NCBI RefSeq assembly: GCF_025602895.1
Contig: NW_026516421.1
Coordinates: 1-48,934 of the forward strand
Direction: 5' to 3'
DNA length: 48,934 bases
Source of the DNA: Polychytrium aggregatum
Taxonomy: Eukaryota; Chytridiomycota; Chytridiomycetes; Polychytriales
In this document: positions 1 through 48,934 of the stretch, piece after piece
Layout of the letters: each line of letters opens with the position of its first letter
How positions within the stretch are numbered: the stretch's first letter is position 1
The notes under the pieces: generated by a model
Seen by the model: the letters and a program-made list of their open reading frames with translations, nothing else
What the model was told of the DNA's origin: nothing
The model's database searches: none
Program-made: the position numbers and the translations under genes

Positions 1-16
1 ATTGATCTTAGCGAGG

Positions 17-484
17 TGTCACAGATCCCTCTGCCCGTCAGACTGCACCGTCGCACTTGTGTCACTGTTTTGCGTCGCACATTTTCTTTTTCCTTTGTCC
101 TGCGATGCCTTTCCTTTCTCCTTCCTCTCATGTTGCACACGCCGCTCTGTGTTCCCTGCATTTGTCATTGACCATTGCATTAGTCAGACGCTGTGTTTCC
201 CGCATTTGCCAGCCACCAAGCATTTGTCAGACTTTCACATGTTTCTCCGGTTAGCCGTTGCTGCCTGGCTGCTGTCCCGCCGCCTCCGCTGCTTCGCCCC
301 CGCTGCGGCAGGCTTCGCCTCCGGGACCGCCAGACAGATAAATAGCCCGCCTTCGCCCGCTCATGTTTCTGGTCATCACCTTCGACCCCAGACACACTTG
401 ACTCTAGATCCTAGCCTCGCTAAGATCGATAAAACCCTTCTCTATCTTCTTCTTTTGACTTCCTCTTGATCCCGTGATCCGATA
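17..484 (+). repeat. Solo LTR of the Ty3/Gypsy element family, diverged copy
   Basis: It aligns end to end with the LTRs of the full element at 864-6582, including the TGTCACAGAT start, the TATA-like AGATAAATAG stretch and the tail ending near GATCCGATA instead of GATCTGACA. Scattered substitutions and small indels set it apart from the two young LTRs, so it is an older insertion. The flanking bases (CGAGG on the left, GTATA on the right) do not form a duplication. The 16 bases before it show no polypurine tract, so it looks like a solo LTR rather than the 3' end of an element outside the window, but the left context is too short to be sure. Confidence 0.85.
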
Positions 485-863
485 GTATACTTGTGTGAAG
501 GAGGTGCATGGGTGAGTGGGCATGATGGGGACCAGCGAACTGCTGCAGATGATGTCACTGCTGTTATGGACACGCACCTTGATTGAGGGTCGTGGTCATG
601 GCACTCGGGGGCAGCTGAGATTGGCGACCACCGGAACCCAATTGCGTCATTTGTTAGATTAGTTAGTTCATTCATCCTTTCATTGATCACGGCGTGGCTT
701 ATCCCCGACTGAGCTCTATGGTGCGATAGATAGACAGCTGAGGTATAATTAGACGCTCTCGGGGACGAGAGGAGAAAGCTCACCAAGTGAATGATCTTCT
801 CACTACTTCAATATAAGATCATCACTCTTCTGAACTCTGACCACTCCCAGTTCCCACGCCTCC
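485..863. other. Spacer between solo LTR and full retrotransposon
   Basis: No supported gene. One minus-strand open frame here overlaps the LTR and has no recognisable domain. The last five bases (859-863, CCTCC) are the left copy of the target-site duplication of the element that follows. Confidence 0.6.
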
Positions 864-1329
864 TGTCACAGATCGCTCTGCCCGCCTAGCTGCACCGTCG
901 CACTTGTGTCACTGTTTGCGTCGCACACTTTCCTTTTCCTTTGTCCTGTGACGCCTTTCCTTTTTCCTTGCTCTCATGTTGCACACGCCGCTCTGTTTTC
1001 CCTGCATTTGTCATCGACCATGCATTAGTCAGACGCTGTGTCACCCGCATTTGTCAGCCACCGAGCATTTGTCAGACTTTCACATGTTTCTCCGGTTAGC
1101 CGTTGCTGCCTGGCTGCTGTCCCGCCGCCTCCGCTGCTTCGCCCCCGCTGCGGCAGGCTTCGCCTCCGGGACCGCCAGACAGATAAATAGCCCGCCTTCA
1201 CCCGCTCATGTTTCTGGTCATCACCTTCGACCCCAGACACACTTGACTCTAGATCCTAGCCTCGCTAAGATCAATAAAACCCTTCTCTATCTTTTTCTTT
1301 TGATCTCCTCTTGATCCCGTGATCTGACA
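864..1329 (+). repeat. 5' LTR
   Basis: 466 bp, TGTCAC at the left end and CTGACA at the right end. It contains an AGATAAATAG TATA-like stretch near 1180-1190 and an AATAAA polyadenylation-type signal near 1273. Its sequence matches 6117-6582 throughout as far as I can read, and the short open frames inside both LTRs translate identically. The final A (1329) is also the first base of the gag ATG. Confidence 0.95.
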
Positions 1330-2387
1330 TGGTAGCATCGGTCGATCCCGCCGTCAATGCCTGTCTCCAGGCCCTTGAACAACTATCGCTCGAGGACCGC
1401 GCCCTGGTCCTCTCCGCCCTGACTGCCCAGCCGAATCTCCCCACGGTCCCTCCCGGTTTCAAGCGTCCCAAGATCCCGCTCCCCGACGCCTTCACTGGCG
1501 AGCGTAAGGCTGCTGTCGTTGACGAGTTTGTCTTCTCAATGACCGAGTACATTGCCTTCCACAGTCTCGATGACGCCACCGCTGTCGCCACCGTCGCCAT
1601 GAACCTCAAGGGCAAGGCCAAGACCTGGTGGCGCCTCTGGTCCCAGGGCAAGCAACTCGACAACCTGACCCCGGCCGCCGTCCTGTCCCTCGTCCGCGAC
1701 ACCTTCCTTCCGTCCACCTCGCTGCGCACCACCGAGGATGAGTTCGAAGCACTGCGCCACACCGGCTCCGTCGAGCAGTTCAACTCTCGCTTCCGCGATC
1801 TCCTCCTCGAGCTGCCCCACTTCAGCAACAACCGCCAGAACCTGCAGCGCTACCTCACCAAGCTCAAGCACAGGGTGCGCATCGAAGTCGAATGGAAGCT
1901 TGACTCCAACACAGCCACCCTCGAAGATGCCATGGCCCTCGCCGAGCGATACGAGTCCATTATGGGTCAATCGCAACCCCTGATGCAGCAGCCCGCTCGC
2001 ACTCAGTTCCGCGATCAACCCTTCCGCGAGCTCCAGTTCCAGCGACCTCCTCTCTTCCGCGCTCCACCTGGTCAGCCGCAGTTCCGCCCAATGGTCCGTC
2101 CTCCTCGTCCCGCCTTCCAGCCGACCCAGCCTCCCGCACGTGACCCCAACGCCATGGACCTCGACAACGTCGACATGCGCCCGATCAAGAAGCTCACCGA
2201 CCGCGAGAAGGAGTACCTCCGCCGTAACGGAGGCTGCTTCCGCTGCCGCAAGTTCGGCCACATCGCCTCGCAGTGTCCCTTGAACCAGCCCCGCATCAAC
2301 GCCATCGTCGAGACCGCCGACCAGGCCACCTTCTACGAAGATCAGGGAAACGACGAGGCGGCAACCCCTGGATACTACGACCTCTGA
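1329..2387 (+). CDS. gag: Gag polyprotein of the Ty3/Gypsy element
   Basis: 352 residues. The middle holds the retrotransposon gag capsid-like region, with the typical TWW...W and LL.LP motifs. A proline- and glutamine-rich linker follows, then one CCHC zinc knuckle (Cys303, Cys306, His311, Cys316) that would bind RNA. The start at 1329 is forced: an in-frame TGA lies at 1320-1322 and the next Met is about 70 codons in. The ATG is made of the last LTR base plus the first bases after the LTR, where the tRNA primer site should lie (TGGTAGC, as for initiator tRNA-Met). The frame ends at 2387, overlapping pol by 115 bases in the -1 frame. Confidence 0.93.
   Translation: MVASVDPAVNACLQALEQLSLEDRALVLSALTAQPNLPTVPPGFKRPKIPLPDAFTGERKAAVVDEFVFSMTEYIAFHSLDDATAVATVAMNLKGKAKTWWRLWSQGKQLDNLTPAAVLSLVRDTFLPSTSLRTTEDEFEALRHTGSVEQFNSRFRDLLLELPHFSNNRQNLQRYLTKLKHRVRIEVEWKLDSNTATLEDAMALAERYESIMGQSQPLMQQPARTQFRDQPFRELQFQRPPLFRAPPGQPQFRPMVRPPRPAFQPTQPPARDPNAMDLDNVDMRPIKKLTDREKEYLRRNGGCFRCRKFGHIASQCPLNQPRINAIVETADQATFYEDQGNDEAATPGYYDL
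1330..1341 (+). other. Candidate primer binding site for minus-strand DNA synthesis
   Basis: TGGTAGCATCGG lies directly after the 5' LTR. The first seven bases complement a tRNA 3' end GCUACCA, as in fungal initiator tRNA-Met. The match weakens after that, so the primer is inferred. The site lies inside the first gag codons. Confidence 0.5.
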
Positions 2388-2408
2388 AGGACCCGGCGAG
2401 TTGCCGCC
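2345..2408 (+). promoter_or_regulatory. -1 ribosomal frameshift signal joining gag and pol
   Basis: Within the gag/pol overlap the heptamer GGGAAAC (2345-2351) fits X XXY YYZ, with GGA and AAC as the gag-frame codons (2346-2348 and 2349-2351). Pol lies in the -1 frame. Five bases downstream begins a perfect 9-bp inverted repeat, GGCGGCAAC at 2357-2365 and GTTGCCGCC at 2400-2408, with a 34-base loop that contains the gag stop. Slippery site, short spacer and stem are the standard parts of programmed -1 frameshifting. Use of the site is inferred. Confidence 0.85.
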
Positions 2409-5400
2409 ATCCGACTCCGACCCCCGACGCTGAACTATTGACTCTCGCCACCGGACCTCACCTGATCAACTCTCTCATCGACGAACCCCACCGCATTGCC
2501 GCCAACCACGGCAAGGGACTGCTTGTGATCGACGCCACCCTCAACGGCTCCCCGATCACCGTCCTCATCGACCCTGGTGCGACCAACTCGCACATCTCCG
2601 AGACCCTCGCCTCGACCCTCGACCTTCGAACCAAGACCACCGCCAACGCCGTCACGATGCCCAACGGCAAGTCCTTCCCGTCCTCCGTCACCGATCCCGT
2701 CGACCTCACCATCCACGACTACCACGCCCGCATCAACCTCTTCACCGCGCCACTCACCTGGGACGTTATCCTCGGCAAGAACTGGCTCGACCAGACCAAC
2801 CCCGAGATCGACTGGCCCTCCAACCGAATCAAGTTCTCGATCGACGGGAAGCACCACACTTGGACGGCATCGCGACCCGACACCGGAATGCCACTCACGA
2901 CCCTCGAACTCCGATCCCAGTACCACATGTCGACCCAGCAGATCAACGCACTGGCTTCGACTCCCGGCGCCGTGTATGTTTGTACTCTGAGCAGTGACTT
3001 GAATACAGTTGCTGTTGAACCCTACGACCCCGTTGCCCAACTTGCCCGTGTCCTCGAACCACTGACCCCCGAACACCGATCCATCATCGCAAAGTACCGC
3101 GATGCCTTCAACGAACTCAAGGAACTCCCGCCTCACCGACCCGGCATCGACATGAACATCCAACTCGACGACTCTGCCAAGCCAACCTGGTCGTCGCTCT
3201 ACCAAATGTCGGCCGAAGAACTCGCTCGTCTCAAAGACGAACTCGACCGATTGCTCCGGATCGGCCACATCCGCAAGTCCGTCTCGCCCTTCGGCGCACC
3301 GATCTTCTGGGTCAAGCAGGGCGACAAGTTCCGACTCGTCTTTGACTTCCGCGCCCTCAACAAGATCACCGTCAAGGACCGCACCGCGCTGCCCAACATG
3401 CGCGAGATCATCGACCGCCTGTCCAAGTGCCGTGTCTTCTCCAAGCTCGACTTGCAACGCGGATTCCACCAGATCCGCATTGCCGACGCCGACACCCCCA
3501 AGACGGCCTTCAGGACCAAGTACGGCCACTTTGAGTGGCTTGTGATGCCCTTCGGCCTCGCCAACAGTCCCTCCGTGTTCCAAGCCGCGATGAACGACAT
3601 CTTCCGCGAGTTCATCGACGACTTTGTGTTCGTCTACATCGACGACATCCTGATCGCATCCGAGGACGAGGACCAGCACATCCGCCACATCGAACTGGTC
3701 CTCGACAAGATCCACCGACACGGCTTCAAGATCCGACCCGAGAAGTGTTCGTTCTTCAACTCGACCGTCACCTATCTCGGCTTCATCATCGGCGAAGGAC
3801 GCATCCAAGTGCATCCCTCGCGCATCGACGCCATCAAGAACTACCCGCGACCAACGACCGAACACGAACTCCGCAGCTTCCTCGGCTTGACCAACACCAT
3901 CATGAGCTTTGTCCCTGGCTACGCTGCCCTCGCCGGTCCACTCTCGACTCTGATCACCACCCGCTCCGCCAACTCGACCAAGTCCGTCGTCTGGGACGAC
4001 AACGCCATCGCCGCCTTCGAGCAGCTCAAGTTGCTCTCGCCTCAGTCGCTGCACATGGTCAACCCGGACAAGGACATTCACCTCTTCACCGACTGGTCCG
4101 AGTCAAGCGCATCGATTGGTGGATGGATCGGGCAGGACATGGACGGATCCGGCACGGTGCGCCCCATCGCTTTCAACTCGCAGAAACTGCACGGATCCGA
4201 ACTCAACTACTCGCCCTACAACGGCGAGCTGCTGTCGATCACCCGCCACCTCGACAAGTTCAAGAACTACCTCGTCGGCCGCAAAGTCTTCCTCCACACC
4301 GACCAGAAGGCGCTCAAGCACATCCTCGACTCCAAGACCCTCAACAAGCGCCAACAGCGAGCCATCGACACGATGCTGGACTTTGACCTCGAGATCCAGT
4401 GGATCCCCGGCTCGTGGAACAAGGTCGCCGACGTGCTCTCGCGCACACCGACAGCCATCTCCAAGGCCGTCCAAGTCTCGATCATCAACGCGATTGTCAA
4501 CCTCGGACCCTCGCCCGACGATCTCTTGGACACCATCCGCACTCAGTACAGCTCCGACCCGATCCTGTCAGCACTGATCTCGGTCCTCCGCGACAACTCG
4601 ACCGACGGACTCAAGCCGTGGATGAAGGCACAGCTGCACCGCTTCTCACTTCGACACGGGATTCTCTACTTCGACTCGACCCGCATCTGCATCCCCGGCA
4701 AGGACCTCCGCATCTCGATCATCAAGGACCACCACGACTCTGTCTGTGCAGCTCACCCCGGCACCAACACGCTCTACAAAGCCATCTCGACACACTACTA
4801 CTGGCCCGCCATGTCCAAGGACATTGCCGAGTGGGTCTCGCACTGCGACATCTGCCAGCGAGCCAAGATCCGACGACAACAAGCATACGGTCACTTCTCC
4901 CGGATCCCTGTGGCCACCCGCAAGATGGACACTGTCGCCCTCGACTTCATCCTCGGACTCCCGCCTGTCACGGACTCACTCTCGGGACGCACCTTCAACT
5001 CGATCACGATCTTTGTCGACTCCCTCACCAAGTACGTCGTCCTGGTTCCTGGCAACAAGACCGACTCGGCCGAAGACGTCGCCCGCCAGTACTTCCGCGA
5101 TGTCTTTGTGCACTTTGGACTCGCCGGCACTTTCATCTCGGATCACGACACACGCTTCCGGTCGGCCTTCTGGACAGGACTTAACACTCTGCTCAAGACC
5201 GAACTCCGGATCGCCTTTGCCCACCACCACGAGGCCGCCGGACAAGTCGAACGCTTTGTGGCAACCGTCGCCGAGGCCATCCGCTGTTCGACTCTGGCCC
5301 TCGGCTCCCGCTGGATCGATCAAGTGCCATACATCCAGTTCGCGCTCAACTCACACAGCTCAGCTTCGACTGGACATTCGCCCTTCTTCCTGATGCACGG

Positions 5401-6082
5401 TCAGCATCCTCGCACTCCTGCCAACACCGACATCATCGCCGAGTCCAACCCTGCAGCACAGTCGATCGAGGAGATGCAAGCGACTCTGGACTTGGTCTCG
5501 GACAACATCGGCAAGGCCCAGGACCGGGCCCTGTACTACGCCAACCGACATCGACGCGATATCAGCTACGACATTGGCGACCAAGTCCTGATCGACACGA
5601 CCGCGTATCACTTCAGCACGGACGACGTCACACCCTCCAAGATGCGGATGCCGTACTTGGGACCCTTCAAGATCATCGAGAAGATCGGAACGACTGGATA
5701 TCGACTTCGACTCCCGAGGACCCTCCGATTTACAACCGAACTCCCCGCTTCCGCCCTCGTCCCCTACAACACACCATCGACCGACCAACTTGTGTTTGAT
5801 GAACCCGGACCCAACCACAACGACGAATCAGTGTTCGAAGCGATCATTGGACACAGGATCAACCGACGACGTCGACTTCCTGGATATCGACACGAGTTCT
5901 TGCTCCGCTGGCAGGGATACGACCCATCTTACGACTCGTGGGCACCACTGGCCGAACTCTTGGATGGAGGACTCGCAGATATCCACGACTTCCTCAGCCG
6001 CAACCGCAACCTTCCGGAAATGGACACACTGATCGACCTTTGCCAAGCACAAGTGCAACGCAACTCGGGATCGAAAAATTGA
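2345..6082 (+). CDS. pol: Pol polyprotein: protease, RT, RNase H, integrase, chromodomain
   Basis: The frame is open from 2273 to 6082; residues made by frameshifting start near 2345. The aspartic protease has LIDPGA near 2563, a DPG in place of the usual DSG/DTG. The reverse transcriptase has VFSKLDL, the VMPFGL motif and YIDD near 3635. RNase H follows with TDWS near 4087 and the HTD and DVLSR signatures. The integrase has an HHCC zinc-binding region (H..H, CDIC) near 4730-4860, then Asp in VALDF, Asp in SDHD and Glu in QVERF (about 4940, 5142, 5247). The last 60 residues (about 5830-6010) form a chromodomain with FLLRWQGY and DSWAP, which in related elements steers integration to modified histones. 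No disabling change is visible. Confidence 0.95.
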   Translation, partial: GKRRGGNPWILRPLKDPASCRHPTPTPDAELLTLATGPHLINSLIDEPHRIAANHGKGLLVIDATLNGSPITVLIDPGATNSHISETLASTLDLRTKTTANAVTMPNGKSFPSSVTDPVDLTIHDYHARINLFTAPLTWDVILGKNWLDQTNPEIDWPSNRIKFSIDGKHHTWTASRPDTGMPLTTLELRSQYHMSTQQINALASTPGAVYVCTLSSDLNTVAVEPYDPVAQLARVLEPLTPEHRSIIAKYRDAFNELKELPPHRPGIDMNIQLDDSAKPTWSSLYQMSAEELARLKDELDRLLRIGHIRKSVSPFGAPIFWVKQGDKFRLVFDFRALNKITVKDRTALPNMREIIDRLSKCRVFSKLDLQRGFHQIRIADADTPKTAFRTKYGHFEWLVMPFGLANSPSVFQAAMNDIFREFIDDFVFVYIDDILIASEDEDQHIRHIELVLDKIHRHGFKIRPEKCSFFNSTVTYLGFIIGEGRIQVHPSRIDAIKNYPRPTTEHELRSFLGLTNTIMSFVPGYAALAGPLSTLITTRSANSTKSVVWDDNAIAAFEQLKLLSPQSLHMVNPDKDIHLFTDWSESSASIGGWIGQDMDGSGTVRPIAFNSQKLHGSELNYSPYNGELLSITRHLDKFKNYLVGRKVFLHTDQKALKHILDSKTLNKRQQRAIDTMLDFDLEIQWIPGSWNKVADVLSRTPTAISKAVQVSIINAIVNLGPSPDDLLDTIRTQYSSDPILSALISVLRDNSTDGLKPWMKAQLHRFSLRHGILYFDSTRICIPGKDLRISIIKDHHDSVCAAHPGTNTLYKAISTHYYWPAMSKDIAEWVSHCDICQRAKIRRQQAYGHFSRIPVATRKMDTVALDFILGLPPVTDSLSGRTFNSITIFVDSLTKYVVLVPGNKTDSAEDVARQYFRDVFVHFGLAGTFISDHDTRFRSAFWTGLNTLLKTELRIAFAHHHEAAGQVERFVATVAEAIRCSTLALGSRWIDQVPYIQFALNSHSSASTGHSPFFLMHGQHPRTPANTDIIAESNPAAQSIEEMQATLDLVSDNIGKAQDRALYYANRHRRDISYDIGDQVLIDTTAYHFSTDDVTPSKMRMPYLGPFKIIEKIGTTGYRLRLPRTLRFTTELPASALVPYNTPSTDQLVFDEPGPNHNDESVFEAIIGHRINRRRRLPGYRHEFLLRWQGYDPSYDSWAPLAELLDGGLADIHDFLSRNRNLPEMDTLIDLCQAQVQRNSGSKN

Positions 6083-6102
6083 TGGTTTGACTTGAGCACA
6101 AT

Positions 6103-6116
6103 TTTTCTGGGGGGGA
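6103..6116 (+). other. Polypurine tract
   Basis: A run of G residues followed by GA, immediately upstream of the TG that opens the 3' LTR. This is the expected primer for plus-strand DNA synthesis. It is seen directly; function is inferred from position. Confidence 0.75.
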
Positions 6117-6582
6117 TGTCACAGATCGCTCTGCCCGCCTAGCTGCACCGTCGCACTTGTGTCACTGTTTGCGTCGCACACTTTCCTTTTCCTTTGTCCT
6201 GTGACGCCTTTCCTTTTTCCTTGCTCTCATGTTGCACACGCCGCTCTGTTTTCCCTGCATTTGTCATCGACCATGCATTAGTCAGACGCTGTGTCACCCG
6301 CATTTGTCAGCCACCGAGCATTTGTCAGACTTTCACATGTTTCTCCGGTTAGCCGTTGCTGCCTGGCTGCTGTCCCGCCGCCTCCGCTGCTTCGCCCCCG
6401 CTGCGGCAGGCTTCGCCTCCGGGACCGCCAGACAGATAAATAGCCCGCCTTCACCCGCTCATGTTTCTGGTCATCACCTTCGACCCCAGACACACTTGAC
6501 TCTAGATCCTAGCCTCGCTAAGATCAATAAAACCCTTCTCTATCTTTTTCTTTTGATCTCCTCTTGATCCCGTGATCTGACA
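6117..6582 (+). repeat. 3' LTR
   Basis: 466 bp, apparently identical to the 5' LTR, ending TGACA and followed by the right copy of the CCTCC duplication at 6583-6587. It carries the same TATA-like and AATAAA elements, which here would act as the polyadenylation region. Confidence 0.95.
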
Positions 6583-6587
6583 CCTCC

Positions 6588-7219
6588 TGTCCTTGCCCCG
6601 CCTTATTTCCGTGTCCTGTTCTTTACAACTGCGGACCAGAGAAGAACGCGTCCCTTCGAAATGTGAGATTGTCGCGGAGAAATGAGCTTTATTATTTTCA
6701 GGACTCGGCAAACAGATTTCATAGAGTTCGCCTCCTGTCTGATTCTTACAGCCCAGACGGTCCACATATCCCATGCAGCCCACGCAAGTCATCCATGTAT
6801 TAAGGTATCTCGTGTATAAATCAGTTTTTTTCTTCAACGGCGATTTCGATCACCATGCCGGTCTGTCGAGAACATTGCTCTGTTCTTAGTGCCGATTCAT
6901 TGTTCGTTCCTATTTAATCGCCATTCTTTTCGCATATCCGTGGTGCCCTCCTCTCCCCTCTCACTCTCCTTCCACCCACTTCTTGTCAGAGCCAGTCTCT
7001 CAAGGCCCTCTGCTTCGTTCACGTATTCGTCACAATATCAGTAAAGCAGGATCATTGTGATGGAGCACACCCCTGAACCGTGTATGCGTTGTTGGTCACC
7101 AATGTATCTCATAAACTCGATGTCACATTCTGATTTATAGCGTCTATTCTCGCCCGAATTACCATCAAACTCACTGTATGCGCAGGGGCTGCCATGGATC
7201 AATGAACGGCCAGACACAT
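6588..7219. other. Intergenic stretch between retrotransposon and NLR-like gene
   Basis: About 630 bp without a supported gene. It would contain the 3' untranslated region of the minus-strand gene that ends at 7220. Open frames present are short and carry no recognisable motif. I see no repeat or RNA gene in it. Confidence 0.55.
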
Positions 7220-10200
7220 TTACTCCTGTTCAGTTACTTTGAGCTCGGCGAGAAGTTCCGTAGCCTCCCTGTGGACCCTGCCGTTTTTCGACTGTATGTT
7301 GATCGCATTCTGTGCATACACCTTGGCTTTCGTGTAGTTTTTGTCGTTGGTCTCGATTCTCGCGAGCTTCAAATATACCTCTTTGAGAGAAGTCCTTGCT
7401 ACATCGATCTCGGCGCATTGGACGATTCGCGCAACATACTCCTCCAAATACTTCTTTGCTGACTGATTGTCTCCGCACAAGATGCAGGTGCATCCCAGTT
7501 CGTATAGCAGGCCCAGGACAGATTCGGGAGACGAGTTGGGCATCATGCCCATGCGCATATCAAGGGCATTTTCGTAGTGTGCACGCGCATCTTCGTACTT
7601 GCCCATGGAACGGGTTGCGCTCCCCAGTTGCAGCAGCGAATGAAGTATCGAATTATGCGGCCGGCCAGCATGGATGGTTCGCTGCAATTCGAGAGCTTCG
7701 CGAAATTTGGCCGCCGCAACTTCATAATCACCCTTGGCCTCGGCTACTCGACCGATTTGAAGGATCGTTGCTGCGACACCCGAGTGCTCACGCGTACCGA
7801 ATCCAGCTACACGAATATCCAGTGCTTCTCGGTAGTAAGTGAGCGCTTCGTCAAGCTTGCCTTCGGCGATTGCCACGTCACCCAAAGCATGCAATGACGT
7901 GGCTACGTAGGTATGCTTCCGCGTGTTGTAGCTTGCAATCTTGATTTCGAGAGCCTCTTGGTGGTATGCCCGGGCATCGCTGTATTTCTCCATAGCCAAA
8001 CTTACGCCACCAAGGGCATGAAGCGTTCCTGCGACATAAGGATGACTTCTCGTACCGTATTTCAGCACTTCGGCCTCCAAAACTTTGGAATAATGGCTGA
8101 AGGCGTCGTTGTATCGACCTTCTGCCATGTCGATTCCCCCCATGGCATAGTGTGCACCGCTTTCAACTTCGCGGCCCTCAGCTTCCGGCAACTTTGCAGC
8201 AATTTCGATTGCTTCCTGGTGGTAGACCTTGGCTTGCTGGATGCTTGCAACCTTTCGGGTGACCATTCCAAGCTGATTCAGATTATCGGCAATCGAGGAA
8301 TGTTCACGTGTTCCGTAATACTCGACTCGGATTGCCAGCGCAGTCTGAAAGTGCTGTATAGCGTCCGTATACTTGGCCTGCGCTTCGACCACGATTCCCA
8401 GTTGGTGATATGCCTGGGCCACCAAGGGCTGTGTTCTAGTTCCGTAGAAAATCTCCATTTTTTCGATCGCTTGAACCAAGATTTGATTGGAGACCCGGAG
8501 CAATCCTCGAGAATATGCCAAGTCAGCATTGATCAAGTCGATTTTGACTTGATACTCTTGATCGTATTGCTTAGGAGAGGTCACGGATGCAAATGCCTGT
8601 AGATGGATTCCAATCTCAAGGGCGCTTTTGCTGAACGGAAAACTGCCGACGACTTCACACAGTACTTCCGCAGTAGACCGAACGACATCTGCGAGCCCAT
8701 ATTCCTGCATGCTATTTCCACTTGTACACAGATCTCGAGAGACTTGTTGGACAAGTCCGTGCGTGTAATATGAATCGCCCGATCGACGCCGAAGCAGCCC
8801 AACCTGCTGCATAGCGTATATCACATCAGCTGATAAAAATAAATCGGAATTAGTGCGATAGATCGACCGACGGTCGCGGGCGCGAGCACACATATCGATT
8901 CCACTGCCGATGTTGGAGCATTTGTGGGCCCGATAAATTCCAGAGCCTTCAGCCCATAGGACGCTCCCTACTTCCTGACTTAATGGTGGTTACAGTCAAC
9001 CATCCGTATCCCTCTACTCTTTGATTTACTTACGCGGTCGCTCGCAAGTGGGATCAAATCGCTTGATAAGACTTTCAAGCAGCCGGAACTGAATCCAACT
9101 GGAATCCAAATACCCCACAGCTCCACAAAGCTTCACTGCAGTGCTTGCAAAAGAAGTGTGCTTCTCGTTCAGCCATCTGAGCGCCCATTCGACCAGGGCC
9201 CGCAAGCACGTCTTCGAAGGGTCGTCGTCGTCGCTTTCATTGGAGCCTTGATGCGAGAGAATCTTGCTAAAGTCCGTTACAACTACCGAGAGCGGTGGCT
9301 GACGCGCCTCGTAGTAAGAGATGAACTGCTCGACCACAATAGGATAGCCATTGATGATAGAGAGGAGCGACTCGAAGTGTACCTTGTCTGCAGGAGTAGA
9401 GACCGCAGTGTGCAAGGAGTCGCATCGAGAGAGTATGTAGCCTTTTGTCTTCGAGGTGTCCCAGACTTCGAGTGAGAGGATACTTTGCTTTCGGGAGCCG
9501 CTTGTCATCTCCAGCGCTCGCTGGAGTTTGCCCGGCGGGAGGGTTTCATAGCGAGTGGTGATCAACACATCTCCTCCGAATCGCTTGAGCTTGGCAAAGA
9601 CCTGGTTGGTCACCTCGATATCGTCGACATTGTCAATCACCAGGAGATAGCGCTTCTGGGCTTCGAAAAACTTGGAGGCATGGCCCAGTATATCCTTGTG
9701 AGCGACGCCCTCAAACTCCTCAATCGAGAGAAGGTCATCGGTCGCTGCTTCGACAGAGGAGCACGTCACCCAAAATACGTTGCTATATGCGCATTGTGTT
9801 TTGACGGCATTGTGGACGAATTGTCGGGCCAAAACCGATTTGCCCATACCGCCCATGGCGCTGATTATTGCGACGCCTTGGTTGACAATACTGGACTCGA
9901 TCTTGAGCAGCGTTTCGGACTGAAGAAGTAGGTCTGAAGGGATGTACAGTCGGCCCATGCTCAGCTTGATTGGATCCATACTAGCGCCGGCGGCGGGATC
10001 GATGGCATCGAGGAGGTTGTATACGATCGAAAAGATATTCTCCGGGTCGATATCGGCAATCTGTCGCTGACACAGTCGACCCAAAGCATCTCTCATTTTG
10101 TTGTAGAGCGGGCCATCAGGGACGGGGTAGGCGTATGGCCGAAACGGCAACTTTGAGTCTCCGGTCTAGGAGAGCCACACATGGTTCCCATTGAACAAAT

Positions 10201-10865
10201 CACGATCATATCACATGGTGAGCTCATAAGAAAGGGTCGGAAGCCAAGCAAAACGCTGATCTCCCACGACTAGACCTCAACGGATACCTTTGCAACCACA
10301 GCTAGGGGGTGGAGTTTGATCGATGGGGTCTCGTCTGCCAGGGTGATGCCGGCCTCGATTTCGTCTAGCACTGAGTCAACGGCCTGGAGCAACCACCAGC
10401 CGCAAGCAAGGGCCGTAGGTTAGGGCACGACGCTACCGACTTAACTTTGGCTATGAATAGGCCGGGCTACTCGTCCAGCCAAACACCGACATTTCGCCCG
10501 ATGGGTATGCCGAGTTGTCGGGGACTCTCCTACAACCACAGCCGAGTGGCACGCTTGTGACCAACCTGGTTAGCGAGTTTATCCTTGGCCATGATATCCA
10601 GCGATGCTTGGCTCAGCAAGTACACGATAACGCTGCTGCTTTTGAGCCCATTCATGAAGTCTTGGTGGAAATTTTCACCTGGATTAAGACATTTGCGGTC
10701 GAGGTACACACGCACTGTTCTGCCCAGCCGACGGCGTCCGACCTGTTCGAGAGCCTCACAGAGAGCAATCGAGAGGGACTGCTCCGAAGCGACTCGGTAG
10801 GATATGAAGTAGTCGTGAGTGGGGCTGTTGTGACCCCGGCATGTGTATGCCCCGCTGAAAGACAT
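7220..10865 (-). CDS. TIR - NB-ARC - TPR protein (NLR-like receptor)
   Basis: Four exons joined in matching phase: 10865-10566, 10383-10288, 10150-9034 and 8967-7220, giving 1,086 residues. The ATG at 10865 has a good context (GCCGCCATGT). Residues about 17-140 are a TIR domain: DYFISYR, then VRVYLDRKCL, PGENF and VIVYLLS. Residues about 180-480 are NB-ARC, with P-loop AMGGMGKS (230-237, Lys236), Walker B LLVIDNVDD (301-309), VLITTR and a GYPIVV segment in the GLPL position. From about 690 to the end are some eight or nine 42-44-residue TPRs of kinesin-light-chain type, recurring as YGTREHS or YGTRSHP. In related NLRs the repeats sense a ligand, NB-ARC oligomerises and the TIR signals, often by cleaving NAD. 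The usual catalytic Glu of the TIR is not visible. Exons 3 and 4 are secure; the small exon 2 is the weakest part. Confidence 0.87.
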
Positions 10866-11514
10866 GGCGGCTGCGACTGCGATGAGGGAGACAACGGCGA
10901 TGAGGGAGACAACCTGGTCCGGGTGGGAGGCAGGCTGGGCTTGGTGAGACCAAAGCCGACGAGGCGACCGAGAGCGTTCTCGCCGACGCCGCCGAGGAGG
11001 TCCGTGACACGCGGTTCCAACCCATCCCAAGTTCCAACCCATCAGGATGTCGAGTCGGCAACCTCGAGCCCAATGGCAGGAGCGGCATCTGTGAGCTGAG
11101 GCTCTCCGCTGCAGCATAGGCAGGGGCCAGTCCGACGCTCAAACGGAAGACGAGATGATATTTGCTTGGCTACTTTCTGCAGGAGCGACAGCCAAAACTT
11201 ATAACACAGTGATGTACGAAGCGGCTCAAGACCTCCGGGAGCACCGTTTTGGATCCTCGCCGTCCCGGTCCAGCAGAAGTAGGATGCGTCTCCACGTCGT
11301 GATTATCCAGATACAGGTCGTCAGGCACGTGGCACTGATGCCAAATTGTTTTGCGGTGGGAAACTCATCGCTGCTCAGGCGAACATGTATAAGTGGGAGG
11401 GGTATGCCTTGGAGTGAAGCTCCGGCTGAGTAACCATCATGAAGAACAACCCATGACAGCTTCCGAAATAGGCAGGGGAGTTGAGGAGCAAGTGCGTTTG
11501 CGGCGCTCACGCTC
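10866..11514. other. Upstream region of the TIR-NB-ARC-TPR gene
   Basis: About 650 bp between two minus-strand genes. It should hold the promoter of the NLR-like gene and the 3' end of the DOMON-b561 gene. An imperfect tandem duplication of GCGATGAGGGAGACAAC lies at about 10878-10913, just before the TIR start. Open frames on both strands here lack domains and are probably not genes. Confidence 0.5.
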
Positions 11515-14002
11515 TCACTTCTGGTACGTCGAGTAGATTGAATTGAAGTTTCGAGCCTGCTCAGCTTGCCGTGGCCTGGATGGTTGGCGGCCAGATGCGT
11601 TGCTGCGACCGCCGCCATCATTTTCCCGACGTCCTTCGTCCCGCCGTCCTTCATCCCGCCGTCCTTCGTCTCGTCCCCGAGGCCGAGGCGCCACACTTTC
11701 GTGGTTATTGCGGCGAGGGCCAGAGTCCTGACGTTGAGGGGTGGGACGCACGACGGAGCGGGTTGACTCGCTCCGGGTTGCCATCTTAGGAGGCGGTCCA
11801 CGCTCGTTGGTCGGCACTTTACGTGGGGCGGACGACTGTCGAGTGGCATATTTCGGACCAGGACTTGAGGTGCTGGTGCTAGGGCTTGACGAGGGCTTTT
11901 GATACATGGAGAAAGTCATGCTGTAGTAATCATTCTTGCGATCCCGCGATGCCGTCGATGTGCTGTGCTTGTCAGACGTGTCGGAGCGGGAAGCGGTGCC
12001 AAAGGCCTTCTCGGAGGAGCCAGGAGAGCCACCGTGTCCAACAACATGATCTAGCGGAGATTAAAGGTGTCAGCAATGGTCGATAGATAGCTCCGTGTGG
12101 CGGTCACGCACCTCCTCCGGGCTCCCAGATTGGATCTTTGGGGATGATCCAAGAACAGCGACCCGCAGCACAACTCGTCAATCGAGACAACTCACTGATT
12201 TGACCAATCGTAAACTCGCCGATGACGAGCACGAGAGCGAGGAAGCCGAGAATGAACCAGAATCCAAATATGTATGTCATCGGGACGCCGCCATAGGCCT
12301 GGAGCCCCAGGAACATGGTAATAACGCCCATCAAGACGAGGGTGCGACCCAGCCACCTATAACAAAGCACGATTCCACGAATTAGCACCCACAGAGAGCG
12401 CCAGCATCGACACAGAAGTACCATGGCTCCGTCGAATATTCGCTCGACAAGCCTCAACTCCCCGTGGCATTGCCAACAATATCAGAGAATCACTCACCAG
12501 TGCAGTTTGTCCCACCACGGTACCGACGGTCGGTCCGCGCTCCATAGGTGGTTAGAAACAAAGCCAAGGACGAATTGCAGAAGCATCAATCCAATCATGG
12601 AGACACCGGCGCCCTGAACCACAGTGAAGACATAAGGTCGTCAGTCCGGTACGGCCACGCGTGTGCGAGCAAAGTGCTGCGTTCCGCCAGAGTCTATAGC
12701 TCACCTTATGGAGGGTATTGCTGGTGAAATCGACTTGGAATCCATCGAGTGACAACATCAAGCCAGCAGCCAGGAGAGTGAATCCGCCGGTCACACCGAT
12801 CATAAGACCCAGATGGAGGCGGTACCACCAATGGCCCAGCTTGTCCTTCATGAAGCGAGCGATGAAAATGCTTTTTGGACAAGCAGACACACGAAATCAA
12901 AAATGGATGGTGAGTTCGTCTGGCTTGACTCGCCAGCAATCAATGGCTTTGTATCGTGGACTACAATGACAGTAGTAGTAAGCTGAGTCGCCCACAACCA
13001 GACCTACCCGACGAATGGAACAACTCCCCAGGCAGCAAACATCATGATGCCGTGCAACAGCGGGAATAGCAGCTCCGAGCTCATGGGGGCAGGCGGTGCT
13101 GGGGCGGGGCCGTTGGTACTGTTGGAACTGGGAGGAGGTTGAGCGACGGTTCCCGCATAGGACGGGTTGCTGATAAAATTCATCGAGATGCCCACGCCGC
13201 CGTGAACCGTATGGCGGCCAATGTTGCTGCCAGAGTCCTCGGGTGGAGTTCCGGTGTTTCCCGCAAAAATAAAAGTTGTACCGGCAGTGCTGGAAAGGGC
13301 GCCGCTGGAGGCGCCTGTGGGTGCACGGAGAGGCCGAGAGATGGCAAAGACGACCGAGTAAGACCCTGAGGAGGGGCACGACGCAGGCTTCGGCACGACG
13401 CTGAAGCTGACTGGATTGGCGCTGTTGATGGCGTGGCTGGCGGAAGTGAACTCTTGGACATTGATACCGCCGGTGCTGTTCTTCCAGCCGATGTAGATGT
13501 CGGAGCCCTGCATCATGGTGCCAACACCAAAGGCAGCCCACCTGGGACCATGGATCCAAATGAAATCAATGAGATGCCGATGCCTTGTAAGGTCCGCATG
13601 ATCTACACGGTCCACACGGTCCGCACGGTCCGCACGGTCCACAAGATCCAGACAAACTGCCGTGTTGTCTTGGACCAGTGGGAGTTCCGCCTACCCGGCA
13701 AAGTTGGCGCAGAGCGTCAGGATCATGTTCTCTTTCGAAGTATCCAGCTGCCCAACGAGCCATGAGTTGGTGGTGGGCTCGGTATATCCACAGAGCCCAT
13801 CGGGGTTGTTGACGCATGTCTGGGCATGGACTGCGATGGTAGAGAGCGGAACGAGGAGTCAGCCCGGGTACGTTGAGTTGGGGGAGGATCGGTTTCGGCA
13901 ACCGAGGATCGGGACTGATAATGGGAGTCGCACGAGCGACGACCTACCGTCGATGGCAGAGAACGCCAGTAAGGCGCTCAGCCAGAAGATTGACGAGAGC
14001 AT
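11515..14002 (-). CDS. DOMON - cytochrome b561 membrane protein
   Basis: Seven exons in matching phase: 14002-13948, 13830-13695, 13541-13008, 12870-12705, 12613-12498, 12356-12196 and 12050-11515; 567 residues. An 18-residue signal peptide (MLSSIFWLSALLAFSA) leads to a DOMON domain with GWAAFGVGTMMQGSDI, the methionine-containing heme-binding signature. A proline-rich linker follows, then a b561-type membrane core with conserved His in LLHGIMMF, RLHLGLM and KLHWWLGR. Such CYBDOM proteins move electrons across a membrane, for example to ferric iron or copper. The cytoplasmic tail of about 170 residues is low-complexity, with a threefold GRRDE repeat. The substrate cannot be told from sequence. 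Confidence 0.88.
11629..11680 (-). repeat. 15-bp tandem repeat in the b561 tail
   Basis: Three imperfect copies of a 15-base unit (CGTCCTTCGTCCCGC on the plus strand) encode three GRRDE pentapeptides in the cytoplasmic tail of the DOMON-b561 protein. A charged disordered tail is likely. Confidence 0.8.
13602..13645. repeat. 9-bp tandem repeat inside an intron
   Basis: About five copies of CACGGTCCR (CACGGTCCA or CACGGTCCG) lie in intron 2 of the DOMON-b561 gene (intron 13694-13542). The copies keep a reading frame on the minus strand, but the exon phases exclude it from the coding sequence. Confidence 0.75.
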
Positions 14003-14598
14003 CGGGGGGCGACAGATACACAGCACAAGCAGCGGTGCTCGGCGATGCGCTGGTTTGCAAGCGGGAGGTGAGAGAAGTCGCCGGTCCTCGAGATGGCTGA
14101 CGGCCAAGGAAGCCAGGAGGCAAAGACGTGGCGAGGGCGGGACACGAGAGCCCGACCCAAGCCAGCGTCGGGTCACACACACCCTCCCTTGCACGACGGG
14201 ATGTGACACTAGGGCCAGGGAGCGCGTTCGCACAGCGCGAGCACAAGCTGCTGTTGCTGTCGGCGCCCTCCCTCCCCTTGTGCCGCTGTCCGTTCGCAAA
14301 AAAGACGCACTTCCCCTCTTGCCGCAACTCAAACCAACGAGTCGCGCGACGTGTGCGGCACGTTTCCGGCGCGCTCGAAACGCGGCCTTGGCGCGGCTGA
14401 GTCGGCCAACCAAATCGCGGGGTGTGACGCGCCAAGGCATCGCCACGCATCGCCACGTATCGCCACGCTGCTGCTGATTCGCGCTTCGGCAACCAGTCCG
14501 ACACGGATCGTGCAAAATGATGCAAATGCTCGCTGTTCGATATTCGATATGCCAACTGCCGCAGGCGAACGCGCCGGCATCTTCCGACGCCGCCAGGT
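14003..14598. other. Upstream region of the DOMON-b561 gene
   Basis: About 600 bp. It should hold the promoter of the DOMON-b561 gene and the 3' region of the minus-strand gene ending at 14599. Overlapping open frames up to about 270 codons on both strands have biased, arginine- and alanine-rich translations typical of GC-rich noncoding DNA. I see no domain. Confidence 0.5.
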
Positions 14599-16190
14599 TC
14601 AAATATACAACAGAGTCTTTCCATGCCCCAGACGCAAATGCTCTCGCAGTTGCTGCGCCAATACATCAACCCCAAGCTTTGCAGCTTGACCCGCGATGCG
14701 ATTGAGACCCTCATGAAGCGCTGTGAGGGTTTCAATGGTCGCAACGCTGCTTCCCATGCTGCTTTCTTCGAGGCTCAGCAGAGCCGTTGCGTGCTGTCGG
14801 CGTGCGATGCACTGAAGCAGATTCACTGTTAGATCGCTCTTGGGCTCATCGAGCCTCAGAGCCCAGCAATGATTTGGTGGCCAGTGCTGCATTGTCTTCG
14901 CCATCCATAAACCTTGGCTCCATCCCCACCCACCCCGAATCCGGTCGCCTCATTTACAGCCTCACGTCCAACTGCGACCATGCTCGCTTCCCATGTCCAT
15001 AACTGCATCGATAATATCGCTCTACTCACATGAGCCAGCGCAGCGGCAATGACTCCTGATGCAATGTTTGGTGATTCTAGGTGCTGGATCTCGTTCGGCA
15101 ACTGCTCATTCGATCGGGAACCGAATTGCTCGTCAGCACCGCGCCAGTGCTTGATAGACTCGATTGCATTGTCCGGTCGCAGCTTTGGCTCACCTGATGC
15201 AAGGTATCCAACCCCCTGAGCAGAGGTGGGCTCACGTTCTCCATATCGGCATCAGCGGACTGATACTCGGTGATTCCAAAGGATCCCAAAAGCACGTATC
15301 TGCGCAAGGGAGAGAAGAGGGCGATCAGTACGCCACGAAGCACTGCCCAAATGCTCTGTCGGGTGCCCTCGATAGTTTCGCCAACAATACCAACACCGAG
15401 CGCATGGCGATTCACTCCCAGCATGAATTGCAGCGACCACAAGATGAGCAAAGACACACACCTCTCTGCTTCGATGTGCTCAAAGAAAACCTTGGTCCAT
15501 TCAAAGGCGTGCTCTGGTGGGACCTCGTATCCAATTGCCACAACAAGAGTGCCAATCTCGTCTTCAGGCACAAGTATTGGGCAGCTCCGGTTTGAAATCC
15601 TACTTCGGTCGAAAGAGCCCCCAGTCTGTGAAGTACGACATCGGAGAGGTTAGAGCTTCTAGCTCCGTCCGATTGCTTCGGTGACCGAGTTGGCCTCACT
15701 CTGGCGAGATTGGAGCTCAAGCGCAACTTCGTCGACGTACTGTATCAGCAAACGGAGCCAAAATGTGGCCCACGACCCGAACGTTAGGATATCTGGAGCG
15801 AAGATACAGCTGTCCAGCGCCATATGTTCCAATCAGAGCTCGAGATATCTTGAGTTTGCGGGGATCCTTGTCGTTTGTGACAATATCTGGGGACCACTGG
15901 ATGGAGATACGAAAAGAAATACCTCGGAATCAGTAATCACTCGCCTGTTTTACCAAGCCGGCGTTGCACGGAGGGCAGGATCGTTTTGGAGAATCATGAA
16001 ACCAGCTTGCCCCAGGGTTCGAGGCCAAAGACCGTGCCATCAAGCTGTCGGATCGACGGCACGGTTTCTACCTGGATCATGGGCCGGGTCCAGAGACGCT
16101 CCTTCTGTGCCGTCTCGAATGTGTCGAGTGCAACATCACTCTCCTCAACCTCATAGTCCCGACCGAGGTCGACGGAGTAGGGCCAGATAT
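14599..16190 (-). CDS. Unrecognised multi-exon gene
   Basis: I do not recognise the product. Several minus-strand pieces look coding and are bounded by good splice sites. The 3' exon is 14811-14599 (71 codons including the stop, starting CIARRQHATALL). The exon before ends at 15030 (GVIAAALAH, donor GTGAGT), in matching phase. Another ends at 15194 (donor GTGAGC) and covers the open stretch from about 15575, with PEDEIGTLVVAIG and one or two hydrophobic segments (LLILWSLQFMLG, GVLIALFSP). A possible 5' exon near 16189-16073 encodes DIWPYSVDLGRDYEVEE and ends at a GTAGAA donor. The 5' end and the exons between are not resolved, and this could be two genes. Hydrophobic segments hint at a membrane protein. 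Confidence 0.5.
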
Positions 16191-16298
16191 CCTGTTGATT
16201 GCCAAGAGACAGACATAATCAGCTCGGATGCATGTGCGTTTGCTGCCCAGCATCAGCGCAATCCGGGCTATCGACAGACGCCAAAGCCACCATACCAT

Positions 16299-16705
16299 TT
16301 TTTGAGAGATGCGCTGGCGCAGATGCTGCAGGGCCGCTCTGCAGATCGGGTCTGGCGGTTTTCAGGCCGTGGTCTTGGTCGGCCCTGGCCATGCGACCCT
16401 GGTCATCCGGCTCGAGCCGGAGGGAGCCGGAAGGAGCCGGATTGGCTGGCTCGTGCTGCTGACACGTGAACGCCCTCATGCCTCCTCCAGCTTCATTCCC
16501 AGGCAGCCGCCCGCACCACCCAGCTGGTAGTCATCCAACTCCTCCCTCCCCAGCATCAGCCCTCCATCTGGCTCTGCGGCATCCCAGACGGCACCGTTCC
16601 GCGCATCGGCGCCACAAATCTCACCAGAAGCCAGGAGCAAGCAGCAGACAAGTGTGTCTCGCAGTGGTGTCTATCGCCCTCGAGTGAAGCCAGCATCCCA
16701 AGGTC
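16299..16705. other. Divergent intergenic region
   Basis: About 400 bp between the minus-strand unknown gene and the plus-strand gene starting at 16706. It is probably a shared promoter region. It includes a short run of imperfect GAGCCGGA copies at about 16410-16445. No TATA box is obvious. Confidence 0.45.
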
Positions 16706-17926
16706 ATGTCCCGAGCGGCCCTTGGAGCCCAGTCCGACAGTCCGCCAGCCCGGATCGTCCTCGATAATCTTGCTGGGTCTTCCGGTCTTGACTCACTCCA
16801 AGGTGCCCAGAACCGCGGTCTGGTGAACATTTTGGTGCCTGCAAGCTTTGTGCCATCCATTCTGCGTCTGCTGTCAGCATCGGCGACACTCAATCCGCGA
16901 ACCCCTCCACAGCCGACCCCGGATTCACCTTCGCTCTCTGGATCTGCACGCGATGGCAGAGGCCTGAGACCAACGCCCCCAGGCTTGCGTCGCTCCACCA
17001 CACCTCCTTTTGCCGAGCAGGATCTCGGCCGGGCACCATCGGCCAAGATTCGCCCAACTGGAACTGGCCCCAGTCCGAGCTCTCCGCTCGCCAAGACCCC
17101 AAAATTTGAGCGGCTGTTACGGCTCTTGATCTGCGTCTTGAAGCTCAACCTTGCCATTTCATCGCACCCGAGGCAACCGTGGCTGACGCCTCCCCTCGAC
17201 CTTATCGCAAAACAGATCTCGCTTCTTCGAATCCTCGCAGACTCGGCTGTGGTCGTTCGGTCGCTTGAAACCCTCCACTATCTGTGGCGATTCCTTTCGA
17301 CATCGCTCTCTAGACAAGATTCTGCTCTCCACGCTCTCGTCTCGCCGCACGCGCTGCCGCCTTCTGACACCCGGCCCGGTGATCTGAGCTGGCGCCGATA
17401 CCAACAGCAAATTGCAGTCTGGCGATCGATTTTCCTGTCCATAAGAACCTCATTGGACCTGGCCAATCTCCTCTATCGTGCACGCATCATCCGGCTGCCA
17501 CAGCGGATCCATACCTATCGGGCACTGCAAAAGTGGCTCATGGTCTCTTGGCTTGTGGTTGCTTTATTCGATCTCTCGGACCACATTGTGGATATGTACC
17601 TGATCTACAAGAACTGTGCCATGATGGGACAGCAGCTCTCGTGGGCCAAGGGCTGTCTGGAGGGCGAGAAGCAGATCATGCTCGAGGAATGGTCCCAGCA
17701 TGCCCGCTATTGGGCCGAAGCCTCCGTCAGCTCAAACAAGAAATTAGCCGAACTCTTTGGGGTCCTCATGCAGCTCTACGAGCTACAATACCCGGCCGAC
17801 CAGTCTGGCAGTATGCCTTTCCCGCTCTTCAGAAATCTCTGGGGATTTGTGTTGATATGTTTGGAGCTCTATTCGCCCAGCCTGCCACTGCTGGTCAAGG
17901 GAGCGGCGATTCCGACGAACGCATGA
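16706..17926 (+). CDS. Membrane-associated protein, possibly Pex11-like
   Basis: A single open frame of 406 residues from the first ATG of the frame. The first 130 residues are proline- and serine-rich and probably disordered. A helical region follows with amphipathic segments (FERLLRLLICVLKL, KQISLLRILADS). Then come hydrophobic stretches (WLMVSWLVVALFDLSD and LWGFVLICLELYSPSLPLLVKG near the end). This order, amphipathic N-terminal helices with two weak membrane segments and a short glycine-containing tail, resembles Pex11-family proteins, which curve and divide peroxisomal membranes. I cannot see a decisive Pex11 motif, so the assignment is a guess. That this frame is coding is fairly secure. 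Confidence 0.6.
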   Translation: MSRAALGAQSDSPPARIVLDNLAGSSGLDSLQGAQNRGLVNILVPASFVPSILRLLSASATLNPRTPPQPTPDSPSLSGSARDGRGLRPTPPGLRRSTTPPFAEQDLGRAPSAKIRPTGTGPSPSSPLAKTPKFERLLRLLICVLKLNLAISSHPRQPWLTPPLDLIAKQISLLRILADSAVVVRSLETLHYLWRFLSTSLSRQDSALHALVSPHALPPSDTRPGDLSWRRYQQQIAVWRSIFLSIRTSLDLANLLYRARIIRLPQRIHTYRALQKWLMVSWLVVALFDLSDHIVDMYLIYKNCAMMGQQLSWAKGCLEGEKQIMLEEWSQHARYWAEASVSSNKKLAELFGVLMQLYELQYPADQSGSMPFPLFRNLWGFVLICLELYSPSLPLLVKGAAIPTNA

Positions 17927-18093
17927 ATCTCCACAGCAGAACGGCGGAGATTCTGCTGTGGAACCAGCGGGGTCTCGAGAGCCCTGGTCGATTCACGAAG
18001 GTGGTGTATCCCTATCATGAAGGAGGCGTGGATCTACAGTCGGTCCAGAAAAAAAACGGGACACTTCCCCTTTCTGGCTTCGGATGTCTGAAC

Positions 18094-18121
18094 CCCGCTG
18101 ACTGACTGTAGGCCCAGCGGG
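18094..18121 (-). other. Hairpin in the Fanzor-derived 3' tail of copy A
   Basis: A perfect 7-bp stem (CCCGCTG at 18094-18100, CAGCGGG at 18115-18121 on the plus strand) with a 14-base loop lies between the Fanzor relic and the terminal repeat. In TnpB/Fanzor systems the guide RNA scaffold is encoded at this place. A role as RNA structure is inferred. Confidence 0.4.
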
Positions 18122-18174
18122 CAAGCCGTGAGATTGTTTCCCGTCCTGGTTGGCAATCGAGTGGTTTTGGTTGG

Positions 18175-18290
18175 TTTGGGAAGCATGGTCTTGAATACAC
18201 CCGGTCGATCTCCTGTGGCGATGATCGACTGGCATACCGAGATCATGTTCCTTGAGGCATTGATGTCTCGATGTGTGAGTGTGGTGCATT
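18175..18290 (-). pseudogene. Fanzor C-terminal relic
   Basis: Minus-strand translation reads HRDINASRNMISVCQSI...DRPGVF...LPK. This aligns with the last 35 or so residues of the intact Fanzor (NRDVNAARNMITVCRSI...RPVVF...LPK), covering the RuvC-III aspartate. The frame then runs past the normal stop into the 3' tail. Everything upstream of the second zinc-finger pair is missing, so no nuclease could be made. Confidence 0.88.
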
Positions 18291-18642
18291 CACTCGACCC
18301 TCTGGACAACTCCATGGTTTATCGATATAAAGATGGTGCTGTGCTTGGCCATGAATGCAATGAGTGGGTGGGTGTATTCAGGTTCCAGAAAAAAACACTG
18401 TCCTGGTTAAAACGGGGGTGACCCGTTTCATTTCGGATATGCTGTAAAGCACGATTCTGTGTTATTTTGAACGAGGTGTGCAAAACAACCCCCCTCAATG
18501 AGAAAGTTGCCGTTGCCGCCCATTGCTGCCATCTTGCCAGCAACACCATTGCTCTGCTAGCTACTTGTTCCTGGTTTGCCGGGCTTCCCGTTGCCTTGAC
18601 TACAAACCATTACATCTTAGTAGTGGGGGTAATACAGCGCCC

Positions 18643-20418
18643 CTAGACCCTCTTCCACACCATGACGTCATGGAGAGTTTGGCAGCCAGATTGATCCACA
18701 AACAAATCTTCATAGAGCAGCCAGATGCCCTCTTTCTGGGCGTCATCAACTCCGTTGGAAACTGACTGGACGTCATAGAGTGTCGGCTCCCCAGAGAAGG
18801 TGTTAAGTACGGCAATCTTGCGTCTTTGCTCATCGTCATCCTCCATCGTTGGCGCCAAGGTTGAGGCCATCACAGTTGTTGGCCCGGCCGACGATGCCTT
18901 GTTGAGAACAATTCTGGATTCATCCCAAGAGATCCCGCGGATCGAGTGAATGTCGTTGCCAGAGATGGTGTGAGTCCAGATGCGCTCAAGCTTGCGCAAG
19001 CTATAACCGCGAAGCTCCAAAAAGCTAGTATTGCTGATGGTACTCTGGATTTCTACCATGATGGCGAAGCGTAGAAGATGAACTCGAACGACGAGAGCGC
19101 ATCCGTTGGCAACGTCGCTACAGACGCCGAGCTGCGAGCCATCGCTGGCGTTTCGGAGCGTGATGAGATACGAAACTGGTGCTCGAGTGCCTTCTCGGGC
19201 AACATGGTTGAGAGTAAGCACAACCACGGCCGACTCATTCAGGTCCACAGAGTGAGCCACACTTTTGTGCTTCCAGAGCATCCTTGGAGTCAGCTCTGGC
19301 GACTTTGGATCGTGCACATTAGGAGGGTGTTTCGGCCGCATCTCAGAGACGACTTTCCTCTGTATACCCGACGCTGTTTTGCTTTGTGTTGCTGGGCCTG
19401 TCTTGCTGAGTGCAGGGGCAGTCTCCACATGGGCCAAGTCGACTGAATCGGAGTGCAAATGGTACAAACTGAGCCCGACCTCTGGCGAGTCGCTTGGGCT
19501 GGCCGCGGCTGGAGCAGTCACCACGAGGCCGTAACTACCACAAATCCGACCGGCGATGTAACGTTCCTGCGAGCCTTTGAATCCAATAGAACCAAGGGTG
19601 CGCTTTTGTGTTTTCGAATCCCAAAAGTAGAGCCTGTCTCCGAAGCTGTCACGGAACCCGATGATGGGCGAGCGGATCGACGGAACAAATGAGTCACACT
19701 GCTGCAGCTCGAGGGATGAAGCATAATCCTGCCCGTCGTCTTGGAGTAGATTCAGACACACTAGAGGCGGATGGAGGCTGGTCGAAGACTGCTTTCGCTT
19801 GCTCCGCCCCTCCATTCCACGAAAATAGCAAACTTTGTGGGTGGAGCCCGAAGAAATGGGCTGGGCTGCTGCCGGCGTCGTCGCGACGCCTGTGACGGTT
19901 GGGGTCGCTGCGGCATTTTCGTGAGAAAACCAAGTGCAAGCCAGCCAGGACGACGGTGCCTCGGCATCTGGGAGCATGGAGCAAACAGGTTTGGCGGCAT
20001 AGCATCCGACGATGAAACGTCGATTGGCGCATGGCATCGAGTTGAGCTTGGCGATTCCGGAGATTATGGGGGCTCGCTGTAGCTTCCTGCCTTTCCAGAG
20101 GCGGCCCTCTTCCCAAATCACTCTGCATTTGGCCAAGGTGGCCCAAGTTTCGGTGCTCAGTTTGATGGAGTCGTGGAAAAATCGAGCTTTGATCACATGC
20201 GGTCGCCAGAGCACCTCATCGAGCTCTTCAATCTTGTCGTAAAAAAAGCCCGATACTCGGCACATTTTCTGAAGATCCTTGGGCAAGAGCCGGCCAAGAA
20301 TTCGGACCAGAACGGCATCAGGCAAGCGCTGAAAGGAGTCGCTCTGTGAATTGAGAGCCTCAACACTCATGCTGGCGATGGGTTGAGTTGCAGAGTGAAT
20401 GTCAACTGAGTGCGTCAA
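18643..20418 (-). CDS. F-box protein
   Basis: 591 residues, single exon. An F-box lies near residues 31-75 (LPDAVLVRILGRLLPKDL, then CRVSGFF and LWR), which should bind Skp1 in an SCF ubiquitin ligase. The rest, about 500 residues, has no repeat I recognise, though short beta-rich segments (VCSMLPDAEAP, LYFWDSKTQKR, VVVLTLNHVA) could be a propeller-like substrate domain. The start at 20418 is the first Met of the frame; a second Met at codon 17 is possible. The gene lies between two oppositely oriented copies of a Fanzor-derived element. The substrate is unknown. Confidence 0.82.
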   Translation of the reverse strand: MTHSVDIHSATQPIASMSVEALNSQSDSFQRLPDAVLVRILGRLLPKDLQKMCRVSGFFYDKIEELDEVLWRPHVIKARFFHDSIKLSTETWATLAKCRVIWEEGRLWKGRKLQRAPIISGIAKLNSMPCANRRFIVGCYAAKPVCSMLPDAEAPSSWLACTWFSHENAAATPTVTGVATTPAAAQPISSGSTHKVCYFRGMEGRSKRKQSSTSLHPPLVCLNLLQDDGQDYASSLELQQCDSFVPSIRSPIIGFRDSFGDRLYFWDSKTQKRTLGSIGFKGSQERYIAGRICGSYGLVVTAPAAASPSDSPEVGLSLYHLHSDSVDLAHVETAPALSKTGPATQSKTASGIQRKVVSEMRPKHPPNVHDPKSPELTPRMLWKHKSVAHSVDLNESAVVVLTLNHVAREGTRAPVSYLITLRNASDGSQLGVCSDVANGCALVVRVHLLRFAIMVEIQSTISNTSFLELRGYSLRKLERIWTHTISGNDIHSIRGISWDESRIVLNKASSAGPTTVMASTLAPTMEDDDEQRRKIAVLNTFSGEPTLYDVQSVSNGVDDAQKEGIWLLYEDLFVDQSGCQTLHDVMVWKRV

Positions 20419-21010
20419 TATGCGGCGTTGATGGCTGGAAAAAAAAAAGAGCCCAATGGTCTATATAAGATTCCTCCTCTATTCCAGAGTGGATTCACCC
20501 GGTGAAGCGGTGGGAAAGGAGGCTGAAATACTCGGTGTTTTTCAGCCGTACCTGTGTCTTGTGAAGAGCCGTGCAGATAGCAATCGAGCACCCCTGGTCC
20601 GATAGATAGATTCTGTCCGGCAAGCGTCTGGGATTAAACCGCCCAAATTGAAACGGGACAACGTATATCTCCCAAGTCAATGATGTCGATCGATCACCGG
20701 GCTAAAGGATGTCGATCGGTCCTCACACTATTGTGATATATCGACCGCAGAGAATATTAAAGTCTGGTGCGGATTCTTCGGGACCAAGTCCCAGAAAGTA
20801 ACCTTCCTATACGGTAGGGTCGGCGTGCTTGAGTCCAAAAATGACGATATGTCCCATTGTCTACGCTATAAGCCCAATTGAGATCGAATCTGGATCACAG
20901 GCGACGATCGATTCGGTTGGCCGGTTGTGGTGCGAGTCGATTGCAACCGATTCCGGCGGGCCAGAGACGAGCCTGAATTGCTACGCATTGTGTGAGAAAA
21001 TAACAGCTTC
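20419..21010. other. Region with scattered transposon-end fragments
   Basis: About 590 bp without a gene. It includes the F-box gene promoter (a TATATAAGA stretch near 20461) and an isolated copy of the terminal repeat core, GAAACGGGACAA (20650-20661). A weaker facing copy, TGTCCCATTGT, lies near 20850. These may be the ends of a decayed 200-bp element, but the match is too weak to call. Confidence 0.4.
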
Positions 21011-21175
21011 CCAAATGAAACGGGACACCCTGCTGTGAGTCAGGGTTGTCGTTGCTTTCTGGTCCTGAATACACACCATTCATCACCCACCATGACCAAA
21101 GAGCATGTTCGCGATGCCTGGAAGCCGAGCGACTCCAGAAGGTCGACTATCTTGATACCGAGTAACCATGGGGCT

Positions 21176-21305
21176 GTCCAGATGGTTGGGTGCATCCAGA
21201 TGGTTGGGTGCATCGAGTGCATCTAGTGCAGCTGGTGCATCTGGTGCATCGAGTGCATCGAGTGCATACAATCACATTCCACATCCAGTGCATACAATCA
21301 CACTC
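21176..21305 (+). repeat. Tandem repeat array inside copy B
   Basis: It starts with two copies of an 18-base unit (TGGGTGCATCCAGATGGT). Several 9-base units of the GTGCATCGA / GTGCATCTA type follow, then two copies of a longer unit containing GTGCATACAATCACA. The related element copy A lacks this array, so it arose after the copies diverged. Confidence 0.8.
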
Positions 21306-21315
21306 CAGCATCACA

Positions 21316-21382
21316 ACATCAATGACAATCGATTGCTGCCACGGGATATCGACTGGGTGTATTCAAGATGATGCTCCCGAAG
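21316..21382 (+). pseudogene. Second Fanzor C-terminal relic, internally deleted
   Basis: Nucleotide alignment with copy A and with the intact Fanzor is clear over ACATCAATG, then CGATTGCTGCCACGGGATA, then GGTGTATTCAAGATG and the CTCCCGAAG that matches the Leu-Pro-Lys end. A deletion removes the Ala-Ser-Arg-Asn-Met segment, so the frame is broken. Confidence 0.75.
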
Positions 21383-21540
21383 CCAATGAAAGCCAAGTGA
21401 TTGCCAACGAAGACCCGAAACAATCTCATGGCTCGTCCACTGGGGCCAACAAAAGTTCAGCAGTCCTCGGGCCTCCGATGCCAGCGAAAGAGGGGCACCG
21501 TCCCATTTCGTTCGGAACAAGCCGTACACTTTCTTCAGGG

Positions 21541-21685
21541 GAAATGGGACACTAGCCCATGACCCATATGTTGGTGTGGTATCTGATGGCTTGCGTCCAA
21601 CAGAGCCATGTGCAATAACACGGATCACCTCCGAGTGAAGACTTCGGGATGCTCTCCGTCTCCACAATCGACCGTGTCCCATTTC
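21541..21685. mobile_element. 145-bp MITE with 12-bp perfect inverted repeats
   Basis: GAAATGGGACAC (21541-21552) is repeated exactly in inverse as GTGTCCCATTTC (21674-21685). The repeat differs by one base from the AAACGGGACAC core of the autonomous element 29 bp to the right, so the same transposase could have moved it. The 121-base interior has no coding potential and no clear similarity to Fanzor. Confidence 0.75.
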
Positions 21686-21713
21686 GCCTTGGGAGTGTTA
21701 CAGGCAATCCAAT

Positions 21714-21726
21714 AAAAAACGGGACA
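21714..21726 (+). repeat. Left terminal inverted repeat
   Basis: AAAAAACGGGACA, 13-base perfect inverse of the right end. Similar cores recur at 18051, 20651, 21018 and 21542. Confidence 0.85.
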
Positions 21727-21784
21727 CCCGGGTTTTTGACCATTCATCGAATAGTTTGTTACCCAATGTTATCGCGCGCTGGCC

Positions 21785-22717
21785 ATGACCATTCGCCACA
21801 CATCCGACTTTCGCACCGCCGCATTGCGATGCTACGCCTTCATCCATAGCCTGCGTAAGGTTGCCTCCATATTCAGTGTGTCCAAGAGCACCATCCATCG
21901 ATGGCACCGAGGATGCAAGCTGGATGACCCATCCCGGGTCCCAGCTCGCAGATCCACTTTCTTCGAGCAGGCATGTCCAGTCATTCGCACCCTGATTGAA
22001 CAGGACCCGTTCCAGACTGGTCCTGTGTTGCGATGCAAGCTCGAGTCCATCCTCCAGAGGAAAGTTTCACTCTCACTCTGCCACACTGCCATCCACCGAG
22101 CAGGTCTCTCACACAAGAGGGCAACACACCTCTACAAGTCCAAGCGACTGGATGAGCGAGTGGCACAGTTCAGGGACCAGGCCTGCTCCATCGACCCACG
22201 ACGATTCGTTTTTGTCGACGAGACAGGGATCAGGAGATCCATTTTTCCTCTTTACGGATACTCGCCGAAGGGTGCTCCGCTTCGCCAGCGCAATCATATG
22301 AAACACAAGTCTGTCTCGGCTGCATTTGCCATCAACCACTCTGGTGTGCTGCATCGCATGTACATCCCCACATCATTCAAGACACACTCGATGGTCGAGT
22401 TCTTTGAGCGAGCGAGCTTCCCAGACGACTCTGTGATTGTGATGGACAATGTCAGCATGCACAAGACAATGGCTGTCCTGGACTGCATCGAGCGCCGAGG
22501 ATGGTCAGTGATCTTCACCCCACCTGCCTCGCCCGACTTCAATCCCATCGAGAACTTCTTTGGGATTGTGAAGCGTCAGTACAGGAAGGCAGCAGCGCTG
22601 AATGCGTCCGAGGGGTTCAGAGTCGGGATGGTGACCCTGTTTGAGTCTGCCGTTCGGAGGGTGCTTCCAGATGTCTTCCCACGGCTGATTGAGCGAGCGA
22701 TGCGCTTCTGGGGTTGA
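21785..22717 (+). CDS. IS630/Tc1-mariner superfamily DDE transposase
   Basis: 310 residues. The N-terminal helix-turn-helix region has VASIFSVSKSTIHRW (about 26-40), which should bind the terminal repeats. The catalytic triad is Asp145 in FVFVDETG, Asp221 in VIVMDNVSMH and Glu256 in SPDFNPIENFFG, with 34 residues between the last two (DD34E, as in Tc1/mariner). The family cuts and pastes DNA into TA. The ATG is 71 bases inside the left repeat. All motifs are intact, and the length is normal for the family. Confidence 0.93.
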   Translation: MTIRHTSDFRTAALRCYAFIHSLRKVASIFSVSKSTIHRWHRGCKLDDPSRVPARRSTFFEQACPVIRTLIEQDPFQTGPVLRCKLESILQRKVSLSLCHTAIHRAGLSHKRATHLYKSKRLDERVAQFRDQACSIDPRRFVFVDETGIRRSIFPLYGYSPKGAPLRQRNHMKHKSVSAAFAINHSGVLHRMYIPTSFKTHSMVEFFERASFPDDSVIVMDNVSMHKTMAVLDCIERRGWSVIFTPPASPDFNPIENFFGIVKRQYRKAAALNASEGFRVGMVTLFESAVRRVLPDVFPRLIERAMRFWG

Positions 22718-22834
22718 GTTCCCTCCAATCAAGCCGCCGTTTTCGCGTTCACATCCCTGGCTTGAACCTCTCGGCGATTTTTGAACAGGGTCACTTCCCC
22801 AACCAGCCCGCAAAGACGGGCTCCTGCTCTCGGG

Positions 22835-22840
22835 TATAAA
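22835..22840 (+). promoter_or_regulatory. TATA box candidate for the Fanzor gene
   Basis: TATAAA in the context GGGTATAAATG, 129 bases before the Fanzor ATG and about 120 bases after the transposase stop. It suggests that Fanzor has its own promoter rather than being read with the transposase. Confidence 0.5.
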
Positions 22841-22968
22841 TGCCACACCTTCGTCCTGCTGCTTTCTTTCCTCATCTCGCCTTGATCTGATCATCGCGCT
22901 ATTGTACGATAAAAAAAGTCTCTGCTCTGACCAGTACCACTGGCAGGCATCCAGCATCCTCTGCCCCC

Positions 22969-25341
22969 ATGCCTCCGAAGCGTAAGGGTACCGGTGATGG
23001 CCAGCCTCGGCCACCCAGGCCCAAGAAAGCCAAGTCACAGTCGGAGCCTGTCTCTGGTTCGTATTCTGATCCCACGCATGCTTGGTCGTCTGTTGCTCCG
23101 TCGCTCACCACCACTGCTTCTGCAGATCCAATGGATGTCGATCCCACCGAGCCTGGTCCATCTACTTCCTCGAGTACTGGCAAGCGATGTCCCAAGTGCG
23201 ATGGCACCGATCACGAACGCTGCAACACTAGCAAGTGTCCCAAATATCACCCCCTCAAGAGTTCTGTCGTCCCACTCGTGGATGGAAGGTCATCCGCCCC
23301 TCAGTTCAGCTGCTTCAAGCAGACCATGGATGGCTGTTGTCTCAATCCCGCTCTCCGCGACAAGATCCAGGCCACCGTCGAGGCCATGACCCAGATCCAG
23401 TTCGAGGCATCCAGGCTGCTCAACCTGCACATCCTCCGGTGCATCGAGCAGGATATTCCCGTCCCCGTCATCTCCAAGTCCACCCCTGCTTTCGTTCGCC
23501 AATGCTTCACGATTGTCCAGGACGGTGCCCTCTCCCCGACCGGGGACAATGAGAAATACAACGAGCATCTGGTCGCTTCCTTTCGCGACTACCAGACCAC
23601 TCGGCACGCAGACCTGCCTCCGGCCCCTCGTCTGCCTGATGGTGCTCACAGTCAGCTTCTCACACTGGCTGTCAATGCCTATGCTACCAACTGCACCACC
23701 CACCTCGACCTGGCCTACTGGCGACTCCTTCGCCGCTTCTGCGCTGCCGTCTTCCCAGCCAACAAGCATAAGCACGAAGCCATCGAGGCCTGTCTTGAGC
23801 TCTTTGAGAAACCAGGGCAGACTCCACCCAAGGCCGATCTCGAGTTCCTCTATCCAGACTTTGGCCACGTCCTGGACGAGTTTCGGTACAGCAACGACCA
23901 GGACCGCTTCCGGGCCCTCCATCGCCTCTCACACCATGTGGGAATCCTCGCCCGAGACAAGATGGTCGACAATGTCCACAAGTGGATCGACTGTGACATG
24001 CCCGCCCTCCGAGTCACCGAGCTGCAGCGCCAGGCCAAGCTGGACAGCCTCACTGCCAGAGGCATTCCCTCCGACGACAAGAGGTTCACCAAGGCCAAGT
24101 CGGAGCTCGGCACCACCAAGTCCAAGATCAACAAGCTGGCATCCAGACTCAAGTGGGCCCTCAAGCAGCTCGCTCTCGACACTCCTCCGGCCGTGTGCAC
24201 GATGGTCCCTCTGTGCACTGCGAAGGCCAAGTATGTCAAGATCGACACGGTCACTCTCTGGGAACTCCTGGGTCCAAAGAAGCGCCTTGGACTCACCAGG
24301 GACAAGCTCAAGGAAGAAGGTGATGACGGTGTCAACAACCAGGATCGTCTCTGGCGCAGTTGCTTCAAGCTGCGTAGTTCCCTCTTCCGTGACCGGGATA
24401 TCAATCACAAACTGTTCAACTACGAGATCAGCACCGATGGCATTGGATGCACCATCGGCCTCGTCAAGTTTTTGCCTCGAACCGATCACACCGAGACCAT
24501 CGAGCCTCCTCCGACTGCCGAGCAGCGTATCCAGGCCCACATCGGCAACCCAGACCCCGATCGCACCACTTGGATTGGCATCGATCCTGGAGTCGGCTCC
24601 ATCTTCACGGCGGTCATCCAAGCACCGGGCCACCAAGACGAGGTGGTCTCGTTCTCCAATGGCCACTACCAGCAAATATGTGGCCATACGTCCAACACAA
24701 GGTGGCACAACACCATGAAGTATCGACTCAGCATCGAGACCTGGATGTCGACCACCCCCTCGCCCAAGGTGTCGTCCTCGGAGGCTTTCAAGGTCCATCT
24801 CACCCATGTCCTGCGACCGGAGCTGCGAGTGCAGCTCGACTTCCACCTTGGCAAGAAGGCCCGTCACCATCGATTCACGGGCCACAAGAGGCGCCAAGTG
24901 GCCGTCGACAGGATGTGCAAGGCCGTCCTGAGGCACGCCCCGATACGGACCGATGTGGTGATCGCCTTTGGCAATGCGTCATGGCGTCAAGGCAAGGGCT
25001 ATGCATCCAGCCCTCGGAGGCAGCGGTTTGCTCGGTACTTTGAGCAGTTCGAGCACCACCGTTGCCGGCCCAATCACCATCATGGAGGCATCAAGGTGGC
25101 CTCGACGAACGAGTTCAACACCTCGCAAGTGTGCTCCAAGTGCCTGGAGCCAGTTCGGTTGGAAGGACTCGATGCGCCCAGTGTTGCGAATTCCCACTTT
25201 GTCAGGAGCTGCAAGAATCCCAGCTGCCGGACAGTGTGGAATCGCGACGTCAATGCGGCGCGCAACATGATCACAGTATGCAGGTCGATTGTGGAGACCA
25301 GAGAGCGACCGGTGGTCTTCACTCGGAGGCTGCCAAAGTGA
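22969..25341 (+). CDS. Fanzor (eukaryotic TnpB-like RNA-guided DNA nuclease)
   Basis: 790 residues, single exon. A basic N-terminus (PPKRKG, PPRPKKAKS) looks like a nuclear localisation signal. A Cys-rich motif follows (Cys74, Cys77, Cys85, Cys90), then a long helical region. The C-terminal half is a split RuvC nuclease: RuvC-I WIGIDPGVGS (Asp539), and RuvC-III NRDVNAARNM (Asp760) preceded by a zinc finger (Cys722, Cys725, Cys748, Cys753). Glu715 in NEFNTS sits where Fanzors carry a shifted catalytic glutamate. Fanzors cut DNA guided by an RNA whose scaffold is encoded at the 3' end of the gene. The size fits Fanzor1. The start is the first Met, 129 bases after a TATA box. All catalytic positions are present. 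Confidence 0.94.
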   Translation: MPPKRKGTGDGQPRPPRPKKAKSQSEPVSGSYSDPTHAWSSVAPSLTTTASADPMDVDPTEPGPSTSSSTGKRCPKCDGTDHERCNTSKCPKYHPLKSSVVPLVDGRSSAPQFSCFKQTMDGCCLNPALRDKIQATVEAMTQIQFEASRLLNLHILRCIEQDIPVPVISKSTPAFVRQCFTIVQDGALSPTGDNEKYNEHLVASFRDYQTTRHADLPPAPRLPDGAHSQLLTLAVNAYATNCTTHLDLAYWRLLRRFCAAVFPANKHKHEAIEACLELFEKPGQTPPKADLEFLYPDFGHVLDEFRYSNDQDRFRALHRLSHHVGILARDKMVDNVHKWIDCDMPALRVTELQRQAKLDSLTARGIPSDDKRFTKAKSELGTTKSKINKLASRLKWALKQLALDTPPAVCTMVPLCTAKAKYVKIDTVTLWELLGPKKRLGLTRDKLKEEGDDGVNNQDRLWRSCFKLRSSLFRDRDINHKLFNYEISTDGIGCTIGLVKFLPRTDHTETIEPPPTAEQRIQAHIGNPDPDRTTWIGIDPGVGSIFTAVIQAPGHQDEVVSFSNGHYQQICGHTSNTRWHNTMKYRLSIETWMSTTPSPKVSSSEAFKVHLTHVLRPELRVQLDFHLGKKARHHRFTGHKRRQVAVDRMCKAVLRHAPIRTDVVIAFGNASWRQGKGYASSPRRQRFARYFEQFEHHRCRPNHHHGGIKVASTNEFNTSQVCSKCLEPVRLEGLDAPSVANSHFVRSCKNPSCRTVWNRDVNAARNMITVCRSIVETRERPVVFTRRLPK

Positions 25342-25430
25342 TCTGTTTTATTTCTTGTGGCTTTGCTTGACGCAAGCACAGCACATACTACATGTTCATG
25401 GAAACGGCTATATTGTCCCGTTTTTTTTCT
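25240..25430 (+). ncRNA. Expected guide (fRNA/omega-RNA) scaffold region of Fanzor
   Basis: In studied TnpB/Fanzor systems the RNA starts within or just after the 3' part of the nuclease gene and runs through the element end into flanking DNA, which supplies the guide. Here the candidate span covers the last coding bases, a 72-base untranslated tail and the right terminal repeat. A hairpin TGCTTG-ACG-CAAGCA lies at 25364-25378. The corresponding segment is the part retained in the two decayed copies. RNA boundaries are inferred, not seen. Confidence 0.45.
25414..25426 (-). repeat. Right terminal inverted repeat
   Basis: TGTCCCGTTTTTT on the plus strand, the exact inverse of the left end. The T run continues two bases further, then CTGAATAAAG. 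Copy A has the same CAGAAAAAAAACGGGACA edge, which supports an outer boundary near 25430. Confidence 0.85.
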
Positions 25431-25952
25431 GAATAAAGTGTACTGTCATTTTGCGCGGGAAAGCCGGCTCCCCCATACCGCGCTCTCACTCTGCTTCGAG
25501 TGCCGGCGCTCGCGCGACGTTTCTTTGACTAGAGTCCCCCTTCCGAGTCTACCGAACGTATTTCACTCAGATAGACGCTCCGCGTCATTCGAGCGATGAT
25601 GAATGCTGCAACAGGTGACCTGCGTTGTGGGTTTCTGCATTTATTGTGAACCGGCGCGTATTGCGTCTCTGGCTGTTCGAGGGCGGGATTGTCACCATGA
25701 CTGATCAAACGATTCGACTTGTCCACAGACGCAGCACGCACTGCTTCGGGCCGACGCAGACCTGCCCATACACAGAAGCGACCAAAGCCACGACCTTCCG
25801 GAAAATTCAGACTTGACGGTCACCCCTCGGCGGTAGTTTTTGTTCGGGACGATATTGTACAGAACTTTGATTGTTCCTCGTTGGATCGTGTACTTGCCCC
25901 TCGCACGGAGGAGTGCTTTTCAGTATACGGGGATGGAAACTATTCTTGCGAG
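25427..25952. other. Promoter region of the dynein gene
   Basis: About 525 bp between the Fanzor transposon and the first dynein ATG. The dynein frame stays open back to about 25719 without a Met, so a further 5' exon or an upstream start is possible. I see no other gene or repeat. Confidence 0.45.
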
Positions 25953-28900
25953 ATGAGCCAGATCTCCGAAAAGAAAGCAAAGACATCCTGGCGCAACTCC
26001 AGATTACCTCTCAAGCCCGGTCAGGAACGCATTGCCCATGAACGAGTTTCTCTACCCGCACAGCCAGCTCACGCCAGAGAAGATGCGAATCCACAGAGCA
26101 GTCCGCAAATGAACCAAATCATTCTCAAGCTTGAGCAACACTTTAAAAAGCGGAGCAAAAAGGCCATGCGTGAGGGCTTATCGGAAGCGCTTCATAGAAA
26201 TGATCCATATCGAAGTCCGATGAATCTACAATCAGCAAAATATCTGCCTCTCGAGTGGTTTGATGATATCGAAATGGACCCATACACGCCGCAGGAATGG
26301 GTCGGTCTCGGTGGAGATGATGGCGGCACTCCCGCCGTGAGTCGCTTCTTCTTTTACCCTGAATCTGATGTCGACTGGCAGTGGCTCTCATGTCGCGTCA
26401 TTGGATACGACGACACCCTAGGACTTTTCTCGATCAAATGGGAAAATTCAGACCAAGTCAAGTTGGCAAAACGCCTCAACATTTGCTTCAGAGCCGAGCG
26501 AATGGATAAATTCTACTCGCGGATCGAGACCGCGTTTCGGCTGCGAAATGCCGCCCATCAGCAGGTGTGCTATCTCCGTAACATCGAAGAGATGAAGAGC
26601 AAATATCGCCACAAAATGCCAAAACGGCTCAAAATACGGCTTCTCGATGCTGTCAAAGACCATGTGAGCATGCGCAACCTGGCAACGCTGGTGAGTTCGA
26701 TTGCACTCTCGTCCTCGTCGCGGCCGTGGCTGTGGATCGCTTGGATTCACACCGAACGCTACCTATAGCCAGCGCCATCGCCATCGGTCGATTGAGCCCG
26801 AGCCTGAGTCTGAGTATAGCCGCTCACAAACGCGATTTGTGCTCTGTATGTGTATAAGGAACACTGCGTTTTAGAAATTGAGACGGACTACACCCTGAGC
26901 ATGAGGAGGGCAGAGTACGACCATGTGAACGGACCGTATGAAGCCACGCTCCAGCAGATAGCAACTGCCACTTCCGAAAAGTTTGCAAAACTGGCTCTTG
27001 AGAAATCTGGCGCGAACCAAGATGACATCCAAGATAAGCTCTATAAATCCGTGGCCCTTTCAACCCGAGAAATGTCAACATACATGTTTCTCGCCAACGC
27101 CGAAGTGCAGCGCACTATCATCGACATATTGGGATCGCTCCGAAATGTATTCAGCGACTCGGATAGATACTTCCAAAAACGCTTTGAGCTGCCGCTTTCC
27201 TTTTATGCATTCTGTGATAAGCTAAAGAGTCACGTAAGCTGTGTCCAAGTGAAGCTCACCCATGAGTGGCCCCACGCTATTGCAAGCCGGATCAAATCAC
27301 AGCTCGGGGAGTACTTCAACTTGAAGGAATCTCGTGATGTCGCCCACCAAACAAGTCGCTGCAAAGATTTTCTGAGGATGGTAAACCTGGTGATGAAACA
27401 GCAAGCGAGCGCCTGCGCTTACGATGGGCTCAAGTTGTTCCTGAAGATGTTCAACGTGATTGTCCGGGATGATCTGTATGCAGGCCCGGAGAGACGTAGC
27501 TCTACCCATGGAGATATCCAAAGCACATCTCTCTTCAATATCTGCTACGATATTCAAGTGCCAACAGCCGTGCCCGAAGCGCCTCTGCCACTACCCTGCG
27601 TTGTTATCATCAAAATTTCTGTCAGAGATATCTCTGGAATCTACTATTGCACCTCCGACGTTCCAACCGAAAGAGACAACGCCATCGGTCTTGATCCGCC
27701 CCTCGAGTTACTCGAGAGTGCCATACTAGAGCTCTTCACTTTGCCAAGAATCTCGACCAGTAACAGCATTCCGACAATCGAGTCTCTTGTGCTTCCGTTT
27801 CTGGAAGTCCTCGAGCCAAATACCATCACACTTGACTACGATGAGCCCCTCATATTGGATGGAAGTCGGATCTTGCTGAGCCTCATCCGAGAAACCTACA
27901 CCAACATAAACTCCCTGGTCAATCAGTACACGGCTTACGAGTTCCTTGTGCAGGAGGAGTTGTCCGATGAAACGTTTCAGAACGCCATCCGCCATATCGA
28001 CTTACTTCGCGAGCTTTTGTCGAAATACCATGAGGCAACAACCACCGTGGGCCACGTTTCACTGGACTATGTGCGTTATCCCCCTCTTGTGGTCGACTGT
28101 GCGGAAATCAAGAAGACACTTGGCAGTAAGCTGCGGGAGATATATGGAAAAATAGGAATTTTCATGAGCACACATATCCAGACAAGCTGTCGAGCGATAT
28201 GCAAAGCCTTCCAGCGACTCTACGACGCCATTTCTGTGGATCCGGCACAAGACGCAGAGAAATGGAAAACTTTTCAAAACTCAGTGGCCAAGTCGATGGA
28301 GGAAGGAAATAGATATCACAAAAAGGTATGATACGATATATATACTCTGCGCGAGTTTTGATGTATGTCTGGAGCGATGGGGGTATCTGGGGCTTCGATA
28401 GATCCTGGATGCGCTTCTGCCTATCGATAGTGTCCCTGATTGATTGAATCGTGCTTCGCCGGCAAACTTGAAACGCCACTCCTTGGCCATCTTGCGCTCT
28501 GCATGACTCGACGCGACAAACACAAACCAACAGCTGAAATACCTGAAGCAAGTCTGGGATTTGCTTGAGGAGTACAGTGTCTCGTTTTCGGATGAGATCA
28601 ACACTCAATTTTGGGAAACATGGGCATGGCCAAAGCGCTTGTTCTCGGAGGTCGAAGAGGCCAATCATCGACTGGAGGAATCAAAACGGCACATTGGGCA
28701 GCAAATAGAGGTCGATACAGAGTTTATCAACTCGAGCGTCGCAGCGTATACGTTGGAAATTGATCAGCATTTGCGAGAGAACGCGGTTGATTCAATCGAA
28801 ATCATGTACGCTCGAGTCCAAAGTCTCCGACACAAAATCGACAAGATTGGGGCTCTTGTGCTCAGTGTACAAGAGCGTGGAAAGCTCATTGGGCTCAATC

Positions 28901-31900
28901 AAGATATGTCGTTCAAGGCCTTTGCCGAGCTGATTGAAGGCTTCAAGGCGTATGAGTACCTCTGGAGTCTTGCCGGAGATATTAGAACGTTGTTGGACAA
29001 ATGGATGGACTCGCTTTTTATGGATCTAGACTCCAAGTTGATTTCTGAAAGGTTTTCGACATGGCTTCAGGGAACGCAAACCCTCCAATCTCTGTTTTCC
29101 AACGATCCGCGCTCGACTCAGACCATCGCCGGGCTGGAGCAATCTGTCAAAGACTTCCGGCGCTACATGGACGTTATTATGTCGCTGAGAAACCCAGCAC
29201 TGAAGCCGAGTCACTGGGAAGCGATCGAAAAGGTGGTCGGGATATCATTAGAGGATCTGCAGACTGTTACACTGCGTGCTGTTATCAAGTTGGATATTGA
29301 ATTGATCAGCGACATATTATCCGATGTCAGCAAAAATGCGAGCGTTGAGCATATGCTCGAGAAATCGTTCGACATGATTATGGCCGAGTTCTCGACCATC
29401 GAGTTGACTGCGGCAATGACCGCTGATGAGAAGTTTACCGTTGTCGGAAGCAGTCAAGTGACTCTGTCGATATGCGATGACCATCTAATACGCCTGGAGC
29501 AAATATTCAAGCGAACTCTTATCCAGCAACTTCGTACTCGGGTCGAAAGCTGGGCGAAAAAAGTCCTCCGTACGCAGGAAACCATAGCAGCGTGGGCGCA
29601 GTTTCAGCATGAGTATCAACGCTTGCAGGCGGCGCTGGCTGCTGGCGGAATCCAGGATGCACTCCGCAGAGCCAATGTAGACAACTTTCTGGGCGTCACC
29701 AAAACAATGCAGCTACTCTCGGACTTTGCATCCAAAAACAAAAAACTCTTGGCCGTGCTGTTGCGGACAGAGCTCCTCGATATGATCAACGGAGCTTTGA
29801 CCAGATGCGAGTCTGTCCTCGCCAACGTCCGCGAGATCTTGGACATCAAGCGCAAGTCATGCCCCCGCTTCTATTTTCTATCAGATCTTGAGTTGATGGA
29901 GGTACTGCGCTGCAATTCACCTGAGCACATTGGGTCTCACATCACATCGGTGTTCTCCAACGTTGCTGCCGTCGTCTTCAAGTCAGCCGATCAAAAAGAG
30001 ACTGGCGGTCTCGACCCTGCCGAGGAGCGAAAGTCCGTGCTCTCGCATTGGACAGAGACGACGTACATGTCCAAAAGCACGAACGACACATCATCTGAAG
30101 CAGGCGACGACAAAAGAGCGACTGTTCTTGGGGTGGAGAGCCACGAAGGACTATTGTTGGGCTTTCAATTCGAAGTCCCACGCTCAATCGCCCTCGAGGA
30201 CTTTATTTGCATACTCGAGCGCGAAATCCAGAGCAGAATTTGGACATCCATCAAGGAGTTGCTCGGTGAAAACGAAGACGAGCCCCTTACACGGCTGTAC
30301 CATCTCCACCCCATCCAGAGCATTTTGGCGGTGCTGATGGTTCGTTGGACCCGGAATATCAGTAGCGTCATTACCAAAAGCATCGAATCTGGACTGTCAA
30401 ACTATCGCAAAAAGCTGCAAAAGGACCTCGAGGTGCTGGTCCAAGCAACACGAACCCGTAAGCCCATGTCGAGCCGGGTGACTCTTGAGATACTCGTGAC
30501 CATGGTGGGATATTTGATCGACTCCATTGATGGAGTCATCGCTGCCAACGTCACAAGCACCACGCAATACGAATGGACCTCCAAGCTGCGGTACCACGTT
30601 GATCACGATGAAACAAGGTTGCTGGTACGGATGATGGGCACCCAGATCTATTACGGATTGGAGTACGTCGGTGGTCATCCGCGAATTATTATGACCCCGA
30701 CAGCAGTCCGCTGCTTCCGCAATCTAGTTCAGATGATTGGTCTCTCGGCCAGCCCGCTATTGCTGGGACGATCAGGGGTCGGAAAGACCGAGCTCATCAT
30801 GGAACTGGCAAGCTTTGTTGGACTGCGATGTGCAACCCTCAGCTACGCACCAATGCTCACCGAGTGCGACATTCTGCGGCATTTCTACGGCATGCTGGCG
30901 ACAAATTGCTGGATGTGTGTTGAGAACCTGGAAAGCTATCAGTGTGAGCAGCTGTCGATCTTCAGCCAAATCGCTGGCAGCTTTCAAAAATCGCTGCAAG
31001 CCGCGATAAAATCTAAGCAAACAAGCATTATGTTCGGGGATTCGGCTTTTCCGTACAACTCCACGCCGTGCTTCTTCTCCACCATGACGACAACGAATTT
31101 GAAGAACTGGACGCTCGTATCCCCGGATGTCAAAGCCCTCTTTCGCCCTATTGCACTAACCCAGCCACACACACATGTTATAGTTGAGGGTGTCTTGAAT
31201 GCACGCGGGTTTAGAATGGCCAGGCAGATTGGGAAAAAGATGGCCTATTTTCAATCGGTTTCGAGGATAATTTGCGGCTCCCGCATCGAGATGGAACTGC
31301 AGCTACGACGAATCAAGGTCATCTTGGATGCCGCAACCGGCTATTATGAAGAGACTCGCACGGCCACGAACGAACTCAAGGTTATCGTACGGGCTTTGCA
31401 CCATTATTATCTGGGCCAATTTGATGTTCCAGATCGAAACGTCCTGCTTGAAATCATCAATGATCTGTTTGAGGATCACAAACACAACGGTGAAACACTG
31501 CTCTCAGAAGAGTCCTGGATAGCAGCCTCCAAGACTGTCGGAAACATCGTGATTACCGACACCTTCCGACACCTTCTTGGTGAGTTTCATCAGACGCTCG
31601 AGTCATTCAATTCAGTCATCATCCTAGGACGAGTATGCACCGGCAAAACAACACTGTGGAAGACCTATTTGGAGATCAGCAACGCCCAGCTCATCGAGCG
31701 CGAAAGGCGGCTTCATATATCTGCCTCGCATCACTTTCCCAATGCTGCGGGCAATGTAGATTGGAGCGTATTCGAAGCCTCGCGCGAGGTTCCGGCGGAA
31801 GGACAATCGGCTGGCATGACCCGTGAAGTCACGCAAGAAAATGAATGCGACAATACCGGCGATACTGCCGATATCGACGAAGCACACTGGATCGTCTGGG

Positions 31901-34900
31901 ATGGAACAATATCAAACATGAGAGATCTCAATCTCATGCTCGTTGCCGAGAATAGCCGCTATCCTGTCAACGGACACGATGAGATAATGAGGCATGGAAA
32001 CGATACAAAAATCATCCTAGAGACCCGAAGCATGGAGGGAGTCTCTCCATCGATCGCTGGTCGGTATGCCATCCTCTCGGTCGCCACTGGCCATGTTGTT
32101 GACCCAGCCTGTGAAATGGAGGCTCGTCTGGCCGTTTTAGCCCCAAACTTTGATATCCACAAACCTCTGTTGATGGTCTTCCACAAGATCATCTTTATGC
32201 CGCTCTGTGATCGGGCACAGCAGGCGAAAGTTGGATTTTGGAGCGCAAACAGGGTCATCTTGACGCAACAAGTGATGCAGCTCTTTGTCGCCATGAGCAA
32301 GCTTGTGACCGACGATGGTCATGAGCGCATGACCCTTACAGAACAATCAGTCTGGTGTCTTGCCTCGATGATCTTCTGCACTGTATGGACTGTCGGTGCG
32401 TTTGTACGCGACGAACAGAGAATTGAATTCGATCGCGCTCTCAAGGCTATGATTGAAGGTAGCGAGTTGGCCAAGATCGAGGATGAGCTCGGTGTCCCAC
32501 GTGGACAATTTCGAGAAGCAATCGGCCTCCCCGCCGAACACACAGCATACGACTACTACTTTGACGAGACGCTGATGCTTTGGAAGCCATGGAAGCAGCT
32601 CCACGGGGGGCAATATTTTTCCGTCATCGACGCCGGCTGCCCTGAAATGGCTCCGACGGACGAGCTCCTCAAAAGCGTCTTTTTCGCGAACGCTTTGTTG
32701 GATAGTGGCCTCCGACCCATCATGGTAGGATGCGATGGTGTCGGAAAAACGAAGACGATGATGTCGTTTCTTAACTTTCGCCAGAAGCAGAGAGGCGAAA
32801 AATGCATCGTGGCATCGTGGAGTGGGAATCTTTCCCACACAGACTTTCGCCGCACAATTGAGCAACAGCTCTTCAAGAAGCGCAGGCGAGCCTTTGGAAG
32901 CGTGGTGCCGCTGCGGCTCTTTGTCGATGACCTCGAGTATATCCCGGACCAGGCCCTGTTTGAAGTCTTGCGGATGTGGTGTGAGACCGGCGAATGGTAT
33001 GCTGCAACCGTAAAGCCAGAGAATATCCGCATCGAAGATATTAGTTGGCTCGGGTGTGCAAATACAGACGTGGGCGACTTTCAGCAGCTGTCAGAGGCCA
33101 TCAGACGCTACGTCTTTCCGCTCCCTCTTAGCGACAAGTTTGAGCCAACGCTGTCGGAAATCGTCAAGCTTGAGCTCCGAGCCCTTCGGCCCCAATTCGC
33201 AACCGAAGAACTTGCTGAAGTCATATTTGTGATGTCCTCGATGCTTCTCCGATGGGCACGCGATACCCTGAAGCCTTCACCACTGACTCGCGGTCTGATC
33301 TTCTCGGTAGCAGACATCCACCAAATAATCAGGCAGCTTCACCGATTCTTGGACATATCTGACGATCTCAACAAGATTGTGGCCGTGTGGTCTTATGAAT
33401 GTCGGATCAGAATGGCAGACAAGCTCGATCCCGCTGGGCGACAAGTATTTGAAGATGCCCTTGGAGAAATTGTACAGCGAGCATGTCCTCCAGGGATATA
33501 CAGCGAAATGCTTACAATTGATCATGCACACCACCGCCGTCTGCAAAATCGAGCGGACGATGGCGCTCGACTGTCCGTCCACGGCTCACGACACCGCATT
33601 CACAGTCGGCGGCAGAGCTGTCAGAGTAACTTTGCGTATACGTTCGAGCCGACTTCGATCGAGTCTGTTTGTGCATTTTCAGGCTGCGAAATGCCAACAA
33701 GTGAGCTCAAGCAACGTGTTGGATGCATCCTTCACCCAGATGGAGTCGACCAAGCCTTGCGTCTGGCCCACAAATTGAAGGCACACCCTGTCCACGTCTT
33801 TCTTGTGGGAGAAGAGCATGATGATAGAAGCAACATCATCGAGTTTGTTGCTCATTTGAACGGCGCACGATTCAAATGCTATGAGGCAATCTGGGACGAC
33901 CAGATCCTGGATCAGTCTATCCAGTGGAGAGCAACAATAGCGTCGCTGTTTGAGGCTGTTCTCGAAACTTGGAAGCACATCTACTTTTTCATCGACAGTG
34001 CCGATATAAAGGAAGGATATCAATGGAGTGATTTGATATCGATCATGAAGCTTGGCTATACGCAGGAGTACTACGCAATGTCAATGACCCAGAAAAACAT
34101 CGGCTCCTTAAAGCGGCACCTCCAGCGCCACAGTAGCCGCCGGACATCGAAAGATGAGGAAGAAGAGCTTCTACCAGAGTTTGCTCGACTGATGCGACGA
34201 TACATTCATATCATCATTTCATTTCACGATACCAGAGCTGGCACAAGCTCCAGCCTTCTAAGTGCCATAGGACTCTTATCCACAAGACATATGATTCCAA
34301 GTTGGTCCTCAGCCACGATAGCATGCATGACAGAAACTGCGATTCAACAGTCGCCACATTGCTCCGTCATCGATATGGTGCGTGAGCTCGTGCTCGAGTT
34401 TTTTACCAGTGCGTATAGGCAACTGACACTGAAACGAATCCCAAGCATCAAGCCGGTGTATGTTCGAACAGCTATCCGGCTATTTGTGCTGTTCTTTTGC
34501 TCCAAACACGAACTCCTTAACCAGCAGTACGCAGCCACGACCCACGCGATCGAAGGAATCGATAGGGTTGTGAAGCTGATAGACAGAGTCGAAGAGGAGT
34601 ACACCTTCTCCCAATCCGAGTTTGTTCGAGTTTCGGAGAAGACCCAGCTGTTCTTGAAGCGGATGGAAAATCTGCGGGAAGACCTTGACAGAGTAAAGGT
34701 TCAGCAACGGAAGATGACAGATGAGGAGGCACGGCTCGGCACCGACTACGAGCGGTTGATGGCCACCCTGGCGGTTGAAGAGGCCAAAGTTGGACCTATC
34801 CTTTCGGCCTCGGTAAAGTCCGTCGAAGCTATTCAGAAGGGCGAGCTCTATGAGATTAAAACAATGATGAACCCACCAAGGGCCATCCAAGTGATCGTGG

Positions 34901-37900
34901 AAACGCTGTGCGTTATCTTCAAGATTGAGCCGAGAGGCTCAGAGTCTCTTTGGGAAAGCGGCAAGCGCTTCCTATCGGATGCGCGCTTCATCCAGAGCCT
35001 CACCTCCTTCGACAAGGATAGTCTGACAACTCCAACGGTACTGAAAGCCGAAGCATATCTCTCCTCAGCAGACCTGACCTCCAAAGATCTATCCAAAGTC
35101 TCAAAGTCCATTTCATCGATCGTAGCATGGATCCATGCGCTCACAAAGTACCACTATGCAATGCTTTCGCTGCTGCCCTCGCGCGAGGCCGCGGCCACGA
35201 TGAAACACAGGCTCGTCGCGATCGAGGAGGAGATGGGGGGCAAGACAAAGAGCATCGGCGAGCTGGAGAGTCGGCTGAAGATCATGAAATCCGAGTTTGA
35301 TTCGGTGATCCGCGAAAAGGACAGTGCACATCGCCGCTACAAAGATGCTGAGAACAAACGAATACTGGCCTCGAGGATCAAAGATGCCATCGCCACGTCA
35401 CTGGAGCGTCACGAGAAGCAGCGAGAACGGGTAAAATCGATGGTGGACTCCTTGATAGCAAACGCATTGCTGGCCTCTCATTACATTGCGTATCTCGGCC
35501 CGATGCGTCCGAGTGACCGCCGAGCAATCTGGTCGGACTGGGCGCAGCTCCTGATAGATGCAGGCGCAGTTAAAAGCGAGGCCATCCTGTCCCTTTCGGA
35601 ATTCATCACAGACGGCAAGCCCGCAGATATGTTTTTGACGCTGGGACTTCCAGAGGACCCTGCCATGCTCGAAAATTACCTGGTCGCCAAGTATCATGAC
35701 CGCTACCCAGTTCTGATTGACGTCGAAAATCGTATGGAGGAATGGATTAAAGCACTTGAACGCGAGAGGAAGCCTGTAGTACTGAATGATCCCGATAGTC
35801 TGTCGATCAGGGAGATCTCGTTGCTTATCAGCGACAATTCTGCAGTGATCATCAAGACCCTTTCGCGCTTTTGCAACCAGTATGTTCACCTGCTCACCAA
35901 GCATCGGTGCATTCCCAACCTCGGACGCCAACGTCTGAGACTGCTATCCAACAGCGTCGATATCCCATCGGACTTTCGAATATTCATTGTCCTGAGTGCA
36001 GCGCAAACTGCATCCATGGTCGAGACTTGGACCCAGCACACCGTTCCGGTACAAACCGAGCTGGATCACTCCTCTATCCAACGTGAAATCTATCAGCAGC
36101 TGCTCCAACAGGAGGAACCCAAGCTAGGCGAGCATATATATCTGCTTCGTCTCGACGAATCCAATCGACGCAACAAGGTCCAGATGATGGAGAAACGAAA
36201 TGTGGATCTGGTTGAAAAAATGTGCATCGACGACGTCACTGGCGGAGAGCTCTACCGCGGTGTCCTTGAGAACGAAGAGCACACCCGTCTGACCTTGACT
36301 ACAAGCGGGGTCCGGGTTGCTCCTGAATTTAATCTGGTTTTTCGACAAAAAACCGAGTGGCTCGCCAAGGTGTCGACCTGGCTTTGCGACTTGTTTCAGA
36401 GTATCCGCAAGATCGAGGTCCTCTCGCCGCTCTATGCACTCTCCTTAGGTTCCTTTTTGCGAGTGGTCCTCCCATCGATCAAGGGAATCGGCAATGGCCG
36501 CGAGCCGGAGTGGAGTGAAATGAAGGCCAAACTCGCCCTGGCACTTCATCGACGCTGTGCATCGGCACTGAGTCACGGAGATCGAATCGTCGCTGCATTT
36601 TTGATCATGCGGTGGCTGGCTCCGACAGACGATCCTCATCTGCAGATCAATGATGCCGAGTGGCAGTTCATGCTCAATGGGGCCGTTCAGCGCCAAGGGC
36701 ACAAGGAAGTCCCTGGCTTGATACAGATTCCCAATCCGTCACCCACATGGCTCGCAGAGTCCAAATGGAAACGAATCCTGGAACTCTCCAAAATGGTGCC
36801 TTTTGCGAGGCTGCCTGAAGAGTTTGTCCAACACGGCAACAAGGCAACCACCCCCCTTACTGATCAAAGCTGGGAAGATATCTTTCGAGCCCTGAGCCCG
36901 AGCCTGACCAAACTCCCTGCCAAGTGGGAGGCAAGCCTCACCAAGTTCCAGAAGCTCTTAATTGTCCAGTGCATTCGTCCGGATGCCCTGAGCGAATGTC
37001 TGGAGGACTACATACGCCAGACGATCGGACAGGAGTACCTTGAAGACCACTGGGATCCGATATCAGAGCAGTTCCCGCACTCAGGTTCGGGAGTACCTAT
37101 GGTTGTGGTTTCGGACAACTTGGACCTGGTTCCTTTCGTGAAGCGCTTCGCCGCCAAGAAGAAAAAAGCGGGTGCATGTGTCTTTCTTTCTGCAGCAGAG
37201 AAAGACATCCGAAGCAAGTCCGAGCAGCTCCTCTCCGACGCCATGAAACGGGGACAATGGCTTGCTGTCGTCTATGATGGCCAAACGGTCGTCAAGCAAA
37301 TCCTCGAGACGATCTGCAAAAGGGTGGAGACAGCCACGAAACCAACAGTGAGCACCGTCGGTGGCCACAGGACCAAGTGGGCAGTGCACAGCCAATTCCG
37401 ACTCTGGGTCCTGACTCGCCCGAGACTCGAGATTCCATCCCACTGCTCGCACCAGGGGGTCATAATCCACATAGACCACATGCTTGGCCTCAAGAGCCGA
37501 TTTTTTGAATCCTTTTCGGCCGCACTGGACCATTTAACACCAACCGAATTTGCTCCCTCAGTCATGTACCGCAACTTTCTGTTCCGGATGGCGGCTTTCC
37601 ATGCCGTCGTGCAGAGTCGATCGCGGTATCTTCTTAGCGACCTTGTTGTTTCGTATAGGTTTGGAGCTCAGGATTTCCAAATGGCGATTCGCAGTCTCCG
37701 CGAGCTGTTTTCGACCTTGGATCCGCAAATCGCAGAGAGGAAAATCATGGGGCAGGCATGGAACCTCTTTGGAGATGGCAGCTACGGAGCAGCAATAATC
37801 CATATCAAGGACTATCACGTCATATCGACCCTCTTTCTTGAGCACATGATGGCAGACTGGTCCAATATCGAGCAAGGCCCCATCCCTCAGCTTGCGACAC

Positions 37901-39268
37901 TCAAGCCCGTCTTTGAGCACATGCACAAGAATGAACTCGATGCATGCTGGCGCTACATCCAGGACGCTGCTGTTCGGGACTCGCCTGGATCTTTTGGTCT
38001 TTCGGACTCTATGATCCGAGGATACAACGAATGTGTCTCAAAGACGTTCCTTTCCTCCGCAAGAAGCTTGAATGATGATGGAATCGACCAGGCCCAGGAA
38101 CCAGATTTTGAGCGAATCAGAAGCACTGCAAAGCTGATGATCGAGAGAATCAAAAGTGCTAGCGAGTGGATGTCGGAGGACAGCAATCTTGAAGTTGATT
38201 TACAAACACGACAAAATCGCAAGTACATGATGCTTCTCCTGGCGGAAAACATTCGAGCATATGCGAAATTGGTCCGCACGATCGTGCAAAACCTGATGGA
38301 GCTGGTGGAGCCCTCAACCGAGTTCTTGTCGTCAACTTTGTTCGCTGCAATTCTCGAGGGATTTCAGGGAAACTGCGTGCCAATACCGTGGAGACGAATT
38401 GCGTATCGCTCGCAGCTCCCCCTATCTAAATGGATCGACGATCTCATCAGCCGAATCGATTACATGCAACGCTGGAGCACAGTCGAAAAGGGGTCGGAGA
38501 CGCTGTCGGTCCACAACATGATTGCATACGATATCAGTCGGCTCTTCCAACCAAAGCGTCTTCTCATGGGTAGGTCCCCGCCGTGCTTGTCCCGAGACCC
38601 TATGCTAAGCCGCTGTTATGTCGCTACCGCACCGCGAGACGGGAGCGCAGTGCCGACATCTCGAGGCTGGGTCGATTGAAACTAACCCACACATTGATCA
38701 CTGCAGCAATAATGAATGACCACGCCCTGAACAATAACGAGCGCCTCGAAAACATGGAATTGGAGTCGATGATTCTGTCGGGGAGACAAGCCAAACCCCC
38801 GGCCGTAGGCTGCTATATCACGGGACTCTACCTCATTGGCGCATCGTGGGACTTTGCTCAAGGCGTCATGCGAGAAACCAAGGGGGGCGAGCAGTACACC
38901 TCGGTCCCGTGCGTAAGTGTTGCTGGAGACAGCGTGGGGTCAGTCGAACCAAGGGAACGCTCGGGGAAGCTCGACGGGGCAAGCATCATTCTGACGCCTC
39001 CTTGCCGTGCCAACAGGTGTGGTTGCAACCTGTCTCCAAGCCCAACAGCATATTCGGGAGCGAGAGGAGCGTCATGCAGCCGCGACCGTTTAAGAAGTAC
39101 CCGTGCCCGCTTTACATATATAAGCCACCTACGGAGGAGGTGGATTGCCTGGAATCCACGGCAGACGCACTCTTGATGGAGTTTATCGACATTCCCATCG
39201 AAGGCGCGGTCAAGGCGTGGATGAAGCGGAATCCGTGCATGGTCTGCGAGCCGCCCACTCGGATATGA
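25953..39268 (+). CDS. Divergent axonemal-type dynein heavy chain
   Basis: Five exons in matching phase: 25953-26690, 26859-28325, 28534-38569, 38707-38912 and 39017-39268; about 4,232 residues, full length for the family. The N-terminal region has LPLEWFDDIE and TPQEWVGLG, as in inner-arm (DNAH1-like) chains. The linker ends at YYGLEYVG, followed by six AAA modules. P-loops are present in AAA1 (GRSGVGKTE, Lys1486), AAA2 (GRVCTGKTT, Lys1773) and AAA3 (GCDGVGKTK, Lys2140). AAA4 has LVGEEHDDRS where GxxGxGK is expected. AAA1 Walker B is CVENLE instead of CFDEFN. Stalk coiled coils (about 34.6-35.4 kb) flank a microtubule-binding region with MMNPPRAIQ. The C-terminal domain (GCYITGLYLIGASWD, YPCPLY) is intact. 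The product should act in the flagellar axoneme, probably with an altered ATPase cycle. Confidence 0.93.
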
Positions 39269-39595
39269 GTGGACGCCCGACAGCATACCCATTTTGAAAG
39301 AGAACACACACACACCCCCCCAACACGGTTCATGGCCCGCGCGAGATACTTTGAGACCACAGATCATTTGGTCGCTGTGATCGGAGATCTGGGTGTCTCG
39401 ATTGTTTTATTGCACTGAATGCAGCGTATGTACACGCGAGAAGATCAAACATAGGCAGGATAACGTAGGGCAAGCATGCGAAAGAGCAGGAGAATACCGA
39501 TACTGATCGAAAACAACATACTCTCCGCCAGAAGCCACGACCTGGTCAATGTAACCCGTGCCGATTACCAGGGAGAGTGCACCTCCGCCGAGCGA
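39269..39595. other. Convergent 3' spacer
   Basis: About 330 bp between the dynein stop and the stop of the minus-strand transcription factor. It includes a short (CA)n/C-rich tract near 39303-39320. No gene is seen. Confidence 0.5.
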
Positions 39596-42500
39596 CTAGG
39601 CATTCGCTCCGGAGCTTGCCATTTGTGCTTTCATAAATACAATCCGTCTGCGGAGATTGGCCGCGTAGCTCGAAGCGCATTTCCACACGTGGCCGATGCT
39701 GTCGAGGGCCGGAAGAATCCACTTGCCAATGTCGTCGATCCCGGTCTTTTTCGCATCTGGGCTGAGCAGGATCCGGGAAAACTGTTGGTCTTGGAGGAGC
39801 ACGATCGGCGTCAGGGCCAGGAACAGAGCACTCGTTGGGGATGAGCACAACTCGATTGGAGCAATCGTCAGGAACGAGGGGGGCTGCCCTTGAAAGACTC
39901 GTTGAAGGATGTGGCAGTGCGCACGGTAAGCATGCAGGCATATTTCGCCCGACGTCATTGTCTTGGCTGACGAGAGAGCAAAGAGCCTCTCTGCTCCAGT
40001 GTTTCCGCGCTCACGCTTGGCCCTTTCGCCGTGGTGCAGCAGGACGAGCGCAGCAAAAAAAGTAATGTGGGCGTTGACACAAAGGCTTGAGAGGGGCTTC
40101 TGGGCAGGCGTGAAGTAGTCCAGGCTTTCAAAAAACTGGAAATCGGCCGGCAAATTCTCACACCATGAAACCAGCAGCTTGTGCAGCGCGTCGAGGCTTG
40201 GTTTCTGCGATATAATCTGGTGCAGGTTGAAGATCGTGGGATTTGCGGTTTGCGGAGTGATTTCTTCGGGAGTCCGATTGGTGTTATGCCTGATGATCAG
40301 GCGCAAGATGGCGTTGAGCTGGACCAGATGGAGGGCCCCGTCGACCGGGGTGTACAAATGATCTGCCTGACTACCTTCCATGGCTCGAGGCGTGGTATCG
40401 TTGAAGACGGTGTTGGCGGGATAATCTCGCAAAAGCAGCCAGGCTTCCTCCATTTGGAAATGATCGGTACGTTCGTCACGGCCACTCTGGATATGATCTG
40501 CGTTGCGAATAATATCGATGCACTCGGCCTCGTTCAGCAACAGTGATGTTCCGCCACCGATGCTCGAGAACGAGTCTGAAAGCAGACAGCCCCACCAGGT
40601 CCTAAAGCAACCACAGCCGAACGAAAGGTCAGCAAAATCGTTGCAAACCGATGGGTTTGCAAGTTACGGTGGAGAGGTCCCGACCAGACCATGGCGGTAC
40701 GCTTAGATCCTATCATCTAGTGGCTTTGAGCGCCAAACGCTGCACAGACGGTGAAAGGGCTTATGGATGCAACATCAAAGGCAGCGGCCGTATGTAGTCT
40801 ACTATGCATCCATCTACCCAGCATACCTTTTCAGTGCTCTTTTGGATGCAAACACGGACGGAAGCGTATGGCCCATCACGGAAGGCAAATCTTCAAATAC
40901 GCCTTTGTCAGGGTAGCCGAAGCGCTGAATGATTTGACAGGCCGAGCCTGGAATATACAACCAGGACCAAGCTCGGTAAATTTGATGTTCCTCAGCGAAC
41001 GCCGGATGAAGGCCAGGAAAGAGGGGATCACATGCGCCCTTACCGACGATCGCCCCCATGCGGGCGACGTTGCCGTTTCCGTAGCTGACTATGGACAGGA
41101 GTATCGATCCGGTGCAGACGGCGATGTGGAAGCTGCGCAGACTTTTAGCTTCAGATTGGTGAATCTGGTCGTACGCTCGCAGGGCAAACAAGTGGCTGGC
41201 ATCCTCGGGAGAACTCAGAGGCGGCTGGAACAATAGAGGATGGCGCGAAAAAAGACATCCGATCGAATAAATGGCATTGAGCAAAACTGGGTGGTGGACG
41301 TTCACCGGGATCAGGTCAGCGAAAAAGGATGTTTCCTCGATGATAGGAAGTGTCGGGTGGAAATAGGTGAAAAAACAGTTGATTAGGTGCAAAAAGAACT
41401 CGCAGGGCAGCTTTGGCAGATCGATTGCGCTGCTGTGTTTGTGCTTCTGCGATGGAAGTTGGATCATGTCCTCGACGGTGGGCGGAAACAGCCTTGCAAC
41501 GCATAATGACAAGCGACAACGGGTTAGAAAGTGCAGTCACCGATGTCTTGGTAACAGTCGCCACAAAACCCTTCGCCCCGACGATGCATCACCAATCCCT
41601 CGACGAGATTGTATTTTTATGCAAGTCGGCTACGCGATAGGCGACCTACATTGATCGTTGATCGGCGCCGTTTCCAGCAGTACCATTGTGGGTCGAGCGA
41701 TGGTCTTGGAGCAACCATTCGTTTATGTCAGCATCGTGGGTCGCAATGGAAACAAGGAGGAAGACAAAGGACAGTGAGAATGAGTCAGAATGATGTTTTG
41801 ATCTGCTCGCGGCAAAGCGGACCCAGGAGGAGCTGTCGTCCAGAGAGCAAATATGGAAAGGCGAGGAGGTGGGATCTGTCGGTTGCATCGGTAGGAAGTG
41901 GATTGGGGGGGGCAGTCACCCGTCGCTGCTCTGCTTAAAGAGCGTCCATACCTGAAACCATGTCCCGCGATAGGTCTCTCCTCAGTCGAGTTGATGGATC
42001 AAGGAGCGCACTGGGCCCCCTGAGACAAGGTTATTCGCACAGAGTGAGGAAGAGCGATCATCGTGAAGCCGATGGAGGTGACGGAGGCGCTGATGCAGTA
42101 AGGGATATCGACGTGCTCACAGCAAATCGGCTATCGTCCTCAACAAAACAGACCCTAACAGGCGATAGGAACCCCCTTCAGGCGTTGCAACACCCCTTCC
42201 CATTTGATGCATTGGTGGAGCGTGCAAGTACCTGTGGTCTCCAGTTCCGTCAATCGATGCTGACCTTTGGGCAGAAAGGGCGTAATATCGCGGATCAGGT
42301 CCAACGGGTTTGGCAGAGGCGGAGTAGCCGCGAGGAGGTCGGGCGGCGCTCGCCCCAGCCGAAAGAGCGCCTCCGAGTCGTTCTGCACGCATGTCGTCGA
42401 CCGACACTGCGTCGAGTTGGGCGTCAGCGTTTCCATAAGGGAATGAGTTGACAGACAAAGACGGGTTGAACAGAGAGGATATTTGCATGACGCTGCTTGG

Positions 42501-43681
42501 CTCTTGCTCGTATGTTGCAGACCTCTGGCGGGTGGTGGCGCCACCATGAGGCTGGGCTACAAGCCCGCGAGGCGAAAGATTGTCCTCGACTGAGTCGGAC
42601 GGATGCTGCGAGTGTGCGGAAAGGCTGCCGGATGACGCTGGGCCTTTGGCCTGACGCTTGCGCTTCGGCCACAAAAAAGAGTCGTGGAAAGCTTTGGGGC
42701 CACGCTTCTTGGGCTCGATGTCCATGGTGCAGTTAGCTCCGGCGTTGAGGCAGTTGTTGCAAGGGTGGTTGCCATCACATCGTCTCTTCTTGAGCTTGCA
42801 TCGGTCGCACGACTGAGTTTGGCGCTTGCGCACCTGAGAAAATGTCCGCCGTCGAGTTGTATCGGCATTGGCGTATTGTTGCGTTGTTGTATTGTCGGGT
42901 TGTTGTATTGTTGCGTTATTGTGGGGGCGCCGTACACAGCGCAGACGCCGATGCGAAATAAAGACGGAGATGATAGTGGACGGCCGAAACAGAAACCCGC
43001 CACAAGATAGAACCAGTCAGAGATCGTTGGGTGAGGGTGGAGACGACCCCGCAAACCCTGAGCCTGGATCCGATCGGAGCCGGCCCATTCGTCCACACGG
43101 CACCCAATGGCCAGCCACCGCAACCAGATGCTGGGCTCCGTCGCGTGCGGCCAAGCACCACCCACAAGGCTCCAAATTAAGCCAGCGGGGAGCGGTGCTG
43201 TGCTCTTCTTGGAGGCCGGTGGACCGGTGGACCGGTGGGCCATCACCAGCACACGGCCCCGGCAGCAGCCATCCCGGTCGGCCGGCAATGTTGCGGGATC
43301 AAACCGAATTGCCAACTCTTCGATGGAAGGGCTCACCTTGGTGGGCTCGGACATCTCGGAGGTGCCCGCCTCGGCCCTGGACTGCGAGGAGGTCGCTGAT
43401 GGTGGGGCGAGGTGCTGTGGCGATATGCCGGTTGACCGATCGGTCGGAGGCATGGGGCTGGATGCAGACGACACGGACGATGCAGTAAAGGCGGGATTAT
43501 CGAGCGATACTGCCACGGGAGCTGGCGGTGGTAGCAGTGGTGACGACGGTGTAGCTGCTGATGATGTTGGCAGAGAGGCCGGAGCCGCCGCTGGTGCGGC
43601 CGGAGATGCGGTGAGCTCGGCAGCAACAGGGCGAGCCGAGGGCGACGAGGGAAGGGCCACAGACGACAGAGGGCTTGACAT
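39596..43681 (-). CDS. Zn2Cys6 fungal transcription factor
   Basis: Exon 1 (43681-43337) encodes 115 Ser/Pro/Ala-rich residues. Exon 2 (42833-42121) opens with the binuclear zinc cluster CDRCKLKKRRCDG, then CNNC and a final Cys (spacing C-X2-C-X6-C-X6-C-X2-C-X6-C). A basic stretch (KKRGPK, WPKRKRQ) follows. Short exons probably lie near 42013-41955 and 41870-41730. The next large exon, about 41490-40840, is the fungal middle-homology (fungal_trans) region, with LINCFFTYFHPTLPIIEE and YSIGCLF. The last exon (from about 40530 to 39596) is helical (HFQMEEAWLLLRDYP). These proteins exist only in fungi and close relatives and bind CGG-type half sites. The splice sites between 42.0 and 40.5 kb are not all fixed. 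The regulated pathway cannot be told; no cluster partner is adjacent. Confidence 0.88.
42866..42925. repeat. Simple GTTGTATT-type repeat in intron 1 of the zinc-cluster gene
   Basis: Repeated TATTGTTGCGTTGTTG / GTTGTATTG units close to the 3' splice site of the 500-bp first intron (43336-42834). Probably a short minisatellite. Confidence 0.65.
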
Positions 43682-45222
43682 GGCGGCGGCGGATCTTATT
43701 GATTTAATTTCGAGAGACTCGGAGTAATGAAACGATTATTAAATCTTCCGTATACGACGTTGCAGATCCGAGCGGCCGCGGCAAATTGTGCAGAAGCCCG
43801 GCGGAAGGCGGCGAGAGGGACGAGAGGGAGATCCGTGAGTACCGCGCCGAGCAAGACGAGCTGGCGAGCCCGACAAAGCCGAGCAAGCGAGCCGAGTAAC
43901 CCCAGGCTCGGTCGCTGGTGGTCGGAGTGCATAGAACAGACGGCACTGGAGGGCAAGAGCGAGAGGCAACTCAGCGACCAACGGCAGTGGAGGTGGATGG
44001 TGCAGCGTCTCGCCCGGCGCCAGCACCAGCACCAGCACCAGCACCAACGCAATACCGCCCGGGAGGAGTGAGAAAGCGGAAAAAAAAAGATGTGATTCCC
44101 AGAAGGACAGCCGAGCCAAACAGGCATGAGGAAACTCCGGCAGGAGAGAACCCAGGCCAGGAGGCACTCGGCGCAAGGAGCTCCCTGCCGGGGTGCATCC
44201 GAGCCGCTCTCGGGACAGGCAAAGCCAATCCAGACCCTTGGAGAAACGGTGAACATATCCTCGCGCCTGCCAACAGCTGGCTGATCCGCCGCCGCAGCAG
44301 CAACAGAGCCTGGGTGCTGCACCAGCAGGAAAAACGCAAAGCGGGGCATACCGCCTCGGTCCCCCCCCTCCTTCCCTGCAACGAGATCATAAAGTAGCGT
44401 CCGAGGAGCCTACCTGGCGGCCAGGCCGAAGGGATATGTCAGGGTGGAATAAATAGTGGGAAGGAGCGGGGTCAGAATCGTGGGAGGGGTTGGGTGCGGG
44501 GGCAATATGTTATGGGTTGAAAAATTTGCGGGGAAGCTGTGGTAACCGGAAATGATAGCGGGAATGCCGCAAGCAGCGCTATATCGGCGGATTGGAGGGA
44601 AAGCTCGCTGGGAGCCAAAGAGCCAGAGCCGCCGAGCCATCAAGGAAGTGGAAAAAGCTCGACCAAGAGAGAGCAACAACAGCGACCGCGGACGAACCGC
44701 GGCGGCGAGGCGGTATTTACGAGGGCGGGGTGTTTCCCCGAGACGGACGCCACGGCAGCATTTTTCCGCCGGGCGCGGGGGAATGTGCTCGAAACCGCGC
44801 CGCGTTGGCGGGGCCGGCGAGGGACAAACAGTGAGCAGCAATGAGTCGTGCTGTGGGGGGTGGTGATCCGGCAACAGGAACATGCTGCAGAAGGTTGTGC
44901 ATCACACATCCGCCAGGAGAAAGCAAGCAAGCACGGTGCTTGCTGGGATGTTGATCGTGTGGCCCGTGAGGGCATTGTGTCCCAATCGGCCGCGCGGATC
45001 CAGTTGCCCGGACCAGACCAGACCCAGATTCGCTCTGCAATGCTCGGGCGTCATGGAGCCTGTGCCCAACCGGTCAGCGACAGTGTCCCGTTCGGGGGCT
45101 TATCGAGTATATTCAAGATCCAGAGCCCGGGTGTCGGGGCCCGAACGGCTCCACACCCCTCCCCACCCACTGTATCGTGCGGACGCTGAAGGTTCATCAG
45201 TCCAGGCCGTCCCGAGGGTCGA
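43682..45222. other. Long intergenic region upstream of the zinc-cluster gene
   Basis: About 1.5 kb, GC-rich. It should contain the promoter of the minus-strand transcription factor and the 3' region of the signalosome gene. Several open frames of 100-217 codons occur on both strands, but their translations are arginine- and proline-rich without domains, and none has clear splice partners. A (CACCAG)n tract lies at about 44018-44050. I support no gene here. Confidence 0.5.
44018..44050. repeat. Hexanucleotide repeat (CAGCAC)n
   Basis: Five consecutive near-perfect CAGCAC units upstream of the transcription factor gene. Confidence 0.8.
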
Positions 45223-46551
45223 TCAAAACGAGCGCACGGAATCTTCGCGCCCGTCAAAGTCGTCATCGGCAGGCACAGAGACGCTGCCCGCCCGCTCTCC
45301 TTGGATGGTCTTGTTGACATACTCCCGAGACAAGACAATGTCACGCTCCAGCCGTGAGAGAACCTGGTTCAGAACATCGATCTCCGAGATGTTGCGGTGT
45401 AGATTGTCCATCGTTTCGGCTGTATCGTATGTCTCGGGCGAGTCCTGGAACGATACCATCCCGCCGTCGGCGTGACTGATTGCCGCAAAGATCTCGCCGT
45501 CTTCGATCATACGCAGGAGGAAGTGCTCGGCTGCACCTGGATCCGAGGAGCTGTCGCTCCACCCGAGTCCAACAGACTTGGAGATATCTTCGAGCGACAG
45601 CGTCAGGTACGTATCGGTCAGCTGCTGGATTGCCTTGCCGGTCAGAGCAGCGACACAGAGCTTAGCCAGACCCAGGTTGTTGTGCTTGGCGAAGATGTCT
45701 TGGGCCTTGGAAAACTCGATCTCGATCCGTGCAGCATTTAGGCTTTCGTAAGCCGTGCCGAACTCGATGTAGCCTGTGCACATATTTCGGATGGCCCGGC
45801 TGACAGCGATGGAGGTGTACTTTGGCAAAGTAGGCAGGCGGCCCGAGCGCAATAGCGCTGCAAACACCCATTTCTGGTAAGCCTCCAGCTGGACGGCCGA
45901 TACCGCCAAGGCCGGTGCAGAGACAACCATCTCAAAGAAGCGTGCAGCGCGCTCATAGTCCTCGCACCCTATGAGCAAGATACCGCCGTAGTAGTGGTAG
46001 AGCAGGTAGTCTTGGATACTGGCTCCATAGACCTTGGGATCGACCTCGGTGATCTCGGTGTTGAGGATCGGCAGAGCTCGGTGGTAGGTCTTGGCCAGGA
46101 GGCAGAACTTTGCAAAGTGCGGGTGGAGCGGAGTCAGAGAGCCGGGTCGCCCCCATAGCCCGATGGCTTTGCTCAGGACCTCCACCGCGACTATAGGGAG
46201 CGGGATTTGGCCCAGATACTGGGTCAGTATCTGCGTAAAGCGCGGCAAGTCCCCGGAGATTTGGTTGATGATGCTGGGGCTGGCCGAGGACAGAAACTTG
46301 ATCACGAAGGGGATCAAGTTCGGGGGACGCTGCGGCGTGCCATGGGTCAGTCTTGCCATCAATATAAAGTAGTAGACGATCGACTGCGTGGCTGGGTCGA
46401 GGACACTGAGCGGGTCAGAGCGATTTGATAGCTGCTGCAAAAGGATCGAGTGGGGGGCTGCCTTCATCGTCTGGATAATGGTCGGGGTGTCCTGCCAGCC
46501 TTGGAACGACTGCAGATGGGCCAAAAGATCATCAATGCTGCTGATGGACAT
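45223..46551 (-). CDS. csn3: COP9 signalosome subunit 3
   Basis: 442 residues in one exon, close to the size of animal CSN3 (about 420). The helical-repeat N-terminal part leads into YHYYGGILLIGCEDYERAARFF, PALAVSAVQLEAYQKW and LPKYTS, all strongly like CSN3. The PCI domain near the C-terminus has LTLSLEDISKSVGL, MIEDGEIFAAI and DGGMVSFQD. CSN3 is a scaffold subunit of the complex that removes NEDD8 from cullins and so controls SCF ligases; the F-box gene in the same window belongs to that pathway, but the linkage is probably chance. I prefer the Met at 46551, directly before the conserved start SISSIDDLLAHLQ, over an upstream in-frame Met at 46668. Confidence 0.95.
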   Translation of the reverse strand: MSISSIDDLLAHLQSFQGWQDTPTIIQTMKAAPHSILLQQLSNRSDPLSVLDPATQSIVYYFILMARLTHGTPQRPPNLIPFVIKFLSSASPSIINQISGDLPRFTQILTQYLGQIPLPIVAVEVLSKAIGLWGRPGSLTPLHPHFAKFCLLAKTYHRALPILNTEITEVDPKVYGASIQDYLLYHYYGGILLIGCEDYERAARFFEMVVSAPALAVSAVQLEAYQKWVFAALLRSGRLPTLPKYTSIAVSRAIRNMCTGYIEFGTAYESLNAARIEIEFSKAQDIFAKHNNLGLAKLCVAALTGKAIQQLTDTYLTLSLEDISKSVGLGWSDSSSDPGAAEHFLLRMIEDGEIFAAISHADGGMVSFQDSPETYDTAETMDNLHRNISEIDVLNQVLSRLERDIVLSREYVNKTIQGERAGSVSVPADDDFDGREDSVRSF

Positions 46552-47330
46552 GGCTTCGGTGCAAAGGGTCCCGTAAGGTTCAAAAGAGGTTCGCTCTTGG
46601 AGGGTGGCTTTGGGGCACGGCGATGAAACAGCTCGCGGAAGGCAAACGACCGCAGGCCTGAGGGCCAAACGACGGGGCGGTCAGACAGTCAGCAACACTC
46701 AGCGGCGGTCAGCCAAATGATGCTCGGTACCACACGCAACTGCGATCGCGCTGTGTCATGATAGAACGCTATCGCAAGAGCAAGGGGGAGGGGACTCACC
46801 AAACGACCAGGAGCAGCGGACAGATGGTGGACGACAGGCAGGCGCTCGAGCTCAGGGAGGTGAGGCCAGCCCAACCTGAAGCTCTTCGGTCATATGAAAG
46901 TCACGTTTGGAGACCGCGCCTGCTAGGGTCGGCACCACGCCCAAGACCCAGCCCCCTTCACGCCCAGAAACGGGACACAGCATCCGTGCGGGTGGGAAGA
47001 AATTGATCGAGTGCCTGGCTGAACGATGGCGGTCGGCGCCCGCACTGCTGCGATAGGCCTGGCCGATGGGATATCGGCCGCAGCTCGTGTCGAGTCGACG
47101 ACCGATGCTCCAAACGGCGAACCAGAGTCAACCGACCCTCCCATATCTCATATCGAAATCGTAAACTGTTTATTGACACGATGCACAATGCATCGGAGAC
47201 ACCCAGCTCAGAGCCAAGGCAGCACAGGGATAAGATGAGCCACGAGAGACTCCACCGTCATCCCATATCGCTGCCTCACGAGTGCGGAGCGATAGGCAAG
47301 TCCATTGTGCTTGTGAGCAAGTTGCAACCG
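46552..47330. other. Intergenic region upstream of csn3
   Basis: About 780 bp holding the csn3 promoter and the 3' region of the next minus-strand gene. One AACGGGACAC decamer (46969-46978) resembles the transposon ends at 18-25 kb but stands alone. No gene is seen. Confidence 0.5.
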
Positions 47331-48160
47331 TTAGCTGGCCGTCCGCTTTCGCAGGCCACTGGACTCGGCCGCGGTGGATGACTCGACGCGCTCGGTCAAC
47401 GGAATGTCTTTCAAATTGGAGGAGGTGGTGGCGCTGGAGCCTTGAGTCGATTCTGCGGCTTTGGCGGCGTCGGTGAGGGCTCGAATGCGCTGCTGGTTGA
47501 GGATATGCTCGTAGATATCCTTGAGTCGGCGATAGAGAACCAAAACCATAAAGAGAGAGAAGAGGCTCATGTACATATTCCGCTGGTTGTAGAGCTTTTT
47601 GATTTTTTTCATCGTAATAGGCCTCGCGGGCTGCATTGGAGAAGCACCAAAGGGAACATGGGTCAGCCGAAGTCACCAGGCACGTTACCCGTCCGAGCGA
47701 GGAGCCAAGGGACCAGCAGCACTTGGGCAGCTCTGCGTGATCACACGGCTCTGGCACACAACCCTACCGAGAGCGTTGTGTTCGTGGGCAGAATGATCGT
47801 GGTTGTGAGCGTGATCGTGCTCGAGCCGGTAGAGGCGGTTGATGGTATCGACAAAGACACCACCGACGATGACGAGGAATAGGCGGCCTGCCCAAACGAT
47901 GTATTCGTGTTGGACGATCTGGCTGACGGTCTCCGAAGATGTACTTGCGACTGTGGGTGCAGAGATTCAGCATCCATCTCAGCGCTTCAAAACCGCCGTC
48001 GATATCTGCTGCTGGCAGTCGACCCACAAGGACCAGAATGCGGGTGAAGGTGCGAGACTTACGTCTTAAGAGGCACAAAGTTGAGCGGCACGAGCAGCAG
48101 TATGAAAATAACGATCTCTGAGATCAGAGCATAGTATATCAGATGGTTGAAGAGCGACAT
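47331..48160 (-). CDS. BAP31/Yet-like ER membrane protein
   Basis: Three exons: 48160-48063, about 47943-47763 and 47630-47331. The protein starts MSLFNHLIYYALISE with a first membrane segment (IVIFILLLVPLNF). Exon 2 has YIVWAGRLFLVIVGGVFVD, the second. The third is in KLYNQRNMYMSLFSLFMVLVLYR, the most conserved BAP31 segment. BAP31/Yet proteins sit in the ER and assist export and quality control of membrane proteins. The loop after the second segment is unusually His-rich (EHDHAHNHDHSAHEHN). The 5' splice site of intron 2 is ambiguous: GTAGGG at 47767 would need a one-base change at the A7 run (47603-47609) to keep frame, while GTTGTG at 47762 keeps frame. The tail is short and lacks the usual long coiled coil and an obvious dilysine signal. 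Confidence 0.78.
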
Positions 48161-48401
48161 GGTTGGCAGTTGCAAAGAGGCACGAGCGAGGATGCGGGAG
48201 AGGCGCCGTCGCTTTCGCTGCTCCTTTTCAAGCCCTGGCTCCCGCCCGCCAAGGCCCCGCCACGACCGCCAAGGCCGGTGGCGCGGCTCCGCGTGTCTTC
48301 CACGTGGTAGAAATCCACGTGGGCATCACTATGTCCATCTTTGGAAGGCGGGCGCACGAGCGGAACGCACACCGCAGCCGGCCGTCCAGCCTATTCCGTT
48401 C

Positions 48402-48460
48402 GCCCTGCTCGCCCCTGCTCGTCCTGCCCGCCCTGCTCGTCCTGCTCGTCCTGCTCGGTT
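48402..48460. repeat. 9-bp tandem repeat, CCTGCTCGT type
   Basis: About six imperfect copies of CCTGCTCGY / CCTGCCCGC between the BAP31-like gene and the possible gene at the right end. Probably noncoding. Confidence 0.7.
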
Positions 48461-48538
48461 CCCATCAGCAAAGCCCCAGCGCCAGACTCAGCCCGCGCCC
48501 CGTCAACACCTCAAACATATCCCTATCCGGGGCCAGCA

Positions 48539-48934
48539 ATGACTTCCAATCCGATCGAAGCCGCCATCCTGGCTGCGGCTGACAACGGTAGATCGCATAT
48601 CTGCCTCTATATTTAGAGTGACAATGTTCCTGGCAAGACTTTTGCTGAAGCAGCATCGCTTGCATAAACGCCCAGGCGAACCGGAAACTGGGGTCCATTC
48701 CGATCCGTTCTTCCTGGGTGTCACCGCCATTTACTCATTCTGGCGTCGTCTGTGGCCCGACATCAGAGGGCTCCTCAGAGTCAAGGATTCAAGCCTTTGA
48801 GCAGCTCAGGAGTCAGTTGGATATCGAAACTCGCGATACAGAGGTATAGTATCTCGCATGCGCTGCAAGGGAACGGATCGCTGTTGCAGAGTTCCTTGAC
48901 TCCCACTCTTGTCTCACACTTGAGGGCCCGTGAT
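48539..48934 (+). CDS. Possible 5' exons of a gene running off the right edge
   Basis: An ATG at 48539 in decent context (GCAATGACT) opens MTSNPIEAAILAAADN and meets a GTAGAT donor-like site near 48589. A second coding-looking stretch, FEQLRSQLDIETRDTE, lies near 48800-48847 just before a GTATAG donor-like site. The exon between them is unclear. This looks like the N-terminus of a coiled-coil or helical protein that continues outside the window. I do not recognise it. Confidence 0.3.

Follow-up and report, generated by a model that had tools for sequence, protein, structure and literature searches.

Ghost Elements Related to a Transposase and Fanzor Encoding Element of Polychytrium aggregatum as Putative Sources of Guide RNAs in Trans

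Introduction

In Polychytrium aggregatum, a complete Fanzor-bearing transposon is found next to short, non-coding elements, which raises the question of how these arose and whether they could serve the nuclease of their neighbour. The whole stretch of DNA analysed, in the following the window, comprises 48,934 nt (NCBI RefSeq assembly GCF_025602895.1, contig NW_026516421.1, positions 1 to 48,934). We see a roughly even chance that elements A, B, and C represent Fanzor ghosts, i.e., internal deletions of two transposase and Fanzor encoding elements, whose tails would be putative sources of guides in trans.

In bacteria, solitary omega-RNA units of TnpB are nuclease-less scaffold loci working in trans; their likeness to ghosts is an analogy. 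PMC10432273 is presumably the report of Saito et al. 2023, and PMC3627910 presumably that of Bao and Jurka 2013. According to the accessible parts of PMC10432273, Spizellomyces punctatus contains 134 ghost Spu-1 omega-RNA loci compared to 42 Fanzor loci, and the ghost omega-RNAs of four of its loci functioned with SpuFz1 in human cells; the role of Fanzor for the host transposon is posed there as open. In the literature searched, ghost Fanzor loci are treated by PMC10432273 only, as far as the available text of the sources goes. The elements described here are of a known kind, ghost copies having already been reported in one fungus; here they lie beside a complete element with a transposase.

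Results and Discussion

The Complete Element

Both ends were recognised in 17 out of 20 retrieved relatives of the full element F (Table 1), with lengths of 3483-3746 bp. Genome-wide, the transposase has 129 matches, and 57 near full-length Fanzor copies were scored, which are 94-100% identical and in 48 cases stop-free. The window Fanzor follows the Fanzor1 pattern D-X(125,275)-[TS][TS]XX-C4 finger-X(5,50)-RD, taken from the accessible part of PMC3627910, with D539, E715, T718 and S719, a C4 finger of C722, C725, C748, and C753, and R759 and D760. A two-sequence Fanzor profile matched the Spizellomyces Fanzor 8gkh in the PDB (E=3.8e-4); phmmer of the PDB gave no match when the window Fanzor was the only query. 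With a mariner-type transposase, Fanzor1, TIRs, and TA TSD, F is one more element like PUl-1 and PGv-1 (PMC3627910), for which a Fanzor-only relative with Mariner TIRs, PUl-4, is listed as well. ORF-less ghosts, present here, are not described in the accessible part of that account.

Table 1. Features of the ghost elements and of the full element in the window.
Feature	Position	Strand	Remarks
Ghost element A	18035-18446	minus	412 bp counting both TA; ends compared in 22 aligned copies
Termini of ghost element A			LE TACAGCATATCCGAAATGAAACGGG; RE ...CTGGACCGACTGTA
Degenerate Fanzor remnant in A, codons ~736-790	18175-18339	minus	tblastn on L027 and translation
A 3' tail and RE TIR, candidate omega-RNA scaffold	18035-18154	minus	Homology to Fz-A gene 3' ends; fold; pair counts
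Ghost element B	21001-21526	plus	526 bp counting both TA
B 3' tail and RE TIR, candidate omega-RNA scaffold	21402-21526	plus	Homology to A tail; TIR hairpin
Ghost element C	21525-21700	minus	176 bp; third element, absent from the preliminary description
Full element F	21699-25442	plus	3744 bp; TIRs at TA; transposase and Fanzor
Transposase, 310 aa, DDE_3 (Tc1/mariner-IS630 type)	21785-22717	plus	Pfam PF13358 E=5e-24
Fanzor1, 790 aa	22969-25341	plus	Pfam PF07282 E=7.9e-10
F 3'UTR and RE TIR, candidate omega-RNA scaffold	25342-25442	plus	Same placement in published Fanzor loci (PMC10432273, accessible parts); pair counts on A2

Anatomy of the Ghost Elements

The preliminary description of this locus had recognised only two small elements, at 18045-18437 and 21011-21511. 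Both are real and mutually alignable (70% over 263 bp and two shorter blocks), but their ends had to be corrected, and the third, C, had been overlooked. A and B carry the TIR core GAAAYGGGACA of the neighbouring elements, with one mismatch allowed, and TA at their ends. A transposase match was found in neither, and nearly the whole Fanzor is absent from both. Nevertheless, the statement that the whole part ahead of the RuvC-III codons has been lost goes too far, since part of the zinc-finger segment is retained: A 112-168 and B ~106-198 map to one stretch of the longer relative L046 (several loci).

Instead of only the last 35 or so Fanzor codons assumed for both, A retains about 55 (aa ~736-790; tblastn 47%, run on L027, a copy identical to A), including RDINASRNM, which corresponds to RuvC-III. 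An 81-bp stretch of A aligns with the Fanzor 3' end at a score of 37, compared to a maximum of 16 in 300 shuffles. In case of B, the direct match to the Fanzor 3' end of F is at shuffle level (score 16, shuffle maximum 17); its Fanzor ancestry becomes apparent only via A-type relatives, with presumably only traces of codons left, and its interior shows a GTGCATC-rich expansion. Both occur in multiple copies: 34 out of 40 scored genomic places of A (40 scored of 990 candidates) run full length, and B has six places at >=85% genome-wide, B itself counted.

C is placed between B and F, with one TA in common with each neighbour, and joins a 27-nt LE to an F-lineage 3' end made up of ~20 terminal Fanzor codons, 3'UTR, and RE. 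It matches the 3' end of F with 74% over 110 bp and is closer to the full element than A and B are. From position 1 or 9 to 176 it occurs at at least four genomic places (40 scored of 597 candidates). Retention is lopsided, with 27 nt of LE versus 149 nt of RE. C is an extreme member of the F-mini family, which itself retains 209 bp on the left and ~168 bp on the right and thus displays no asymmetry.

Lineages, Junctions, and Alleles

By their sequences, A, B, and C descend from two Fanzor lineages, with end-swapped hybrids. The second lineage, Fz-A, has an open frame in L090, the protein being 45% identical to the window Fanzor. The right end of A is homologous to the 3' ends of the Fz-A genes in L087-L090, and the right ends of F-mini and C are homologous to that of F. 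The claim that the small elements end in the same repeats as the full element holds for the TIR core and inner TIR, but in A and B the outer TIR and the tail are those of the Fz-A lineage. Due to this affiliation, descent of A and B from F itself was rejected. The hybrids L080 and L096 combine an A-type LE with an F-type tail, L081 and L012 an F-like LE with an A-type tail, the tail being present in all of them.

Genome-wide, junction copies were found at 148 sites for the C-related F-mini and at 50 sites for A, both counts including haplotype duplicates, and reversed-pattern controls gave 0. Because junctions recur in this manner, an independent random truncation of each copy was rejected; random truncation points had been put forward as possible counter-evidence to MITE-like derivatives that kept the guide segment. 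A MITE-like origin is borne out by the recurrent junctions, the TA-flanked TIRs, and the transposase matches, and traits of Tc1/mariner-IS630 type MITEs are present: the elements are short and non-coding, lie at TA sites, share the TIR core of a transposase-encoding element, and exist in numerous copies of one internal structure. They likewise show structural traits of Fanzor ghosts: they are TIR-flanked, lack a Fanzor ORF, and have a right end homologous to the stop-to-3' IR region of a Fanzor gene in their own genome.

L028 and L114 are two alleles of one insertion. They are identical in the flanks as well as over ~106 bp at the start and ~123 bp at the end of the element, but differ in the middle; this internal replacement suggests gap repair. 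A search with two joined flanks revealed no empty site: one site is filled on both contigs holding it, and the other is without a second allele.

Retention and Folding of the Tail

A sample of 17 loci, selected solely for their TIR, contains 8 non-autonomous elements, 7 of which have a tail of at least ~120 nt. Two Fanzor genes with 45% identical proteins have ends homologous to the tail; together with its position and retention, this is in agreement with the earlier proposal that the putative guide-scaffold segment was kept. In L074, L082, and L114 the RuvC-III codons are gone and the tail is kept; L018/L021 and L076 are devoid of the tail or of some of its core, and L024 of part of the tail. 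The suggested comparison of conservation between tail and middle speaks, within A, against the guide-RNA reading: the tail (pi 0.11-0.16, consensus 301-400) is more variable than the Fanzor-codon part (0.04-0.06, 181-260), though less variable than positions 141-180 (0.30-0.34).

The tail sits at the omega-RNA position of published Fanzor loci and, in the model, can fold with TIR and TSD paired, the RE terminus including the TSD being predicted to pair with an internal segment of the tail. For alignment A1, 54 raw A-type right-end matches were reduced to 41 by removal of identical, near-identical, and five divergent ones. The latter are distinct matches of low A-tail similarity, including L076 with part of the tail lost, so A1 is biased towards kept tails. 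Alignment A2 comprises 15 of 20 loci together with window F, C, L080, and 8 F copies; L095, L109, and L113 were left out due to a lack of a recognisable right-end terminus, and L106 and L107 as near copies of kept rows.

Compensatory stem changes, suggested earlier as a test, are present but few, and covariation is weak, with one good compensatory pair per lineage. In the F-type hairpin, the swap appears as UA in 12 and AU in 9 of the 26 rows of A2, 5 being unpaired (covariation score 0.100 vs. 0.068; 1/500 shuffles). Pairs with two-sided change number 2 in the F-type and 3 in the A-type, equalled in 222 and 161 of 500 shuffles, respectively. RNAalifold on A1 recovered only the upstream hairpin P0 and was rejected as scaffold proof, since the model stems P1-P3 were not recovered. 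Across F and F-mini, P3 is 69.8% paired in no single register, and for this reason no column-wise covariation is claimed for it. Compared between lineages, the upstream arm is better matched to the TIR of its own lineage than to swapped ones (one per lineage, 13 pairs, two F rows excluded: 70/5000); within A, own TIR hairpins are not better than swapped ones (4827/5000). Compared to shuffles, z-scores of single-tail stability range from +0.5 to -0.6 for A, B, C, and F and amount to -1.3 for L079 and -2.3 for L031. As the tails are mostly no stabler than shuffles, MFE z-scores were rejected as scaffold proof, and a search of Rfam over 17800-25900 yielded just two sub-threshold microRNA matches and no such proof either.

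For the insect-virus Fanzor1 reRNA, TIR and TSD are predicted scaffold parts, a three-stem shape is predicted, and the RNA reaches ~15 nt past the TSD (PMC10711439, accessible parts). Its expression was demonstrated; the likeness of the candidate tails described here is one of predicted layout.

Origin and Possible Role of the Ghost Elements

Internal deletion of two related transposase and Fanzor encoding elements would have given rise to Tc1/mariner-type ghosts. Their non-autonomous mobility is very likely: judging from the common TIR core, TA sites, and copy number, the F-type transposase would mobilise them through both retained TIRs. For the subsequent steps, we infer that the right-end tail would encode an omega-RNA scaffold, as expected in the full element, and that transcription into the flank would yield one omega-RNA per copy with its own right flank as guide, in case of A the flanking DNA below 18035. 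A role of the ghost tails as putative trans guides is plausible; in the most likely use, the Fanzor of the full element would load the ghost RNA and may cut the matching empty allele after excision, whereupon repair may copy the ghost back. It is tempting to speculate about a three-tier system, in which the mariner transposase excises full and ghost elements, ghost-guided Fanzor cuts emptied TTA/WTA sites, and repair restores the element, but we consider this extended version unlikely. If true, the ghosts would owe their persistence to a nuclease for which they carry no gene, and the interior swaps of L028/L114 would be footprints of refilling with template switching.

Interrupted gap repair is a source of MITEs, and the probability that A, B, and C are ordinary MITEs which arose in this way after excision, with 100-200 bp kept per end for the transposase and no RNA function, falls only somewhat short of one half. 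The Fanzor 3' end would then have been kept because it forms the right end, and gap repair together with the transposase would likewise preserve both ends. The symmetric F-mini, the lack of special tail conservation within A, and the loss of the tail in some families fit such an origin, as does the pair L028/L114, whose same flanks and ends with different middles are the expected trace of template-switching gap repair. Less easily explained are C, with almost no left part yet the whole tail, the three loci without RuvC-III codons but with tail, the one-per-lineage fit of the TIR hairpin, and the active ghost omega-RNAs known from the accessible parts of PMC10432273. It is improbable, in our view, that the tails are former scaffolds acting now only as transposase-binding or DNA-level hairpins, with the TIR-upstream complementarity serving transposition: this complementarity indeed includes the TIR itself and between lineages matches the own TIR, but the LE of C measures merely 27 nt.

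Comparison with the Ghosts of S. punctatus

As described in the accessible parts of PMC10432273, the ghosts of S. punctatus are likewise multi-copy, IR-flanked loci devoid of a Fanzor ORF. Their right end resembles the Fanzor stop-to-3' IR region, and their IRs differ somewhat from the IRs at Fanzor loci. According to the same parts, no transposase could be detected inside the IRs there, whereas the partner element F encodes a DDE transposase. In S. punctatus ghosts outnumber Fanzor loci and have a single region of ~550 nt conserved among them. Here, 296 gene-type 3' ends are not outnumbered by the counted junctions (148 and 50), and at least two ghost lineages as well as hybrids occur. Unlike in those ghosts, as far as described, remnants of Fanzor codons make the deletion path visible.

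With transposase, Fanzor, and many putative ghost guide loci united by common terminal repeats, the role of Fanzor for its transposon would become testable: for every ghost, a guide, a target, and a cut site of its own are predicted, and a comparison of alleles would let refilling show in sequence data. With regard to the left end, the base before TA is T at 16 out of 17 F-type ends (23 rows at fixed offsets, 6 misassigned ones set aside) and T or A at 21 out of 23 A-type ends, as counts uncorrected for base composition. The left-end motif of gene-bearing and ghost copies in S. punctatus is CA (TAM CATA; PMC10432273, accessible parts), to which T/W before TA is similar but not identical.

Elements in the window and their full-length copies

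Element ends were set by comparison of copies and are TA-flanked, with the terminal inverted repeat (TIR) core GAAAYGGGACA. Three short "ghost" elements without a Fanzor ORF (A, B, and C) accompany a complete element F that encodes a DDE_3 transposase together with a Fanzor whose C-terminal domain is of TnpB type, and B/C as well as C/F abut with a common TA dinucleotide. The Fanzor motif is complete (D539, T718 S719, C4 finger, R759 D760), and a profile of this protein and a second Fanzor matched Spizellomyces Fanzor 8gkh with E 3.8e-4. Judged from sequence, the anatomy is that of a ghost-bearing Fanzor/mariner family. It is very similar to that of the S. punctatus ghosts (the omega-RNA loci of PMC10432273), with the difference that here the transposase is supplied.

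Coordinates of the window elements (contig C134) and of two alleles of one A insertion
Feature	Contig	Position	Strand	Length (bp)
Ghost A	C134	18035-18446	minus	412
Ghost B	C134	21001-21526	plus	526
Ghost C	C134	21525-21700	minus	176
Full element F	C134	21699-25442	plus	3744
Allele L028	C268	361632-362622		
Allele L114	C413	174660-175240		

In the genome (64.7 Mb, 418 contigs), all 57 Fanzor copies scored among 1280 candidates span residues 1-790 or 2-790 (94-100%), nine of them with one stop, and transposase matches number 129 (128 scored among 536 candidates). In 20 fetched full copies, selected by Fanzor score and thus favouring Fanzor, the Fanzor match spans 1-790 or 2-790 throughout and the transposase match 1-304 or more in nine (one in two pieces); both ends were recognised in 17, with sizes of 3483-3746 bp. 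Some F-type transposase matches form a recurring group that stops at residue ~262 from residue 1, and in those copies that were inspected the adjoining Fanzor was full length.

The right ends of B and C face each other, so that the two are an inverted pair. This unit (window 21001-21700, C405:172668-173347, C113:173159-173838) occupies two different sites, as though both had travelled together as a composite. Elsewhere in the window, reading frames at 1329-2387 and 2273-6082 (within 1-6573), accompanied by ~300-nt repeats at 176, 1021, and 6274, resemble a Ty3/gypsy retrotransposon, and the very long open frame at 28561-38679 (3372 aa) resembles a dynein heavy chain.

Origin of the short elements

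Of 40 A places scored among 990 candidates, 34 match end to end, one from position 34, and five are a longer form split in two pieces. Twenty-two copies were aligned. The A junction, which joins the left end to Fanzor zinc-finger codons, recurs at 50 genomic sites when up to 3 mismatches are allowed, against 0 for the reversed control. At 645 bp, the longer form (L046) retains Fanzor residues 661-735 and 755-790 in two frames. The sequences identify as the parent of A a second Fanzor, Fz-A, 45% identical to the window Fanzor.

The Fz-A gene and its right end are carried by a compound repeat X (ends CACTAT.../...ATAGTG) at L087-L093, so that copies of X have almost identical would-be guides. 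An open 793-aa frame is found in L090 and a shortened gene in L087-L089; further X loci are L070, L071, L072, L077, L078, L079, L083, and L086. Judged solely by its end sequence, X would be CACTA-like; CACTA is not among the superfamilies that the abstract of PMC3627910 names.

The search with C scored 40 places among 597 candidates. In nine of 20 fetched loci, F up to position 209, comprising the left end and the start of the transposase gene and in some loci interrupted by an inner gap, is fused to F ~3576-3744. Two have a left end up to ~100, one (L096) a left end of A type, and two (L095, L109) a different deletion; six lack a left end within the ~440 bp fetched upstream, among them L111, which has a lone core match near the fetched edge. 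Among the 20, five pairs seem to represent a single insertion on both haplotypes. The junction of these F deletion derivatives (F-mini) occurs at 148 sites (control: 0) versus 296 with gene-type sequence at that position, and C is a member of F-mini with its left end cut to 27 nt. Hybrids with the left end of one lineage and the right end of the other occur as well (L080, L096, L081, L012).

One A insertion is present on both contigs holding that site, with 410 bp on C268 and 533 bp on C413. The two alleles agree without any difference in their flanks and over ~106 bp at the start and ~123 bp at the finish of the element; one middle holds the RuvC-III codons, the other lacks them and holds the part that precedes and surrounds the zinc finger. 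This is an internal replacement in place, as expected from break repair templated by a further copy. Plain gap repair as one source of ghosts is thereby supported, and Fanzor-driven refilling to the same degree; the allele pair cannot separate the two.

Retention, conservation, and pairing of the tail

The tail, the 3' stretch before the right end and candidate omega-RNA scaffold, was followed in two samples. The first 18 of 368 TIR-only hits represent 17 loci: eight have the right flank of X (its ends inspected in three or four of them), eight are non-autonomous, and L084 was assigned to neither class. At least ~120 nt of tail is retained in seven of the eight non-autonomous loci, and the eighth, L076, is missing part of it; no left end was observed for L075. 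Nine loci had been selected for a B-like left end. Of these, the tail is retained in L016 and in L019, whose right end was read by eye, partly in L024, and lost in L018 and L021, near-identical copies and probably one insertion; no right end was recognisable in L017, L020, L022, and L025. L009, picked by its right side, retains it. Tail retention is thus common, not universal.

The preliminary description predicted a tail more conserved than the middle. Within A, pi is 0.11-0.16 in the tail (positions 301-400), 0.30-0.34 at 141-180, and 0.04-0.06 in the codons (181-260); thus the prediction holds against 141-180, one part of the middle, and fails against the codons.

For the tails of A type, 41 rows of which 40 are distinct, we drew a model by hand in which the right end pairs with internal TACAGTC. 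It leaves 89.6% of cells paired (shuffled 89.2, 19/500; no more than 52.6 for slides), a value inflated by deriving the model from the very rows it is scored on. Covariation is 0.104 versus 0.095 (4/500 shuffles), and two-sided changes affect only three pairs (161/500), one well filled (CG 17, UG 15, UA 7). For the F-type tails (26 rows), a hairpin and right-end stem are 91% paired (1/500), with covariation of 0.100 versus 0.068 (1/500), one strong swap, and two two-sided pairs (222/500). Adding the TIR hairpin weakened the signal (covariation 35/500), because F and F-mini do not share one register. Exchange of upstream arms and TIRs between elements gave 0/5000 for all 59 pairs, 70/5000 for one per lineage (13), and 209/5000, 1898/5000, and 4827/5000 within F, B, and A, respectively; the pairing signal, if any, would therefore sit between lineages.

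Insertion sites and would-be guides

Guide function in trans, as proposed for the ghosts, is the best-precedented use and rests on homology. The left end is preceded by T-TA in 16 of 17 F-type and W-TA in 21 of 23 A-type copies; if the TAM ended in TA, it would agree with the CATA given for SpuFz1 in PMC10432273. Outside X, each A or F copy has a right flank of its own, except for allelic-looking pairs, and hence a different would-be guide. In L033, ~55 nt of right flank is a repeat that begins close to the edge of the element; the left flank is unique. This repeat occurs at C24:581704 and 38 other places; the copy at C24:493995 adjoins another A copy, and L115 is the repeat without a ghost.
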